The notes beneath the pieces were generated by a model. The model did not search any database. It had not been told where the DNA came from and worked only from the letters and a program-made list of their open reading frames with translations. A DNA stretch of 64,000 bases, from NCBI RefSeq assembly GCF_011694515.1, contig NZ_CP050192.1, positions 3,296,172 through 3,360,171 of the forward strand. The letters are read 5' to 3'. This stretch comes from Mycobacterium sp. DL592 (lineage in GTDB: Bacteria; Actinomycetota; Actinomycetes; Mycobacteriales; Mycobacteriaceae). Made by a program: the position numbers and the translations under genes. This document shows positions 1 to 64,000 of the stretch, in pieces; positions within the stretch are counted from its first letter, which is position 1, and every line of letters starts with the position of its first letter.

Positions 1-640
1 GCTTCCCGAAGCGGCCGCCGCACCCCCGGCAGCACCTCCCGCTGCAGCCCCGCCCGTAGCGGCGCCCGTACCGGCGGCCGCGCCGCCCGCAGCAGTGGAA
101 GTGGCTCCGGCCCCAGCACTTCCGGCCGCCCCGCCACCGGCGGCCCCCGCTCCGGTGGCGGCCGCTCCGGCGGCCCCCGCTCCGGAAGCCGCCGCGCTCC
201 CACCGGCCGCCGTCGCGCCGCCCGCGGCCGCGGCCGCGGCCGACGTTCCGCTCGCAGCACCGATCGAAGACTCCGCATTGGCGCCGGTGGCCGCGCCACC
301 GGCCGCGGTACCCGTAGTTGTTCCACCCGTTGGGGTTCCGCTCGGCGCGCCGGTGCCGGTGGTTCCCGCCCCCGCTGCCGCGGTGCCCGCTCCGGTCCCG
401 GCCGCGGCTGCCGTTCCGGACATTCCCGCCGCGCTGACCACACTGCCCGACGCCGCGGCCCTGGCGCCGCCCCTGCCGGTGCAATCGATCGTCAACGCGG
501 TACCCGGCGGCGCCCTGCTGCCCGAACAGATCCCGATGCCCCACGACCTGGTCTGCGAAGGCACCGCGTGGTCAGCCAAGGCGCCGTCTGGCCAGGTGCC
601 GCCGCATCTGCAAGTGCGGCAACGTTTCTGGGCGGACTAA
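1..640 (+). CDS. Pro/Ala-rich protein, C-terminal part (5' end outside window)
   Basis: An open frame runs from base 2 with no start required and ends at TAA 638-640, so the gene begins before the window. The visible ~212 residues are almost wholly Ala, Pro and Val for about 150 residues, then change to a less biased tail with one cysteine (in DLVCEGTAW) and a basic end. Low-complexity Pro/Ala stretches like this occur in mycobacterial cell-wall and exported proteins, including Rpf-type proteins, but no catalytic domain is visible here and I do not recognise the tail. Function is unknown. The reading frame is convincing because the codon bias continues to the stop. Confidence 0.6.
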   Translation, partial: LPEAAAAPPAAPPAAAPPVAAPVPAAAPPAAVEVAPAPALPAAPPPAAPAPVAAAPAAPAPEAAALPPAAVAPPAAAAAADVPLAAPIEDSALAPVAAPPAAVPVVVPPVGVPLGAPVPVVPAPAAAVPAPVPAAAAVPDIPAALTTLPDAAALAPPLPVQSIVNAVPGGALLPEQIPMPHDLVCEGTAWSAKAPSGQVPPHLQVRQRFWAD

Positions 641-659
641 CCCCACCCGGCAGCCCTAC

Positions 660-1544
660 TCAGGTCCAGGCACGTTGTTGCCAGCGCCAGACACTGTCAT
701 GCAGGAACATGTTCAGGCTGCGCGGCGGACGCCCCAGTAACTGTTCGACTTCGTCGGTGATCGGCTGGTTGCGTCCCAGTCTCGTCAGCGTGTAGACCGC
801 CGCCATGAAAGCGATGGCATCCCAGCCCACGCCCCGGCGACGCAAACGGGCGGCAAATCGCACCAGGCCCGGGCGGGTGTAGGTGACCGGGTAGCCAAGC
901 GTTGTGGTCAGCGCCGCGGCGACCTGGTCCATGCTCAACACGGCGGGCCCGGTGAGATGATAGATCATGTTGCGGTGCCCAGCCGCGTCGGACAGTGCCA
1001 ACGCGGCGACGTCGGCGGCGTCACGTGCGTCGATGAAGCTGGTGAGGCCGCGCCCGGCAGGAATGAACAACTCGCCATACTCGACGATGTCGGTGCCGTG
1101 AGTCGAGATCGACCGATGCAAGTTCTGCATGAAGAAGCTGCACCGCAGCAGAGTCCAACTCATTGAGGACCGCCGCAGTGCGGCTTCGACCTTGTAGTGC
1201 GGAATCACGCGGGCACGATCGGCGCCGAACACCGACAGATAGACCACGTGATGGCAGCCGGCCTCCTCGGCTGCCCGCAGGAAGGGAATCACCGCCTCGC
1301 GGGCGGCGCGATTAGTCGGCAGCGGAAACAGCAGAAACAGCGTGTCGACCCCCGCGAGCGCCGCCTGCCATGTCGCCGGCTCGAAGAAGTCGAAGCGGCA
1401 CACCTGTGCTCGACCCTCCAAGCGGGAGCGCAACTGCTCCGGGTGGCGACCTCCCACCCGCCAATCGTCAGCCGCCAGGTGCGACTCGAGCACGTCCACC
1501 AATTCGCTGCCCACATTGCCCGACGGTCCCGTGATCAACAGCAC
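660..1544 (-). CDS. NmrA-like NAD(P)-binding oxidoreductase
   Basis: This 294-residue protein starts (GTG) directly with a Rossmann strand and the glycine motif TGPSGNVG, typical of atypical short-chain dehydrogenases of the NmrA/HSCARG family. The following FDFFEP and VDTLFLLFPLP segments match the second and fourth strands of such folds, and VVYLSVFGA is where an SDR catalytic serine would lie. The usual YxxxK is not obvious, so it may be a redox sensor or an azoreductase/quinone-reductase-like enzyme rather than a classical dehydrogenase. It lies 46 bases upstream (in transcription terms) of nothing related and points the same way as the P450 remnant and hydrogenase operon. Family assignment is secure; the substrate is not known. 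Confidence 0.8.
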   Translation of the reverse strand: MLLITGPSGNVGSELVDVLESHLAADDWRVGGRHPEQLRSRLEGRAQVCRFDFFEPATWQAALAGVDTLFLLFPLPTNRAAREAVIPFLRAAEEAGCHHVVYLSVFGADRARVIPHYKVEAALRRSSMSWTLLRCSFFMQNLHRSISTHGTDIVEYGELFIPAGRGLTSFIDARDAADVAALALSDAAGHRNMIYHLTGPAVLSMDQVAAALTTTLGYPVTYTRPGLVRFAARLRRRGVGWDAIAFMAAVYTLTRLGRNQPITDEVEQLLGRPPRSLNMFLHDSVWRWQQRAWT

Positions 1545-1590
1545 CGCAGCTGTATAACACAGCGCCGACCGCCCAAACGCGGCTTAGCGA

Positions 1591-2198
1591 CTAGCCGAGC
1601 GCCAGTTCCAGATACTCGTATCGGCGCGCCAGAACGCTGGGCAACCACGGGCCGACCTCGGCGGCTCGGAACCACGACGTCCGCTCGAACAGCTTCGGCA
1701 GTACCGTCATGGCCTCCAGTCGCGCCAGCGGTGCACCAAGACAGAAATGCGCACCCTGCCGAAACTCATGTGGCCCTTGGTGTTCGGCCGGTCGAGCCGG
1801 AACTCGTCGGGATCCTCGAAGTGTTCCGGGTCGCGGTTGGCCGCGCCCCACAGCAGCAGAACCCGGGAACCGGCAGGCACCGCGACACCGGCCAGTTCGG
1901 TATCGCGCAGCACATGGCGGTAATGGGCGCGAAACGGCGGCTCCATCCGCAGCGTCTCCTCGACGAAGACGCCCATCAGCTCGGGATGTTCACGCAACCG
2001 GCCCTGCAACTCAGGGTTGGCGGCCAGAAAGCCCACCGCGACCTCGGTGATGGCCGCCCAGTCGCACACCAGGTAGAAGCCGGAGTCGCCGACCCGGTGC
2101 ACCGGTCCGGCCTCGCGCAGCCGGTTGTAGAAGGGGTACGGGTCCTGGATCGCGGCGGCGCCGAAGAACTCGGCGGGGTCGAGAAGGAGTGCCGTCAC
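1591..2198 (-). pseudogene. Cytochrome P450 remnant: internal deletion plus frameshift
   Basis: From GTG 2198 the frame encodes a P450 N-terminus (DPYPFYNRLREAGPVHRV). After about residue 54 it jumps straight to the late I-helix/K-helix part (FLAANPELQGRLREHPEL, then EETLRM with the ExxR pair), so some 190 residues are missing, with the junction near 2035. The frame then shifts in the haem loop near 1754-1758. One frame reads HMSFGR and continues as nonsense, while the next frame supplies GAHFCLGAPLARLEAM with the haem cysteine and the C-terminus to 1591. One missing base after the FGR codons would restore it. About 210 residues remain of a usual ~400. Its GTG overlaps the TGA of the gene at 2195, so it was once translationally coupled to the hydrogenase operon. 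Confidence 0.88.
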
Positions 2199-3031
2199 GC
2201 GTTAAGGCCTACCAGACCAGGGTCGAAGGTCGCCCGGGAAACGACCGAAGCCGCTGCCGCGGAGACGATCAGCGCCGCATCGTCCTCGTGCCCTTTCGGG
2301 AAGACGATCTCGGCGCTGTCGGGGTCTTCGCGGTGAGCCATCAGCCAGTCATAGAGCAGCCAGTCGACCGCGCACGTCACCGCGAGCGGGTCGGCATCCG
2401 GAGCGTGTGCCGAGGCCACCACCGCCCGCAGTGCGGCGCGGTGCTCCTTGCGGGCGGCCTCCTTGTTGACCCCGGAGCTGTCGAACAGCAGCATCGACAG
2501 GGTCAGCGGGAACCGTTGGCCCGCTTCGGTTCGCACCACCCAGCGACCGCCCTTCCAGGGCTTGTCCTGGTCGACGTGGTGGAACTCGCCGAACCCACCG
2601 ATCACCCCGATAGATGGGTCGTCGAGTTCACCGTCGAACGGTGCGGGTCCGAGCAGACCCAGCGGCTGGCGGGCGCGGATCGAGAACAGCGCGGCGGTCC
2701 CGATGATCTTGCCGGCCCGGACATCGGCACTGAGCCCGGTCTTCTCCAGCGCCGCAGCATATTCGAAACACAACCGGTCCAGTGTGCGGTGCAGTTCCAG
2801 AAGGTCGTCGCGCTCGCTGGCCCCCGCGGGGCCGCGGCCGCCGCCCAGCACCTCACCAAATCGCTTGGCGGCGATGATCAGCGCGTCGTCGAGTGCCTCC
2901 AGGTGGGTGGCGATCAGGCGGTCGGGCTCGTCGTCGTCGGCGACCAGGGCCTGCAGCGTGGCCGCGGCACCCGACGGGGTGGCCCAGTAGAAGCCGATCT
3001 GGTCCTCGGCCTGAACGATCCGGGGCCTCAT
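2195..3031 (-). CDS. Hydrogenase-operon protein of unknown function
   Basis: A 278-residue protein beginning at ATG 3031, which overlaps the stop of the upstream propeller gene as ATGA, so it is translated as part of the Huc operon. It has no signal peptide or membrane segment. The first half is helical and acidic. A middle segment (PIGVIGGFGEFHHVDQ, roughly residues 145-165) and the end (VDWLLYDWLMAHRED) are the most distinctive parts. I do not recognise a catalytic motif. Its position at the end of the operon suggests a role in assembly or regulation of the hydrogenase, but this is inference from context only. It is the last intact gene of the operon before the P450 remnant. Confidence 0.75.
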   Translation of the reverse strand: MRPRIVQAEDQIGFYWATPSGAAATLQALVADDDEPDRLIATHLEALDDALIIAAKRFGEVLGGGRGPAGASERDDLLELHRTLDRLCFEYAAALEKTGLSADVRAGKIIGTAALFSIRARQPLGLLGPAPFDGELDDPSIGVIGGFGEFHHVDQDKPWKGGRWVVRTEAGQRFPLTLSMLLFDSSGVNKEAARKEHRAALRAVVASAHAPDADPLAVTCAVDWLLYDWLMAHREDPDSAEIVFPKGHEDDAALIVSAAAASVVSRATFDPGLVGLNA

Positions 3032-4272
3032 GGCCGCCGCCACAGCATCACCCGGTTGTTTCCCGAGTCCGCCACCGCCAGCATGTCACCGCGCAGGGAC
3101 AGCCCGTAGGGCCAGCACAGCGTGTCCCGCTGCACGGAGGTCCAGCGGTTCTCGCCGTTGGACCCGAAGTCGTGCTGCGCCAGCACATGATCGGCGCCGC
3201 GACCGTCCACGGGCACACCGTCCCACAACAGGATTCGATTGTTGGCGGTATCGGCGACCGCCAACACAGCTGAGTCCATCCCCGAGTCGCTTCGCTCCTG
3301 CCCGCCGGAGTCAAGACATGCCGCGTACGGAAAGCGGAACCGGTCATTGGTGTGCGGGCCGTACGGCCATTCGCCGGCCTCGGCGAAATCCGGTTGCCCC
3401 AGCACCATGTCGGCGTCACGGTCGGCCTGCGGCGGCGGGGACCATCCCAGGACACGGTGGTCGCCGGCATCGGCGATCAGCAGCAGATCGTCGTGGCCGG
3501 TGATGTCGTGCGGCCAGCGGAAACTCGCCGGGCCCGCGGGGCCACCGCGGTTCTCCTCACGGGCGCTGGCATCAGGCTGGCCGAGCACGATGTCGGCAGG
3601 CTGCCCCGGCTCGGGAATCCCGTTGCGCCACCCCAGGACCCGCCGGTTGCCGGTGTCGGCCACCCAGAACGTCGACCCGACGACCGCGATCCCGAAGGGC
3701 CAGTACAGGCTCGACGCCGAGCACTCACCGCCCTGGTTCTCCGACACCGACGAGGCATCGGGTTGACCGAGAATCAGATCGGGTGCCACGTCGCTGGATT
3801 CGGGCACGGTGTTCCACAGCAGGATTCGGTGGTGCCAGGCGTCGGCGACGACCAGCCTGCCCTCGTGCACCAAAACCCCGGTGGGCAGGTTCATCCCCCG
3901 CTCAGGGCCGCGGCCACCCGCGCCGTGGCCCTCTGATTCCCCGTCGGGCTGGCCGAGGACGACGTCGGCGGGTTGCTCGTCGCAACCGGGCATGTCGTGC
4001 CAGATCAGCACCCGGTGGTTTCCGGAGTCGGCCACCACCAGATGCTGCTCGCCGATGAACACGGCGCGTGGTGAGTACATCCACGCCATCGACGGCTTCG
4101 CCGGCGGCAACGCCAGGCCACCGGGCGCCGGGGCGCCCAGCCAAAGGGACGGTGCCCAGCCGCCGGAGAGATCGACTGTCGGTACGCCGTCAGGCTTCGT
4201 GCCCAAGCCACCGGAGCTGCCGGGCCAGCGACCATCGGCCGGGCTGTTGTGCCGAACGGTGTAGCGGCTCAT
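3028..4272 (-). CDS. NHL-repeat beta-propeller protein of the Huc operon
   Basis: A 414-residue protein whose ATG overlaps the hucE stop (ATGA). Six copies of an NHL-type strand pair are visible: VADSGNHRVLIW, VADAWHHRILLW, VADTGNRRVLGW, IADAGDHRVLGW, VADTANNRILLW and VADSGNNRVMLW. Most are preceded by a linker like DVVLGQPD. Six repeats fit one closed six-bladed propeller. No signal peptide or transmembrane helix is seen, so it should be cytoplasmic like Huc. Propellers of this type serve as protein-protein scaffolds, so a role in organising the hydrogenase or its electron acceptor is plausible but unproven. Between blades four and five a short segment (SGGQERSDSG) is encoded by an interspersed DNA repeat. 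Confidence 0.85.
   Translation of the reverse strand: MSRYTVRHNSPADGRWPGSSGGLGTKPDGVPTVDLSGGWAPSLWLGAPAPGGLALPPAKPSMAWMYSPRAVFIGEQHLVVADSGNHRVLIWHDMPGCDEQPADVVLGQPDGESEGHGAGGRGPERGMNLPTGVLVHEGRLVVADAWHHRILLWNTVPESSDVAPDLILGQPDASSVSENQGGECSASSLYWPFGIAVVGSTFWVADTGNRRVLGWRNGIPEPGQPADIVLGQPDASAREENRGGPAGPASFRWPHDITGHDDLLLIADAGDHRVLGWSPPPQADRDADMVLGQPDFAEAGEWPYGPHTNDRFRFPYAACLDSGGQERSDSGMDSAVLAVADTANNRILLWDGVPVDGRGADHVLAQHDFGSNGENRWTSVQRDTLCWPYGLSLRGDMLAVADSGNNRVMLWRRP
3278..3307. repeat. 30-bp interspersed repeat, copy 1 (in propeller gene)
   Basis: Bases 3278-3307 match 19901-19930 at 28 of 30 positions in the same orientation; the differences are A/G at the eighth and T/G at the fifteenth base. 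Here it lies in frame inside the NHL propeller gene and encodes part of a loop between repeats that the other blades lack. It looks like a short inserted sequence tolerated by the protein. Confidence 0.7.
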
Positions 4273-5159
4273 CCGCTGACGCGGACCCAGACGTCACCGT
4301 CGTCGACCCGCAGCGGAAGCTGCTCGAGTTGCGCGCCAGGGGCACTGAGGCACTCCCCCGAGGTCGCGTCGTAGCAGAAGCCGTGCCATGGGCAGGTCAG
4401 CGTGTTGGTGCTGAGGTCGAGCACCGCGTTGTCCAACGGCAGTGCCTCGTGAGCGCATTCGTTGCGGTAGGCCGTCAGCCGTTGTCCGGCGTTGACGACG
4501 ATCACCGGCGTGGCCGCACCGCTCGCGCTGGTCAGTGTCAGCGCCGTCAGGTCGTCGACGGGCAGTTCGGTGGCGGCGCCGACCTTCACCCACCCCTCGG
4601 CGGCCGGGTCCCGGCCGATCAGCAGCGACTCGATCGGGATCAACGTCGGCGTGGGTTCGTTCGGCAGCACCTCGACCGCGCTGATCGACGGAACACCTTG
4701 TACCAGAGCCTCTTCCACGAGGTTGCGCAGCGTCACCGAGGACATCGAGCACCCGTTGCACGCCCCCTCCAGACGCACGAACGCGGTGCCGTCCTCCACC
4801 CGCACCAGGTTCACGTCGCCGCCGTGGCTGTGCAGCTGTGGGCGCACTGTGGCCAGTACCTGGTTGGCGTGAGTGACCGGGTCGGGCCGCACGATCCCGT
4901 GCAGCGACAGCAGCAGGTGCACGGTGGGGTCGTCGACGAGTTCGAACAGCGCCTCGCGGGCGGCCTCGTCGGCGCGCAGCCGGCGCACCATCGTCACCAG
5001 CCCGGCGCGGTGGATCGCTTCGACCGCGGCCTTGAGTTCCTCGGCCACCGCGCGCGCCGCCGGCTCCAGGCCGGCCAGTGCGGCCACCGCATCATCGACG
5101 CGGGTGGCCAGCTCCTCGAAAGTCGGCTCGGTGACGGCACGCTCGGTGGTCGTCGACAT
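4269..5159 (-). CDS. hucE: HucE: NifU-domain/Rieske iron-sulfur protein, predicted electron relay
   Basis: A 296-residue two-domain redox protein. After a helical N-terminus, residues ~100-175 form a NifU C-terminal-type domain with the cluster motif GACNGCS. The C-terminal third is a Rieske domain with paired ligands CAH (in NECAHEALPL) and CPWHGFC, giving the CxH...CxxH pattern for a [2Fe-2S] centre. In M. smegmatis a protein with this architecture, HucE, is encoded with Huc and its loss reduces H2 oxidation, so it is thought to link the hydrogenase to the respiratory chain. The gene lies 3 bases after the TPR gene stop and overlaps the propeller start. It has no membrane anchor or Tat signal. 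Confidence 0.87.
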   Translation of the reverse strand: MSTTTERAVTEPTFEELATRVDDAVAALAGLEPAARAVAEELKAAVEAIHRAGLVTMVRRLRADEAAREALFELVDDPTVHLLLSLHGIVRPDPVTHANQVLATVRPQLHSHGGDVNLVRVEDGTAFVRLEGACNGCSMSSVTLRNLVEEALVQGVPSISAVEVLPNEPTPTLIPIESLLIGRDPAAEGWVKVGAATELPVDDLTALTLTSASGAATPVIVVNAGQRLTAYRNECAHEALPLDNAVLDLSTNTLTCPWHGFCYDATSGECLSAPGAQLEQLPLRVDDGDVWVRVSG

Positions 5160-5162
5160 CAG

Positions 5163-6431
5163 CTACTCCTGCTCGGTATCGGTTCGGTTCAGCGCGGTGT
5201 GCCGGGCGATCTCGTCGAGCACACCGCGCACGGTGCGCATCGCGTCGTGATCACCGAACTCCTCGAAGATGAACCTGGCCTCGTACAGCTTGGCTTTCGC
5301 CTGGTCGAAGACGCCCAGATGCGCCAGCACATTGCCCTGGTTGGCCAGCACCCGCGCCCGGCCCAGCGGGTCGGTGTCACGGTCCCGCGCCTCGAGCACC
5401 GCCTCGTACAGCTCGACCGCCTCAACCAGGTTGTCCGCCTGGTGCTTCGAGGGCGTGTACACCAGCGAATTGGCCAGGTTGAGCTGAACGCTGGCCCACT
5501 GCTCCGGGTACTCCTCGCGGGTGTACACCTTCAGCGCCGAACGCAGCGACTGGGCGGCGACCCCGAGCCGCAGCTGCCCGGAGGCTTCGGTCATCGGCAT
5601 CGTCAGGTACGCGGTGGCCAGGTTTGCGTGCGCCGAGGCCCACAGCAGCGGCGCCTCCTCGCGAAGCACCAGCTGAAGGGCCGAATGGTAGTGCGGTATC
5701 GCGGCATTGAGCAGATCAGGGCGGTCATGGGCCTGTTCGTGCAACAGCGCGGCCACGTTGAGGTGCAGCTCCGCGCGGGCGACGCGGAGACCGTCGGCAC
5801 CCTCGAGCGCGGCCAGCGCCGTCTCGAATCGCCGATAGGCGTCGGGGTTTCCGCTGTGCGCGGCGATCGAGGCAGCCGCCCCGAGCAGCACACCGCACAG
5901 CGGCCGCGAGACCGGCGTGGCCTCGTCGACGGCCTGGTCGAGGAGCCCGGTGGCCAGGATCTCGGCTCGCTCGTTGAACGCCTTGCTGGCCTGCGCCGAC
6001 AGCACCAGAGCGGCAAGCTCCGCGGTGGCACCGTCGAGCTGTGGCGGGGTGTCGGTGTGTCCGAGCGAGAACAGCACCACGTCGACGAGCACGCCGAATT
6101 CACCGAGGGCCAAACGCAATTCGTCGGCGTCCTCGGCGTCGGAGTCCATCACGAATCGGTTGTACCGGCTCACCGGGTCGTCACCGGTCAGGGCAGCAAG
6201 GGCGCCGTCGCGGTCACCGGCGAGGGCCAGCTCGTGGGCGCGCATCACCGCCGGCCACTGCGTGGGCAGTAGCCCCGCCAGCAGCGCCTCACGCGCCCCC
6301 TCGGTGTCCAGGGAGGCGGGAATCAGCATGTAGCCCAATGGAAGCGGGAACGCGCCGAGCGGCTGGGGCCGCACCGCGAGCACGGTCGGATCCACGAGAT
6401 GGGTCGATACATTGGTCGACACAGGGGTCAC
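5163..6431 (-). CDS. TPR-repeat protein of the Huc operon
   Basis: A 422-residue helical protein. I place the start at GTG 6431, because AAGGAAGGG lies about six bases before it and the upstream gene ends at 6445; GTG 6464 is also open but overlaps that gene. The second half contains repeated helical pairs with TPR-like spacing, e.g. ASAHANLATAYLTMP, ASVQLNLANSLVYTP and ARVLANQGNVLAHLGVFDQA. The N-terminal half has no clear motif. TPR solenoids usually bind partner proteins, so it may act as an assembly chaperone or scaffold for Huc. It sits between the small gene at 6445 and hucE with almost no spacing, which supports co-translation. The specific function is not known to me. Confidence 0.78.
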   Translation of the reverse strand: MTPVSTNVSTHLVDPTVLAVRPQPLGAFPLPLGYMLIPASLDTEGAREALLAGLLPTQWPAVMRAHELALAGDRDGALAALTGDDPVSRYNRFVMDSDAEDADELRLALGEFGVLVDVVLFSLGHTDTPPQLDGATAELAALVLSAQASKAFNERAEILATGLLDQAVDEATPVSRPLCGVLLGAAASIAAHSGNPDAYRRFETALAALEGADGLRVARAELHLNVAALLHEQAHDRPDLLNAAIPHYHSALQLVLREEAPLLWASAHANLATAYLTMPMTEASGQLRLGVAAQSLRSALKVYTREEYPEQWASVQLNLANSLVYTPSKHQADNLVEAVELYEAVLEARDRDTDPLGRARVLANQGNVLAHLGVFDQAKAKLYEARFIFEEFGDHDAMRTVRGVLDEIARHTALNRTDTEQE

Positions 6432-6444
6432 GACATCCCTTCCT

Positions 6445-6696
6445 TCATCCGTTGAGCGGGCCACGGATATCGCGCTCGGCGGCGCGTCTGATCAAGTTGG
6501 CGGACAGCTCCGCACGGGCCCTGGTGTTGTGGGTGTCGATGCGCTTGCGCACCACCCCGTCGGCAAACACCACCACGATCTCCACCGCCCAGCGACCGCG
6601 CTCCTCGACCACGACGGTCTGGACGTCGAGCGCTTCGTCGGTCGAGGTGACCTCGGGGACTCGGGTCCTGGGACGAACCGGGGGTTGCTCGCACAT
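6445..6696 (-). CDS. Small hydrogenase-operon protein (83 aa)
   Basis: An 83-residue cytoplasmic protein encoded between the maturation protease and the TPR gene. ATG 6696 is preferred; GTG 6705 and GTG 6699 are in-frame alternatives. A variable N-terminus is followed by a compact beta-rich core (VQTVVVEERGRWAVEIVVVFADGVV), then a helix (AELSANLIRRAAERD). There is no cysteine pair that would suggest HypA or HypC; the single Cys lies at residue 2. I do not recognise the family. Its tight placement, 21 bases after the protease and 13 bases before the TPR start, indicates a real gene in the operon. It may be a small accessory or assembly factor, by context alone. Confidence 0.68.
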   Translation of the reverse strand: MCEQPPVRPRTRVPEVTSTDEALDVQTVVVEERGRWAVEIVVVFADGVVRKRIDTHNTRARAELSANLIRRAAERDIRGPLNG

Positions 6697-6717
6697 CACG
6701 ATCACAGCCCTGGACCT

Positions 6718-7584
6718 TCAGCGCCGATCCAGGGGAATCCGCAGCGCCTTGTGTGCATCGTCCCAGAATGCCTCACGAACGCCCGCCGGGATACGGTCCT
6801 CGAGAACCTCACGCACCAGCACGGCCCGGTCGCCGGCCGGAGTGCGCTGTTTGAGCAACAGCCCGCCGCTGCGCGGCCCCCGCAGCGGGATCAGCCACAG
6901 GTCGTCGTCTCGCAGCACCGCTGCCACGGCGTCGGACGGAAAACGGCTGGCCGCCAACGCTGCATCGACCCGCAGGTATCCGTCTTCGGTGAACTCCACG
7001 GTGGGCTCGGCCTCCGCGCGGGGCCGCAGCGGGGCGAAGAAGTCACGCTCCACCAGCGCGATGACGTCTTCCATCGCGGCCTGTACCGGCTCGGAGAGGT
7101 CGGCGCCCAGGGCGACGTTGGCCGCCTCGATGAGGAACACGGTGATGTCGGTTGGGCAGGCATCGCCCAGCGCCCAACGGGCGAACGGGATGGCGTGGTC
7201 CCACCGGAACGAGTGGGTGTGCAGGCCCTGCAGCGGCGGGAGGTCGTCGAGTTCTTCGCCGGGCAGCCGGTAGATGGTCCCGGCAGCCGCCCCGGTGGCA
7301 GAGGCGTCGATGATCACCACCCGCCCCGCGCCGCGCATCTGGAAGGCGACGTCCATCCCGGCCGTCCCGCCGTCGACCAGCTTGGCGTCGGCCGGCACGC
7401 CGCGCTCCCAGAGGTGGCGGACCAGAACCGGACCGACACCGTCGTCGCCGCGCAGCAGGTTACCGCACCCGACGACGAGTACCGCACACCCAGGCGGCTC
7501 GATATCCAAAGGAGGGGGGTGGATATCGACACCGCCTGGGTCGCTGCGGGATTCGGGTGACCCGGGCTCAGCCGCCGGGCTCAC
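6718..7584 (-). CDS. [NiFe]-hydrogenase maturation endopeptidase with extra C-terminal domain
   Basis: The GTG start overlaps the hucL stop (GTGA). Residues ~33-190 are a HycI/HybD-type endopeptidase that removes the C-terminal tail of the large subunit after nickel insertion. The signature GCGNLLRGDDGVGP lies at ~39-52 with the metal-binding acidic residue as Asp, the second acidic ligand in IIDAS (~93) and the His ligand in LHTHSFRW (~122-124). The protein is 288 residues, whereas family members are usually about 150-180. The surplus is about 95 residues at the C-terminus (from EFTEDGYLRVDAALAA onward) that looks like a separate small domain of unknown role, plus a ~30-residue Pro-rich N-terminal extension. 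The target is expected to be HucL. Confidence 0.87.
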   Translation of the reverse strand: MSPAAEPGSPESRSDPGGVDIHPPPLDIEPPGCAVLVVGCGNLLRGDDGVGPVLVRHLWERGVPADAKLVDGGTAGMDVAFQMRGAGRVVIIDASATGAAAGTIYRLPGEELDDLPPLQGLHTHSFRWDHAIPFARWALGDACPTDITVFLIEAANVALGADLSEPVQAAMEDVIALVERDFFAPLRPRAEAEPTVEFTEDGYLRVDAALAASRFPSDAVAAVLRDDDLWLIPLRGPRSGGLLLKQRTPAGDRAVLVREVLEDRIPAGVREAFWDDAHKALRIPLDRR

Positions 7585-9188
7585 ACCATTCCGTTGATGA
7601 CGAACTTCGAGAGCTCCTTGCCGGTCTTGCCGTCGTAGGCGTGCACGGTGCAGACCAGACAGGAGTCGAAGCTGCGGGCCACGTGACCGAGTTCGACCGG
7701 GTCCTCGGGATCGACGATCGGCGAACCGACGAGTGCCTTCTCGATCGGGCCCAGCACGTCATTGCCGTCGCGGGGTCCGATGTTCCACGCCGTCGGCGTG
7801 ACGACCTGGTAGTTCTTGATCTTGCTGTCCTCGATGACAATCCAGTCGCTCAGCGACCCGCGGGCCGCCTCGGTGGAGCCGAAGCCCTTGCCCTCGGCGT
7901 ATTCGGTGGGCTTGGTGTAGAAGCTCTCCTTGAGGTCGAGCTGGTCCAGCCAGCCCTTGACCCACTTGTAGTACTTCGGGCCCTCGTGCATGCGGGCCAG
8001 CTGCCGGGTCAGCACGCTCGGCCCGATCTTGTTCAGGATGTCGACGAACAACGGGTCGTTGTCCTGGTGCGGTGCGGCATTGGGGCCGCCCGCGGCCATC
8101 CGGCGGGCCAGCGGGCCGGCTTCCAGCGGGATGGTGCCCAGGTCGCCGACGGCGTAGCGCGGCGACTTCGCCCAGCTGTACTTGCCTTGCTTACGGCCCT
8201 CTTCGGGGTCGATCGGGATGGTCTCGCCCTCGAACGGGTGCAACGGCTTGCTGCCCTGATAGAACGAGTGGCTGGTGTCCTCGCGGACGTTGGCCTGATC
8301 GAACTCGTGCCACTGGCCCTGGGCGTAGATGCCGCCGCGGCCGATCAGCGCCGCGTTGCGGCCGTCGATGGTGGGGTTCTCATACAGCGTCGGGTCGAAG
8401 TAGGTGCCGGTGGCGATGTAGTTGCCCACCCCCTGGCCGTACTTGTCCAGGCCGATGTCGAGGCAGTAGCGGATGAAGAAGCCGCAGTCGCTGTTGTAGT
8501 GCGACTCGTTCTCGTCGACCCAGGCCAGTACGTCTTCCCAGGTCTTGTTCTCCAGCCAGCGGTTGACGCTGCAGCCCAGCCATGCGCCCTCGAGCCAGTT
8601 GTCCTTCCAGTGCTCGAGAATCGCGATCGAGCGCGTGACATCCGACAGCGTCGGCGCGCACATCACCCCGCCGGGCACCATGAAGCTGGAGTGCGGCCAC
8701 TGCCCGCCGAAGATGGCGTAGACCTCGACCGGCTTGTTCGACAGCACCACTCCCTTCTGGTAGCTGGTGCCGACGTAGGGCGCGAAGCGGCGGACGGCCT
8801 CGTCGTACAGCTTGGATTTGGCGTAGTTCTTGTTGGTCAGGTCGATGGCGAACAGCGCGTAGAAATAGCGCGGAATCGATTGCAGGGTCTCGCAGGCCTG
8901 GGCGATGTTGCGGACCAGGGTGGCGTTGGCCGGCATGTGGGTGCGCCACGCGGTGTCCAGGGCGTAGGCGGACTTGTACAGGTGGCTGCCGCCGCAGATC
9001 CCGCAGATGCGCGGACAGACGACGAGGCCGGCCTGCGGGTCCTTGCCCCGGAGGATGATCTCGAAGCCGCGGAACATCGCCGCCTCGGTCCAAGCCGACG
9101 TGACGACCCCGTCATCGATGGTGACGCGGACGTCGAGGTCACCCTCGACCCGTCCCAGCGGGCTGACGTACAGGTCAAGTGCGGTCAT
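7581..9188 (-). CDS. hucL: HucL: group 2a [NiFe]-hydrogenase large subunit
   Basis: The catalytic subunit, 535 residues from ATG 9188. That start has TGGAGG eight bases upstream; a longer frame to 9218 lacks such a site. The N-terminal nickel motif is RICGICGGSH (Cys62, Cys65, His69), and the C-terminal one is DSCLVCTVH (Cys510, Cys513, His516). The 19 residues after His516 are the tail expected to be cut off by the protease encoded next. Together with HucS it oxidises H2 at a Ni-Fe centre. Group 2a enzymes of mycobacteria (Huc) have high affinity and act on atmospheric H2. There is no signal peptide, consistent with a cytoplasmic-face enzyme. The protease gene overlaps its stop. Confidence 0.95.
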   Translation of the reverse strand: MTALDLYVSPLGRVEGDLDVRVTIDDGVVTSAWTEAAMFRGFEIILRGKDPQAGLVVCPRICGICGGSHLYKSAYALDTAWRTHMPANATLVRNIAQACETLQSIPRYFYALFAIDLTNKNYAKSKLYDEAVRRFAPYVGTSYQKGVVLSNKPVEVYAIFGGQWPHSSFMVPGGVMCAPTLSDVTRSIAILEHWKDNWLEGAWLGCSVNRWLENKTWEDVLAWVDENESHYNSDCGFFIRYCLDIGLDKYGQGVGNYIATGTYFDPTLYENPTIDGRNAALIGRGGIYAQGQWHEFDQANVREDTSHSFYQGSKPLHPFEGETIPIDPEEGRKQGKYSWAKSPRYAVGDLGTIPLEAGPLARRMAAGGPNAAPHQDNDPLFVDILNKIGPSVLTRQLARMHEGPKYYKWVKGWLDQLDLKESFYTKPTEYAEGKGFGSTEAARGSLSDWIVIEDSKIKNYQVVTPTAWNIGPRDGNDVLGPIEKALVGSPIVDPEDPVELGHVARSFDSCLVCTVHAYDGKTGKELSKFVINGMV

Positions 9189-9236
9189 GTGTGGTTCCTC
9201 CAAAAGTGTTGAGCACAAGCAGTTCTCGGGTGAGGG

Positions 9237-10208
9237 CTAGACGACGAACATGTCCTCTTTGGACCACTGTGGCGCCGCGATACGAGCGGCGGCAGCGTGT
9301 GCCATGTAGGTGAGGTGGTCGGATCCCTCCGGAACTTCCTTGGGGATCACCCCGCCGACCTTCTGCGTCTTGAACAGCGTCCCCGGCGCCAAGTCGAAGT
9401 GCGGGAACTCCGGCTCGGTGCACCCCAGGCACGGCATGCCGGCACGGGTCTTCGACGACTGCCGGTTCCACAGGATGCGGTTGCACGGCGAATGCGTCAT
9501 CGGACCGCGGCAGCCGAACTCGTAGAACAGGCAGCCGGTACGGGTGCCTTCGCCGAACGACATCGTCGACTGCTTGTATTCGAAGAATTGCACACGGGTG
9601 CAACCGGTTTGGGTGAACGTCTTGAAGAACGTCTCGGGGCGGTGCAGTTCGTCCAGGGCGATGTCGCCGGCGCGCCCGGTGGCCAGCGCCACGATGATCT
9701 GGGTGATCCAGTCCGGGTGGGCGGGGCAGCCGGGGATGTTGATGACGGGCAGGCCCATCTTGGAGCGGAAGTCCGGCCCGAGGAATCCGCCCTTGTCGCG
9801 CTTGTGGAACTGCAGACCGGTCGAGGCCGACGGGTTGGGCTCCATCGCGGGAATGCCGCCCCAGCAGGCGCAGTCGCCGATGGCGACCACGATCTGGGCC
9901 GCGCCGGCCAGGTCGGTCACCCAGTCCTTCATCGGGCGGTCGGCGAACATGTCCATCCGGCCGGTGCCGTTGGGCGCCTCGATGACGGTGCCCTCGAAGA
10001 CGAAGATGTCCAGCGGGCGGTCACCTTTGGCGCAGTCCCAGAACACCTTCTGGGCGTTCTTGCCCAGTTCGAGTCCCAGCGACGGATGCCAGATCAGGTC
10101 CAGCCCGAAGTCGACGATGAGGTCGACGACGTTGGGTTCCTCGGCGTTGAGGAACGACATCGTGTTGCCACTACATGCCCCTCCCTGAAACCACAGAACG
10201 GAAGCCAT
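9237..10208 (-). CDS. hucS: HucS: group 2a [NiFe]-hydrogenase small subunit
   Basis: The electron-transfer subunit, 323 residues, starting at ATG 10208 after GAGAGGAG. It lacks the twin-arginine signal of periplasmic small subunits, so it stays in the cytoplasm. Cysteines fall into the usual cluster regions: Cys12 (GGACSGN), Cys115 (DCACWGG) and Cys161 (IPGCPAHPDW) around the proximal site, then Cys226, 233, 242, 260 and 263 for the medial and distal sites. The canonical second Cys of the N-terminal CxxC is absent, leaving three proximal ligands. This matches the published M. smegmatis Huc structure, which carries three [3Fe-4S] clusters. hucL follows after 48 bases. Confidence 0.95.
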   Translation of the reverse strand: MASVLWFQGGACSGNTMSFLNAEEPNVVDLIVDFGLDLIWHPSLGLELGKNAQKVFWDCAKGDRPLDIFVFEGTVIEAPNGTGRMDMFADRPMKDWVTDLAGAAQIVVAIGDCACWGGIPAMEPNPSASTGLQFHKRDKGGFLGPDFRSKMGLPVINIPGCPAHPDWITQIIVALATGRAGDIALDELHRPETFFKTFTQTGCTRVQFFEYKQSTMSFGEGTRTGCLFYEFGCRGPMTHSPCNRILWNRQSSKTRAGMPCLGCTEPEFPHFDLAPGTLFKTQKVGGVIPKEVPEGSDHLTYMAHAAAARIAAPQWSKEDMFVV

Positions 10209-10304
10209 GGGCGAACTCCTCTCAGATGACGGCCTTGGGCGAGGCCGACGGGGGCTGGTGAATGACAGATCGGACAGCAGGCGAACAGGCGGGCTCGGTG
10301 GTCA

Positions 10305-10841
10305 CTACCGGCCCACTCGGCGGCCGAAGGACTTGGCGACGGCGAGCAGGAAGCCCAGGCCGCGGGCGACGTCGGGATCCTTGGTCGCCTTGTACAAGCC
10401 GTAGAGGCCCTTCGGCGGGTTGGCTGCGCCGGCCTTGCCGTCGACCAGCGCATCGCCGACCGAGGCGAGCAGCTGCACGGTCTGCGGATCGGTGAGGCTG
10501 GAGTTCAGCAGGGTGCTCAGCGCGGGCGTCGCGCCGACCAGCGAGCCGGACAGGGTCGCCAGGCTGGCGGCCAGGCTTTGCAGGTCGACACCCTTGAACG
10601 CGTCCGCGCCGGGGATTCCGGCAGCCACCGAGGCGCCGCGGAACTCAGAGACCGCAGAGGAGACGCTGTTGGTGATCGTGTCGCCGCGCCGGACGAAACC
10701 GTCCAAGCCACTGACCAGCACAGCAAGCACATCGGCGTGATCGAGCAGGGTGTTGAGGGCTTCGGCGACCTTGGGGTCGTCCAACCGGTCTCGCACCGAA
10801 TCCGCGGGGGTGACCGCAACTGCCTGCCCGTTAGACGTCAT
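10305..10841 (-). CDS. hucM: HucM-like DUF1641 scaffold protein, first gene of the Huc operon
   Basis: A 178-residue protein from ATG 10841, which has AGGAGG seven bases upstream. The N-terminal half has two amphipathic helices (DDPKVAEALNTLLDHAD and LAVLVSGLDGFVRRGD). The C-terminal part (GLYGLYKATKDPDVARGLG) is characteristic of DUF1641 proteins. In M. smegmatis the gene directly before hucS encodes HucM, which assembles eight HucSL units around a central stalk and delivers menaquinone. Position and family suggest this is its orthologue, although I cannot align the sequences here. The long Ala/Leu/Ser-rich middle (VDLQSLAASLATLSGSLVGA) fits a hydrophobic oligomerising helix. Confidence 0.78.
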   Translation of the reverse strand: MTSNGQAVAVTPADSVRDRLDDPKVAEALNTLLDHADVLAVLVSGLDGFVRRGDTITNSVSSAVSEFRGASVAAGIPGADAFKGVDLQSLAASLATLSGSLVGATPALSTLLNSSLTDPQTVQLLASVGDALVDGKAGAANPPKGLYGLYKATKDPDVARGLGFLLAVAKSFGRRVGR

Positions 10842-10868
10842 GCAAACCTCCTGGGGAGCCACCCACGG

Positions 10869-10887
10869 CACACCTATGGCAGGTGTG
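10869..10887. promoter_or_regulatory. Inverted repeat upstream of hucM, candidate operator
   Basis: CACACCTATGGCAGGTGTG is a perfect 7-bp inverted repeat with a 5-base spacer, ending 28 bases before the hucM start and in the control region shared with the divergent AraC-type gene. It could be a regulator binding site or a leader hairpin. No protein is assigned to it. Confidence 0.45.
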
Positions 10888-11005
10888 GCTTCAATCACAA
10901 AAGTAGACCTATGGGGCTGTTGTGCCTATCGCTTTCGCGCAGTCGCTGTCAGGATTGCGAAGAGATGACCGCGCTGAAACGACGGTGATGTTTAGGAGGC
11001 TGGAC

Positions 11006-11071
11006 GTGTCGAACGCAAGCAAACTTGTGTCGGCCGACCTGCCGCAGGGCCCGGAGTTCGGCGGGCGCTGA
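11006..11071 (+). CDS. Tiny upstream ORF coupled to the AraC-type gene
   Basis: GTG 11006 follows a strong ribosome site (AGGAGG at 10994-10999) and opens a 21-codon frame that ends in TGA 11069-11071, overlapping the ATG of the regulator (TGATG). The regulator itself has only a weak site of its own, so its translation probably depends on termination of this leader. The peptide begins VSNASKLVSADLPQGP and has no recognised motif. An alternative reading is that it is the true N-terminus of the regulator separated by a frameshift. The strong Shine-Dalgarno sequence is the main support for translation. Confidence 0.5.
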   Translation: MSNASKLVSADLPQGPEFGGR

Positions 11072-12132
11072 TGTCGCGGCTCACGAGATTGGGCTACATC
11101 GACGTCCGGCGCACCAGCAACCCGGTTCGCCGCAAGGTCCGCTCCCGGGGTGTGCCGCCGGCGCTAGCAAACAACGAAATCTTCTACACCGAGGACGTGA
11201 AGTCCGCGGCGCGGCTCATCGCCAAGACGCTGGGACCGCTGAATCTGACCGTGGGACCCGACGAAGTCCCCGGCTTCGCCGCCACCATGCACGGGGTGCG
11301 CCTGCGCAACGTCAGCCTGCTCTACCTCGACCTGCACGTCGCGGCCGCGATTGACATCCCCATGCTGGGACCGCATTACGCGGTGCACATGCCGATGAAC
11401 GGGCGTGCGCTCAGCGAGCATCGCGGCCGAACCTTCGAGGCCAACACCATCTGCTCGGTGGTCAGCAGCCCCGGCGCTTCTCTGCGAATGGTGTTCGACC
11501 ACGACTCGCCGCAGCTGATCATCCGCATCGAGGAGCGCGCGCTGGCGGCACACCTGACCCGGCTGCTCGGCCGCGGCATGGACCGACCGCTGATCTTCGA
11601 ACCCGAATTCGACATGGCCAGCGAAGCCGCCATGCGCTGGCACGCCGCCGTGCAGCTGATCCACACCGAGGTCTTCCATGAGGGCTCACTGATCCAGCGC
11701 GGGCAGGGGATCGGCGCCGTCGAGGAGTTCGTCATCAGCAGCCTGCTGCACCTGCAGCCCTCGAACTATTACGCCGAATTCCTCGCACCGGCCCCGCCCG
11801 ATCAGCGCCGCGCCGTGGTGCAGAACGCCATGAACTACATCGAGGACCATCTCGCCGAACGCATCACGATGGAAGCCGTGGCCAAGGCAGTGCACATGAG
11901 CGTGCGGTCGATCCAGCAGGGCTTCCGCGAGGAGCTGGGCATGACGCCGATGACCTATGTGCGGGAGCGCCGGCTCGAGCGGGTGCACGAGGAACTCACC
12001 GACGCCATCCCCGCCGACGGGGTGACGGTGACCCAGGTCGCCGAGCGGTGGGGCTTCAACCACCTCGGCAGCTTCGCCGTCGAGTACCGAAAGCGTTGGG
12101 GCGAAGCACCTTCGGAGACCCTGCGCCGCTGA
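11071..12132 (+). CDS. AraC-family transcriptional regulator, divergent from the Huc operon
   Basis: A 353-residue regulator. Residues ~40-210 resemble the AraC-binding-like-2 sensor domain seen in many mycobacterial AraC proteins. The C-terminus carries two helix-turn-helix units: the first around ITMEAVAKAVHMSVRSIQQGF and the second around VTVTQVAERWGFNHLGSFAVEYRKRWGEAPSE, whose ending is the typical AraC signature. It is transcribed away from hucM across about 165 bases that contain an inverted repeat, so it may control the hydrogenase operon or itself. That link is positional only. The ATG 11071 start overlaps the stop of a 21-codon leader. Confidence 0.88.
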   Translation: MSRLTRLGYIDVRRTSNPVRRKVRSRGVPPALANNEIFYTEDVKSAARLIAKTLGPLNLTVGPDEVPGFAATMHGVRLRNVSLLYLDLHVAAAIDIPMLGPHYAVHMPMNGRALSEHRGRTFEANTICSVVSSPGASLRMVFDHDSPQLIIRIEERALAAHLTRLLGRGMDRPLIFEPEFDMASEAAMRWHAAVQLIHTEVFHEGSLIQRGQGIGAVEEFVISSLLHLQPSNYYAEFLAPAPPDQRRAVVQNAMNYIEDHLAERITMEAVAKAVHMSVRSIQQGFREELGMTPMTYVRERRLERVHEELTDAIPADGVTVTQVAERWGFNHLGSFAVEYRKRWGEAPSETLRR

Positions 12133-12211
12133 CGCGCTCCCCCGATGTCGCCCAACCCGACAAACGGGCGCGAAAGTGCGAGACGATCACGCCATTTCGT
12201 CGATCTCGGCG

Positions 12212-13417
12212 CTAGCCGTCGACGGGAATGCTCACCGTCACGGTGGTGCCTGCACCGGGGCGCGAGCGGACCTTCACCGAGCCGCCGACCAACTCCGCCC
12301 GCTCGGCCATCGACAACATGCCGTAACCGCTCGAGGACGACACCGGTCCGGTCTCGAAGCCCACTCCGTTGTCGACGACCTCGAGCCGGGCCATCCCGTC
12401 GGCGACGGTGAACGTGACGGTGGCGACCAGCGCCCGGGAATGCTTGACGACATTCTGAAAGCATTCCTGCGCAATGCGATACAGCGCCACCTCGATGTGC
12501 TCTGGCAGCCGCTCGTCGGCCAGATGCAACTCCAGGTCCACCTCCGGGATGGAGGTGGCCAGGCTGGCCAGTCCGCCGACCAGGCCGAGATCATCGAGCA
12601 CCGGCGGGCGCAGCCCGCTGATCGCCGAGCGCGCCTCGGCCAGGGTGAGATCGACCAGATCCCGCGCCTTCTCCAGTTGCTCGGCGGCGGACGGCTGGTC
12701 ACCGTCGTCGACGGCGCGGGCGGCGGCATCGAGCCGGTAGGTCAGGCCAACGAGGCGCTGAGAGATGCCGTCGTGGATATCACCGGCCAGCCGGCGTCGC
12801 TCGCTTTCCTGCGCCGCGATCACCTGCTCGGCGAAGTTCTCATGTGCGCGTTCGCGAGCCGACAGCTGACGGTGCAGCCGGGCCTGGTGCAGGGCACCGG
12901 CGATGAGCCTGCCGATGATCAGCAGCAGCTCGATATCGCGCGGGGTGAAGTCGCGGCGCTCGATGTTGTGCACGTTGAGCACCCCGACCAGACCGCCCGG
13001 CTCGGTTTCCATGGGTACCGACGCCATCGAGGTGAAATCCTTGCCACGCAAGGCCGCGATCGGCACATAGCGCGGATCGGCCTCCTTGTCGCTGACGATC
13101 ACCACCGGCTCACGATGACTGGCCACCCAACCCGACACCCCCGAACCCAGGGGCAGCCGAACCAACCCCACCTGTTCGTCGAACGGCGGGGTGGCCCCGG
13201 CCAGCGTCAGCGAGCGGTCGGTGTCGTCGAGCACATGCACAAAGCACACGTCGGAAGCCGTTGCCGCGGTGATCATCTGGGCCACCGCAGCGGCCATGGG
13301 TTCCACCCCGGGACCCGAGGACGTTGCGGCGATGATGTCGAGCAGCAGTGCCACTTCCCGGTCGGCATCGACCAGACTGTGCATCGCATGCGGACTCACA
13401 CCGCGGGAGGCGCTCAT
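12212..13417 (-). CDS. Sensor histidine kinase (GAF, HisKA_3, HATPase)
   Basis: A 401-residue soluble kinase of the NarX/DevS type. Residues ~20-180 form a GAF-like sensor domain (LPLGSGVSGWVAS, PMETEPGGLVGVLNVHN). The HisKA_3 dimerisation helix has the phospho-acceptor in ERRRLAGDIHDGISQRL (His215). The ATPase domain shows the N-box QECFQNVVKHS, the G1-box VVDNGVGFE and the G2-box GYGMLSMAERAE. There are no membrane helices, so it senses a cytoplasmic signal or a bound ligand. The ATG overlaps the stop of the response regulator gene (ATGA), and the pair forms a two-component system. The signal cannot be read from the sequence, and the AraC gene converges on it from the other side. Confidence 0.92.
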   Translation of the reverse strand: MSASRGVSPHAMHSLVDADREVALLLDIIAATSSGPGVEPMAAAVAQMITAATASDVCFVHVLDDTDRSLTLAGATPPFDEQVGLVRLPLGSGVSGWVASHREPVVIVSDKEADPRYVPIAALRGKDFTSMASVPMETEPGGLVGVLNVHNIERRDFTPRDIELLLIIGRLIAGALHQARLHRQLSARERAHENFAEQVIAAQESERRRLAGDIHDGISQRLVGLTYRLDAAARAVDDGDQPSAAEQLEKARDLVDLTLAEARSAISGLRPPVLDDLGLVGGLASLATSIPEVDLELHLADERLPEHIEVALYRIAQECFQNVVKHSRALVATVTFTVADGMARLEVVDNGVGFETGPVSSSSGYGMLSMAERAELVGGSVKVRSRPGAGTTVTVSIPVDG

Positions 13418-14064
13418 TGAAAGATGCCCTCGCGCAACGCTGTTGCCGCGGCACTGGTCCGATCGCTGACACCGAGCTTGCGGTAGATGGAGCTGAGGTG
13501 AGTCTTGACGGTCTCCTCGCCGATCACCAGCTTCGAGGCGATACCGCGATTGGACAGGCCCGTCACCACCAGCGACAGGATCTCACTCTCGCGCTGAGTC
13601 AGGCCGTGCCGTGCGCCGGGCCAGAACTGGTCGCTCTGCAGCCGGGCCGCCGTCTCAGCCGCGCGGGCGGCCAGCCCGGCGTCGATCGCGGTCGACCCGG
13701 CGTGCACACCCTCGAGCTGGCGCACCAGCTCGTCACTGCTGATGCCTTTGAGCAAATAGCCGGAGGCGCCCACCCGCAGGGCCTGGAACAGATACTGCTC
13801 GTCGTCGTAGACCGACAGCAGGATCACCTTCTGCCCGGGGTCGCGTTCGCGGATCTCCCGGCACAGGTCCAGGCCGCTGGCGCCCTGCATGCGGACATCG
13901 CAGAGCACGATGTCGGGACGCAGCTCGGCGATCACCGCCATCGCCTTCTCCGCACCGACCGCCTCACCCACCACCGCGACCCGGTCGGCGAACGGCGTGA
14001 GCATCGCCTTGAGACCCTCGATGACCATTTCGTGGTCGTCGACGAGCACCACCCGCACCGTCAT
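13414..14064 (-). CDS. NarL/FixJ-family response regulator
   Basis: A 216-residue regulator encoded just before its kinase. The receiver domain has the acidic pair in VLVDDHEM (Asp9-Asp10), the phospho-acceptor in DIVLCDVRM (Asp56) and the conserved Lys in GASGYLLKG. The C-terminal LuxR-type helix-turn-helix reads LTQRESEILSLVVTGLSNRGIASKLVIGEETVKTHL in sequence, with TVKTHLSSIYRKLGV as recognition helix. The gene order, response regulator then kinase with a 4-base overlap, ensures balanced expression. The 202 bases upstream to the divergent HAD gene presumably hold its promoter, but no clear operator is seen. Targets are unknown. Confidence 0.93.
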   Translation of the reverse strand: MTVRVVLVDDHEMVIEGLKAMLTPFADRVAVVGEAVGAEKAMAVIAELRPDIVLCDVRMQGASGLDLCREIRERDPGQKVILLSVYDDEQYLFQALRVGASGYLLKGISSDELVRQLEGVHAGSTAIDAGLAARAAETAARLQSDQFWPGARHGLTQRESEILSLVVTGLSNRGIASKLVIGEETVKTHLSSIYRKLGVSDRTSAAATALREGIFQ

Positions 14065-14266
14065 GGCATCACCGTAGCGGTGGGCACCGGTACCGTCACC
14101 TCAATTCCGGGTAATCCTCCCCCGGCGCGTCTCCCCTGTCAGCACCGGAATCGACACCTGTCTAACGGCGTAATAATCACTGCTGCAACTGAATTCAGCA
14201 TTCGTACGGGCTACGGCGCGTCCGGTCACGGGGATTCGTCCACCCACCGCATCCCCTGATCGGGGG

Positions 14267-14878
14267 ATGCCCGGGAAGGTTCGACGGGTCCATACTGCGC
14301 ACGTGGTCGCAACTCTGGACACTCTCCCCCGGAGTCGCTCATTCTGGTGGGATCGGGCGCGCTGCGCGCACGCCGATGTGCCCGTGCTCGAGGCTGTCGT
14401 CTTCGACTTCGACGCCCCCGTCGGCGCCAGCGAGCGCGACGCCCACATGTTCCGTGATCTGATCTGGAGCCTGCACTGCGCCGACATCCGGATCGCGGTC
14501 ACCGCAGCAGGCCGGCGGGACCGGATCGAGCCGCTGGTGCGCGAGCTGATCGGCGACGGCGTGGTCGAGGTGCTGATCGCCGGCGATGACGTGCTGCGTC
14601 CCAAACCCGACCCGGAGGCCTACCACCGGGTGCTGTCCGAACTCGGCCTCGCCGCGGCCCACGTGCTCGCGTTCGAGCATTCGACGACGGGGTTTCACAC
14701 CGCGCGGGCGGCCGGGCTGGCCACCGTCGTGGTCTTGACGGAGCAGCTCCGCGACCACGACTTCATCGGTGCGGCCGAGGTGCTCGACCGGCACACCTGG
14801 CCCGATCCGCTGTCGGCGGACCGCTGCCGGCGCCTACATGAGCGCTGGTGGATCGACCGGGGTAGGCGCAGCGCCTAG
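14267..14878 (+). CDS. HAD-superfamily-like hydrolase with altered motifs
   Basis: A 203-residue protein whose central part resembles beta-phosphoglucomutase-like HAD phosphatases. It shows motif I as VVFDFDAPVG with both aspartates, motif III Lys in LRPKPDPEAYHRVL, and a motif IV position reading AFEHSTTGFHTARAAG. The usual motif IV acidic residue(s) (EDSxxG) is replaced by His, so activity may be lost or changed. The start is uncertain: ATG 14267 gives a 40-residue lead, and GTG 14303 is also possible. It is convergent with gatB and separated from it by a 34-bp tandem repeat. The substrate is unknown. Confidence 0.7.
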   Translation: MPGKVRRVHTAHVVATLDTLPRSRSFWWDRARCAHADVPVLEAVVFDFDAPVGASERDAHMFRDLIWSLHCADIRIAVTAAGRRDRIEPLVRELIGDGVVEVLIAGDDVLRPKPDPEAYHRVLSELGLAAAHVLAFEHSTTGFHTARAAGLATVVVLTEQLRDHDFIGAAEVLDRHTWPDPLSADRCRRLHERWWIDRGRRSA

Positions 14879-14880
14879 CT

Positions 14881-14967
14881 CTGGCCGCAAGCGGCCATGC
14901 TGGGTCTAATCCGCCTGGCCGCAAGCGGCCATGCTGGGTCTAATCCGCCTGGCCGCAAGCGGCCATG
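14881..14967. repeat. 34-bp tandem repeat, 2.5 copies, derived from the gatB 3' end
   Basis: Copies start at 14881, 14915 and 14949. The first two are identical over 34 bases and the third matches for its first 19. The third copy is the true end of gatB, and the unit spans the last gatB codons, the TAG and a few bases beyond, so the gatB terminus has been duplicated twice downstream. Each copy contains the palindrome GGCCGCAAGCGGCC, so three small hairpins stand between the convergent genes. Confidence 0.9.
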
Positions 14968-16454
14968 ACGAGCTCCCGGACGCGCGCCGCGTCGGCCTGC
15001 CCCTTGGTGGCCTTCATCACCGCGCCGACGATCGCACCGGCAGCCTGAACCTTGCCGCCGCGAATCTTCTCGGCCACGTCGGGTTGAGCCTCGAGAGCTT
15101 CATTGATGGCGGCCTGGATCAGTGAGTCGTCGCGCACCAGGGCCAGGCCACGGCCGGCCATCACCTGCTCGGGCTCACCCTCGCCGGCCAGCACACCTTC
15201 GACGACCTGACGGGCCAGCTTGTTCGACAGCTTGCCCTCGTCGACCAGTGCCACCACCTTGGCGACCTGTGCCGGGGTGATGCCCAGCGCGTCGAGCTCC
15301 ACGCCGGCTTCATTGGCCTTCTGCACCAGGAAGTTTCCCCACCAGGCGCGGGCCGACTCGCTGGAAGCTCCGTGCGCGACGGTGGCCGCCACCAGATCGA
15401 TGGCACCGGCGTTGACCAGGTCGCGCATCACTTCGTCGGATATTCCCCAGTCCTGCTGAATTCGCTTGCGCGACAACCACGGAAGCTCCGGGATCGTCCC
15501 GCGCAGCCGTTGCACCAGCTCGTCGCTCGGCGCCACCGGTTCGAGGTCGGGCTCAGGGAAGTAGCGATAGTCCTCGGCGGTCTCCTTGTCCCGGCCCGGC
15601 GAGGTGTAGCCGTCCTCGTGGAAGTGCCGGGTCTCCTGGTGGATCCGTCCGCCGGCGGCGAGAATGGCTGCCTGGCGGCGCATTTCGTAGCGGACGGCCA
15701 CCTCGACGCTCTTCAGCGAGTTGACGTTCTTGGTTTCGGTGCGGGTGCCGAACTCGGCCTGCCCGATCGGGCGCAGCGAGACGTTGGCGTCGCAGCGCAG
15801 CGAACCCTGGTCCATCCGGACATCGGAGACATCCAGCGCGCGCAGCAGATCGCGCAGCGCGGTCACGTAGGCGCGGGCCACCTCCGGCGCACGGTCCCCG
15901 GCGCCCTCGATCGGCTTGGTGACGATCTCGATCAGCGGCACCCCGGCCCGGTTGACGTCGAGCAGTGAGGTGGTCGCGCCGTGGATACGGCCGGTGTCGC
16001 TGCCGACGTGGGTGAGCTTGCCGGTGTCCTCTTCCATGTGGGCGCGCTCGATGGCGACCCGGAAGGTGCTGCCGTCATCGAGCGGGACGTCGAGGTAGCC
16101 GTCGAAGGCGATCGGCTCGTCGTACTGGGAGATCTGGTAGTTCTTCGGCTGGTCGGGATAGAAGTAGTTCTTCCGCGCGAAGCGGCACCACGGGGCGATC
16201 TGGCAGTTCAGCGCGAGCCCGATCCGGATGGCCGACTCGACGGCCGCGGAGTTGAGCACCGGCAGCGCGCCGGGCAGACCCAGACACACCGGGCAGACCT
16301 GGGTGTTGGGCTCGGCGCCGAACGTCGTCGAGCAGGCGCAGAACATCTTGGTGGCCGTCGACAGCTCGACGTGCACCTCCAGACCGAGCACCGGGTCGAA
16401 GCGGGCCACGACGTCGTCGTAGTCCAGCAGTTCGGCGTTGGCAGTGATCGTCAT
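14940..16454 (-). CDS. gatB: Aspartyl/glutamyl-tRNA(Asn/Gln) amidotransferase subunit B
   Basis: GatB of the GatCAB complex, which converts Glu-tRNA(Gln) or Asp-tRNA(Asn) to the amidated form. It is 504 residues, the normal size. The kinase-like core shows [11 protein letters not shown] and the zinc cysteines [36 protein letters not shown] and [10 protein letters not shown] are further signature segments. The C-terminal YqeY-like tail ends in [25 protein letters not shown]. In mycobacteria gatB lies close to pfkA, gatA and gatC, as here, with a membrane protein gene overlapping its start. The final codons have been copied twice downstream as a tandem repeat, without changing the protein. Confidence 0.97.
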
Positions 16455-17149
16455 GGCTCGATCCTATTCGCCGCGTCCTCGGCCGACATCGCCCCATCAG
16501 CCAGCCGGGCTCTGAGACCGAGTCGGTGCAGTTGGCGGCGAATCGCCACGACAATGCCGATGACGAGCCCGAACGTCGACACCAGCGAGACGGCCTGGTT
16601 CACCGCCTGCGCGACATCGGCCGAGAAGTTGTAGATCACGGCGACCGCCGAGCCCGCCACGAGCAGGTTCACGATGCCGCACCAGAAGCTCAGGTGCAGG
16701 TGCATCCGGTGATACGCCCGCCGCGTGTTCGGTGTCCACGCCTGTTCGGCGCTGAGCTGCGCGATACGGCCCGGCCGAACGCGATCGAGGATCGACTCGG
16801 TCAGCGGACGGCCGGCGACGGCACTTCCGCAGAAGAACAACGCCAACACAACTCCCGGAATGATGTTGGACACCTGCGTGACTCGGGGATCGCCGGACAC
16901 CACAGCGACGATCAGACTCAGGCCGAAGTTCGCCAACAGGAAACCAGAAAGTACGTCGAATCTGCGGCTTCGGACCACCTTCACCAACACCTGCACGCCG
17001 GCGACCGCGGTGCCCGCGATCAGCGCGGCGAGGTCCGGCTGGCCGATCAGCCGCATCCCGTAGAAGACCCCGAGTGACGGCCCGATGCTCACCAGCATCT
17101 GGCGCAATGACCGGCGGGTGTCGAACCGAGCTTGGGGCGCGTCGCTCAC
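16451..17149 (-). CDS. Integral membrane protein, VC0807-like
   Basis: A 232-residue membrane protein (from GTG 17149; TTG 17167 is an alternative). At least five hydrophobic helices are seen, e.g. [74 protein letters not shown] and [17 protein letters not shown]. The pattern resembles the VC0807 family of bacterial membrane proteins, for which I know no biochemical activity. The stop overlaps the gatB start by four bases (16451-16454), so the two are probably co-transcribed. The C-terminal tail after the last helix is basic and probably cytoplasmic. Function is unknown. Confidence 0.8.
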
Positions 17150-17211
17150 AACGGGCCAACGTAACAATCCAACCTGGATGCAGTTGCCAGGTGCTTCGCC
17201 GGCAGACCAGG

Positions 17212-18243
17212 TCAGCCGAAGAACGCCGCCGCATCGTCGTAGCGGGTCTGGGGTACGAGCTTGAGCTGGCGCACCGCGTCGGCCAGCGGCACCCGGCCGA
17301 TCTCAGTCCCCTGCAGCGAGACCATCATCCCGTACTCACCGGCGTGCGCGGCGTCGGCGGCGTTGACCCCGAACCGGGTGGCCAGCACCCGGTCATAGGC
17401 GGTCGGTGTGCCGCCGCGCTGCACATGGCCGAGCACGGTGACCCGCACTTCCTTCTTGATCCTCTTCTCCACCTCGTTGGCCAGCTGCTGGGCCACCCCG
17501 GTGAAGCGTTCGTGGCCGAACTCGTCGGTGCCGCCCGAGCGCAACGCCATGGTGCCCTCGGCCGGTTTGGCGCCCTCGGCGACGACGATGATGAAGCTCG
17601 ACTCACCGCGCTGGAAGCGCTTCTTGACCAGCCGGCAGACCTCTTCGACATCGAAGGGCTGTTCGGGGATCAGCGTCATGTGCGCACCCGAGGACAGCCC
17701 GGCGTTCAGTGCGATCCAGCCGGCGTGGCGACCCATCACCTCGACGACCATCACCCGCTGATGCGACTCGGCGGTGCTGTGCAGCCGGTCGATGGCATCG
17801 GTGGCGATCTGCAGCGCGGTGTCGTGCCCGAAGGTGACGTCGGTGCAGTCGATGTCGTTGTCGATGGTCTTGGGGACTCCGACCACCGGCACGCCTTCTT
17901 CGGACAGCCAGTGCGCGGCGGTCAGTGTGCCTTCACCGCCGATCGGGATCAAGACGTCGATCCCGTTGTCCTCCAACGTCTGCTTGATGTCGTCGAGCCC
18001 GGCGCGCAGCTTGTCGGGGTTGGTGCGCGCGGTGCCCAGCATGGTGCCGCCCTTGGACAGCAGCCGGTTGTTGCGGTCGTCGTTGTGCAACTGGACCCGG
18101 CGGTCCTCCAGCAGGCCACGCCAGCCGTCGAGGAACCCGACCACCGAGGAGCCGTAGCGGGCGTCGCAGGTCCGCACGACCGCCCGGATGACGGCGTTGA
18201 GGCCGGGACAGTCGCCGCCGCCGGTGAGAACTCCGATGCGCAT
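17212..18243 (-). CDS. pfkA: 6-phosphofructokinase
   Basis: Phosphorylates fructose 6-phosphate to fructose 1,6-bisphosphate in glycolysis. The 343-residue protein begins [20 protein letters not shown], the nucleotide-binding start of the family. Other motifs are [14 protein letters not shown], the catalytic PKTIDNDI, and [14 protein letters not shown] for substrate binding. The second glycine motif reads GGEGT rather than GGDGT, which is common in actinobacterial enzymes of this group. Its length matches the short ATP-dependent or PPi-like actinobacterial form. It lies between gatA and the membrane protein gene on the same strand, the order known from mycobacteria. Phosphoryl donor (ATP or PPi) cannot be settled by eye. 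Confidence 0.95.
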
Positions 18244-18284
18244 GGGACCTATCTTGCCCGTTGGCCGGTTCGCAGGCAGCGCAT

Positions 18285-19769
18285 CTACAGTGCCGACGGC
18301 AGAGTTCCGCGCGCCGCCTCGTAGGCCGCGCCCACCCGGTAGAGCCGGTCATCGGCCAGTGCGGGGGCCATGATCTGCAGTCCGACCGGCAGGTTGTCCT
18401 CAGGCGACAGACCTGAGGGCACCGACATTCCGCAGTGCCCGGCCAGGTTCAGCGGCAGGGTGCACAGGTCGAACAGGTACATCGCGAGCGGATCGTCGAC
18501 CTTCTCCCCGAGCCGGAACGCCGTGGTCGGGGTCGCCGGGGACACCAGGACGTCCACCTTCTGGTAGGCGTTGTCCAGGTCATTGGCGATCAGCGTGCGG
18601 ACCTTCTGAGCCTGGTTGTAGTAGGCGTCGTAATAGCCCGCCGACAACGCGTAGGTGCCGATCATGATGCGGCGCTTGACTTCTGGGCCGAAACCGGCGG
18701 CACGCGTGAGCGCCATCACCTCTTCGGCGCTGTGGGTGCCGTCGTCGCCGACCCGCAGGCCGTAGCGCATCGCATCGAAGCGGGCCAGGTTGCTCGAGAC
18801 CTCCGACGGCAGGATCAGGTAGTACGCCGACAGCGAGTAGTCCAGGTGCGGGCAGTCCACTTCGGTGATCTCAGCACCGAGGGCGGCCAGCTGCTCGACG
18901 GCGGCGTTGAACGAGGCCAGCACGCCCGGCTGATACCCCTCACCGCTGCGTAGCTGCTTGACCACGCCGATCCGCACGCCCTTGAGGTCGCCGGCCGCAC
19001 CAGCTCGGGCCGCGCCGACGACGTCGGGGATCTCGGCGTCCACCGAGGTGGAGTCGCGTGGGTCGTGACCGGCGATCACCGCGTGCAGCAGCGCGGTGTC
19101 CAGCACGGTGCGGGCACACGGTCCGCCCTGGTCCAGCGACGACGCGCAGGCCACCAGCCCGTAGCGGGACACCGTGCCGTAGGTGGGCTTGACGCCGACG
19201 GTCGCGGTCAGCGCGGCGGGCTGGCGGATCGACCCGCCGGTATCGGAGCCCAGCGCCAGCGGGGCCTGATACGCCGCGAGCGCGGCGGCACTGCCGCCAC
19301 CGGAGCCGCCGGGGACGCGCTCGACGTCCCACGGGTTGCGGGTCGGGCCGTAGGCGGAGTTCTCGGTGGAGCTGCCCATCGCGAACTCGTCCATGTTGGT
19401 CTTGCCCAGGATCGGGATCCCGGCGGCGCGGACCCGGGCGGTGACGGTCGCGTCGTACGGCGACACCCAGCCTTCGAGGATCTTCGACCCGCAGGTGGTG
19501 GGCATGTCGGTGGTGGTGAAGACGTCCTTGAGCGCCAGCGGCACCCCGGCCAGCGGCGACGGCAGCGTCTCACCGGCGTCGACCGCCGCGTCGATGCGGG
19601 CGGCCGTGGCCAGCGCCTCGTCGGCCGCGACGTGCAGGAACGCGTGGTAGCGCTCGTCGGTGGCGGCAATCTGGTCCAGGCAGGCCTGGGTCACCTCCAC
19701 CGAGGACAGCTCCTTGGCCGCGATCTTGGCACCCAGGGTGGCGGCGTCGAGCCGGATCACGTCGCTCAT
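18285..19769 (-). CDS. gatA: Aspartyl/glutamyl-tRNA(Asn/Gln) amidotransferase subunit A
   Basis: The amidase subunit that releases ammonia from glutamine for GatB. It has 494 residues, full length. The amidase signature is complete: the catalytic Lys in [10 protein letters not shown], the Ser-cis-Ser region in [15 protein letters not shown], and the nucleophile Ser in [14 protein letters not shown]. The C-terminal half has the GatA-type segments [19 protein letters not shown] and SPATPTTAF. The ATG shares one base with the gatC stop (TAATG), so gatC-gatA are translationally coupled. Together with gatB it provides Gln-tRNA(Gln) and probably Asn-tRNA(Asn). Confidence 0.97.
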
Positions 19770-20104
19770 TACTCCGCCTCCCCCAGGATCTGCGGGACCG
19801 CGAAGCGGCCCTCGATCGCGGCCGGCGCCTCGGCCAGCGCCTCGGACTGGGTCAGGCAGGTGTCGACGACATCGGCGCGGGTCACGTTGACCACTCGCGT
19901 ATCCCCGGGTCGCTGCGCTCCTGCCCGCCGCCCAAACGGATTTCCGGTCGGTGAAACGTCGGTGACGTCGACGGCCTGGATCTGGCTCACGTACCCCAGG
20001 ATCGCGTCGAGCTGGCCGGCGAAATTGTCGACTTCATGGTCGGTCAGGGCCAGCCGGGCCAGCTTGGCCAGCCGGGCTACCTCGTCGCGGGAGATCTGGG
20101 ACAC
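19769..20104 (-). CDS. gatC: Aspartyl/glutamyl-tRNA(Asn/Gln) amidotransferase subunit C with inserted segment
   Basis: The small stabilising subunit of GatCAB, 111 residues from GTG 20104 ([19 protein letters not shown] is the usual beginning; upstream in-frame codons look non-coding). The core follows the family through [25 protein letters not shown]. Family members normally go almost directly from TGNP to VNVTR. Here about a dozen residues ([12 protein letters not shown]) are inserted, encoded by the second copy of the 30-bp repeat also found in the NHL gene. The rest ([19 protein letters not shown]...FAVPQILGE) is normal, so the insertion is in frame and probably tolerated. The stop overlaps the gatA start. 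Confidence 0.93.
19901..19930. repeat. 30-bp interspersed repeat, copy 2 (in gatC)
   Basis: Matches 3278-3307 at 28 of 30 bases in the same orientation relative to the window. In gatC it is read in a different frame from copy 1 and encodes the extra residues between the TGNP and VNVTR motifs. Two in-frame copies in unrelated genes point to a small mobile or dispersed sequence. Confidence 0.72.
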
Positions 20105-20214
20105 GGTGCACAAGCCTAGATGGCGCCGCCCCCACACCGAGACCGCAGGTGTTGCCAACGACCCCGGCGGCGGCAGAAAGCCGGAGTGCCGCAACCGGAC
20201 GACTGTGAAACAGT

Positions 20215-20880
20215 GTGCGCGTGCCTTCCTATCTACTGCGGGTTCAACTCGAGGACCGCCCCGGTAGCCTCGGGTCGCTCGCGGTTGCCCTGGGCTCGGT
20301 CGGCGCGGACATCCTGTCGTTGGACGTCGTCGAGCGTGTGACCGGATACGCCATCGACGACCTGGTGGTCGAACTGCCGCCGGGGACGATGCCCGACATG
20401 GTTATCACGGCCGCCGAGCGCCTCGAAGGTGTTCGGGTGGACACCATCCGCCCGCACACCGGCCTGCTCGAGGCCCACCGTGAACTGGAACTCATCGATC
20501 ACATCGCCGCCGCCGACGGCCGCGACGCCAAGTTGCAGGTACTGGCCAACGAAGCCCCACGAGTCCTGCGGGTGGGCTGGTGCACCGTGATCCGGCTCAC
20601 CGAGTCCGGACTCGACCGAGTGGTGGGCAGCCCCGGTTCTCCCGAGACTCAGGCGACGAGCGCGCCCTGGCTGCCGCTGACCCACGCCGAAGCCCTCGAC
20701 GGGACCGCCGACTGGGTGCCGCAGGTGTGGCGCGACATGGACACCACGCTGGCCGCCGCCCCGTTGGGCGACCCGCACATCGCGGTGGTGCTCGGCCGCG
20801 CCGGCGGCCCGGTGTTCCGGCCCTCGGAGGTGGCCCGGCTCGGCTATCTGGCCGGCATCGTGGCCACGATCGTGCGCTGA
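20215..20880 (+). CDS. ACT-domain protein
   Basis: A 221-residue protein divergent from gatC. The N-terminus ([34 protein letters not shown]) is an ACT domain with the typical DRPGSL turn that binds amino acids or similar small ligands. The remaining ~140 residues form a GAF-like or unassigned domain ([31 protein letters not shown]). There is no catalytic domain, so it may be a ligand-sensing regulator. M. tuberculosis carries an equivalent gene between gatC and ligA (Rv3013, from memory). Two GTG codons two residues apart could start it. The stop lies 11 bases from the convergent ligA stop. Confidence 0.85.
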
Positions 20881-20891
20881 GCTACTCCGAG

Positions 20892-23003
<2,112 letters not shown>

Positions 23004-23039
23004 TTATCGGAGGGCACCGACGTGGCAATCTTGAGAGCC

Positions 23040-23435
23040 ATGCCCCATCCCGTGATGTTCGACGACGACGATCCGGCTCTGGCCCGGGTCCGTGCCATCG
23101 CGCTGGCGTTTCCCGAGGCGGTCGAGAAGATCTCGCACGGCCGGCCCACGTTCTGCGCGCCCAAGATGTTCGCGGTCTACGGCGGCAGCCGCAAGAACCC
23201 CAGCGGGCCGATGATCCGCTATGCCCACGCCGTGCTCGTCAAGGTCGACGACAGCGAACGCCCGGCGCTGTCGCAGGATCCCCGCTTCTTCCTTCCGGCT
23301 TACCTGGGCCCATTCGGCTGGCTGGGCCTGGACTTCGACGCAGCCACGGTCGACTGGGCCGAGGTGGGCGAACTCATCGACGCCTCGTTCCGGCTGCAGG
23401 CCCCGCCGCGGCTGGTCCGGCTGCTCGACGGCTGA
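23040..23435 (+). CDS. MmcQ/YjbR-family protein
   Basis: A 131-residue protein that starts at ATG 23040, since the upstream in-frame sequence lies inside ligA on the other strand. The pattern RAIALAFPEAVEKISHGRPTFCAPKMFAVYG is the hallmark of the MmcQ/YjbR family, a small double-wing-like fold implicated in DNA or ligand binding. PRFFLPAYLGPFGWLGLDF in the C-terminal half is also family-typical. The molecular role is not established. Its stop is one base from the stop of the convergent lipoprotein hydrolase, and it is divergent from ligA with about 45 bases between the starts. Confidence 0.85.
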   Translation: MPHPVMFDDDDPALARVRAIALAFPEAVEKISHGRPTFCAPKMFAVYGGSRKNPSGPMIRYAHAVLVKVDDSERPALSQDPRFFLPAYLGPFGWLGLDFDAATVDWAEVGELIDASFRLQAPPRLVRLLDG

Positions 23436-23436
23436 G

Positions 23437-24945
23437 CTACGGATTCGGCGGGCAGGTGAACACCGGGCCCGGCGGGAGCGTGCCCTGCATGAAGAACCTC
23501 ATCAGAGCATCCTCTGCGCAGGTGTTCTGCGCGGAGGCGATGTGGCCCTGTGCTGGAGCGACCACCAGGGTCGAGGACTTGATCTGGCCCTGCAGCGACT
23601 GAGCCCACGCCAGCGGGGTGGCGGGGTCGCCGGTGGTGCTGAGAATCAGCACCGGCCCTGCGCCCGTGGCCTGCACCGGACCGGGTCCGCGCACCGACGG
23701 CACCGGCCACATCTCGCACGGTTGCAGCGACCATGCCCGGTTGGCGCCGCTGATCGGGCTTTCCATCGCCCACACCTGCGCCAGCCGCTCTGGTTTGTCG
23801 GGATTGCGGTGGGTCGCGAAGTCGACGCACATCACCGACAGGTACTCCGAGTCGGCCGGATTGACCATCAGGTCCTTCGAGTAGGCGGCCTCGAGCACCC
23901 CGGGCCACTGCCCGGCCAGTGCCTGCTGCAGTACCTTGCGCAGGCTGGGCCACCCCGAAACCGGGAAGTACTGCGAGGATTCCACCAGTGCCAGCATCCG
24001 GGCCCCGGACAACTTGCGTCCGTCGGCGCCGACATAGGGTTGCTGGTCGAGGTTGCCGATGAGACCGGAAATCTGTTGTAGCGCTTGACCACTCGGGCCG
24101 GTCAGCGGGCAGCCCGGGCGGCGCAGGCAGTCGTCGACGAACGCGGCGATGCTGCGCTGCATACCCTGGGCCTGGCCGTGGCGGACCTCTTGGTAGTCCA
24201 GCATCGGGTCCAGCACCGAATCCAGCACGATGCGGTCGGTCTTGCCGGGGAACATGTCGGCATAGAGGGCGCCGAGGAATGTTCCGTATGAGTAGCCGAG
24301 ATAGTTGATCTGGTCGAAGCCCATCGCTTTTCGGATCTCGTCCATGTCGCGGGCGACGTCGGCGGTGCCCACGTGCGCGAGGGCGTCGCCGAACTGAGCC
24401 CGGCAGGCGCTGCCGATTCCGGCGGCGAGGTCCTTGGCCCGGGCGACGCCGGCTTGGGCCACCGGAGCGCTGGGCTGGTCGAAGATGGCCTGGCGCTGCG
24501 TGTCGTCGAGGCATTGCAGCGCCGGTTTGGATCCGCCGACGCCGCGCGGGTCGAAGGAGACCACCGTGTAGGTGTCGGTGAACTTCTCGAAGTACTCACG
24601 ATTGGTCCGCAGGTCGTTGACGCCGCTGATGCCGGGACCGCCCGGGTTGGTCACTAGCAACCGGGGTTTGGCGGCTTTCGACGGGATCCGGATCACCGGG
24701 ACGGTGAAGCTCGGTCCGTTCGGCCGGCCGTAGTCGAACGGCACTGTGAGGGTGGAACATTCAACGCCCGGAGAGGACCCGTTCGAATCGGGCATCGATT
24801 CGGTCATGATGCACGGACCCCACGGAGCCAGCGCGATCGCCGGCGCCGCCTGGGGCTGGCGCACCGGAGCCGAGCATGCCCCGAGGACCACCGCGGTGAG
24901 AGCCGCAGCCGCGGCCCACCGCCTCACCCCCGACGAAGCTGACAC
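23437..24945 (-). CDS. Lipoprotein alpha/beta-hydrolase, TAP/prolyl-aminopeptidase-like
   Basis: A 502-residue exported hydrolase. The N-terminus RRWAAAAALTAVVLGACS is a lipoprotein signal with lipobox LGAC. The hydrolase domain has an oxyanion-type NPGGPGISG, nucleophile elbow GYSYGTFLG and a C-terminal TAP-like domain with LILSTTGDPATPLAWA (catalytic Asp) and APAQGHIAS (catalytic His). This architecture is that of Streptomyces tripeptidyl aminopeptidases SlpD/SlpE and mycobacterial Hip1/CaeA-like proteins, which act at the cell envelope on peptides or esters. The lipid anchor would hold it on the outer face of the membrane. It is convergent with the MmcQ gene. The substrate is unknown. Confidence 0.9.
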   Translation of the reverse strand: MSASSGVRRWAAAAALTAVVLGACSAPVRQPQAAPAIALAPWGPCIMTESMPDSNGSSPGVECSTLTVPFDYGRPNGPSFTVPVIRIPSKAAKPRLLVTNPGGPGISGVNDLRTNREYFEKFTDTYTVVSFDPRGVGGSKPALQCLDDTQRQAIFDQPSAPVAQAGVARAKDLAAGIGSACRAQFGDALAHVGTADVARDMDEIRKAMGFDQINYLGYSYGTFLGALYADMFPGKTDRIVLDSVLDPMLDYQEVRHGQAQGMQRSIAAFVDDCLRRPGCPLTGPSGQALQQISGLIGNLDQQPYVGADGRKLSGARMLALVESSQYFPVSGWPSLRKVLQQALAGQWPGVLEAAYSKDLMVNPADSEYLSVMCVDFATHRNPDKPERLAQVWAMESPISGANRAWSLQPCEMWPVPSVRGPGPVQATGAGPVLILSTTGDPATPLAWAQSLQGQIKSSTLVVAPAQGHIASAQNTCAEDALMRFFMQGTLPPGPVFTCPPNP

Positions 24946-24990
24946 GCCCTACCTTGTAACACGTCCGGCGCGCGCCGGCACGGAACTCGA

Positions 24991-26001
24991 TCAGATGGCG
25001 TCGGGATCCTCGGCCAACGCGTCGGCGGCCCGCTGCGACAGTTCGACCGCGATGCGCGCCCATTGGTCGGTGGCCCCGGCCAGTCCGCACGCCGGACTGA
25101 TGCCGACCCGGTCCCGAACCACGGGGCGGGGAAAGCCGATTCGGTCGGTGATGGCGACGGCGCCGGCCGCCACCTCCTCGGCCGACGGGCGGCGCTGGGG
25201 TGCGGTGGTCGGCAGCAGTCCCAGCACGACGGCGCGCCCGGAGTCCAGGAACTCGCCCAGACCATCGAGATCGGCATCACCGAAGGTCGCGACGTCGAGT
25301 GACACAGCGTGAATGGTGCTGCGCTGCAATACCTTCCAGGGAATCTCGGTTGCGCAGCAGTGCAGCATGACCTCGGTGCCCGCGGCGGCGACGCACGTGT
25401 CGATCAGGCTGACGGCGACGGCCTCGTCGACCGGGTGCACGGGATTGAGCCGACTCACCCCGGCCAGCCGGCCGGCCAGCGCCGCAGGCAGCACCGGCTC
25501 GTCGTATTGCACCACCACCGTGGTGCCCAACCGCCTGGCCAACTCGGCGCGGTGCACCGCCACCCCCTCACCCAGTGAGGCGGCCAGGTCCCGAAGGGCA
25601 CCGGGGTCGGTGATCGCCCGATGGCCGTTGGGCAGCTCCAGCCCGGCGGCCAGGGTGATCGGTCCGGGCGCCTGCACCTTGACGGTGCGTCCGGCCACCG
25701 CGCTGCCCGCCTTCTCCCAGGCCTCTTCGAGGGCGTCGATGTCCTCGTCGAGCAGGCTGGCTGCGCGGCGCATCACCGCACCGGGCCGCGCGGTGATGCG
25801 GTATCCACGCGGGACGGTGTCGAGGGCGATGTCGATGAGCAGCGCACCGGCGCGCCCGATCATGTCGGCGCCCACGCCGCGGGCGGGCAGTTCGACGAGG
25901 TGTGGCAGCCGGTGCAACTCGCCGACCACGATCTCGGCGGCCTCCCGCGGTGTCGAACCGGGCCAGGAACCGACGCCGGTGGCCGCCGCGAAAACGCTCA
26001 T
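24991..26001 (-). CDS. Cobalamin-independent methionine synthase-like protein (MetE C-terminal-type)
   Basis: A 336-residue protein from ATG 26001, with FAAATGVGSWPGSTPREAAEIV directly following. It corresponds to the C-terminal barrel of MetE, with LHCCATEIPWKVL, where His and Cys would bind zinc, and AGLELPNGHRAITDPG. It has only about half the length of true MetE (about 750 residues) and lacks its N-terminal half. It therefore belongs to the short archaeal/actinobacterial group whose methyl donor and acceptor are uncertain. M. tuberculosis Rv3015c is the counterpart by position, from memory. It lies between the lipoprotein hydrolase and the divergent LpqA-like gene. Confidence 0.82.
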   Translation of the reverse strand: MSVFAAATGVGSWPGSTPREAAEIVVGELHRLPHLVELPARGVGADMIGRAGALLIDIALDTVPRGYRITARPGAVMRRAASLLDEDIDALEEAWEKAGSAVAGRTVKVQAPGPITLAAGLELPNGHRAITDPGALRDLAASLGEGVAVHRAELARRLGTTVVVQYDEPVLPAALAGRLAGVSRLNPVHPVDEAVAVSLIDTCVAAAGTEVMLHCCATEIPWKVLQRSTIHAVSLDVATFGDADLDGLGEFLDSGRAVVLGLLPTTAPQRRPSAEEVAAGAVAITDRIGFPRPVVRDRVGISPACGLAGATDQWARIAVELSQRAADALAEDPDAI

Positions 26002-26067
26002 CCGGCAACCGTATTGGACAGCCCACCGCCCGGGCTCCACCGGGGGCCTACGGTGGAGGTCGTGACG

Positions 26068-26700
26068 GTGCGGGCCGGGCTGTGGTGCTGCGTGGCGGCG
26101 CTGGCCGTCACGGGCTGCGCCCAGTGGACGCCGGGCGCGCCGATGCGGGCGCTGAGCGAGCCGCCCTATCAGCCGCCGGGGGTGGTCAACGTCGACGCGG
26201 TGCTGCTGAGCCAGGCTCAGATGCAGTCGATCACCGGCGGCGGTCCCGATCTGACCATCATCCCCACGATGGACGGCACGGTCCCGGTGGATATCGACGC
26301 GCTAGCCAGTTCGGTTCCGCCGGAGTGCCGGTTCGTCTTCGCTGAGACCGCGACATTCGGCCCGGATATCGCGGACTTCCACAAGACGAGCTTCCAGGAT
26401 CCGCCCCGCGCGGCGCTCATCTCACAGGGGGCAGCCGCATATCGTGACGTCGCCGGCGCCCAGCGGGCATTCGAGGCGCTGTCGCAGACGGTGTCGCGGT
26501 GCGCCGACAGCTCCGACGGGGCGCTGCTCGTCGGGGCGGTCACCGCAGATGCGCAGTCGTTGCGGACCCGGCCCGGTGCGTGCGGACGCGACTACCGGGC
26601 GAAGGGTTCGGTCCTGGTGGAGGTGACGTTCTGCGCGTTTCCCGAGTCGGTGTCCGACATCGTGATGGCGAACATCCTCAGCAGGATTCCTGGCGGTTGA
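26068..26700 (+). CDS. LpqA-like lipoprotein with PknH-type sensor domain
   Basis: A 210-residue lipoprotein. GTG 26068 is chosen because GGAGG lies eight bases upstream; GTG 26062 and 26053 are in frame. The signal [17 protein letters not shown] ends in lipobox VTGC. The mature part ([17 protein letters not shown]...[12 protein letters not shown]) and the paired cysteines (Cys in PPECRF, SRCADS, GACGRD and TFCAFPE) match the extracellular sensor domain of PknH and related mycobacterial lipoproteins, which is disulfide-bonded. M. tuberculosis lpqA lies at this position, from memory. The last 23 bases overlap the end of the convergent mnmA. Ligand unknown. Confidence 0.82.
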
Positions 26701-27760
26701 CGATGGTGGCGCTGCCGATGACCTCGTCACCGGCCGGGTCGGGCCGGTAGAGCACCAGGGTCTGGCCGGCGGCCACGCCGCGCAGTGGCGAACGCAGCGT
26801 GACCTGGAGCGTGTCGCCGACCAGTTCGGCCACGGCCGGGACGATGCCGCCGTGGGCCCGCACCTGGACCTCGCCTTCGACCGGGCCCTGTGGTGCCACC
26901 CCGGAGGTGAACACCGGTTCCTTGCCGGCCAGCGACCACGTCTCGAGGTCCTCGGCGCCGCCCACCCGCACGGTCTGCGTGGCGGCGTCGATCTCGGTGA
27001 CGTAGCGGGGCATGCCGTCGGGCCCCGGGCCCGCGATTCCGAGACCTTTGCGCTGTCCGATGGTGAAGCTGTGCACGCCGTCGTGTTCGGCCAGGACGGT
27101 GCCCGCGGCGTCCACCACGGTGCCGCGCCGCACGCCGATCCGGGCACCGAGGAAGGCCTGGGTATCTCCCGACGGGATGAAGCAGATGTCGTGGCTGTCA
27201 GGCTTGCTGGCCACCGGCAGACCGCGGCGGGCGGCTTCCTCGCGGATCTGCGGCTTGGGGGTGTCCCCGATCGGGAACAGCGCATGGCGCAGCTGGTTGG
27301 CTGTCAGCACGCCGAGCACGTAGGACTGGTCCTTGTCGGCGTCGACCGCGCGGCGCAGCCTGCCGTCGGCCAGCCGCGCGTAGTGGCCGGTGGCCACCGC
27401 GTCGAATCCCAGCGCCAGCGCCCTGACCGCCAGCGCGGAGAACTTGATCTTCTCGTTGCAGCGCACACACGGGTTGGGTGTCTCACCGCGCGCGTAGGAC
27501 TCCACGAAGTCCTCGATCACGTCCTCGGCGAACTGGTCGGCGAAATCCCAGACGTAGAACGGGATTCCGAGGACATCGGCCACTCGGCGGGCATCGCCGG
27601 CGTCCTCCCGCGAGCAGCAGCCGCGCGACCCGGTGCGCAATGTGCCCGGCGAACGCGACAACGCCAGGTGCACGCCCACGACGTCATGGCCGGCATCGAC
27701 CATCCGCGCGGCAGCCACCGAGGAATCCACACCGCCGCTCATCGCGGCCAGCACCCTCAT
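26678..27760 (-). CDS. mnmA: tRNA-specific 2-thiouridylase MnmA
   Basis: Inserts sulfur at U34 of tRNA(Lys), tRNA(Glu) and tRNA(Gln). From ATG 27760 the 360-residue protein starts with the PP-loop [18 protein letters not shown]. The catalytic cysteines are in [12 protein letters not shown] and [28 protein letters not shown] and [11 protein letters not shown] are further conserved blocks. A C-terminal beta-barrel completes the protein. The start overlaps the stop of the cysteine desulfurase gene (ATGA), which supplies the persulfide sulfur, so supply and use are coupled. The C-terminus overlaps the convergent lipoprotein gene by 23 bases. Confidence 0.96.
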
Positions 27761-28959
27761 CGCAGACCACTCAATGACGAACTGGCCAGGGCGGCCTGCC
27801 GGGCCCGCTCGACGGCAGCGGGCAGGACCCGCAGCGCGGCGTCGACATCGGCCTCGGTGGTGGTATGCCCCAACGACAATCGCAGGGAGCCGCGAGAGAC
27901 CACCGGGTCGGCGCCCATCGCCACCAGGACGTGGGACGGCTGCGCGACGCCCGCTGTGCACGCCGAACCGGTGGAGCATTCGATCCCGTTGGCGTCCAAC
28001 AACATCAGCAGTGAATCGCCCTCACAGCCGCGGAAGGTGAAGTGGGTGTTGCCGGGCAGCCGCCGCTCCCCCAGCGCGCCGTTGACGGCGGTGTCGGGGA
28101 TGGACTGCAACACGCCGTCGATGAGACGCTCGCGCAGTGTCCGCAGTCGGGCGGCGGTGGTGTCGAGGGATTCGACGGCGATGCCGGCGGCGACCGCCAT
28201 CGCGACCACACCGGCGACATCTGGTGTGCCGGAACGGACGTCGCGTTCTTGGCCGCCACCGTGCAGCAGCGGCACCGCGGCGACGTCGCGGCGCAGGAAC
28301 AGCGCGCCGACCCCGGTGGGTCCGCCGAACTTGTGCGCGGTGATACTCATCGCCGACAACCCGGAGCCGGCGAAGCCGACCGGGATCTGACCGACCGCCT
28401 GAACGGCGTCGCTGTGCATGGGCACGTCGAATTCGGCGGCGACGGCGGCCAGTTCGCTGATCGGCATGATGGTGCCGACCTCGTTGTTGGCCCACATCAC
28501 CGTGACCAGGGCGACGTCGTCGTGTTCGTCGAGCGCTTCACGCAGGGCGGCCGGCGTCACCGAACCGTCGGGTTCGGTGGGCAGGTAGGTCACCTCGGCG
28601 CCCTCATGCTCGGCCAGCCAGATGACGGCGTCGAGCACCGCATGGTGCTCGACGGAGGTGGTGACGATGCGCCTGCGGTTGGGGTCGGCGTCGCGCCGGG
28701 CCCAGTAGATGCCCTTGACCGCGAGGTTGTCGCTTTCGGTGCCACCCGCGGTGAAGATGATCTCCGAGGGGCGGGCACCGAGCAGTGCCGCGATGGTCTC
28801 CCGCGACTCCTCCATGCGGCGGCGGGCGTCGCGTCCGGCGGTGTGCAGCGAGGACGCGTTGCCCACGGTCGCCAGCGCAGCGGTCATCGCCTCGATGGCA
28901 GCGGGATGCATCGGGGTGGTGGCGGCGTGGTCGAGGTAGACCGGACCCGTCGGGCTCAT
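27757..28959 (-). CDS. iscS: Cysteine desulfurase (IscS-like)
   Basis: A PLP enzyme that removes sulfur from cysteine for tRNA thiolation and Fe-S clusters. From ATG 28959 it has 400 residues and begins [22 protein letters not shown] Lys is in [17 protein letters not shown]. The active-site Cys lies in [12 protein letters not shown] in a long loop, as in group I (IscS) enzymes. Other conserved blocks are [11 protein letters not shown] and [11 protein letters not shown]. The gene directly precedes mnmA with a 4-base overlap. In M. tuberculosis the equivalent IscS serves Fe-S assembly proteins. No isc or suf partners are in the window. Confidence 0.95.
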
Positions 28960-29030
28960 GGCTTGTCCAGGATACCGGCAGGCCAGCACCCACTCGTCCC
29001 CGCCGAACCTGACCCCCGGCCGGGGGTGCG

Positions 29031-29867
29031 CTATCCGGCCAGGGCGTGACTGTGCTGGAAACCGGGCGTGGTGCGTCCCCGCACGGCCACCTCGCAGCGC
29101 GCCGCCAGTTCCCGGCGGTCGGTACCCGGCAGTTCCAGCGAGGTCACCTCCACGTCGACCACGGTGAGGCCGGCGCGGGCGATGCGGTTCAGTGACTGCC
29201 AGATGGTGTCGTCACCGATGAACGCCGGCACGGTCGAAGGCTGCCCGTCGCGGTGGTGATATGTCAGCCGCAGGGGCTGCACAGGCCTCCCGGAGTCGAC
29301 GGCGGCCTGGAACATCGCCGGGTGGAAGGGCCCGTAGGCCAGCCCGCACCAGGTGGTGCCCTCGGGGAAGGCGACGACGGTCTGGCCGCGACGCAGCCGT
29401 TCCGCCACGGTCGCCACCACCTGTGGGAGTCGCCGCAGGCTGGCCCGGTCGATCGGGATGACCTTCATGATCCGCGCCGCGAGCCCGACGGCAGGCCAGT
29501 CGACCAGGTCGGCGCGGGCCACGAACGCCCCCGGCAGTACCGAGCCGATGACGAAGATGTCCACCCATGAGACGTGACCGCTGACCACGAGGACGCCGCG
29601 CAGGTTGCGAATCGGGCCGCCGGACAACGTGATCCGCACGCCGAGGCTGCGGAGCAGCATCCGGCAGTACAGGCGCTGCACCCGCGAGCGGCCGGGCAGC
29701 GGAAGCGCCAGCATCGGCAGCAGGGGCAGCATCAGCAGCGCCACCGTGATCCGCCGGATCATCCGAACTGTGGCCAGCATCGGGTGGCCCTGATGGCCGG
29801 TGCCCGCGCGCACACAGCTGTCGTCGCAGCTGGCCTTGGGCAGCCAGGCGTGCTCGATGACGTCCAT
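29031..29867 (-). CDS. 1-acyl-sn-glycerol-3-phosphate acyltransferase-like (PlsC family)
   Basis: A 278-residue membrane-associated acyltransferase. The first long hydrophobic segment ([20 protein letters not shown]) is a membrane anchor. The catalytic motif HX4D occurs as GHVSWVD, and the acceptor-binding motif as [11 protein letters not shown]. Both define the PlsC/LPLAT family that acylates lysophospholipids or similar alcohols. ATG 29867 overlaps the stop of the GNAT gene (ATGA). The pairing of a PlsC-like with an acyl-ACP-dependent GNAT enzyme resembles ornithine-lipid synthesis genes olsB/olsA, but the substrate in mycobacteria is not established. An isolated N-terminal stretch has a conserved-looking Cys pair. 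Confidence 0.87.
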
Positions 29868-30703
29868 CAGGCGAGCCCCATCTCGGTGGCCGCTGACACC
29901 GACCGCAGCCGGGTCAGGTAGCGGGTGTCGGCCTGGCGTTTGTCCAGCAGGGCCGGGAAGTCCCCGACACCGAATTCTGGGTCGTGGGCCGGTTCGCCAC
30001 ACACTTTGGCGCCCAGCCGCAGGTAGCCGCGCATCAGCGGTGGGATGGTGGGCCGGGCCGGTGGCTCGATGTCGTCGAGGGTCAGCCCGTCGAGGATCAC
30101 CGGCCGGTAGGGGCGCACGGTGAACTCCGGGCCCGCGGCGTGGCGGCGCAGCACGAAGTCGCGCACCCCGCGCAGGAGGGAACCAGGAGGTGCACCCGCC
30201 GGATCTTCTGAGTGGGTGGGCACCGACACGCACCCGGTGACGTAGTCGTAGCCGCAGCGGTCGAGGTAGGCCAGGATGCCGGCCCACATCAGCAGGACCA
30301 CGGCCCCGTTACGGTGGTCTTCGCGCACCACCGCGCGGCCCATCTCCACCAGCGACGGCCGTAGCACGTCGAGAGCGGAGACATCGAATTCTGTTGCGGT
30401 GTAGAGACTTCCGGCGGCGATCGCGCCGGGCGGGGGCATCATCCGGTAGCACCCGACGATCTCGCCAGTGGTGTCCTCACGGACCAGCAGGTGGTCGCAG
30501 AACTCGTCGAAGCGATCGATATCGAGACCGTCCCCACCGGCCGGCAGGGCAAAACCCGGTTCGGTGCTGAACACGTGGTGGCGCAGGCGCTGCGCCTCCT
30601 CGACGAGGGCGGGGGCGGTGGTCAGCAGCAGCGTGTAGCGGGGGCCGCTCAGGGCGGCGGTCTCGGCGTGGTCAGGGGCTATGAGTACAGATGCAGTGCT
30701 CAT
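29867..30703 (-). CDS. GNAT acyltransferase, OlsB-like
   Basis: A 278-residue protein of the acetyltransferase-like hemolysin/OlsB family. It shows the typical N-acyltransferase block EAQRLRHHVFSTEPGF and FDEFCDHLLVREDTTGEIVGCYRMM. VEMGRAVVREDHRNGAVVLLMWAGILAYLDRCGYDYVTGC corresponds to the acyl-CoA/ACP-binding helix region. OlsB enzymes transfer a 3-hydroxyacyl chain from ACP to ornithine, and related proteins modify other amines. It lies just upstream of the PlsC-like gene with a four-base overlap, so the two probably act in one lipid pathway. Rv3027c is the positional counterpart from memory. Whether ornithine is the acceptor is not shown. Confidence 0.85.
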   Translation of the reverse strand: MSTASVLIAPDHAETAALSGPRYTLLLTTAPALVEEAQRLRHHVFSTEPGFALPAGGDGLDIDRFDEFCDHLLVREDTTGEIVGCYRMMPPPGAIAAGSLYTATEFDVSALDVLRPSLVEMGRAVVREDHRNGAVVLLMWAGILAYLDRCGYDYVTGCVSVPTHSEDPAGAPPGSLLRGVRDFVLRRHAAGPEFTVRPYRPVILDGLTLDDIEPPARPTIPPLMRGYLRLGAKVCGEPAHDPEFGVGDFPALLDKRQADTRYLTRLRSVSAATEMGLA

Positions 30704-30784
30704 GTCTGCACGGTCGCCGTTGCGTTGGGCGGGATGCCAACGTACGCGTGACGTGTTCGTGCACTCTGCGTGACGAATAGACGC

Positions 30785-30820
30785 AAAAGACCCCGGGCAC
30801 CCAGGTGCCCGGGGTCTTTT
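30785..30820. terminator. Strong rho-independent terminator after etfA
   Basis: Arms AAAAGACCCCGGGCACC (30785-30801) and GGTGCCCGGGGTCTTTT (30804-30820) pair perfectly, giving a GC-rich stem flanked by A and T runs on both strands. It lies 12 bases after the etfA stop and on the plus strand would also stop transcription approaching from the left, so it is bidirectional. Confidence 0.92.
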
Positions 30821-30832
30821 GGTGAAGCGGAC

Positions 30833-31789
30833 TCAGCCTTTACGGGCCTTGACGGCCTCGGTGAGCTGCGGCGTCACGTTGAACAGGTCACCCACGATGC
30901 CGTAGTCGGCGATCTCGAAGATCGGTGCCTCTTCGTCCTTGTTGACCGCGACGATCGTCTTCGACGTCTGCATTCCGGCGCGGTGCTGGATCGCTCCGGA
31001 GATGCCCAGGGCGATGTACAGCTGGGGCGACACGGTCTTGCCGGTCTGGCCCACCTGGAACTGGCCCGGGTAGTAGCCGGAGTCGACGGCGGCGCGGGAG
31101 GCGCCGACGGCACCGCCCAGCGAGTCGGCGAGCTCCTCGACGACGGTGAACTTGTCGGCACTGCCGACGCCACGGCCACCGGAAACCACCACGCTGGCCT
31201 CGGTGAGCTCAGGACGGTCACCGGCCACGGCCGGCTGACGCGAGGTGATCTTGGTGGCATTCTCGGCCGGTGCAGGCACCTCGACGGTGACCTGCTCACC
31301 GGCGCCGGCGGCGGGGGCAGCCTCGACCGCACCCGGACGCACGGTGATCACCGGGACCTCGGCGCTGACCTGCGCCTCGACAGTGAAGGCACCACCGAAG
31401 ATCGAGTGGATGGCCGTGCCACCCTCCTTGACCTCGACGACGTCGGACAGCACACCCGAACCGATGCGGGCGGCCAGCCGGCCTGCGATCTCCTTGCCGT
31501 CGGCGTTGGCGGCCAGCAGCACACCGGCCGGGGAGGCCGACTCGACCAGCGCCTCGAGCACGTCGACGTAGGGGGTGATCAGGTAGCTCTCCACGTCAGC
31601 CGACTCGGCGACGTAGGTCTTGGCCGCGCCGGCGGCCTTCAGGTCGTCGACCAGCGGTGCGGCGGTGCCGGGGGCACCGACCACGACAGCCGACGGCTCG
31701 CCCAGCGCGCGGGCGGCGGTGATGAGCTCGGCGGTGACTTTCTTCACCGCACCTTCGGAGTGCTCGACGAGCACCAGTACTTCAGCCAT
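30833..31789 (-). CDS. etfA: Electron transfer flavoprotein subunit alpha
   Basis: The FAD-binding subunit of ETF, which carries electrons from acyl-CoA dehydrogenases to the membrane quinone pool. It is 318 residues, full length. The C-terminal FAD domain shows [39 protein letters not shown] and [23 protein letters not shown]. Residues at the N-terminus ([13 protein letters not shown]) fit the ETF fold. It follows etfB after 36 bases and ends at a strong terminator, so etfB-etfA form one unit. In M. tuberculosis the pair is annotated fixA/fixB (Rv3029c/Rv3028c) and is linked to fatty-acid oxidation through EtfD. Confidence 0.96.
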
Positions 31790-31825
31790 TGCGGGTTCGC
31801 CTCTTGTTCTCTGGGGTGGTCGGTT

Positions 31826-32626
31826 CTAGATGATCTTTTGAGCGACCAGGTACTCGGCGATCTTCTTGCCGCCCTCGCCCTCGTCGGTGATCTTCTCGCC
31901 CGCGGACTTCGGGGGCTTCGGGGTGGACGACAGGACCTTCGAACCGGCGTTGGCCAGGCCGACCTCGTCGGCCTCGACGCCGATCTCGGCCAGCGTCAGG
32001 GTCGTCACTTCCTTCTTCTTGGCGGCCATGATGCCCTTGAAGGACGGGAAGCGCGGCTCGTTGATCTTCTCGTTGACGCTGATCACGGCGGGCAGCGATG
32101 CCTCGACGGTGAACACACCGTCGTCGGTCTCACGCTCACCGGTGATCTTGCCACCCTCGACGGCCACCTTGCGCAGGTGCGTCAGCTGGGGCAGGCCGAG
32201 GTACTCGGCGATGATGGCCGGGACCGCACCGCCGGTGCCGTCGGTGGCCTCGTTACCGGCGATGACCAGCTCAGTGCCTTCGATGGCGCCCAGCGCACGG
32301 GCCAGGGCCCAGCCGGTCTGCACCATGTCCGAGCCGTGCAGGCCCGGGTCGAGCAGATGCACGGCCTTGTCGGCGCCCATCGACAGCGCCTTGCGGATCG
32401 CCTCGGTGGCGCGCTCCGGCCCGGCGGTCAGCACGGTCACCGTGCTCTCCACGCCGTCGGCGGCTTCCTTCTCCTTGATCAGCAGCGCCTCTTCGACGGC
32501 GCGCTCGTTGATCTCGTCCAGCACAGCGTCGGCGGCCTCGCGATCAAGCGTGAAGTCACCGTCGGACAGCTTGCGCTCGGACCACGTGTCTGGGACCTGT
32601 TTGATCAGGACCACGATGTTCGTCAT
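31826..32626 (-). CDS. etfB: Electron transfer flavoprotein subunit beta
   Basis: The AMP-binding subunit of ETF, 266 residues from ATG 32626 (preceded by AGGAAG; the longer frame to 32677 lacks support). It starts TNIVVLIKQVPDTWSERKL. Conserved family segments are AVEEALLIKE, ALSMGADKAVHL and DGTGGAVPAIIAEYLGLPQLTH. It works with EtfA, downstream. The C-terminal recognition loop includes LANAGSKVLSSTPKPP. A short palindrome GTTACTCACCGGTAAC lies 83 bases upstream and may be a regulator site. Gene order B-A with a shared terminator implies one transcript. Confidence 0.96.
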   Translation of the reverse strand: MTNIVVLIKQVPDTWSERKLSDGDFTLDREAADAVLDEINERAVEEALLIKEKEAADGVESTVTVLTAGPERATEAIRKALSMGADKAVHLLDPGLHGSDMVQTGWALARALGAIEGTELVIAGNEATDGTGGAVPAIIAEYLGLPQLTHLRKVAVEGGKITGERETDDGVFTVEASLPAVISVNEKINEPRFPSFKGIMAAKKKEVTTLTLAEIGVEADEVGLANAGSKVLSSTPKPPKSAGEKITDEGEGGKKIAEYLVAQKII

Positions 32627-32708
32627 GAGTCTTCCTACGTCCTCCTGGCAGGCGTCCTGCGCCGAGAGTGGACGCAAGACATTGGGTCACTTCCGCAACT
32701 CACACCAT

Positions 32709-32724
32709 GTTACTCACCGGTAAC
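32709..32724. promoter_or_regulatory. Palindromic site upstream of etfB, candidate operator
   Basis: GTTACTCACCGGTAAC has inverted GTTAC/GTAAC ends and a six-base centre. It sits between etfB and the divergent methyltransferase. The TTAC...GTAA pattern resembles binding sites of TetR-type fatty-acid regulators in actinobacteria, but no specific regulator can be named. Confidence 0.4.
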
Positions 32725-32832
32725 TTTGAGTGGTTCGCACGAACACCATAGCTGAGCGAAGTTTGTGTTCTTGCAGCCCATCGGTACCCGACCGGTTCGC
32801 GATCCGCCGAGTTCGGGTTAGCCTGCCTTGCA

Positions 32833-33609
32833 ATGAGCGCATCTGAGACGGACCCGGGCGGCAGCGGCTTGCCGTTGACCGGCGAGCGGACCATCCCGGG
32901 TCTGGCGGAAGAAAATTACTGGTTCCGCCGACACGAGGTGGTCTACCGGCGTCTGAGCGGACTTTGTGCAGGTCGTGACGTGCTTGAGGCCGGTTGCGGG
33001 GAGGGCTACGGCGCCGATCTGATCGCCGACGTGGCCCGTCGCGTCATCGCGGTGGACTACGACGCCGCGGCGGTGGCCCACGTCCGGGCGCGCTACCCTC
33101 GCGTCGAGGTCCTCGCGGCCAACCTGGCGTCCCTGCCGCTGCCGGACGCTTCAGTTGACGTTGTGGTGAATTACCAGGTCATAGAGCATTTGTGGGATCA
33201 GCCACAGTTCGTGACGGAATGCTTACGAGTGCTGCGTCCCGGCGGCCTGCTGCTGATGTCAACCCCGAACCGGATCACCTTCTCCCCCGGCCTCGACACC
33301 CCGGTCAACCCGTTCCACACCCGCGAACTCAACGCCGCAGAGCTGGCCGAACTGCTCACGGACGGCGGATTCGGGATGCAGTCGATGAGCGGCGTTTTTC
33401 ATGGGCCGCGACTGGTGGAGATGGATGCCCGCCACGGCGGCTCGATCATCGGCGCCCAGATCGACCGCGCCCTGGCCGACGCCCCCTGGACCGACGACCT
33501 GCTGGCAGACGTCACCGCCGTGCAATGCGAGGACTTCGAGCTCCTGGATGCCGGACAACGTGACATCGACGACAGTCTGGACCTGGTGGCGATCGCGGTG
33601 CGCCCGTGA
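32833..33609 (+). CDS. SAM-dependent methyltransferase of the glucan/MGLP locus
   Basis: A 258-residue class I methyltransferase. Motif I is VLEAGCGEGYGADLIA, motif II carries the acidic residue in VIAVDYDAAAVAHVRARYP, and the post-motif is DVVVNYQVIEHLWDQPQF followed by LRPGGLLLMSTPN. It is the first of three genes in a row (methyltransferase, GH57 branching enzyme, GT4 glucosyltransferase). The same order in M. tuberculosis (Rv3030-Rv3032, from memory) is tied to methylglucose lipopolysaccharide, whose glucose units are O-methylated, which suggests this target. The stop overlaps the GH57 start by four bases (GTGA). Substrate unproven. Confidence 0.9.
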   Translation: MSASETDPGGSGLPLTGERTIPGLAEENYWFRRHEVVYRRLSGLCAGRDVLEAGCGEGYGADLIADVARRVIAVDYDAAAVAHVRARYPRVEVLAANLASLPLPDASVDVVVNYQVIEHLWDQPQFVTECLRVLRPGGLLLMSTPNRITFSPGLDTPVNPFHTRELNAAELAELLTDGGFGMQSMSGVFHGPRLVEMDARHGGSIIGAQIDRALADAPWTDDLLADVTAVQCEDFELLDAGQRDIDDSLDLVAIAVRP

Positions 33610-35174
33610 GCCCGCACGATCCGGAGCCCATTCCCGGCCAGTTCACCCTCGTCCTGCACACCCATCTGCCGTGGCTGGCCCACCACGGGCGGTGGCCGGT
33701 CGGCGAGGAGTGGCTCTACCAATCGTGGTCGGCGGCCTACCTGCCGCTGATGCGGGTGCTGCGCACGCTGGCCGCCGAGGGCCGACGCGGACTGATCACC
33801 CTGGGCATGACCCCGGTGGTGACCGCCCAACTCGACGACCCGTACTGCCTCGACGGCATGCACCACTGGCTGGCCAACTGGCAGCTGCGCGCGCTGGAGG
33901 CGGCTCACCTGCACACCCCGACCGGTGCCGCCGACGGCACGGCGACGACACCGGAAGCGTTGCGCCAGTTCGGGATTCGCGAGTATGACGAAGCCACTCG
34001 CGCGCTGGAGGACTTCACCACGCTCTGGCGCCATGGCGCCAGCCCGTTGCTGCGTGAACTCATCGACGCCGGCACCGTGGAGCTGCTCGGCGGGCCGCTG
34101 GCCCACCCGTTCCAGCCACTGCTCAACCCGCGGCTGCGGGAGTTCGCGCTGCGCGAAGGCCTGGCCGACGCCCACCAGCGCTTCGCCCACACCCCGGCAG
34201 GTATCTGGGCTCCGGAGTGCGCCTACGCCCCCGGCATGGAATACGACTATGCCGCCGCCGGCGTCGGCCACTTCATGGTCGACGGGCCCTCGCTACACGG
34301 CGACACCGCCCTGGGCCGGCCCGTCGGCGAGTCCGACGTGGTGGCCTTCGGCCGCGACCTGCAGGTCAGCTACCGGGTGTGGTCACCGAAGTCCGGCTAT
34401 CCCGGGCATGCCGCCTACCGCGACTTCCACACCTACGACCACATCACCGGGCTCAAGCCCGCCCGGGTCACCGGCCGCAACGTCACCTCCGAAGCGAAGG
34501 CACCGTACGACCCGGAGCGTGCGGACCGGGCCATCGACGCCCACGTCGCCGACTTCGTCGCACTGGTACGTCAGCGGCTGATCTCCGAATCCGAGCGCAT
34601 CGGCCGGCCGGCACACGTCGTGGCCGCCTTCGACACCGAACTGTTCGGGCACTGGTGGTACGAGGGCCCGGCCTGGCTGGAGCGGCTGCTGCGCGCACTG
34701 CCCGAAGCCGGGGTGCGCGTCGGCACGCTCAACGACGCGCTGGCCAACGGGTTCGTCGGCACACCCGTCGACTTGCCGCCCAGCTCATGGGGTTCCGGCA
34801 AAGACTGGCAGGTGTGGGCCGGCGAGAAGGTGGCCGACCTGGTGGCGCTCAACGCCGAGGTGGTCGACACCGCGCTGACATGCGTCGACAAGGCGCTGGC
34901 GCAGACCGACACCGCACCGGCCCGCGACGTCGTCGCCGACCAGATCCTGCGGGAAACCCTGCTGACGGTCTCCAGCGACTGGCCGTTTATGGTCAGCAAG
35001 GATTCGGCTGCCGACTACGCGCGCTACCGCGCCCATCTGCACGCGCACGCCACCCGCGAGATCGCCGCCGCCCTGGCCGGTGGCCGCCGTGACGCCGCCG
35101 AACGGCTGGCGCAGGGTTGGAACCGGGCCGACGGACTGTTCGGCGCCCTGGACGCCCGGCGGCTGCCCCGATGA
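33606..35174 (+). CDS. GH57 family 1,4-alpha-glucan branching enzyme
   Basis: A 522-residue enzyme of the GH57/DUF1957 type that introduces alpha-1,6 branches in glucans. The N-terminus FTLVLHTHLPWLAHHG carries the first conserved motif. The predicted nucleophile Glu is in GIWAPECAYAPG, and the acid/base Asp lies in AFDTELFGHWWYEG. The C-terminal helical domain includes WPFMVSKDSAADYARYR. Its size matches bacterial members (about 520-530). It overlaps the methyltransferase gene and precedes the glucosyltransferase, indicating that the three build glycogen or methylglucose polysaccharides. The gene ends 91 bases before the glucosyltransferase start, with a palindromic element between. Confidence 0.93.
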   Translation: MSPHDPEPIPGQFTLVLHTHLPWLAHHGRWPVGEEWLYQSWSAAYLPLMRVLRTLAAEGRRGLITLGMTPVVTAQLDDPYCLDGMHHWLANWQLRALEAAHLHTPTGAADGTATTPEALRQFGIREYDEATRALEDFTTLWRHGASPLLRELIDAGTVELLGGPLAHPFQPLLNPRLREFALREGLADAHQRFAHTPAGIWAPECAYAPGMEYDYAAAGVGHFMVDGPSLHGDTALGRPVGESDVVAFGRDLQVSYRVWSPKSGYPGHAAYRDFHTYDHITGLKPARVTGRNVTSEAKAPYDPERADRAIDAHVADFVALVRQRLISESERIGRPAHVVAAFDTELFGHWWYEGPAWLERLLRALPEAGVRVGTLNDALANGFVGTPVDLPPSSWGSGKDWQVWAGEKVADLVALNAEVVDTALTCVDKALAQTDTAPARDVVADQILRETLLTVSSDWPFMVSKDSAADYARYRAHLHAHATREIAAALAGGRRDAAERLAQGWNRADGLFGALDARRLPR

Positions 35175-35187
35175 GCCGCACGCCTTC

Positions 35188-35252
35188 TCGCGAGCGTGCG
35201 TGTCGGTACGCCGACACGCCGCTGGAGCGGTCAATTCGCGCACACTCGCGCC
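35188..35252. repeat. Palindromic intergenic element between GH57 and GT4 genes
   Basis: The ends TCGCGAGCGTGCGT (35188-35201) and GCGCACACTCGCGC (35239-35252) pair at 11 of 14 positions. Inside is a perfect TGTCGG-TACG-CCGACA hairpin (35201-35216). It fills most of the gap and leaves only the ribosome site of the next gene, so it resembles a small dispersed hairpin element. Confidence 0.55.
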
Positions 35253-35265
35253 GGGTGGAGCCCCG

Positions 35266-36504
35266 ATGAAAATCCTGATGGTGTCGTGGGAGTACCCGCC
35301 GGTGGTCATCGGCGGGCTCGGCCGCCACGTCCACCACCTGGCGACCGCGCTGGCCGCCGACGGCCATGAGGTGGTGGTGCTGTCGCGACGGCCGACGGGC
35401 ACCGACCCGTACACGCACCCCACCACCGACGAGGTGCACGACGGGGTCAGGGTGATCGCCGCCGCGCAGGACCCGCACGAGTTCGAGTTCGGTCGCGACC
35501 TGATGGCGTGGACGCTGGCGATGGGCCATTCCCTGGTGCGCGCCGGGCTGACCCTGCACGCCAAGGGCTGGCAACCCGACGTGGTGCACGCCCACGACTG
35601 GCTGGTCGCCCACCCGGCGATCGCGCTGGCCGAATTCTTCGACGTGCCAATGGTTTCCACCGTTCATGCCACCGAGGCCGGCCGACACTCGGGTTGGGTG
35701 TCGGGCAAGATCAGCCGGCAGGTGCATGCCATCGAGTCGTGGTTCGTCCGCGAGTCCGACTCGCTGATCGCCTGCTCGGCCTCGATGTCTGACGAGATCT
35801 CCGACCTGTTCGGCCCCGGCCTCGGCGAGATCAGTGTCATCTGCAACGGAATCGATTCCAGCCGTTGGCCGTTCGCCCGCCGTCGGCGCCACGACGGCCC
35901 GGCGGAGCTGTTGTTCTTCGGTCGCCTGGAGTACGAGAAAGGCGTCCACGAGGCCATCGCCGCCCTGCCGCGGATCCGCCGGACCCATCCCGGTACCACG
36001 TTGACCGTGGCCGGTGACGGCACCCAGCACCAATGGCTCATCGAGGTGGCACGGAAGCACAAGGTGCTCAAGGCCGTTGAGTTCGTCGGCCGCGTCGACC
36101 ACGACGAGCTGCTGCACCTGCTGCACCGCGCCGACGTCGCCGTGCTGCCCAGCCACTACGAGCCGTTCGGCATCGTCGCCTTGGAAGCGGCAGCGGCCGG
36201 CATCCCGTTGGTGACCTCGAACGTCGGCGGCCTCGGCGAGGCGGTGATCAGCGGGCAGACCGGCATGTCGTGCCCGCCGCGCGACGTCGCCGCACTGGCT
36301 GCCGCGGTGCGCACCGTGCTCGACGACCCGGCGGGCGCCCAGCGCCGCGCGGTGGCCGCCCGGCGGCGGCTAACCGCGGATTTCGACTGGCACACCGTCG
36401 CCGCCGAGACCGCCCAGGTCTACCTGGCGGCCAAGCGCCGCGAACGCATTCCGCAGCCGCGCCGGCCGATCGTCGAGCATGCCCTGCCGGGCCGCTCGGA
36501 CTGA
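35266..36504 (+). CDS. GT4 alpha-1,4-glucosyltransferase (glycogen/MGLP synthesis)
   Basis: A 412-residue GT-B glycosyltransferase from ATG 35266 (GGTGGAG upstream). The acceptor-side glycine loop is VSWEYPPVVIGGLGRHVHHL. The donor site has FGRLEYEKGVHEAIAALP and the E(x7)E motif in EPFGIVALEAAAAGIP. WQPDVVHAHDWLVAHPAI is also typical of glycogen-synthase-like GT4 enzymes. In M. tuberculosis the counterpart (Rv3032) elongates the alpha-1,4 chain of methylglucose lipopolysaccharide and contributes to glycogen. It follows the GH57 branching enzyme on the same strand. The nucleotide-sugar (UDP- or ADP-glucose) cannot be told from sequence alone. Confidence 0.93.
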   Translation: MKILMVSWEYPPVVIGGLGRHVHHLATALAADGHEVVVLSRRPTGTDPYTHPTTDEVHDGVRVIAAAQDPHEFEFGRDLMAWTLAMGHSLVRAGLTLHAKGWQPDVVHAHDWLVAHPAIALAEFFDVPMVSTVHATEAGRHSGWVSGKISRQVHAIESWFVRESDSLIACSASMSDEISDLFGPGLGEISVICNGIDSSRWPFARRRRHDGPAELLFFGRLEYEKGVHEAIAALPRIRRTHPGTTLTVAGDGTQHQWLIEVARKHKVLKAVEFVGRVDHDELLHLLHRADVAVLPSHYEPFGIVALEAAAAGIPLVTSNVGGLGEAVISGQTGMSCPPRDVAALAAAVRTVLDDPAGAQRRAVAARRRLTADFDWHTVAAETAQVYLAAKRRERIPQPRRPIVEHALPGRSD

Positions 36505-36548
36505 GCGACTAGAGCACCGCCACCCCCAGTGCGGGCAGTACCGCCGAG

Positions 36549-37286
36549 CTAGTGGGCGGCCTTCTTGCGTTCGATATCGGCCAGCGCGGCTGCCAGCTCG
36601 GCGCGCTGTGCCGCCGAGGTCTCCCAGGACAGTTTGCGGTTCTTGACGACCTTGGCCGGGGAACCGACGGCGATCGAGAAGTCCGGGATGTCGCCCTTGA
36701 CCACGGCGTGGGCCCCCAACACGCAGCCGCGGCCGACGGTGGTGCCGCGCAGCACCGTCACCTTGGTGGCGATCCAGGTGTCCGGGCCGATGCGGACCGG
36801 GCTCTTGACGATGCCCTGGTCCTTGATCGGCATCTCGATGTTGTCCATCTTGTGGTCGAAGTCGCAGACGTAGCACCAGTCGGCCATCAACGCCGAGTCG
36901 CCGAGCTCGATGTCGAGGTAGCAGTTGATGACGTTGTCGCGGCCGAGCACCACCTTGTCGCCGAACCGCAGCGAACCCTCGTGCGCCCGGATGGTGTTCT
37001 TGTCGCCGATGTGGACCCAGCGGCCGATCTCGAGCTGAGCCAGCTCGGGGGTGGCGTGGATCTCGACGTTCTTGCCGAGAAACACCATGCCGCGGGTGAT
37101 GATGTGCGGGTTCTGCAGCTTGAACTTCAGCAGCCGCCAGTACCGCACCAGATACCAGGGGGTGTAGGCACGGTTGGCGATCACCCACTTCAGCGAATCC
37201 CGGGTGAGGAACTTCGCCTGGCGCGGGTCACGCAGCCGCGAACCCATCCAGCGCTTGTGGATCGGCGCGCCCCACATCGTCGTCAT
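36549..37286 (-). CDS. Hexapeptide-repeat acyltransferase
   Basis: A 245-residue protein from ATG 37286, since the longer frame would run into the divergent gene. Left-handed beta-helix turns of the form [LIV]GxxxxI are seen through the middle: IGRWVHIGDKNTI, FGDKVVLGRDNVI and IGPDTWIATKVTVLRGTTVGRGCVLGAHAVVKGDIP. These define trimeric acetyl/succinyl transferases. SIAVGSPAKVVKNRK is the usual end of the helix. The counterpart in M. tuberculosis (Rv3034c) lies next to MGLP genes, and it may add acyl groups to that sugar polymer, though this is inference. It is divergent from the propeller lipoprotein gene. Confidence 0.87.
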   Translation of the reverse strand: MTTMWGAPIHKRWMGSRLRDPRQAKFLTRDSLKWVIANRAYTPWYLVRYWRLLKFKLQNPHIITRGMVFLGKNVEIHATPELAQLEIGRWVHIGDKNTIRAHEGSLRFGDKVVLGRDNVINCYLDIELGDSALMADWCYVCDFDHKMDNIEMPIKDQGIVKSPVRIGPDTWIATKVTVLRGTTVGRGCVLGAHAVVKGDIPDFSIAVGSPAKVVKNRKLSWETSAAQRAELAAALADIERKKAAH

Positions 37287-37365
37287 GGCCTGAGAGCCTA
37301 ACGCCTGCCCCGTTCGCGTTACCCTCGCCTGTACTGTCCCAGGGACGCGATGGCGTGATGGAAGG

Positions 37366-38661
37366 GTGACTCGAGTGCTGCGGCGATTGCTCGCGTTCGC
37401 GTCGGCGACGCTGCTGGTGGGCGCCTCCGCAGGGTGCGGCACCACCGATTCGTGGGTGGACCCCACCTCGGCGCAGGGCTGGCCCGCCCAGTACGCCGAC
37501 GCCGCCAACACCAGCTACACCGCCACCGCGGGCACCCCGGACCTGAAGCTGGCGTGGAGCCGCTCGGTCAAGGGTGAGCTCGACGCCGGCGCCGCGCTGG
37601 GCTCGGGCTCCTACCTCGCGGTCAACGGGCAGACCGCAGGGGGCTGCTCGCTGATGGTGTGGGAGATCGACAACAACGGCCGCCAGCGCTGGTGCACGCG
37701 GATGGTGCTCGGCGGCGGGTTCGCCAGCCCCCTGTTCGACCAGTTCGACAACCTCTACATCGGCCAGCCCGGTCTGATGCTGTCCTACCCGCCGACCCAG
37801 TGGGTTCGGTGGCGCCAGAATGTCATCGGAATGCCAACCACCACAAGGTTTCTCGGTGGTGGTCAACTTCTCGTCGTCACCCACCTCGGCCAGGTTCTGG
37901 TCTTCGACAGCCACCGCGGGGTGGTCACCGGAACCCCGATGGACCTCGTCGGGGGCCTGGACCCCACCGATTCCACGAGAGGCCTGACCGACTGCCCGCA
38001 GGGGCTGCCGCAGTGCCCGGTGTCCGCGCCGCCGGCCTTCTCCGCCGCGACCGAGACGATCGTGCTCGGTCTGTGGCAGCCCGGTGCCAAGGCGTCGGTT
38101 CTGGTCGGCCTGCAGTACCACCCAGGCCAGACCCCGCTGATCACCAAGGAGTGGACCAGCGATGCGGTAGCCGCCGGTGTGATCGCCGCTCCGGTGCTCT
38201 CCGGGGACGGCAAGACCGTCTACGTCACCGGCCGCAACCGCGAGCTCTGGGCGCTGAATACCGCGGACGGTAAGGCGAAATGGTCTGTGAGCCTTGGCTT
38301 CCAGCCACAGACGCCGCCCTCGATCGGACCCGGCGGTGTGATCGTCGCCGGCGGCGGGCCCGACACCCAACTCGTCGCACTCAAGGACGCCGGGGACCAC
38401 GCCGAGGTGCAGTGGCGCCGCGGGGACGTCTCGCCGCTGACCACCTCCAGTCAGGCCGGTGCCAAGGTGGCCTACACCGTGGTGGCAAACGGAGCGGCGG
38501 GCCTGTCACTGCTGGCTTTCGACCTCACCGACGGCCGCACGCTGAAGGACTACCCGCTGCCGCAGGCCGACGGCTACCCGGTCGGCGTCTCGGTGGGCCA
38601 CGACCGTCGGGTGGTGGTGGCCACCAACGCGGGCCAGGTATACAGCTTCGAACCCGCCTGA
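37366..38661 (+). CDS. Exported PQQ-like beta-propeller protein
   Basis: A 431-residue exported protein beginning at GTG 37366. The N-terminus RRLLAFASATLLVGASAGCG is a signal sequence and probably a lipoprotein one, with Cys after SAG (the -3 residue is atypical). Repeated tryptophan-docking-like strands (LWALNTADGKAKWSVSLG, VYVTGRNRELWAL, ALKDAGDHAEVQWRRG) mark a PQQ/quinoprotein-type propeller. The dehydrogenase residues are absent, so it is probably a structural or binding protein. M. tuberculosis Rv3035 holds the same place, from memory, beside the MGLP genes. Function unknown. Confidence 0.83.
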   Translation: MTRVLRRLLAFASATLLVGASAGCGTTDSWVDPTSAQGWPAQYADAANTSYTATAGTPDLKLAWSRSVKGELDAGAALGSGSYLAVNGQTAGGCSLMVWEIDNNGRQRWCTRMVLGGGFASPLFDQFDNLYIGQPGLMLSYPPTQWVRWRQNVIGMPTTTRFLGGGQLLVVTHLGQVLVFDSHRGVVTGTPMDLVGGLDPTDSTRGLTDCPQGLPQCPVSAPPAFSAATETIVLGLWQPGAKASVLVGLQYHPGQTPLITKEWTSDAVAAGVIAAPVLSGDGKTVYVTGRNRELWALNTADGKAKWSVSLGFQPQTPPSIGPGGVIVAGGGPDTQLVALKDAGDHAEVQWRRGDVSPLTTSSQAGAKVAYTVVANGAAGLSLLAFDLTDGRTLKDYPLPQADGYPVGVSVGHDRRVVVATNAGQVYSFEPA

Positions 38662-38664
38662 GCC

Positions 38665-39342
38665 TCAGAGCGCAAGCGGCGGAAGCGAACTGCGCGGCAC
38701 CGACGCCGATGTGGCGCCGGCGTCGGACGGCAGCAGCTCACCCTGGCCGAAGTAGAAGATCACGGCGTCGTCGGTGATCGCGAAGTTCTGGTAGTGCGAC
38801 GGGTCCATCCCGTCGCCGGTGGAGATGACACCGGTGAGTCCGCTCTGGCGTTCCAGTTCACGCTGCACGATTGGGAAGATCGCGGCCAGCGGCTTGGTGC
38901 CCGGGGCGAACAGGGTGTCGAAGGTGACCGGCTTGCCCCGGCCGACGTTGTAGGTGAAGGCCTTGTACCAGGTGGTCGGGTGCGCGCCACCGACGTCCTG
39001 GAACAGCTTGAGGACCACGCTGCGGGTCTGGGCCGAGGTGAATGTCTGTGAGGTGACGTCCATCTCGTAGGGCAGGTTCCGCGAGCCGGGCTGGGCGACG
39101 TTGACGAAGCCGTCGCGGTTCTGGGCCAGATAGTCGACGACGGACTGTTCGTCGGGGTAGTCGGTCGGGAACTGGACATCCATCGTGTAGGTGGGCGCGG
39201 TGGCGGTGACATGGCAGATGTTGCCCGCATCGACAGTTCCCCCGAATGCCGCGCAGTCGGTCTGGGCACCAGCTTGCGCGATGGTGGGTGAGCCCAGGAG
39301 TACACCGGCGGCCAGCAGTGCGGCCAGATTCGGTATGCGCAT
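38665..39342 (-). CDS. Secreted DUF3298/RsiV-like protein (TB22.2-type)
   Basis: A 225-residue secreted protein. MRIPNLAALLAAGVLLGSPTIAQAGA is a classic signal peptide with cleavage after AQA. The mature region has two cysteines (TDCAAFGG, GNICHV) that may form a disulfide. The fold follows RsiV/DUF3298: NRDGFVNVAQ, TWYKAFTYNVGRGKPVTFDTLFAPG and NFAITDDAVIFYFGQGELLP. M. tuberculosis Rv3036c, a secreted antigen (TB22.2) reported to have esterase activity, is the positional counterpart. No Ser-His-Asp triad is evident here, so enzymatic function remains open. It is convergent with the propeller gene, with three bases between the stops. Confidence 0.87.
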   Translation of the reverse strand: MRIPNLAALLAAGVLLGSPTIAQAGAQTDCAAFGGTVDAGNICHVTATAPTYTMDVQFPTDYPDEQSVVDYLAQNRDGFVNVAQPGSRNLPYEMDVTSQTFTSAQTRSVVLKLFQDVGGAHPTTWYKAFTYNVGRGKPVTFDTLFAPGTKPLAAIFPIVQRELERQSGLTGVISTGDGMDPSHYQNFAITDDAVIFYFGQGELLPSDAGATSASVPRSSLPPLAL

Positions 39343-39402
39343 GCGTCGACAATCCTCGCGCTGAAGTACGGCCCCGGCGCCGTCGCCGCCAGCGTACCCG
39401 CG

Positions 39403-40641
39403 CTATGTCGCGCCGGCGGATGCTCTGCACAGGAAGACCACTGTGCGTTCGGAGGGGACGGCGCCGATGCGGGTGATCACCAGCGACAGCGGCGTGGCAC
39501 CGCTGGGCCGCAACCGCCGCCGCAGTGCATCGGGGTCGACGTCAACGCCGCGCACCAGGATTTCCAGCGGACCGCAGTCTTGGTGTGAAAGTGCCTGCCG
39601 CAGAATCTTTTCCCGCAGCGGCACTTCGTCGATGACCTCGAAGCCGCGCACCCCCGGCGGCAGTTGGTCACCGGTGAGGTAGGCGATGTCGGGGTCGAGT
39701 TGCCACAGGCCGTGGCGGGTTGCGTACTGGCGCACCAGGCCGGCGCGCACGACGGCGCCGTCAGGGTCGACAATCCAGCGTCCCGGCGGTCCGGCCGGGC
39801 AGTCGTCGGGATCGGCGTCGGTGACCTGCTCGCCGCGGTCGAGCACCGAGGCCCGCCTGCGTACCCCGGGTTGGGCCAGCGGCGCCGACCACAGGCAGGC
39901 CTCCCGTACCGATCCGCCGGCCGAGGTCACTTCGATCTCGCCGTCGAACCCCAGCTCGTGCACCGCGGCGAAGTCTATGCCGGGTGCACATTTCACCACC
40001 GTCGCCCGGCCCTGATAGGCCGCGAGCACCGCATCCAGGGGCGGGGTGTAGGCCCGCGGGTCGAACCGGCGCCGCCCGCCGCTGCGCCGGGCGGGGTCGA
40101 CGAGCACGACGGTGTCGCGGCTGACCGGAAGCAGCACGTCGGCCCGGCACAGCGGCACATCGGGCAGATTATGGTGGGCCATCGCCAGGCGCACCGGGTC
40201 GAGGTCGCTGCCCAGCACGAACGACGTGGTGGCAGCCAGGGCGGCCAGTTCGGTACCCACCGAGCAGGTGGCGTCGTGCACGTCGGCACCGGCTAGCCGC
40301 GCGGCCCGGTGCTGGGCGACCGGGGCTGCGGTGGCTTGTTGCAGGGCCTCGTCGGTGAACAGCCAGCCCGAGACGTCGGCCAGCCCGGCCAGCTTGGCGG
40401 CCGCTTTGCGGCGCAGCAGCGTGGTCTCGATGAGGACGGTGGTTCGCTCGCCGAAGCGCTGCCGGATGGCGGACACGTCGGCGACCCGGTCGGTCAGCGG
40501 GTAGCCGGCGACCGCGCCGAGTGCGGCGGTGCCGGCGTCGCTGGCCAGATAGGCGACGTCGTCGAGCCCGAAGGTCAGGACGGTTTTACCCCGGTGATCA
40601 TCACGTTGTAGTACCAGCCCTTGGGCACCACACGACGCCAC
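39403..40641 (-). CDS. THUMP-like/SAM-dependent methyltransferase-fold protein
   Basis: A protein of up to 412 residues with a central methyltransferase fold. HDATCSVGTELAALAATTSFVLGSDLDPVRLAMA is motif I-II, VVLVDPARRSGGRRRFD is a DPAR-type motif, and a C-terminal THUMP-like domain (QLPPGVRGFEVIDEVPLREK) follows. The start is uncertain: GTG 40641 overlaps the upstream methyltransferase gene by 67 bases, and no good ATG/GTG lies between there and the conserved region (VLTFGLDDVAYLAS). The nearest relatives are actinobacterial proteins annotated class I methyltransferase. Substrate unknown, possibly RNA or lipid. Confidence 0.8.
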   Translation of the reverse strand: MASCGAQGLVLQRDDHRGKTVLTFGLDDVAYLASDAGTAALGAVAGYPLTDRVADVSAIRQRFGERTTVLIETTLLRRKAAAKLAGLADVSGWLFTDEALQQATAAPVAQHRAARLAGADVHDATCSVGTELAALAATTSFVLGSDLDPVRLAMAHHNLPDVPLCRADVLLPVSRDTVVLVDPARRSGGRRRFDPRAYTPPLDAVLAAYQGRATVVKCAPGIDFAAVHELGFDGEIEVTSAGGSVREACLWSAPLAQPGVRRRASVLDRGEQVTDADPDDCPAGPPGRWIVDPDGAVVRAGLVRQYATRHGLWQLDPDIAYLTGDQLPPGVRGFEVIDEVPLREKILRQALSHQDCGPLEILVRGVDVDPDALRRRLRPSGATPLSLVITRIGAVPSERTVVFLCRASAGAT

Positions 40642-41552
40642 AGGTTGTCGTCGACCCAGCTGAGCCCGATCCAGCTGTTGAAGGCGAACTTGGCCCAGCC
40701 CCAGCCCAGCTTGCCCGGCGGCACCATGGCCTCGACGGTGCGCAGCGGCCAGCCCAGCATCGCTGCGGTGAACTCGGTGGTGGCGGTGGACACCTCGGTG
40801 GCGCCGGCGTTGCGGGCCATCCGCTCGAGGTCGGCGGGGTCGAAGGTGTGCAGGTCGACGACGGCCTCGAGCGCGGCAGCACGGGAGGACTCGTCGAGTT
40901 CGGCCTGGGGGCGGCGCCAGTCCTGCAGGCCGGGCAGCCGGGTGACGTTGGTGGCGACCCGCCAGGTCAGGGTGGACAGCGAGCGTGCGTAGGTGTTGCC
41001 CACGGTGGTCGGCTCACCGGCGAACACGAACCGGCCGCCGGGCTTGAGCACGCGCACCACCTCGCGCAGGGACTTCTCCACGTCGGGGATGTGGTGCAGC
41101 ACCGCGTGGCCGACGACGAGGTCGAAGGTGTCGTCCTCGTACGGGATGCCCTCGGCGTCGGCGACGCGGCCGTCGATGTCCAGGCCCAGGTTCTGCCCGT
41201 TGCGGGTGGCGACCTTGACCATGCCCGGCGACAGGTCGGTCACCGAGCCGCGGCGAGCCACCCCGGCCTGGATGAGGTTCAGCAGGAAGAAGCCGCTGCC
41301 GCAGCCCAGTTCCAGCGCGCGGTCATACGGCAGCTGCCGCAACTCCTCGGGCGGGACGGTGGCGTCGAAGAGGTCGCGCGCGTAGTCCACGCACCGCTTG
41401 TCATAAGAGATCGACCATTTGTCGTCGTAGCTCTCGGCTTCCCAGTCGTGGTAGAGGATCTGGGCCAGCTTGCTGTCCTTGAGCGCAGCCTCGACCTGTT
41501 CCGCGGTGGCATGCGGATTGGGGGCTGGCAACTCCGGGTCAGTCGTCGTCAT
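40575..41552 (-). CDS. SAM-dependent methyltransferase
   Basis: A 325-residue class I methyltransferase from ATG 41552. Motif I is LELGCGSGFFLLNLIQAG, followed by GSVTDLSPGMVKVATRNG. DDTFDLVVGHAVLHHIPDVEKSLREVVRVLKPGGRFVFAGEP is the full motif IV-VI region of small-molecule (UbiE-like) methyltransferases. The C-terminal third (WYYNVMITGVKPS) is less typical. It is followed by the THUMP-like methyltransferase gene, whose start overlaps its end. Both counterparts (Rv3038c, Rv3037c) flank the echA gene in M. tuberculosis, from memory. Target substrate unknown. Confidence 0.9.
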   Translation of the reverse strand: MTTTDPELPAPNPHATAEQVEAALKDSKLAQILYHDWEAESYDDKWSISYDKRCVDYARDLFDATVPPEELRQLPYDRALELGCGSGFFLLNLIQAGVARRGSVTDLSPGMVKVATRNGQNLGLDIDGRVADAEGIPYEDDTFDLVVGHAVLHHIPDVEKSLREVVRVLKPGGRFVFAGEPTTVGNTYARSLSTLTWRVATNVTRLPGLQDWRRPQAELDESSRAAALEAVVDLHTFDPADLERMARNAGATEVSTATTEFTAAMLGWPLRTVEAMVPPGKLGWGWAKFAFNSWIGLSWVDDNLWRRVVPKGWYYNVMITGVKPS

Positions 41553-41562
41553 GGAGGGCAGC

Positions 41563-42276
41563 CTAACTGTCCGCACCCGCGGAGAAGACCTCGCCGTAGC
41601 GTTGTGCCTGCTCACCGGCGTTCAGGCCGCCGCCGACGAGGGCCTTGACACCCGCGAGTGCGGCCGGTGGGGCGTCGACGAAGCGGCCCGCCCAGGCTGC
41701 CGCGGCATCGAAGACGTTGTCGGGGGCCACCAGTTCGTCGACCAGTCCGAGCGTGAGGGCTTCCTTGGCCTCGACGAACCGGCCGCTGAACGCCAGCTCC
41801 TTGGCCCGGCCTGCCCCGACCACTCGGGCCAGCCGTTCACATCCACCGCCGCCGGGGACCAGTCCGGCCAGGATCTCGGTGGCGCCGAACTTGACGTTGT
41901 CGCCGCTGATCCGCCAGTCCGCGGCCAGCGCCAGGCTCAGTCCGCTGCCCAGCGCGTAGCCGGTGATCGCGGCCACGGTCGGCTTCGGGATCGTCGCGAC
42001 GGCGTCGATCGCCTCTCGGCGCACCCGGTCGGCGGCCTCGGCCTCCCCACGGTCAAGGGTGCGCAACTCCGGGACGTCGTCGCCGGCGGAGAAGATTTGG
42101 TGGCCGCCGAAGAGCACGACGGTGGCGATGTCGTCGCGGCCACCGACCTCGGCTGCCGCCGATGCGAGTTCCCGGTAGGCCTGACGGGTCAGGGCGTTGG
42201 TGGGCGTGCGGGCCAGCAGCAGCACGCCGATACCCGGATACTGCTCACCGACGTGGACGCTGACGAACTCGCGCAC
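41563..42276 (-). CDS. Enoyl-CoA hydratase/isomerase family protein
   Basis: A 237-residue crotonase-fold protein for beta-oxidation-type chemistry. The oxyanion loop is [68 protein letters not shown] carries the first catalytic Glu (in TEILAG). The second Glu is in [10 protein letters not shown]. So both hydratase glutamates appear present. Its C-terminus is shorter than that of mitochondrial hydratases but normal for EchA proteins. The stop and start are within 10 bases of the methyltransferase start and three bases of the Nudix stop, so it is in a long minus-strand run. M. tuberculosis echA17 sits here, from memory. Confidence 0.9.
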
Positions 42277-42279
42277 GTG

Positions 42280-43101
42280 TCACTCCCCGCCGTAGCCCTG
42301 GGGGGCACGCCGGTTCCGCGCCGCGTTGTACCGGTCGCTGTTGAAGAACTCGATCTCCCAATTACCCTCGCGTACAGCAAGATTCGGCTGAACGACTACG
42401 ATCTGGCGTTCCAGGGCCAGAACCTCGTCGACGGTGCGCCCGGCCAGGGAGTCCAGCTGGGTCCACGTCGGGGGCAGCAGGAACGACCGGCCCTGCGCGA
42501 AGTCCTCGATCGCGGCCTCGGGGCTGCTCCACGCCGCGTGGTCGGATTCGGTGTTCTGGCCGTCGGCGCGCTGCCCCTGCGGCAGGGCGCCGACGAAGAA
42601 GTAGGTGTCGTAGCGACGGGTGCGCTCCTCCTCGGGGGTCACCCAGTTGGCCCACGGCCGCAGCAGGTCGGCGCGCAACACCAGGTTCTCGCCGCGCAGG
42701 AAGTCTGAGAACGACAAGCTGCGGTCCACGAGGGCCGAGCGGGCCTGGTGGTAGACCGAGGCGTCGGCGACGATCCCGTCCGGGTCGTCAGCAGGTCCGG
42801 CGAACAGCACGCCGGACTCCTCGAACGTCTCACGCGCCGCCGCGCACACCAGCGCCTCGGCCAGATCGGCTTCGATCCCGAACCGCTGCGCCCACCACTG
42901 CGGGCCCGGCCCGTACCAGGCGATGTCGGAGTTGCGGTCGCGGTCGTCGACGCCTCCGCCGGGAAACACCATCACTCCGCCGGCGAACTCCATGCCGGAG
43001 TGCCGGCGCATGAGAAATACCGAGATCCCCTCGGGGGTGTCCTGAACCAGCATTACCGTCGCTGCCGGCCGCACCGGCAGCGGTTCGGGCTTGTCGGTCA
43101 T
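42280..43101 (-). CDS. Nudix hydrolase
   Basis: A 273-residue protein with VMVFPGGGVDDRD at the start of the Nudix helix region and AARETFEESGVLF as its end. The two parts are separated by about 40 residues (NSDIAWYGPG...). This large insertion is characteristic of the NUDT19/RNA-type branch rather than compact MutT proteins. Those members act on CoA derivatives or similar diphosphates. The substrate here is unknown. The ATG overlaps the ABC ATPase stop by four bases (ATGA), giving coupled translation. Beyond the Nudix domain there are acidic and aromatic helices with no motif. Confidence 0.88.
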   Translation of the reverse strand: MTDKPEPLPVRPAATVMLVQDTPEGISVFLMRRHSGMEFAGGVMVFPGGGVDDRDRNSDIAWYGPGPQWWAQRFGIEADLAEALVCAAARETFEESGVLFAGPADDPDGIVADASVYHQARSALVDRSLSFSDFLRGENLVLRADLLRPWANWVTPEEERTRRYDTYFFVGALPQGQRADGQNTESDHAAWSSPEAAIEDFAQGRSFLLPPTWTQLDSLAGRTVDEVLALERQIVVVQPNLAVREGNWEIEFFNSDRYNAARNRRAPQGYGGE

Positions 43102-43955
43102 GCTCTCCTCCTGTGCGCGGCGCGGGTACGCACCCGTCGCGCGAAGTAGCGGCCGTCGATGGTGTCCAGCGCGATGGACTGCCCGAACGCCGCCGACAGG
43201 TTGTCCGAGGTCAGCGTGTCCTGCAGCAGTCCGGCAGCAACCACTTCCCCTTCGGACAGGATCAGGCAGTGGCTGAAGCCGGGCGGGATCTCCTCGACGT
43301 GATGGGTGACCAGCACCATGGCCGGTGAATCCGGGTCGGCGGCAAGATCGGCCAGCCGGGCCACGAGTTCTTCGCGACCGCCGAGGTCCAGGCCGGCGGC
43401 CGGTTCGTCGAGCAGCAGCAGCTCAGGGTCGGTCATCAACGAGCGTGCGATCAGGACCCGCTTCCGCTCGCCCTCCGAAAGGGTGCCGTAGGTCCGCTCG
43501 GCCAGATGCTCGGCGCCCACGCTTTCGAGCATGTCGAGGGCCTGGGTGTAGTCGACGTCCTCGTAGGTTTCCCGCCACCGGCCCAGCACGGCGTAGCCGG
43601 CCGAGACCACCAGGTCGCGCACCACCTCGTCATCGGGAACCCGCTGGGAGAGCGCCGAGCTGCTCAGCCCGACCCGCTGACGCAGCTCGGACATGTCGAC
43701 GCGGCCCAGCCGCTCACCGAGGACGTACGCGGTGCCCGACGACGGGTGTTCCATCGCGGCGGCGATGCGCAGCAGCGAGGTCTTGCCCGCGCCGTTGGGC
43801 CCGATGACCACCCAGCGTTCGTCGAGCTCGACCTGCCAGGTGACGGGTCCGACCAGGGTGCGGCCGCCGCGACGCAGCGAGACTTTCCGGAAGTCGATCA
43901 GCAGGTCGGGGTCGACCGCATCGGCGTTGTCGGACACTGCACCATCGTGCCGCAT
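43098..43955 (-). CDS. ABC transporter ATP-binding protein
   Basis: A 285-residue ATPase, starting at ATG 43955 or GTG 43937. Walker A is VVIGPNGAGKTSLLRIAA, the ABC signature LSEGERKRVLIAR, Walker B LLLLDEPAAGLDLG and the switch His is in LVTHHVEE. It therefore is a complete single-domain ATPase. No permease gene adjoins it, so it could act with a distant permease or be a soluble ABC-F-like protein, although it has only one ATPase domain. The gene overlaps the end of the YczE gene (43898) by 40-58 bases and precedes the Nudix gene with a four-base overlap. Confidence 0.92.
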   Translation of the reverse strand: MRHDGAVSDNADAVDPDLLIDFRKVSLRRGGRTLVGPVTWQVELDERWVVIGPNGAGKTSLLRIAAAMEHPSSGTAYVLGERLGRVDMSELRQRVGLSSSALSQRVPDDEVVRDLVVSAGYAVLGRWRETYEDVDYTQALDMLESVGAEHLAERTYGTLSEGERKRVLIARSLMTDPELLLLDEPAAGLDLGGREELVARLADLAADPDSPAMVLVTHHVEEIPPGFSHCLILSEGEVVAAGLLQDTLTSDNLSAAFGQSIALDTIDGRYFARRVRTRAAHRRRA

Positions 43956-44593
43956 TCGGGTGCCGGGTCACCTGCCGGGGCGGCGGCGATCGGCGCCCAT
44001 CCGCTGCGGGCCAGAACCGAGCGCGGGGTCAGCCGCAGCACCAGCTGAACCAGCGGCCCGATACCGAAGGCGTAGACGATCGTGCCGACTCCCACGCTGC
44101 CACCCAGCAGCCAGCCGCCTGCCAGCACGGTGGCCTCGATGCCGGTACGCACCAGGCGCACCGAAAGACCGCTTCGCGCAACGAGTCCCGTCATCAGCCC
44201 GTCACGGGGTCCAGGTCCCAGCCCGGCCCCCACGTAGAGCACGGTGGCCACCGCGTTGAGCAGGACGGCGCCCCGCATGAGCGCCACCCGCATCGACATC
44301 GTCTCCGGTGCCCGCAGTAGCGCCAGACCCGCGTCGACGGTGACGGCGATGACGACGACGTTGGCCACGGTTCCGATGCCGGGCTTGTTGCGCAACGGGA
44401 TCCACGCCAGCAGGACGACGACGCCGACGACCGCCGATGCCATACCGATGCTCATCGGGGTGTGGCGCGCCAATCCTTGGTGGAAGACGTCCCACGGGTC
44501 GAGACCCAGGCCGGCCCGAACCATCATCGCCATCGAGAAGCCGTAACAGCACAAGCCGATCAGCAGGGCGCTCGCGCGGACCGCGGCGTTCAT
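43898..44593 (-). CDS. YczE/YitT-family membrane protein
   Basis: A 231-residue membrane protein from ATG 44593. Five hydrophobic helices are visible, e.g. ALLIGLCCYGFSMAMMVRAG, MASAVVGVVVLLAWIPL, TVANVVVIAVTVDAGLALL, AVLLNAVATVLYVGAGLG and GTIVYAFGIGPLVQLVL. GLGLDPWDVFHQGLA and GLGPGPRDGLMTGL are the repeated loop motifs of the YczE family. YczE-like genes are commonly paired with MocR regulators, and here the MocR gene is divergent, with a 228-base interval that also holds a 55-codon ORF and an operator-like array. The transported compound is unknown. Confidence 0.88.
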   Translation of the reverse strand: MNAAVRASALLIGLCCYGFSMAMMVRAGLGLDPWDVFHQGLARHTPMSIGMASAVVGVVVLLAWIPLRNKPGIGTVANVVVIAVTVDAGLALLRAPETMSMRVALMRGAVLLNAVATVLYVGAGLGPGPRDGLMTGLVARSGLSVRLVRTGIEATVLAGGWLLGGSVGVGTIVYAFGIGPLVQLVLRLTPRSVLARSGWAPIAAAPAGDPAPECGTMVQCPTTPMRSTPTC

Positions 44594-44757
44594 CGGTGGT
44601 CGGCGAACCGCACGCGGATCGCGTCGAGGTCGCTGCGCTGGCGGCGAAGATCGGCGTCGCCGTCGCCCCAGTCGCGCGAGGTGGGACTCCATGGGCCGGA
44701 ATGCGGGTCGAGCAGTGCCGCCCACCGCTGCGCCACTCGGGAAAGCCAGGTATTCAT
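44590..44757 (-). CDS. Small ORF coupled to the YczE gene
   Basis: A 55-codon frame from ATG 44757 to TGA 44590-44592 that overlaps the YczE start as ATGA. The predicted peptide is Trp-rich (WLSRVAQRWAALLDP, SGPWSP, SRDWGDG) and acidic/basic at the end (RSDLDAIRVRFADHR). The stop-start overlap is the main support for translation. It resembles small proteins encoded next to MocR-regulated transporters, but I recognise no family. No signal or membrane segment. It would be the first gene of a minus-strand operon controlled together with mocR. Confidence 0.5.
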   Translation of the reverse strand: MNTWLSRVAQRWAALLDPHSGPWSPTSRDWGDGDADLRRQRSDLDAIRVRFADHR

Positions 44758-44775
44758 GCCTCCATCGTTCGGCGT

Positions 44776-44815
44776 TACTGGCTTGCCAATCAATAGCCAG
44801 TCTGGCCATACTGGC
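44776..44815. promoter_or_regulatory. Operator-like array between MocR and YczE genes
   Basis: Two direct copies of TACTGGC start at 44776 and 44809, 33 bases apart. Between them lie two inverted pairs, TGGC-TT-GCCA (44779-44788) and GCCAG-T-CTGGC (44796-44806). The array ends seven bases before the MocR gene start. MocR proteins bind paired direct repeats near their own promoters, so it is the likely autoregulatory and divergent-operon site. Confidence 0.55.
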
Positions 44816-44821
44816 ATTCAA

Positions 44822-46267
44822 ATGACGACAGCGATGGCGACCAGAGCGCTCGATCCAGACCTGCTGGCCCGCGAATTGGGCAACTGGCGCACGTCCAGCC
44901 GCAGTGGCCCCAGCTACCAGGCCCTCGCTGACGCACTGCGCATGCTGATCGTCGACGGCCGCCTGCCGGTCGGCTCGCGGCTGCCCAGCGAGCGCGCCCT
45001 GGCCGACGCGCTGCGGGTGTCTCGCACGACGATCACGGCCGCCTACACCGACCTGCGTGACAGCGGCTACCTGTACGCCCGCCGCGGCGCCCGCGCGACC
45101 ACCGCGCTTCCGCACACTCCGGTCGCCGTCCCCGCCGAGTCGGCGCCGACGGTCAACCTCGCCGTCGCGGCCCTGGCTGCGCCCGCCAGCGCCGTGCAGG
45201 AGGCGTTCACCGAGGCCACCCGGCAGGCGGCGACCTACCTGCAGCAGACCGGGCACGACCTGCGCGGCGTGCTGGCACTGCGCACCGCGATCGCCGAGCG
45301 GTACTGCGCCAGAGGGCTTGCCACCGATCCCGACCAGATCATGGTGACCAGCGGGGCCCAGCATGCGATCGCCCTCATTCTCACCACCTACGCCCAGCCC
45401 GGCGACCGCGTACTCGTCGAACAGCCCACCTATCACGGGGCGCTCGCCGCGATCGCGACAGCCGGTGCGCGCCCGGTCCCGGTGGCGCTCACCCGAGACG
45501 GATGGGACATCGAGGCCCTGCACGCCGCGGTTCGCCAGCTCGCCCCAACCCTGGCCTACCTAGTGCCCGACAACCACAATCCGACCGGTCTGTCGATGCC
45601 TGCCGCTGACCGAAAACGGTTGGCGGCCATCATCTCCGAGACCCGCACGCGCACCATCGTCGACGAGACCATGACCGACGTCTGGCTCGACGAACCCGTG
45701 CCCGCACCGCTCGCCGCGTCGATGAACTCCCGCTCCGACCTGGTGATCACGGTGGGCTCGTTGTCCAAGTCGTTCTGGGCTGGGCTGCGCATCGGCTGGA
45801 TCCGCGCCGAGCCGAGCACCCTTGCGACAATCCGCGCGATCCGGCCCTCGATCGATCTGGGCACCTCGGTGATCGAACAGCTCGCTGCCGCATACCTTCT
45901 CACCCACCGCGTCGATGACGTCCTGCCCGAACGCCGCGACATCCTGCGCGCCAGGCGCGCACTGCTGCTGAATCTGCTCGAGGAACACCTGCCGGAGTGG
46001 CATCCCCTACCCGGTGGTGGCGGCATGTCGCTCTGGGTGCGACTGCCGGCACCGGTCAGTTCGGCGCTGTGCGCGTCGGCGTCGCGGCTCGGGGTGGAAC
46101 TGCCGCCGGGTCCGCGGTTCGGAGTCGACGGCACGCTGGAACGCTTCGTCCGGATTCCCTATACATTGCCCGAAGACCAGTTGTCCGAAGCTGTTTCACT
46201 GCTGAGCCGGGCCTGGCGCAGCGTGACCGGTTCGGCCACCCCCGACCAGTCGGCCGTGGTGGTCTAG
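44822..46267 (+). CDS. MocR-family GntR/aminotransferase regulator
   Basis: A 481-residue regulator with a GntR winged helix at the N-terminus (LPVGSRLPSERALADALRVSRTTITAAYTDL). It is fused to a fold-type I aminotransferase-like domain. The PLP Lys lies in VTVGSLSKSFWAGLRIGW, with PDNHNPTG and PTYHGALAAIATAGA as further PLP-binding parts. MocR proteins sense PLP or amino acid derivatives and switch transcription. ATG 44822 is chosen because the operator-like repeats end just before it. It diverges from the small ORF and YczE gene, its probable target, and the serB gene converges from the right. Confidence 0.93.
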   Translation: MTTAMATRALDPDLLARELGNWRTSSRSGPSYQALADALRMLIVDGRLPVGSRLPSERALADALRVSRTTITAAYTDLRDSGYLYARRGARATTALPHTPVAVPAESAPTVNLAVAALAAPASAVQEAFTEATRQAATYLQQTGHDLRGVLALRTAIAERYCARGLATDPDQIMVTSGAQHAIALILTTYAQPGDRVLVEQPTYHGALAAIATAGARPVPVALTRDGWDIEALHAAVRQLAPTLAYLVPDNHNPTGLSMPAADRKRLAAIISETRTRTIVDETMTDVWLDEPVPAPLAASMNSRSDLVITVGSLSKSFWAGLRIGWIRAEPSTLATIRAIRPSIDLGTSVIEQLAAAYLLTHRVDDVLPERRDILRARRALLLNLLEEHLPEWHPLPGGGGMSLWVRLPAPVSSALCASASRLGVELPPGPRFGVDGTLERFVRIPYTLPEDQLSEAVSLLSRAWRSVTGSATPDQSAVVV

Positions 46268-46272
46268 ACCCG

Positions 46273-47517
<1,245 letters not shown>

Positions 47518-47529
47518 CTACTTTCCGTT

Positions 47530-49326
<1,797 letters not shown>

Positions 49327-49442
49327 CTAACCTCACGCCGCCCTCTGCGGAGGGTGGGTCCTACATTGCGTCGTATTACCGTCACGAGCACGCCGTCCGC
49401 AGCTCAGCGGCGCGTTCGCGGCCAGGTGTTACGGTCGGCGGC

Positions 49443-50537
49443 GTGCGGTCGCGCAGTCTTGTTCCGGGTGTGGTGGTGTCCGCGGTCGCGGTCCTCGCGG
49501 CGCTCGCGATGACCCTCGTCAGCGGGTGTTCGGGTTCGTCGCAGGCGCCGCCGCAGGCCACCAGCAGCGTGATCACCAGCACCACCAAGATCGCCGGCGC
49601 CGGAGTGCTGGGCAATCAGCGTCGCCCCGATGAGTCCTGCGCACCCGTGCCGGCCCGCCTGGATCCGGCTCCCCCGCCGCCGGTGCGCCACGCCGCCGGC
49701 GAGACGGCGGTAGTGGCAGACCCGCAGCGCATCGTGGTCCTGGCCGGCGACGAGCTCGACGCGCTGTGCGCGCTGGGGCTGCAGTCGCGGATCGTGGCGG
49801 CCGCGTTGCCGGACGGTGCCGACAGCCAGCCGTCCTATCTGGGCACCGTCATCCACGACGTACCCGGCGCCGGGTCCCGCAGCGCTCCGGACCTCGCCGC
49901 CGTCGCCGCGGCCAAACCGGATCTCATTCTGGGCTCGGCGGGCCTGACGCCGCAGGCGTACCCGCAGCTCGCGGCGATCGCGCCGACGGTGTTCACCGAT
50001 GCGCCCGGGGCCAAATGGCAGGACAACCTGCGTACCGTCGGCGCGGCGACGGGACGGACCGAGGCCACCAACGAGGTGATCGCGGCGTTCACCGACCGCG
50101 CCCGCCAGGCCGGCGCCGACGCCGACGCCGGCCACTTCCAAGCCTCCGTCGTCCAGTTCACCGACACCACGATGCGGATCTGGGGTGCCGACAACTTTCC
50201 CGCCAGCGTGCTTGCTGACGTCGGCGTGGATCGCCCTGCGGCGCAACGGTTTACCGACAAGCCCTACGTCGAGATCGGGATCAGTGACGCCGACCTCGAC
50301 CGCTCCCCCGACTTCTCCCCGGCCGACGGCGACATCCTCTATCTGTCGTTCGCCTCGCCGGCGGCCAAGGACCGCGCACCGGCGGTGTTGGAGAGCGCGG
50401 CGTGGCGCAAGCTGTCGGCCAACCGTGACAACCGGGTCTTCATCGTCAACAACGAGATCTGGCAGACCGGCCGGGGTGTGATCGCCGCCCGCGGCATCAT
50501 CGACGACCTGCGCTGGCTCAACGCACCGATCAACTGA
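49443..50537 (+). CDS. fecB: FecB-like periplasmic substrate-binding lipoprotein
   Basis: A 364-residue lipoprotein from GTG 49443. The signal VVVSAVAVLAALAMTLVSGC ends in the lipobox VSGC. The mature part is a class III solute-binding fold of the iron-siderophore/haem type: RIVVLAGDELDALCALGL, PDLAAVAAAKPDLILGSAG, and VFIVNNEIWQTGRG. M. tuberculosis FecB (Rv3044), next to ctaD in the same divergent layout, is a lipoprotein involved in siderophore/haem handling and intrinsic antibiotic tolerance. No permease or ATPase adjoins it. Several cysteines (DESCAPVP, DALCALG) lie in the N-terminal mature half. Confidence 0.9.
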   Translation: MRSRSLVPGVVVSAVAVLAALAMTLVSGCSGSSQAPPQATSSVITSTTKIAGAGVLGNQRRPDESCAPVPARLDPAPPPPVRHAAGETAVVADPQRIVVLAGDELDALCALGLQSRIVAAALPDGADSQPSYLGTVIHDVPGAGSRSAPDLAAVAAAKPDLILGSAGLTPQAYPQLAAIAPTVFTDAPGAKWQDNLRTVGAATGRTEATNEVIAAFTDRARQAGADADAGHFQASVVQFTDTTMRIWGADNFPASVLADVGVDRPAAQRFTDKPYVEIGISDADLDRSPDFSPADGDILYLSFASPAAKDRAPAVLESAAWRKLSANRDNRVFIVNNEIWQTGRGVIAARGIIDDLRWLNAPIN

Positions 50538-50546
50538 GGCGGTGCC

Positions 50547-50607
50547 GTCGAATTTCACGTTTCGCAGGACAAGTGCGAGTGGAGCGCGGCAAAACGTGAA
50601 ATTCGAC
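50547..50607. repeat. Hairpin element with perfect 16-bp arms
   Basis: GTCGAATTTCACGTTT (50547-50562) pairs perfectly with AAACGTGAAATTCGAC (50592-50607) across a 29-base loop. Being AT-rich relative to its surroundings, it stands out from the neighbouring coding DNA. It may be a terminator for fecB or a small dispersed element. Confidence 0.7.
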
Positions 50608-50610
50608 TGC

Positions 50611-50645
50611 CCCAGGTAACGCTCGACGGTCCCAGGTAACGTTCG
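50611..50645. repeat. 15-bp direct repeat before the YciI gene
   Basis: CCCAGGTAACGCTCG (50611-50625) and CCCAGGTAACGTTCG (50631-50645) differ at one base and are 20 bases apart, ending four bases before the GTG of the next gene. The spacing of two helical turns suggests a tandem regulator site, although duplication of a promoter or ribosome site is also possible. Confidence 0.55.
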
Positions 50646-50649
50646 CCCT

Positions 50650-50925
50650 GTGTTCCATGTGCTGACGATCAAGTACGAGAAGCCGGTCGAAGTCATCGAT
50701 CAGACCCGGCCCGCCCATCTCGCCTGGCTCAACGACGAAGTCGCGGCGGGACGCATCCTGCTGGCCGGCCGCCAGGACTCCGGCGCCGGCGGCGTGCTGA
50801 TCACCGGCGACATCAGCGTCGAGGAAGCCCAGGACATCATCGCTCGCGACCCGTACACGCTGGCCGGTATCGTCAGCTACGAACGTCTCTCGTTCAACGG
50901 CGGAGTCCGCGCACCGGGGCTCTGA
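50650..50925 (+). CDS. YciI-family protein
   Basis: A 91-residue protein from GTG 50650. It belongs to the YciI family: FHVLTIKYEKPVEVIDQTRPAHLAWL has the conserved His, and LLAGRQDSGAGGVLITGDISVEEAQDIIARDPYTLAGIVSYE includes the RDPY motif. These compact ferredoxin-fold proteins are found beside oxidoreductases; one relative acts as a chlorohydroquinone dehydrochlorinase, but most have no assigned reaction. It lies between fecB and adhC on the same strand but each has its own spacing, and a direct repeat is immediately upstream. Function unknown. Confidence 0.82.
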   Translation: MFHVLTIKYEKPVEVIDQTRPAHLAWLNDEVAAGRILLAGRQDSGAGGVLITGDISVEEAQDIIARDPYTLAGIVSYERLSFNGGVRAPGL

Positions 50926-51047
50926 TCCGCCGGGGCGGGATTAATCCGCCCGCCCGCCTTGGTTATTGCTGACGGCCGCACTGTCGCGGACCGCCATATG
51001 AAGCTGAATTTGATCAGTGCTGATTTGACGACGATAAAAGGAACACC

Positions 51048-52100
51048 ATGAGCACAGTTACCGCTTACGCAGCGACGTCTGCCACCGAACCGCTGGCCAA
51101 GACCACCGTCACCCGCCGCGATGTCGGCCCCTACGACGTCCAGTTCGACATCCATTTCGCCGGCATCTGCCACTCCGACATCCATACCGTGCGCGCCGAA
51201 TGGGGTCAGCCCAGCTACCCGGTCGTACCCGGCCACGAGATCGCCGGTGTAGTCACCGAGGTCGGTCCCGAGGTCACCAAGTTCAAGGTCGGTGACCGAG
51301 TCGGTGTGGGCTGCTTCGTCGACTCCTGCCGGGAGTGCAAGAACTGCAAGGCCGGCCTGGAGCAGTACTGCACCGGCGGCGGAAACATCGGCACCTACAA
51401 CGCGATCGGCCGCGACGGCCTGCCGACCTACGGCGGCTACAGCGGCAGCATCGTCGTCGACGAGAACTATGTCCTGAACATCCCGGACGGGCTCGCTCTC
51501 GACGCGGCCGCACCGCTGCTGTGCGCCGGCGTCACCACCTATTCGCCGCTGCGGCACTGGAATGCCGGTCCCGGCAAGCGAATTGCGATCGTGGGCCTCG
51601 GCGGCCTGGGCCACATGGGCGTCAAGCTCGCCAAGGCGATGGGCGCCGAGGTGACCGTGCTCTCGCAGTCGCTGAAGAAGATGGAAGACGGCCTGCGACT
51701 GGGCGCGGACCACTACTATGCGACCGCCGACCGGGACACCTTCAAGAACCTGCGCAACTCGTTCGACCTGATTCTCAACACCGTGTCGGCCGATCTCGAC
51801 CTGGGCCGGTTCCTCGGAATGCTGGATCTCGACGGCACGTTCGTCGAACTGGGCCTGCCCGAAAACCCGCTTGTGGTGCCGTCTTTCCCGCTCGTGGGTA
51901 TGCGGCGCAACCTGTCGGGTTCGATGATCGGCGGCATCGCCGAGACCCAGGAGATGCTGGACTTCTGCGCCGAGCACAACGTCGGCCCCGAGATCGAAGT
52001 GATCGAGCCGGATTACATCAACGAAGCCTACGAGCGGGTTGTCGCCAGCGACGTCCGCTACCGGTTTGTGATCGACACGGCCTCGCTGCGCGAGCAGTAG
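51048..52100 (+). CDS. adhC: Zinc-dependent NAD(P) alcohol dehydrogenase
   Basis: A 350-residue medium-chain dehydrogenase that starts at ATG 51048 after AAAGGAA. The catalytic zinc site is [15 protein letters not shown] plus GHEIAG, and the structural zinc site is [15 protein letters not shown]. The cofactor fold is [21 protein letters not shown]. The pattern is that of the cinnamyl-alcohol-dehydrogenase/AdhC group that reduces aldehydes with NADPH. M. tuberculosis AdhC (Rv3045) lies at the same place. It converges on the TetR gene, with 13 bases between stops. It may be part of aldehyde detoxification; the true substrate is unknown. Confidence 0.94.
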
Positions 52101-52113
52101 GCCGGTCGCAAGC

Positions 52114-52725
52114 TCAGGCCGGTTGCGGGATCGGGGCGCCGGTGGCGAGTTCGGCGTACTGCCGCATGAGCCGTAGTGCGGTGTCCCGATTCAGCTGTGG
52201 GTCGCGCGCGACGATGCGGTAGCCGAAGTAGTCCTCCATCGACATCAGCGTCATCGCGATGTCGTTGGCCGAGCCACTGAGATGAAACACCCCGGCCCGG
52301 GCTCCCGCGTCGAGCAGATCGGCGTACAGGCCGACCTGACGGTGGTAGATCCCTTGCACGTCGCGGCGGGTGTCCAGATCGAATCCGGCCGCCAGGACGG
52401 CTCGCCAGATGGCGCGCCATTCGGCATCCTCCGGGCCGGTGGGCAGTCCCGCGGCGATCGTCTGCGCGAGCTGCTCGCACGGATCGCCGGTCTCGGTGCG
52501 TAACCGAAGCCGGTCGTCGTAGAACCGGACGTCGGAGCGCAGAGCGAGCTCGGAGAGCAGTTCGGTCATGTCCTTGAAGTAATACCGCACCGCATTGGTG
52601 GTCAGGCCCAGCTCCGCGGCGACGTCGGCGAGCTTGAGGGTGGCCAGGTCATGGCGTTCGATGAGCAGGATCGCGGCGTCCATGATGTCGGCACGCCGCT
52701 GTGCCTGCCGATTCGGACGTGCCAT
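52114..52725 (-). CDS. TetR-family regulator
   Basis: A 203-residue TetR protein. The DNA-binding domain ADIMDAAILLIERHDLATLKLADVAAELGLTTNAVRYYFKDMTEL has the helix-turn-helix; the C-terminal ligand domain is helical without recognisable motif. It is transcribed away from the aminopeptidase-permease pair across 132 bases that contain a long perfect inverted repeat, so these genes are likely targets. TetR sites are usually shorter palindromes, and the long repeat could bind a dimer pair. Ligand unknown. Confidence 0.9.
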   Translation of the reverse strand: MARPNRQAQRRADIMDAAILLIERHDLATLKLADVAAELGLTTNAVRYYFKDMTELLSELALRSDVRFYDDRLRLRTETGDPCEQLAQTIAAGLPTGPEDAEWRAIWRAVLAAGFDLDTRRDVQGIYHRQVGLYADLLDAGARAGVFHLSGSANDIAMTLMSMEDYFGYRIVARDPQLNRDTALRLMRQYAELATGAPIPQPA

Positions 52726-52802
52726 ACCCGCATCACTCCTGTCGTTCGGCCGGGATGATCCACCCTATTTTGCCCGTCCTCTTGCGTGCTGCGTCACACG
52801 AG

Positions 52803-52839
52803 CGCATAGTTCTTTTCCAATCAGGAAAAGAACTATGCG
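52803..52839. promoter_or_regulatory. Perfect 16-bp inverted repeat upstream of the aminopeptidase gene
   Basis: Left arm CGCATAGTTCTTTTCC (52803-52818) and right arm GGAAAAGAACTATGCG (52824-52839) match completely, with AATCA between them. It ends 18 bases before the aminopeptidase ATG and lies between two divergent genes. Its AT-rich content contrasts with the surroundings. The likely use is an operator, probably for the adjacent TetR protein. Confidence 0.8.
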
Positions 52840-52857
52840 TGAAGCGAGCGTGACCAC

Positions 52858-53973
52858 ATGCGTGCCAGAGACCTCGGCGTCGTCATCGGGGAACATCCGA
52901 CCGGGCCGCATAACGCCGTCACCGACGTGCCCGGCGTCCGAGTGGGGCACACCACCATCACGTCCGACGACCCGCATACCGTGCGCACCGGCGTCACCGC
53001 CGTCATCCCCCACGACCGAATCTGGACCGAGCCGGTGTTCGCCGGCGCGCACCGTCTCAATGGCAGCGGCGAACTGACGGGTCTGGAATGGATCCGCGAG
53101 TCCGGCGAACTCACCTCCGCGATCGGGCTGACCAACACCCACAGCGTCGGTGTGGTCCGCGACGAACTGGTGGCGGCGCAGGTGCGGGCCCGCGGCGAAG
53201 GCGCCTACTGGTCGCTACCGGTGGTCGGCGAGACCTATGACGGTCTACTCAACGACATCAACGGTTTTCACGTGCGCCCCGAGCATGTGCGGGCTGCGCT
53301 GGACAATGCCTGCAGTGAGCCGCCCGCCGAGGGCAACGTCGGCGGTGGGACGGGCATGATCTGCCACGGCTTCAAGGGCGGTATCGGTACCGCCTCCCGA
53401 ATCACCGAAACCGCCGCGGGCCGATACACCGTCGGCGTCCTGGTGCAGGCGAATCATGGCCGGCGTGAACGACTTCGGATCAATGGCGTGCCGGTCGGCG
53501 AGAAGATCGACTCCGCAGCGGTACCGCTGCCCGAACTCCCCGCCCGTTACGAACCGGGGTCGGGCTCGATCATCGTCATCGTCGCCACCGACGCCCCACT
53601 GCTGCCCCACCAATGCCGCCGGGTGGCTCAGCGTTCGGCGCTGGCGGTCAGCCGGCTCGGCGGCAGTGGCGAGCAGTACAGCGGCGACCTCATGTTGGCG
53701 TTCTCCACCGGCAACCGGGGCATCCCGCCGTACGCGTGGGACGAGGATCCGGCGACCTCGCGCCCCGAGGTACCGCTTCGAATGGTGGCACCGCAGTTGA
53801 TGACTCGACTGTTCGACCTGACCATCGAGGCCACCGAAGAGGCGATCGTCAACGCCATGGTCGCCGCCACCACGATGACCGGCCTCAATGGCTTGACCGC
53901 CCACGCACTCGACCACGACCTGCTTCGCCACACGCTGTTCCCCACCGCCCCATCACTTCAGGAGATCTCGTGA
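52858..53973 (+). CDS. P1/S58-family aminopeptidase (DmpA-like)
   Basis: A 371-residue N-terminal-nucleophile hydrolase of the DmpA type, which cuts itself before becoming active on N-terminal residues (L-aminopeptidase D-amidase/esterase). Conserved blocks are NAVTDVPGVRVGHTTI, SAIGLTNTHSVGVVRDELV, GNVGGGTGMICHGFKGGIG and GVLVQANHGRRERLRI. By comparison with DmpA, autocleavage is expected before the Ser in PGSGSIIVIVATDAPLLPHQ (~residue 240). Start ATG 52858 has a weak ribosome site; ATG 52834 is an alternative. It overlaps the permease start (GTGA), so peptide cleavage and amino-acid uptake seem linked. Confidence 0.92.
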   Translation: MRARDLGVVIGEHPTGPHNAVTDVPGVRVGHTTITSDDPHTVRTGVTAVIPHDRIWTEPVFAGAHRLNGSGELTGLEWIRESGELTSAIGLTNTHSVGVVRDELVAAQVRARGEGAYWSLPVVGETYDGLLNDINGFHVRPEHVRAALDNACSEPPAEGNVGGGTGMICHGFKGGIGTASRITETAAGRYTVGVLVQANHGRRERLRINGVPVGEKIDSAAVPLPELPARYEPGSGSIIVIVATDAPLLPHQCRRVAQRSALAVSRLGGSGEQYSGDLMLAFSTGNRGIPPYAWDEDPATSRPEVPLRMVAPQLMTRLFDLTIEATEEAIVNAMVAATTMTGLNGLTAHALDHDLLRHTLFPTAPSLQEIS

Positions 53974-55376
53974 CCACACCCACCACAACAGAGGGGCGCC
54001 GCCTGAGCGGGCGTCTCGGGCCGATCGGCATCGTGTTCATGGTTGTCGCGGCGGCCGCCCCACTGACCGTCATCGGCGGCAACATGCCCTTGGCGATGGG
54101 ATTGGGCAACGGTGCGGGTGCCCCGATGGGATTCGTGATCGCCGCGCTGGTGCTCCTGGTCTTCAGCGTCGGGTTCGTCACCATGACCCCGTACGTACCC
54201 GAGGCCGGTGCGTTCTTCTCCTATGTGACAGTCGGACTCGGTGAACGGATGGGCAAGGGCATCGCGGTCGTCGCGCTGATCGCCTACACCGCGATCCAGA
54301 TCGGCATCTACGGCTATATCGGCTGGGCCATCAATGACACCGTCACGCACTTTCATGGACCGGTCATCCCGTGGCCGGTGTACTCGTTCATCGTTCTGGC
54401 CATCGTCGCGGTACTCGGCTACCGGCACATCGATCTGAGCGCCAAGGTGCTCGGTGTGGCACTGGCCCTCGAGATCGGCATCGTCGTCATCCTGGACCTG
54501 GTGATGGTGTCCCACCCCAGCCCGGCCGGCGTCACATTGAGCTCGTTCGATCCCGCCGTCTTCACCGACGGGACGCTGGGCATCGCCGTGCTGTTCGCAC
54601 TCACCGGGTTCATCGGTTTCGAGGCCACCGCGGTGTTCCGCGACGAGGCGCGCGACCCCGAGCGCACCATTCCGATTGCCACGTACGCCGCGGTCATCAT
54701 CATCGGCGCGTTCTACACCGTCACGGTGTGGGCGTTCGTCGTCGCCCTCGGACCCGATCAGGTCACCGCAGTAGCTCAGAAAACCCTTGCCGGAGAGGGC
54801 AATATGCTGCTGGACACCACCGGCGACATGCTCGGGACCATCGGCCGCGACATCGTCAACGTGCTTCTGCTGACCAGTCTGTTCGCCTGCGTGCTGTCAT
54901 TCCACAACGTGATCGCGCGATACCAGTTCGTGCTGGCCGGAAAGGGTTTGCTACCGGCCAGACTCGCCGCGGTCCACGACAACCACGAGTCACCGGCATT
55001 CTCATCGGTGGTGCAGACGGTCACCGCCGCCATCATCGTCGCAGTACTGGCAGTCTTGGGCATCGATCCGCTGGTCGGTGTCTTCGGCTCCATGGCGGGC
55101 ATCGCCACGGTCGGCATGGTCGTGTTGATGCTGACCACGTCGGTCGCGGTGCTGGTGTTCTTCATTCGAGGACGCGCACCGGGCCGGCTGTGGACCACCC
55201 GCCTGGCACCGGCGCTCGCGGTTCTGGGCTTGCTGGAAAGCCTGTGGCTGGTGCTGTCGAACTTCACGTTGGTCACCGGCGGCAGCGCCACACTGAGCGC
55301 CGTCCTGGCCGCTATTCCGTTCGTCGGGCTGATCGCCGGTGCGCTCGCCTGGCGGCCGTCGCAGTCGGCGGCCTAG
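53970..55376 (+). CDS. APC-family amino acid permease
   Basis: A 468-residue transporter from GTG 53970, with AGGAG six bases upstream inside the aminopeptidase gene. It has about 12 hydrophobic segments, including GIVFMVVAAAAPLTVIGGNMP, GAPMGFVIAALVLLVFSVGFV, VLFALTGFIGFEATAVFRDEARDP and TIPIATYAAVIIIGAFYTVTVWAF. The FIGFEATAVFRDEARDPERTIP stretch is typical of APC transporters. The location downstream of an aminopeptidase suggests uptake of released amino acids, or peptides/amides, as a carbon or nitrogen source. The substrate is unknown. Confidence 0.92.
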   Translation: MTTPTTTEGRRLSGRLGPIGIVFMVVAAAAPLTVIGGNMPLAMGLGNGAGAPMGFVIAALVLLVFSVGFVTMTPYVPEAGAFFSYVTVGLGERMGKGIAVVALIAYTAIQIGIYGYIGWAINDTVTHFHGPVIPWPVYSFIVLAIVAVLGYRHIDLSAKVLGVALALEIGIVVILDLVMVSHPSPAGVTLSSFDPAVFTDGTLGIAVLFALTGFIGFEATAVFRDEARDPERTIPIATYAAVIIIGAFYTVTVWAFVVALGPDQVTAVAQKTLAGEGNMLLDTTGDMLGTIGRDIVNVLLLTSLFACVLSFHNVIARYQFVLAGKGLLPARLAAVHDNHESPAFSSVVQTVTAAIIVAVLAVLGIDPLVGVFGSMAGIATVGMVVLMLTTSVAVLVFFIRGRAPGRLWTTRLAPALAVLGLLESLWLVLSNFTLVTGGSATLSAVLAAIPFVGLIAGALAWRPSQSAA

Positions 55377-55705
55377 TTCGCGGTATCGCCCAACTCGATG
55401 CCGGCCAGGGGCCACCCGCCGGCCGCCAGCTTCGCGGCGACCCGCTGGATATTCTCCGGGCCGGCGTCGTGGTGTGCGACATCTTTGATGAAGTCGGCGA
55501 TCTCGTCGTGGTCGATCTGGTGGCCGGCCGGTGCCTTGGCCTCGGCCTCGGCGATCTCGCGGACGACTTCGGCGACCTGCTCTTCGGTCAGCGGAGTGCT
55601 GCGAAGCAGTGCCAGCAGCGGTACCCGGTCCGGCCCGGGGACACCGCTGGGATATCCGGCGCGCAGCCAGGTGAGGACCTTATTGACGAGCGAGGGCGAA
55701 GTCAC
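55373..55705 (-). CDS. DUF3349 protein
   Basis: A 110-residue cytoplasmic protein resembling mycobacterial DUF3349 proteins: VNKVLTWLRAGYPSGVPGPDRVPLLALLRSTPLTEEQVAEVV and GHQIDHDEIADFIKDVAHHDAGPENIQRVAAKLAAGGWPLA. The family is small and restricted to actinobacteria, with known structures but no proven function. M. tuberculosis Rv3046c is the nearby counterpart, from memory, which restores the core order after the inserted genes. The stop overlaps the APC permease end by four bases in convergent orientation. Confidence 0.83.
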   Translation of the reverse strand: MTSPSLVNKVLTWLRAGYPSGVPGPDRVPLLALLRSTPLTEEQVAEVVREIAEAEAKAPAGHQIDHDEIADFIKDVAHHDAGPENIQRVAAKLAAGGWPLAGIELGDTAN

Positions 55706-55800
55706 GGTGATCAGTGTCGCCGCCGGCGGCCGACGGCGCCAGCAGCGGCTACACAGTTGGCTGGGGGTTCACCGCACGTTCACCGCCTAGAGTCACCGGA

Positions 55801-56029
55801 TGAGGCTCCGGTCGTTTCGCCTACTTGCCGCAGGCATCGCGGCGCTGGCGGTGACCGCATTCTCCGGTGCCGCGCCGGCCGGCGCCGCCGGGCCACTGCC
55901 GACCGACCAGATCGCGACGCCACCGCCTATCAGGCGGCGCTGAACAACCCCGGTGCGCTGTGGCTCGTCGACGGCGCCACCCGGGTGCTGGCGGTCAACC
56001 CCTACCCGCTGGCCGACGCCTGCCCCTGA
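55801..56029 (+). pseudogene. Small exported protein split by a frameshift
   Basis: ATG 55801 opens a frame with a clear signal peptide (RLLAAGIAALAVTAFSGAAPAGAAG) that ends at TGA 55940-55942 after a short unnatural tail (PPPIRRR). The next frame over the same region reads RDATAYQAALNNPGALWL and VDGATRVLAVNPYPLADACP to the stop at 56027. This gives one continuous exported protein of about 75 residues if one base in 55905-55925 is removed (or two added). Either the gene is broken or the sequence has an error there. The intact product's family is not known to me. Confidence 0.6.
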
Positions 56030-56095
56030 GCACGGCTTGGATTGTCGGTACCCACCACTAGCGTTCCCGTGAACGTAGCCAGGAGGGTAAGCAAG

Positions 56096-56908
56096 GTGGG
56101 GCAGGGCCAGGGCAATAGCGGGTGCTTCTCGGGGGCAGGCGGGTTCGTCTTCGTCCTCATCATTCTCATTGCCACGGTGCCCAAAGAGGTCTGGATCGGT
56201 CTCGGTGCCACAGTGGCCGCCGTGGCCCTGATCGTGGTGACCGTGAAGGCGGCAGCTGCCCACGACAAGAATCGGGCCGCAGCCGAGGAACAGGCACGCG
56301 TCGAGAAAGCCGCCCGGGAGGCGGCCGCCAAGCGCGAACGCGAAGAAAAGGCGCGCAAGGTCCGGCAACACCGCATCGACACCCTGGGTGCGCAAAACGC
56401 TCAACTGGTGGAATCAACCCTCGGCGCGGTGAAGCAGATCACCGCATCGGAGGCCGCCCGCGAAGGGTGGCTCGGAGACGTGGATTTCACGGCCGACATC
56501 ACGAGAATCACCAACGGTTTCGAAAAAGCTTACGCGCTAAGAAAAGTCGCCAACGAGTTGTCCGCCTTGGACAACCCCGGCGCCGATGACAGAACGCTGC
56601 TGGCGGAGGCACAAGCAACTGTCACCGATCTGGAATGCGCTGCCCTGGAACGGGTCGGACTGATCGCCAAGTGCGCCAACGAAGCTCAATTGGTCGACCA
56701 ATCACTGCGCGCCGAACGCAGGGACGCAAGAACGGCAGAGCAACGCGCGCAATTGCACGCCGAGTTGAGCGCCATGCTGTACGGGATCGAAGCGACTCCC
56801 AATGTCGCCCCGACGAACTCGGCGGCGGAGTCGGTGATGGCGCGGGTGGCGGCCTACCGCGAGATCAAAAACCAGATTCAGCGGACCCGACAGCACGGCG
56901 ACCAATGA
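56096..56908 (+). CDS. Membrane protein with coiled-coil region
   Basis: A 270-residue protein from GTG 56096, which follows AGGAGGG at about 8 bases. Two hydrophobic helices close to the N-terminus (GGFVFVLIILIATV, ~15-28, and VWIGLGATVAAVALIVVTV, ~32-50) are followed by a highly charged coiled coil (EEQARVEKAAREAAAKRERE onward). The remaining C-terminal part is helical and cytoplasmic, by charge. It is AT-richer in places (GAAAAAGCTTACGCG near 56523) than its neighbours, which may suggest recent acquisition. I recognise no family. It lies between the frameshifted peptide and the orphan permease. Confidence 0.75.
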   Translation: MGQGQGNSGCFSGAGGFVFVLIILIATVPKEVWIGLGATVAAVALIVVTVKAAAAHDKNRAAAEEQARVEKAAREAAAKREREEKARKVRQHRIDTLGAQNAQLVESTLGAVKQITASEAAREGWLGDVDFTADITRITNGFEKAYALRKVANELSALDNPGADDRTLLAEAQATVTDLECAALERVGLIAKCANEAQLVDQSLRAERRDARTAEQRAQLHAELSAMLYGIEATPNVAPTNSAAESVMARVAAYREIKNQIQRTRQHGDQ

Positions 56909-57074
56909 CCTAATACCGGGCACCGCCGTCCCGCAACGAGAAGCCTTTCGGCGCGAGCACCCGGGACGAACGGCCCTAGAGGACGATTTCCCGTGCGAGG
57001 ACCTTGAGCTATGTGGCACCACGACGTCAGCGATGCGATCGCGGTGACTGCTGTCCATCGACCAGTGAACGCCA

Positions 57075-57920
57075 GTGACGTACCGGGCCGTCTTCCCCGG
57101 ACTCATTCGCGCCCTCGAGCGGCCGGGCACGGTGCTGGGCCACATCGGCGACCAGACGTTGTTCTACGCCAGGGCGATCGGGGGCATCCCCTATGCGGTG
57201 CGCTGGTACCGCAGTGAGATTGTCCGGCTGATCGCCGAGATCAGCATGGGCGCCGGCGTGCTGGCGATGATCGGCGGGACACTCGTCGTCGTCGGCTTTC
57301 TGACCGTGGCCACCGGCGGCACGCTGGCCGTGCAGGGTTACAGCTCGCTGGGCAATATCGGCATCGAGGCGCTCACCGGGTTCCTCGCGGCGTTCATCAA
57401 CGTGCGGATCTCCGCGCCGGTGGTCGCCGGGATCGGTCTGGCCGCCACGTTCGGCGCAGGGGTAACCGCCCAACTCGGGGCGATGCGGGTCAGCGAGGAG
57501 ATCGACGCCCTCGAAGCGATGTCGATCCGGCCGATCGCGTTTCTGGTCAGCACCCGGATCGCCGCCGGGATGGTGTCGATCGCACCGCTGTACGCGGTTG
57601 CGGTCATCCTGTCGTTTCTGGCCAGCCGCTACACCACCGTCGCGCTGTTAGGGCAGTCGGCGGGCCTTTACGACCACTACTTCTCGACGTTCCTCAATCC
57701 GATCGACCTGTTGTGGTCGTTCACCCAGGCCATCCTGATGGCGTTGGCAATCCTGTTGATACACACCTACTTCGGCTTCTTCGCCTCGGGTGGACCCTCA
57801 GGTGTCGGTGTCGCGACCGGTGACGCCGTGCGCACATCGCTGGTCGTCGTCGTGTCGGTGACGCTGCTCGTCTCGCTGGCCATCTACGGCGGTGGAGGCG
57901 GGTTCAATCTGGCGGGGTGA
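57075..57920 (+). CDS. YrbE/MlaE-family permease, B-type, without partner genes
   Basis: A 281-residue permease from GTG 57075. The domain MGAGVLAMIGGTLVVVGFLTVATGGTLAVQGYSSLGNIGIEALTGFLAAFINVRISAPVVAGIG and GAGVTAQLGAMRVSEEIDALEAMSI are the typical YrbE signature. In mce operons these occur as an A/B pair; the pattern of RWYRSEIVRLIAEIS and AGLYDHYFSTFLNPIDLLWS is the B type. Neither a yrbEA nor any mce gene is adjacent in this window. The C-terminal helices (LVVVVSVTLLVSLAIYGGGG) are intact. It may act with an A-subunit encoded elsewhere. The stop is 10 bases from the convergent nrdF stop. Confidence 0.88.
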   Translation: MTYRAVFPGLIRALERPGTVLGHIGDQTLFYARAIGGIPYAVRWYRSEIVRLIAEISMGAGVLAMIGGTLVVVGFLTVATGGTLAVQGYSSLGNIGIEALTGFLAAFINVRISAPVVAGIGLAATFGAGVTAQLGAMRVSEEIDALEAMSIRPIAFLVSTRIAAGMVSIAPLYAVAVILSFLASRYTTVALLGQSAGLYDHYFSTFLNPIDLLWSFTQAILMALAILLIHTYFGFFASGGPSGVGVATGDAVRTSLVVVVSVTLLVSLAIYGGGGGFNLAG

Positions 57921-57930
57921 CCCGCCAGGA

Positions 57931-58917
<987 letters not shown>

Positions 58918-58955
58918 TCACCACGATGTTTTGTCCGTTTCCGGCTGATGACCAA

Positions 58956-58971
58956 ACACTACCCCTGGGGT
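58956..58971 (-). promoter_or_regulatory. Candidate NrdR box 1 upstream of nrdF
   Basis: ACACTACCCCTGGGGT keeps one ACAC half of the NrdR consensus (ACACWATATATWGTGT) and lies 32 bases from the stronger box at 58988, giving the usual three-turn spacing. It begins 50 bases upstream of the nrdF GTG. Confidence 0.5.
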
Positions 58972-58987
58972 CCGACAACACACCGCA

Positions 58988-59003
58988 ACACAACAAGTTG
59001 TGT
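58988..59003 (-). promoter_or_regulatory. Candidate NrdR box 2 upstream of nrdF
   Basis: ACACAACAAGTTGTGT has both ends of the NrdR consensus ACAC...GTGT and is a near-perfect palindrome; with flanking bases it reads AACACAACAAGTTGTGTT. NrdR represses nrd genes when dATP is high; M. smegmatis nrd genes are known to be under NrdR control. Confidence 0.75.
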
Positions 59004-59078
59004 TTCACCGATCTCGAACGCACAGGTCGGCCGGGCGTGGCGCACGCCGTCGGCGTGTCGGCGCGCCTCAGCTCGGCC

Positions 59079-60632
59079 TCAGCTCGTTGATGCCCGCCGG
59101 AACCGCCATGGCCGTCGGCTCCGTCCGACGCCGGAGAACCGGTACTCCGAACGTTTCAGCGAACGCGTCGCCAGCCAGTACTGCCAGGTCATGCCGCTCC
59201 ACAGCGTGCGGTTCTTGCCGTGCTCGTCGAGATACCAGCTGCTGCAGCCGCCGGTGTTCCACACCGAGCGTTCCAGGGCCTCGTGCAGCTCGGCGTTGAA
59301 CGCGTCCTGCGCAGCCCGGGTCGGGGCCAGGGCCTGCGCGCCGGCCTTGTCGACCGCGGCGATCGCCTGCCCGACGTAGCCGATCTGAGACTCGATCATG
59401 AAGACCACCGAGTTGTGTCCGAGCCCGGTGTTGGGGCCCAGCAGGAAGAACAGGTTCGGCATGTCGGCCACCGCGACCCCGCGGTGCGCCTGGACCCCCT
59501 CGCGGTTCCACCGGTCGACCAGATCCCCGCCGCCTGGGCCCTTGATGTCGACGTAGGTGTAGGAGTCGGTGACGTGGAACCCGGTGGCGAACACGATGAC
59601 GTCGACGTCGCGCTCGGTTCCGTCGGCGGTGACGATCCCGGTGGGTGTGATGCGGGCGATGCGATCGGTCACCAGCTCCGAGCGGGGATTGGCGATCGCC
59701 CGGAAGTAGTTGTCCGAGAACAGGACCCGCTTGCAGCCGACCCGGTAGTTCGGCGTGAGCCTGCGGCGTAGCTCCGGGTCGCGGACCTGGCGGCGAATGT
59801 TCCACTTGCCGGCCAGCTCGCCGAGGGTGAGCAGTTCAGGGCGCTTCGTCATCGCGAAACCCAGCGACTCCTGGAACCAGTAGATGCCGTTGCGCACCAG
59901 CGCGCGGGCGCCCGGCACCGTGGCGAAGGCCTCCCGCAGCCGGGCTGGGATCGCGTCGTTGCGCCGCGGCAGCACCCAGGCCGGGGTGCGCTGGTAGAGC
60001 TGCAACTGCCCCACCTGGTCGACGATCTGCGGCACGATCTGGATGGCGCTGGCACCGGTGCCGACCACAGCCACACGCTTGCCGGTGAGATCGACGTTGT
60101 GATCCCACTGTGCGGAGTGGAACGCCGAGCCGCCGAACTCGTCGAGTCCTTCGATGTCGGGGATGGACGGGATGTGCAATGCGCCGGCGCCGGAGATGAG
60201 GAACTGCGCGACATACTCCTGGCCGTCCTTGGTGAAGACGTGCCACCGGTAGTCGGTGTCGTCCCAGTGCGCCCGGTCGACGTGGGCGCCGAAGCGGATG
60301 TAGCGCGCCAGTCCGTACTTGTCGGCGACACCTTGGAGGTAGGCCAGGATCTCGGGCTGGAAGGACCACACGTGGTTCCAGTCCGCCTTGGGCTCGAACG
60401 AGAACGAATACAGATGTGCCGGGATGTCGCACGCGCATCCGGGATAGGTGTTGTCCCGCCAGGTGCCGCCGATCCCGTCAGCCTTCTCCAGGATCAGGAA
60501 GTCGACGCCGCGGCGCTGCAGTTCGACGGCCATCCCGAGTCCGGAGAACCCGGTGCCGATGACGAGGGCCCGGGTGTGGACGGGGGTCCTGGCCGGGGAT
60601 TCGGCGGGGGCCTGCGATTCGGCGACGGTCAT
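59079..60632 (-). CDS. Flavin-containing (Baeyer-Villiger-type) monooxygenase
   Basis: A 517-residue FAD/NADPH monooxygenase from ATG 60632. The FAD fold is ALVIGTGFSGLGMAVELQRRG with IGGTWRDNTYPGCACDIPAHLYSFS, and the NADPH fold is RVAVVGTGASAIQIVPQI. The Baeyer-Villiger fingerprint FxGxxxHxxxW is present as FGGSAFHSAQWDHN. The C-terminus (NTGGCSSWYLDEHGKN) is common in mycobacterial monooxygenases. It may oxidise ketones or lipophilic drugs; M. tuberculosis Rv3049c occupies the same place. A TetR regulator gene (60699) lies directly upstream on the same strand and may control it. Confidence 0.93.
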   Translation of the reverse strand: MTVAESQAPAESPARTPVHTRALVIGTGFSGLGMAVELQRRGVDFLILEKADGIGGTWRDNTYPGCACDIPAHLYSFSFEPKADWNHVWSFQPEILAYLQGVADKYGLARYIRFGAHVDRAHWDDTDYRWHVFTKDGQEYVAQFLISGAGALHIPSIPDIEGLDEFGGSAFHSAQWDHNVDLTGKRVAVVGTGASAIQIVPQIVDQVGQLQLYQRTPAWVLPRRNDAIPARLREAFATVPGARALVRNGIYWFQESLGFAMTKRPELLTLGELAGKWNIRRQVRDPELRRRLTPNYRVGCKRVLFSDNYFRAIANPRSELVTDRIARITPTGIVTADGTERDVDVIVFATGFHVTDSYTYVDIKGPGGGDLVDRWNREGVQAHRGVAVADMPNLFFLLGPNTGLGHNSVVFMIESQIGYVGQAIAAVDKAGAQALAPTRAAQDAFNAELHEALERSVWNTGGCSSWYLDEHGKNRTLWSGMTWQYWLATRSLKRSEYRFSGVGRSRRPWRFRRASTS

Positions 60633-60698
60633 GCCCACCAAAGTACCCAATACCGCCGGTATCGGCTAAAGGGTCTTTCGGCCCGGGATTCGGTGCGC

Positions 60699-61445
60699 TC
60701 AGCTGACGGCGGCGCGTCGCGGCATGGCGTCGCGGATCGGCCGGTTCTGGTCGAGGTCGATCCCCAGCAGTTCAGCGGTTCCGTCGATGGTGCCGAGCAT
60801 GATCGTCGTCAGGTGTTTGACGAAGTCGTCCGAGGGCATCCGCCGCGGGCTGGTGGGGTCGGGACCCAGCCACCAGTCGGTGGCCGCCGACGCCGACCCG
60901 AACGTTGCCGACGCGGCCAGCTGCAGCGCCGCCGGGTCGAGCTCCATCTCCCGCAGTTCGTGGTTGAACATCTCCGCGATCGCCATGGTGATCTCGCGTC
61001 CCTCGTTGAGGGCCCGCACCGTCGACTCGGACTGCTCGGGGAAGCGGCCCTGCAGCATGAAGCGCAGCACGTTGGGGTGCTGGTCAACGAGGTTGACGTA
61101 TTCGGCGACGCTGCGGCGGATCAGCTCGCGGACCGGATCCTTGGCGAAGTCGATGTTGGGGAAGATCGCGGCCCAGAGCATGTCGCGCAGCCGGGCGCCG
61201 ATCGCCTGGAACAGGTCGGATTTGTCGGTGAAGTGCCGGTAGATCTTCGGCTTGGCGGTGCCGGCTTCCTCGGCGATCTCGCGAAGGCTGACTTCGGGCC
61301 CGCGCTTGTCGATCGCACGGAACGAGGCGTCGACGATCTCCGCGCGGACCTTCTTGCGGTGCTCGCGCCACCGTTCGCTGCGCGCGTCGACCTTGCCGGA
61401 ATCGGCCCCCGGCCGCGGCCGTGTCACTCTGCGCACGTCATGCAC
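60699..61445 (-). CDS. TetR-family regulator
   Basis: A 248-residue TetR regulator. The helix-turn-helix is RAEIVDASFRAIDKRGPEVSLREIAEEAGTAKPKIYRHFTDKSDLFQAIG. The C-terminal domain is helical with no recognisable ligand motif. It sits upstream of the monooxygenase with 66 bases between, so regulation of that gene, and of itself, is likely. Its N-terminal 25 residues (RPRPGADSGKVDARSERW) are a basic extension; ATG 61445 is kept as start. The counterpart in M. tuberculosis is Rv3050c by position, from memory. Confidence 0.92.
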   Translation of the reverse strand: MHDVRRVTRPRPGADSGKVDARSERWREHRKKVRAEIVDASFRAIDKRGPEVSLREIAEEAGTAKPKIYRHFTDKSDLFQAIGARLRDMLWAAIFPNIDFAKDPVRELIRRSVAEYVNLVDQHPNVLRFMLQGRFPEQSESTVRALNEGREITMAIAEMFNHELREMELDPAALQLAASATFGSASAATDWWLGPDPTSPRRMPSDDFVKHLTTIMLGTIDGTAELLGIDLDQNRPIRDAMPRRAAVS

Positions 61446-61588
61446 TGTACCTGCCGGTATTGGCTGACCAGGGCGACTCGTGACGAGGTCACTGTTTCGT
61501 CCCCACTGCGGGGGCGTTCACGCCGGGAGCGGTTCAACTTTCTCAGCTAGCATCGGACGGGTCGGGCCATTGAGTGAGACGAGGAGTT

Positions 61589-62767
61589 GTGACCGAGCGA
61601 TTCGACGTGGTCATTGCCGGCGGCGGTCCCTCGGGAGCCGCCGCAGCCTGGCAGGCCGCGCAGACCGGTGCCAAAGTGGTGGTCCTGGACAAGGCGGAGT
61701 TTCCCCGCGACAAACCCTGCGGTGACGGGCTCACCGCCCGTGCGGTCAGCTATCTGCAGAAGATGGGCCTGGCCCACGAGGTGTCCCAGTTCCACCGCAT
61801 CAGCGGTGTGACGGTGTATTCCCCCTCGGAGTGGGACCTGTCCTTCCCCCAACGTCCCGGCATGCCCGACCACGGCCACACCGCCAGCCGCACCGAGCTC
61901 GACACCCTGTTGCTCAAGCACGCCGAGTCCGCGGGCGCGGTGGTCCGCCAGGGCGCCGAGGTCGCCGGGCCGGAACTCGACGAACGCGGCCGAGTGGTCG
62001 GCGTCGTGCTCAAGAACGGCGAGAAGGTCTTCGGCGACGCGGTCATCGCGGCCGATGGCGCCTACTCCCCCATCAAGCGGGCGCTGAAGATCGACTCGGA
62101 CTACAACGGCTACTCCGCGATCGCGATCCGCTCGGAGATGCACGCCAACCGGGCCGACTCCGACCGCTTCGAGATCTACCTCAAGCTGCTGTTCCAGGGC
62201 GACCAGCTGCCCGGCTACGGCTGGATCTTCCCGATGGGCGGCGGCCGGTTCAACATCGGGTTGGGCTACGTCAACAGCTACAAGAACTGGCAATCCATCA
62301 ACGCCACCCACTTCTTCGGCGACTTCCTCAACAGTCTTCCGCGGGAGTGGGAGCTGCCCTCGGTCGAGGAACTGAAGAAGAACAAGACCGTGCGGGCGTG
62401 GCGGCTGCCGATGGGCTTCACCGCGTGGCCGCCGTGGCGTCCCGGGGTGCTGTTCGCCGGCGACTCGCTCGGCGCCGGTAAGCCGGTGTCCGGTGCAGGC
62501 ATCTCGAAGGCGCTCGAGTCCGGGCTGGCTGCCGGCGAGTGCGCGATGGCCGCACTGGAGAACGGCGGGCCCGACGACTTCACCAACTACCAGCTGCGGA
62601 TGGAAGCGGCCTGGGGGCGCGAGTACAAGCGTGGGCGCTTCTTCAACAAGCTCGCCGGCTACCCGAAGGTCGCCGAGACAGGCCTGAAGCTGTTGGACAA
62701 CCACACCTTCCGCGACTTCCTGCTCAAGTCGCTGTACAAGAAGCAACAGAGCCCGTCGCACACCTAG
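61589..62767 (+). CDS. Geranylgeranyl-reductase family flavoprotein
   Basis: A 392-residue FAD protein. GTG 61589 is preferred (TERFDVVIAGGGPSGAAAAWQAA follows immediately); GTG 61574 is possible. The family motif is FPRDKPCGDGLTARAVSYL with the catalytic-type Cys, then VIAADGAYSPIKRAL and GVLFAGDSLGAGKPVSGAGISKALESG. Such enzymes saturate isoprenoid double bonds; the mycobacterial MenJ reduces menaquinone-9 to MK-9(H2). It could be a paralogue of MenJ, or act on another prenyl lipid. It stands alone between divergent TetR and a SUKH-like gene. Reaction unproven. Confidence 0.88.
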   Translation: MTERFDVVIAGGGPSGAAAAWQAAQTGAKVVVLDKAEFPRDKPCGDGLTARAVSYLQKMGLAHEVSQFHRISGVTVYSPSEWDLSFPQRPGMPDHGHTASRTELDTLLLKHAESAGAVVRQGAEVAGPELDERGRVVGVVLKNGEKVFGDAVIAADGAYSPIKRALKIDSDYNGYSAIAIRSEMHANRADSDRFEIYLKLLFQGDQLPGYGWIFPMGGGRFNIGLGYVNSYKNWQSINATHFFGDFLNSLPREWELPSVEELKKNKTVRAWRLPMGFTAWPPWRPGVLFAGDSLGAGKPVSGAGISKALESGLAAGECAMAALENGGPDDFTNYQLRMEAAWGREYKRGRFFNKLAGYPKVAETGLKLLDNHTFRDFLLKSLYKKQQSPSHT

Positions 62768-62776
62768 TCTGGGCGC

Positions 62777-63292
62777 ATGGTCGGTGACGGCACGGTGACG
62801 CTGACGCCAGGCCTCACCGACGACGAGTTGGCGCGCGTCGAGGACGAGTTCGGTTTCGAGTTCGCCGACGACCATCGGTCGTTTCTGGCGGACGCTCTGC
62901 CGGTCGGGGATTCGTGGCCCGACTGGCGCAACGGGCCGCGCCGGGGCCTTCAGCAGCAATTGCAGTTGCCCGTCGAGGGAATCGTGTTCGCTGTCGAATG
63001 GCGCGACTTCTGGGGTGCCGAGTGGGGCGCACGTCCGGCCCGGATGAAAGACGCCCTGCGCAGCGCGCGATATCAGCTGGCGCGGGTGCCGCAGCTGGTG
63101 CCGGTGCATTCCAATCGCTATCTTGCCGGCGGGCGCGGGACACACGGCAATCCCGTGCTCTCGGTGTATCAGGCCGACGTAACCTGCTGCGGCACCGACC
63201 TTTTCACCTACATCGACAGCGATTTCGGGCGCAGCGAGCCCGTGACGTCGCCGCGGCAGACGGTGCCGTTCTGGTCTGAGCTGATCGGCTGA
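62777..63292 (+). CDS. SMI1/KNR4 (SUKH)-like protein
   Basis: A 171-residue soluble protein 9 bases after the reductase gene. LTDDELARVEDEFGFEFADDHRSFLADALPVGDSWPDWRNG resembles the opening of SUKH/SMI1 domains, which bind partners and often are immunity proteins against toxins. The region GLQQQLQLPVEGIVFAVEWRDFWGAEWG and PQLVPVHSNRYLAGG also fit. No toxin gene is nearby. The assignment is by eye only. It is convergent with the dioxygenase gene, with only six bases between their stops. Confidence 0.6.
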   Translation: MVGDGTVTLTPGLTDDELARVEDEFGFEFADDHRSFLADALPVGDSWPDWRNGPRRGLQQQLQLPVEGIVFAVEWRDFWGAEWGARPARMKDALRSARYQLARVPQLVPVHSNRYLAGGRGTHGNPVLSVYQADVTCCGTDLFTYIDSDFGRSEPVTSPRQTVPFWSELIG

Positions 63293-63298
63293 CGAACG

Positions 63299-64000
63299 CT
63301 AGCTGCCCACGCCCAGGGTGTAGGACGTCATCGACAGCGAGCCGTATTCGCATCCGTCGGTGAGCACCTCGGGTGTGTCGTTCTGGGCGGCAGCCAGCCC
63401 GGCGAAGTACAGCAGCGGGATGAAGTGATCCGGCGTGGGCACCGCCGCGTCGTAGTCGGCGTCGGCCTGCAACCCTGCAGCCCCGGACGGATTGTCGAGG
63501 ATCTGGGCCCGCGCGGCGTCGTCGAAGCGCAATGCCCAATCGAAACCGTTGTCCCCCATCGAGGGCTGCATCGCGCCCAGGTTGTGCACCACGTTGCCGC
63601 TGCCCACGATCAGCACCCCGTGCTCGCGCAGCGCTGCCAGCTTGGCGCCGAGTTCGAGGTGGTAGTCCAGCGGCTTGTAGGCGTTGATGGACAGTTGCAC
63701 CACCGGCACCGAGTGGTCCGGGAAGGCGTGCGCCAGCACCGACCAGGTGCCGTGGTCGATGCCCCAGCTGTCGAGGTCGGCGCCCACCCAGGTCGGCTTG
63801 ACGACGTCGGCGATCTCCTCGGCGAGATCCGGCAGACCCGGTGCCGGGTACTGCATTTCGAAGAGTTCGGTGGGAAAGCCATAGAAGTCGTGGATGGTGC
63901 GCGGACGGACCATCGCGGTGACGGCCGTGGCGTTGATGTACCAGTGCGCGCTGATCGCCAGGATGGCACGCGGCCTGCCGACGGAGTCGAGCACCGACTG
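63299..64000 (-). CDS. LigB-family extradiol dioxygenase (4,5-DOPA dioxygenase-like), N-terminus outside window
   Basis: The visible 233 residues cover the C-terminal part of a class III extradiol ring-cleaving dioxygenase; the frame is open to the right edge, so the start is beyond 64000. AILAISAHWYINATAVT has a metal His typical of the family, followed by the DSWGIDHGTWSVLAHAFPD and VPVVQLSIN segments (second His), then HGVLIVGSGNVVHNLG (active-site His). The end is VPTPDHFIPLLYFAGLA. Members include 4,5-DOPA dioxygenase YgiD. The visible part is complete to its stop at 63299. Substrate unknown. Confidence 0.9.
   Translation of the reverse strand, partial: QSVLDSVGRPRAILAISAHWYINATAVTAMVRPRTIHDFYGFPTELFEMQYPAPGLPDLAEEIADVVKPTWVGADLDSWGIDHGTWSVLAHAFPDHSVPVVQLSINAYKPLDYHLELGAKLAALREHGVLIVGSGNVVHNLGAMQPSMGDNGFDWALRFDDAARAQILDNPSGAAGLQADADYDAAVPTPDHFIPLLYFAGLAAAQNDTPEVLTDGCEYGSLSMTSYTLGVGS

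Follow-up and report, generated by a model that had tools for sequence, protein, structure and literature searches.

Among described group 2a [NiFe]-hydrogenases the closest to the one considered here is the Huc enzyme of Mycobacterium smegmatis, which oxidises hydrogen at the trace levels present in air and is reported, in purified form, to consist of HucS, HucL and HucM alone and to reduce menaquinone analogues unaided (PMC10017518). A study of 2019 described how deletion of hucE lowers H2 oxidation as does loss of a structural subunit, a defect for which the artificial acceptor NBT does not compensate, and its authors read the Rieske-type motif of HucE as that of a possible electron carrier (PMC6883350). 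In Nostoc, the homologous TPR, NifU-like and NHL proteins were given a proposed role in small-subunit assembly in 2008 and 2011 (PMC2408588, PMC3126725), and NHL proteins accompanying group 2a hydrogenases were remarked on in 2020 (PMC7784904). The direct regulator of huc was described as an open question in 2026 (PMC13098282, PMC13289019), a pull-down with the M. smegmatis promoter being reported to have yielded no specific huc-binding regulator (PMC13098282). In this work, we compare these systems with a huc locus in a window of 64,000 nt from Mycobacterium sp. DL592 (GCF_011694515.1, NZ_CP050192.1, 3,296,172-3,360,171), to which all coordinates below refer.

The huc operon and its structural subunits

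Nine minus-strand genes, in the order HucM-HucS-HucL-HucD-sm86-TPR-HucE-NHL-X278, occupy positions 2195-10841, and all nine reading frames listed in an earlier note on this DNA are present where it placed them. Its claim that neighbours touch or overlap is likewise borne out, with overlaps of 4 bp at HucL/HucD, HucE/NHL and NHL/X278 and of 20 bp at sm86/TPR, and spacers of 3 bp between TPR and HucE, 12 bp between HucD and sm86, 48 bp between HucS and HucL (given a HucL start at ATG 9188) and 96 bp between HucM and HucS. The locus is an intact group 2a Huc operon near that of the solved M. smegmatis enzyme, the Huc-type features found being the similarity of HucS and HucL, the hucM gene, a C-terminal HucL tail together with a protease gene, and the combined NifU and Rieske domains of HucE. 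The word 'complete', previously applied to it, holds for the structural part and fails for the hyp maturation genes, which lie some 72 kb from hucM in DL592; these genes directly follow NHL in 7 of the 31 mycobacterial loci with both ends visible.

The small subunit gene, hucS (9237-10208, minus strand), matches the small NiFe family of Pfam and chain D of 7uur (phmmer, 322 residues, E 1.5e-219), and hucL (7581-9188, minus) matches the large NiFe family and chain A of 7uus (515 residues, E 0). HucL contains the CxxC motifs RICGICG and SCLVC, as expected for this hydrogenase type, and extends 19 residues beyond the His that ends the solved chain, which is what an unprocessed precursor would show. 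The scaffold or stalk subunit is encoded by hucM (10305-10841, minus; Pfam DUF1641; phmmer against 7uus chain Q, E 1.9e-48), for which we retain the previously assigned start at ATG 10841 on account of both its ribosome-binding site (AGGAGG at 10847-10852) and the promoter position. The longer start proposed by the ORF tool, GTG 10898, falls within the proposed promoter and was rejected. By homology with M. smegmatis, H2 would be oxidised by HucS and HucL, with HucM gathering both and linking them to menaquinone.

Removal of the HucL C-terminal peptide would fall to HucD (6718-7584, minus), in which a HycI-type maturation protease (residues ~1-180; TIGR00072, above the family cut-off) is followed by a C-terminal part, HucD-C (~186-288), matching stand-alone ORFs in other loci; as judged from these matches, HucD is a fusion of the protease with a domain that is separate elsewhere. 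Pfam also contains families for HupH and for rubredoxin (HupI), members of the rhizobial HupGHIJK set of small-subunit chaperones, and neither was found among the nine proteins (E 0.01).

The search for homologues in other mycobacterial Huc loci, which the earlier note had suggested, showed the extra genes to be conserved across 35 loci, which is the opposite of the absence named there as a refutation. Since 27 of these 35 loci contain the full nine-gene order, this order is not due to chance; the remaining eight have the same order up to contig limits, except for HucM in one clade and for sm86, which is missing inside locus L076, the only absence of an extra gene not located at a contig edge.

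A candidate regulator and the clade lacking HucM

Divergently from hucM runs a gene (11071-12132, plus strand) for an AraC-family protein, in which both the AraC_binding_2 and HTH_18 domains were found (PF14525, PF12833), and which is a candidate direct huc regulator. Of 118 genomes drawn from the genus, 29 contain it, all of them HucL-positive. A literature search, which left out most subscription papers, gave no match for this gene together with hydrogenase or Huc in M. smegmatis, and an earlier mention is possible.

The intergenic region contains a putative operator on the minus strand, consisting of a distal part, TTCGCAATCCTGACAG (10946-10961), and, 20 bp from it, a proximal part, TGCGCGAAAGCGATAG (10926-10941). 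In all 29 intergenic regions at most 7 of its 32 specified positions differ, as against at least 11 in shuffled sequences; genome-wide the pattern occurs in 24 of the 118 genomes, at one place in each, with none for the reversed-pattern control. The two halves agree at 8-11 of 16 positions, in some sequences no better than other spots, and the mycobacterial pattern was not found as such in the five other actinobacterial loci with the AraC gene (10-16 mismatches). A -10-like hexamer, TACTTT (10900-10905, minus), lies 19 bp past the operator, and TANNNT at a distance of 19-20 bp is present in 29/29 loci versus 6% of shuffles. Adjoining the hexamer is a CRP-like site, TGTGATTGAAGCCACA (10884-10899, minus), which is similarly placed in most relatives and absent from the M. 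smegmatis-like locus L069.

AraC/XylS-type activators acting at tandem direct half-sites are known, and the arrangement here resembles theirs in general terms, with a spacing of about two helical turns between the sites and the proximal site located where the -35 element is presumed. The AraC-family protein would most likely control huc transcription by binding the two similar sites 20 bp apart; the proximal copy would cover part of the -35 region, and most relatives have the CRP-type site beside the -10 element.

One mycobacterial clade lacks HucM, the AraC regulator and the operator, all three together, and its loci L067 and L077 retain sm86 and X278. A joint picture, to which we give even chances, is that the AraC protein, both in Mycobacterium and in other Actinobacteria, is the direct huc regulator and acts as a class II activator from two sites that overlap the -35 element; that in most mycobacteria carbon control is added by the CRP-type site, located at the transcription start, and that this site has disappeared from the M. 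smegmatis lineage, in which a test of CRP showed no binding; and that the small-genome clade gave up HucM together with the regulator and the operator but retained, within the limits of its contigs, most of the assembly genes, such that a stalkless Huc would exist in nature.

Another possibility is that huc is controlled by the adjacent GAF-domain sensor histidine kinase (12212-13417, minus), which adjoins huc in some relatives as well, and its partner, a LuxR-type response regulator (13414-14064, minus), the AraC-family gene regulating something else. The kinase gene adjoins that for AraC in the DL592 window and in four other loci (L046, L047, L048 and L052) and stands directly upstream of hucS in three loci devoid of both HucM and AraC; however, it is visible in only 5 of the 29 AraC-positive mycobacterial loci, in stretches ending ~1.5 kb past AraC, and it is the AraC gene and operator that are confined to HucL-positive genomes, so that we regard control by the kinase pair as unlikely.

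Extra genes as a putative assembly module

Downstream of hucD the first gene is sm86 (6445-6705, minus), given earlier as 83 residues; counted from the upstream GTG the product has 86 residues. It was found in 32 of the 35 mycobacterial loci, has no Pfam match and is fused to HucD-C in Sulfobacillus. The TPR protein (5163-6464, minus) matches TPR_12 weakly, under the Pfam cut-off; hucE (4269-5159, minus) encodes NifU-like and Rieske domains (PF01106, PF00355), each with solved relatives; and the NHL-repeat protein (3028-4272, minus; PF01436) is expected to form a beta-propeller. At a profile threshold of E 1e-4, at which general TPR or NifU-family proteins may also be picked up, TPR was found in 33/35 mycobacterial loci, 10/10 others and 68/80 loci from a search of genome contigs, and NHL in 31/35, 9/10 and 61/80, respectively. 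The last gene, X278 (2195-3031, minus), starts at ATG 3031 and encodes 278 residues, mainly helical in the predicted model (pLDDT 86.6), for which neither a Pfam nor a convincing fold match was obtained; it occurs in 33 of the 118 genus genomes, all 33 HucL-positive.

These genes had been taken for 'extra unexplained subunits', which is probably wrong: since purified Huc is reported to contain HucS, HucL and HucM only (PMC10017518), TPR, HucE and NHL are better read as assembly factors, and for the Nostoc homologues of TPR and NHL a role had already been proposed (PMC2408588, PMC3126725). The phenotype of the hucE deletion, with no rescue by NBT, fits a maturation defect. Several observations point in the same direction. 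TPR, HucE and NHL accompany Huc also in Proteobacteria, Cyanobacteria, Thermus and Sulfobacillus, and they persist in loci without detected HucM (0 of 80 loci in the contig set have a detectable homologue). Among the 69 loci of this set with any of TPR, NifU and NHL, hypF is on the module strand in 61, including 18 of the 23 in which that strand is opposite to hucSL. In seven of nine genomes rechecked because TPR and/or NHL were missing near HucL, the two genes turned up beyond the stretch examined initially, separated by no more than ~3 kb. Finally, protease, HucD-C and sm86 turn up in differing fusions among loci.

We therefore favour, as the somewhat more probable explanation of the whole gene set, a working Huc with a TPR/HucE/NHL assembly module, most likely supplying or protecting the Fe-S clusters of HucS, with HucD-C, sm86 and X278 as further assembly helpers and AraC-family control; none of the extra proteins would be a stable subunit. 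Of this picture, the gene content, its conservation and the promoter elements are observed, the activities inferred. Points that run against this joint explanation are the indirect nature of gene order next to hyp genes as evidence, the location of module and hucSL on one strand in 46/80 loci of the contig set, the Huc-positive genomes G401 (TPR present, NHL undetected) and G505 (neither detected), and the lack of sm86 in L076.

Alternatively, HucE, perhaps held by TPR and NHL, could accept electrons from HucS, the extra genes encoding loosely bound subunits. Such an acceptor role was favoured by the authors of 2019 (PMC6883350) and would suit the NifU and Rieske domains detected by Pfam, but purified Huc reduces menaquinone analogues without HucE (PMC10017518) and NBT is no substitute for its loss (PMC6883350), making this rather improbable. 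Less probable still is that the extra proteins serve HucM-based oligomer assembly or quinone delivery, for although they form one row with hucM in 27/35 mycobacterial loci, the TPR, HucE and NHL genes occur where HucM is undetectable, and the HucM-less loci named above keep sm86 and X278. That the extra genes are mere passengers has a negligible probability, as no supporting point was found and their conservation extends over the 35 mycobacterial loci and several phyla, X278, like AraC, being confined to HucL-positive genomes in the 118-genome draw.

Implications and relation to known systems

The candidate regulator with its operator and the HucM-less clade carry more weight than the confirmation of the operon itself, the former making the question of the huc regulator directly addressable and the latter providing a natural test of the purpose of the stalk. 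On the gene-order evidence TPR, HucE and NHL are better regarded as assembly factors than as subunits, a change of view that bears on the production of Huc in other hosts.

HucM, HucS and HucL of DL592 are closely similar to those of the M. smegmatis operon (MSMEG_2261-2270; PDB 7UTD, 7UUR, 7UUS, 8DQV), in which MSMEG_2270, from the published gene range, would correspond to X278. Locus L069, with a HucM that has 99.4% identity to the solved protein, shares gene order, AraC gene and operator with DL592; the two differ in that in L069 the hyp genes follow X278 and the CRP-like site is lacking.

The extended hyp operon of Nostoc (asr0689-alr0693) is described as containing TPR, NifU-like and NHL genes in the DL592 order, placed between hupSL and hypF (PMC2408588, PMC3126725). 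Unlike in DL592, HucM, sm86 and X278 were undetected in the cyanobacterial loci read. No correspondence between sm86 and the small ORFs asr0689 and asr0690 could be established. In searches with the sm86 and HucD-C models, typical cyanobacterial loci gave no convincing match close to their TPR genes, though HucD-C was found in L173, L183 and L184. The 2a locus of Parageobacillus thermoglucosidasius differs from that of DL592 in having hypA and hypB inside the operon and, as described, no X278-like gene listed between NHL and hypC, and yet presents the same succession of DUF1641, hydrogenase, protease, hypothetical, TPR, NifU and NHL genes (PMC12976888).

Organisation and conservation of the huc operon

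Nine minus-strand open reading frames, spanning window positions 10841 down to 2195, encode in order HucM, HucS, HucL, HucD, an 86-aa protein (sm86), a TPR protein, HucE, an NHL protein and a 278-aa protein (X278). HucS, HucL and HucM match the chains of the solved M. smegmatis Huc, and Pfam identifies HucD, HucE, NHL and, weakly, the TPR protein, the same search assigning no family to sm86 or X278. Since HucL extends 19 residues beyond the His at which the solved chain stops, it is taken to be the unprocessed precursor; the protease gene adjoins hucL. The genome itself is a single contig of 5.10 Mb, in which hypD has one match, within a hypE-D-C-F / hypA-B cluster ~72 kb from hucM, and which carries a second, different NiFe hydrogenase large-subunit gene at 2.43 Mb (G000:C1:2429017-2430150). 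Immediately after X278 lies a cytochrome P450 remnant (1591-2198, minus strand), with one P450 stretch recognised by Pfam in a 163-aa frame and, by eye, N- and C-terminal pieces in different frames, the middle being gone.

The earlier note had described this operon as carrying extra, unexplained subunits. The extra genes are conserved in other mycobacterial Huc loci, at 31-33 of 35 per gene. Full-length HucL occurs in 34 of 118 genus genomes (E 0 matches), and across the 35 mycobacterial loci, comprising the window, the 33 other HucL-bearing genomes and an M. chimaera plasmid (L045), the TPR gene is present in 33, sm86 and HucE in 32 each, and NHL and X278 in 31 each. Every absence falls at a contig edge, except that of sm86 in one locus (L076), where TPR directly follows HucD. 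Genome-wide, X278 was found in 33 of the 118 genus genomes, every one among the 34 with HucL; the sequence of the sole HucL-bearing genome without it (G008) ends within the operon. Of 396 genomes drawn from across the phylum, eight have HucL at at least 73% identity, and X278 occurs in five genomes, all among those eight. Two of these five (G275, G307) have X278 upstream instead, ahead of AraC and HucM, and its linkage to huc therefore survives rearrangement. This is an ordinary operon by mycobacterial standards, and its extra genes belong to a set that is both known and conserved.

Among the 31 mycobacterial loci that show both ends, two layouts are found: NHL is immediately followed by X278 in 24, including the window, and hyp genes intervene between NHL and X278 in seven, including the M. 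chimaera plasmid; all seven of these long-layout loci carry DUF6390, and six a SIS gene and a HypC-like 236-aa gene. On the 438-kb M. chimaera plasmid (L045, L079) the HypC-domain 236-aa, SIS-domain and DUF6390 proteins lie amid hyp genes (L045:20662-22025 and 24563-25318), and huc there adjoins RuBisCO, cbbX, phosphoribulokinase and further genes of the Calvin cycle; the region also has a GAF kinase/response regulator pair and an AraC gene.

Distribution and probable function of the TPR, HucE and NHL genes

Beyond the Actinobacteria, TPR and NHL occur in all five plasmid loci (Thermus, Sulfobacillus, Hymenobacter, Sphingopyxis, Bradyrhizobium) and HucE in four, none being found in the Hymenobacter stretch. 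In a non-exhaustive scan, the best 80 of 422 confirmed relatives, by record title mostly Proteobacteria and Cyanobacteria, yielded TPR in 68 loci, NifU in 62, Rieske in 56, NHL in 61 and the second HucD domain in 59, counts made with profiles that general TPR or NifU-family proteins may match too and on stretches many of which end at contig ends. In these same 80 loci the profiles detected no HucM, sm86 or X278, and distant HucM forms could escape them because archaeal HysM shares, by the accessible part of its description, only 18% identity with HucM (PMC11018855). TPR, NifU and NHL were all missing from 11 of the 80. Six of these were re-examined together with two partial cases and G401, and in seven of the nine genomes NHL and TPR lie no more than ~3 kb apart, beyond the stretch originally covered, in some cases perhaps only just past its end; G401 showed TPR alone, without a detected NHL, and G505 neither.

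Two functions may be considered for these genes. HucE could be an electron-transfer component, for which its Rieske motif is well suited. We nevertheless consider it rather probable that TPR, HucE and NHL are assembly factors, since, as far as the sources are accessible, purified Huc consists of just three proteins and is able to reduce menaquinone analogues (PMC10017518), and since deletion of hucE lowers H2 oxidation as does loss of a structural subunit, NBT does not compensate for it, and joint deletion of hucE and hhyE eliminates the activity (PMC6883350). A role in small-subunit assembly was likewise proposed for Nostoc homologues in 2008 and 2011 (PMC2408588, PMC3126725, in part). The assembly reading also draws on the retention of the module in loci without detected HucM, and on its association with hypF: among the 69 of the 80 best relatives that have TPR, NifU or NHL, hypF is on the module's strand in 61, and in 18 of the 23 where the module is opposite in strand to hucSL. 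Counted against it is the module's position on the hucSL strand in 46 of the 80. The label 'subunits' is thus better replaced by 'probable assembly factors'. Two small hypothetical frames lie between hucL and the protease gene in alphaproteobacterial plasmid loci (L043:11790-12499, L044:13686-14337).

A mycobacterial clade without HucM

Four mycobacterial loci (L067, L076, L077, L078) have no hucM, AraC gene or operator, the two-part element of the hucM/AraC intergenic region, upstream of hucS. The search that finds HucM in G000, G041 and G077 did not detect it in the genomes of these four loci or in G003 (best E 0.013), and the AraC-family gene is likewise missing from all five genomes, which group as a single clade (100/99) in the HucL tree, nested within a set of relatives of the window that carry HucM. 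Since these assemblies are fragmented (2.5-4.0 Mb, 72-93% complete), the loss is backed by locus structure in four and by absence alone in G003. X278 is found in all five, G111 having just a fragment of it where a contig ends. An active Huc without HucM is feasible, because hucM deletion is stated, in the accessible text, to retain activity with loss of the large oligomer (PMC10017518). A further huc locus of this clade (L075) is at a contig edge. In three loci of the clade the gene immediately upstream of hucS encodes a GAF kinase; in the window a GAF-domain histidine kinase and a LuxR-type regulator (12212-14064, minus strand), common to some relatives, lie beside huc.

A candidate regulator and its operator

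The AraC-family gene divergent from hucM (11071-12132, plus strand) is a candidate huc regulator. It is present in single copy in 29 of 118 genus genomes, all with HucL (E 1e-40), and it likewise neighbours huc on the M. chimaera plasmid and in five of five other actinobacterial loci. One of the loci outside the genus (L115) has it without detected HucM before hucS, so that the two are not strictly tied there.

The operator is a 37-bp element with two similar parts 20 bp apart. Across the 29 mycobacterial loci whose stretch includes both AraC and HucM, no copy departs from the pattern at more than 7 of its 32 specified positions, against at least 11 in shuffled intergenic sequences; since the pattern was derived from these same loci, the 29 of 29 holds partly by construction. 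Genome-wide uniqueness and a hexamer are more independent tests: the element is unique in its own genome and, at up to three mismatches, occurs once each in 24 of 118 genus genomes, by position at huc, with no match to the reversed pattern in the 118, and TANNNT, sought 15-23 bp downstream, lies 19-20 bp after it in all 29 loci (shuffles 6%). Agreement between the two parts is limited to 8-11 of 16 positions, with other spots in some sequences agreeing equally well or better, so that tandem half-sites are a tentative reading. The five other actinobacterial loci show 10-16 mismatches; L116 retains a CGATAG repeat at 20 bp spacing.

For regulator, operator, HucM-less clade and HucD fusion we found no earlier description in a partial literature, subscription papers being mostly outside the search, and the accessible texts of two papers call the direct huc regulators unidentified (PMC13098282, PMC13289019). 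In 20 of 29 loci, among them the window, the hexamer is followed by a CRP-like site, one mismatch away from TGTGAN6TCACA (shuffles: 0.08 of 34 sequences at up to one mismatch). It was not found in the intergenic region of L069, a locus encoding a HucM that shares 99.4% identity with the solved M. smegmatis protein over 172 residues compared, and the M. smegmatis huc promoter is reported, in the same accessible texts (PMC13098282, PMC13289019), not to be bound by Crp1 or Crp2; CRP control of huc may therefore be lineage-specific.
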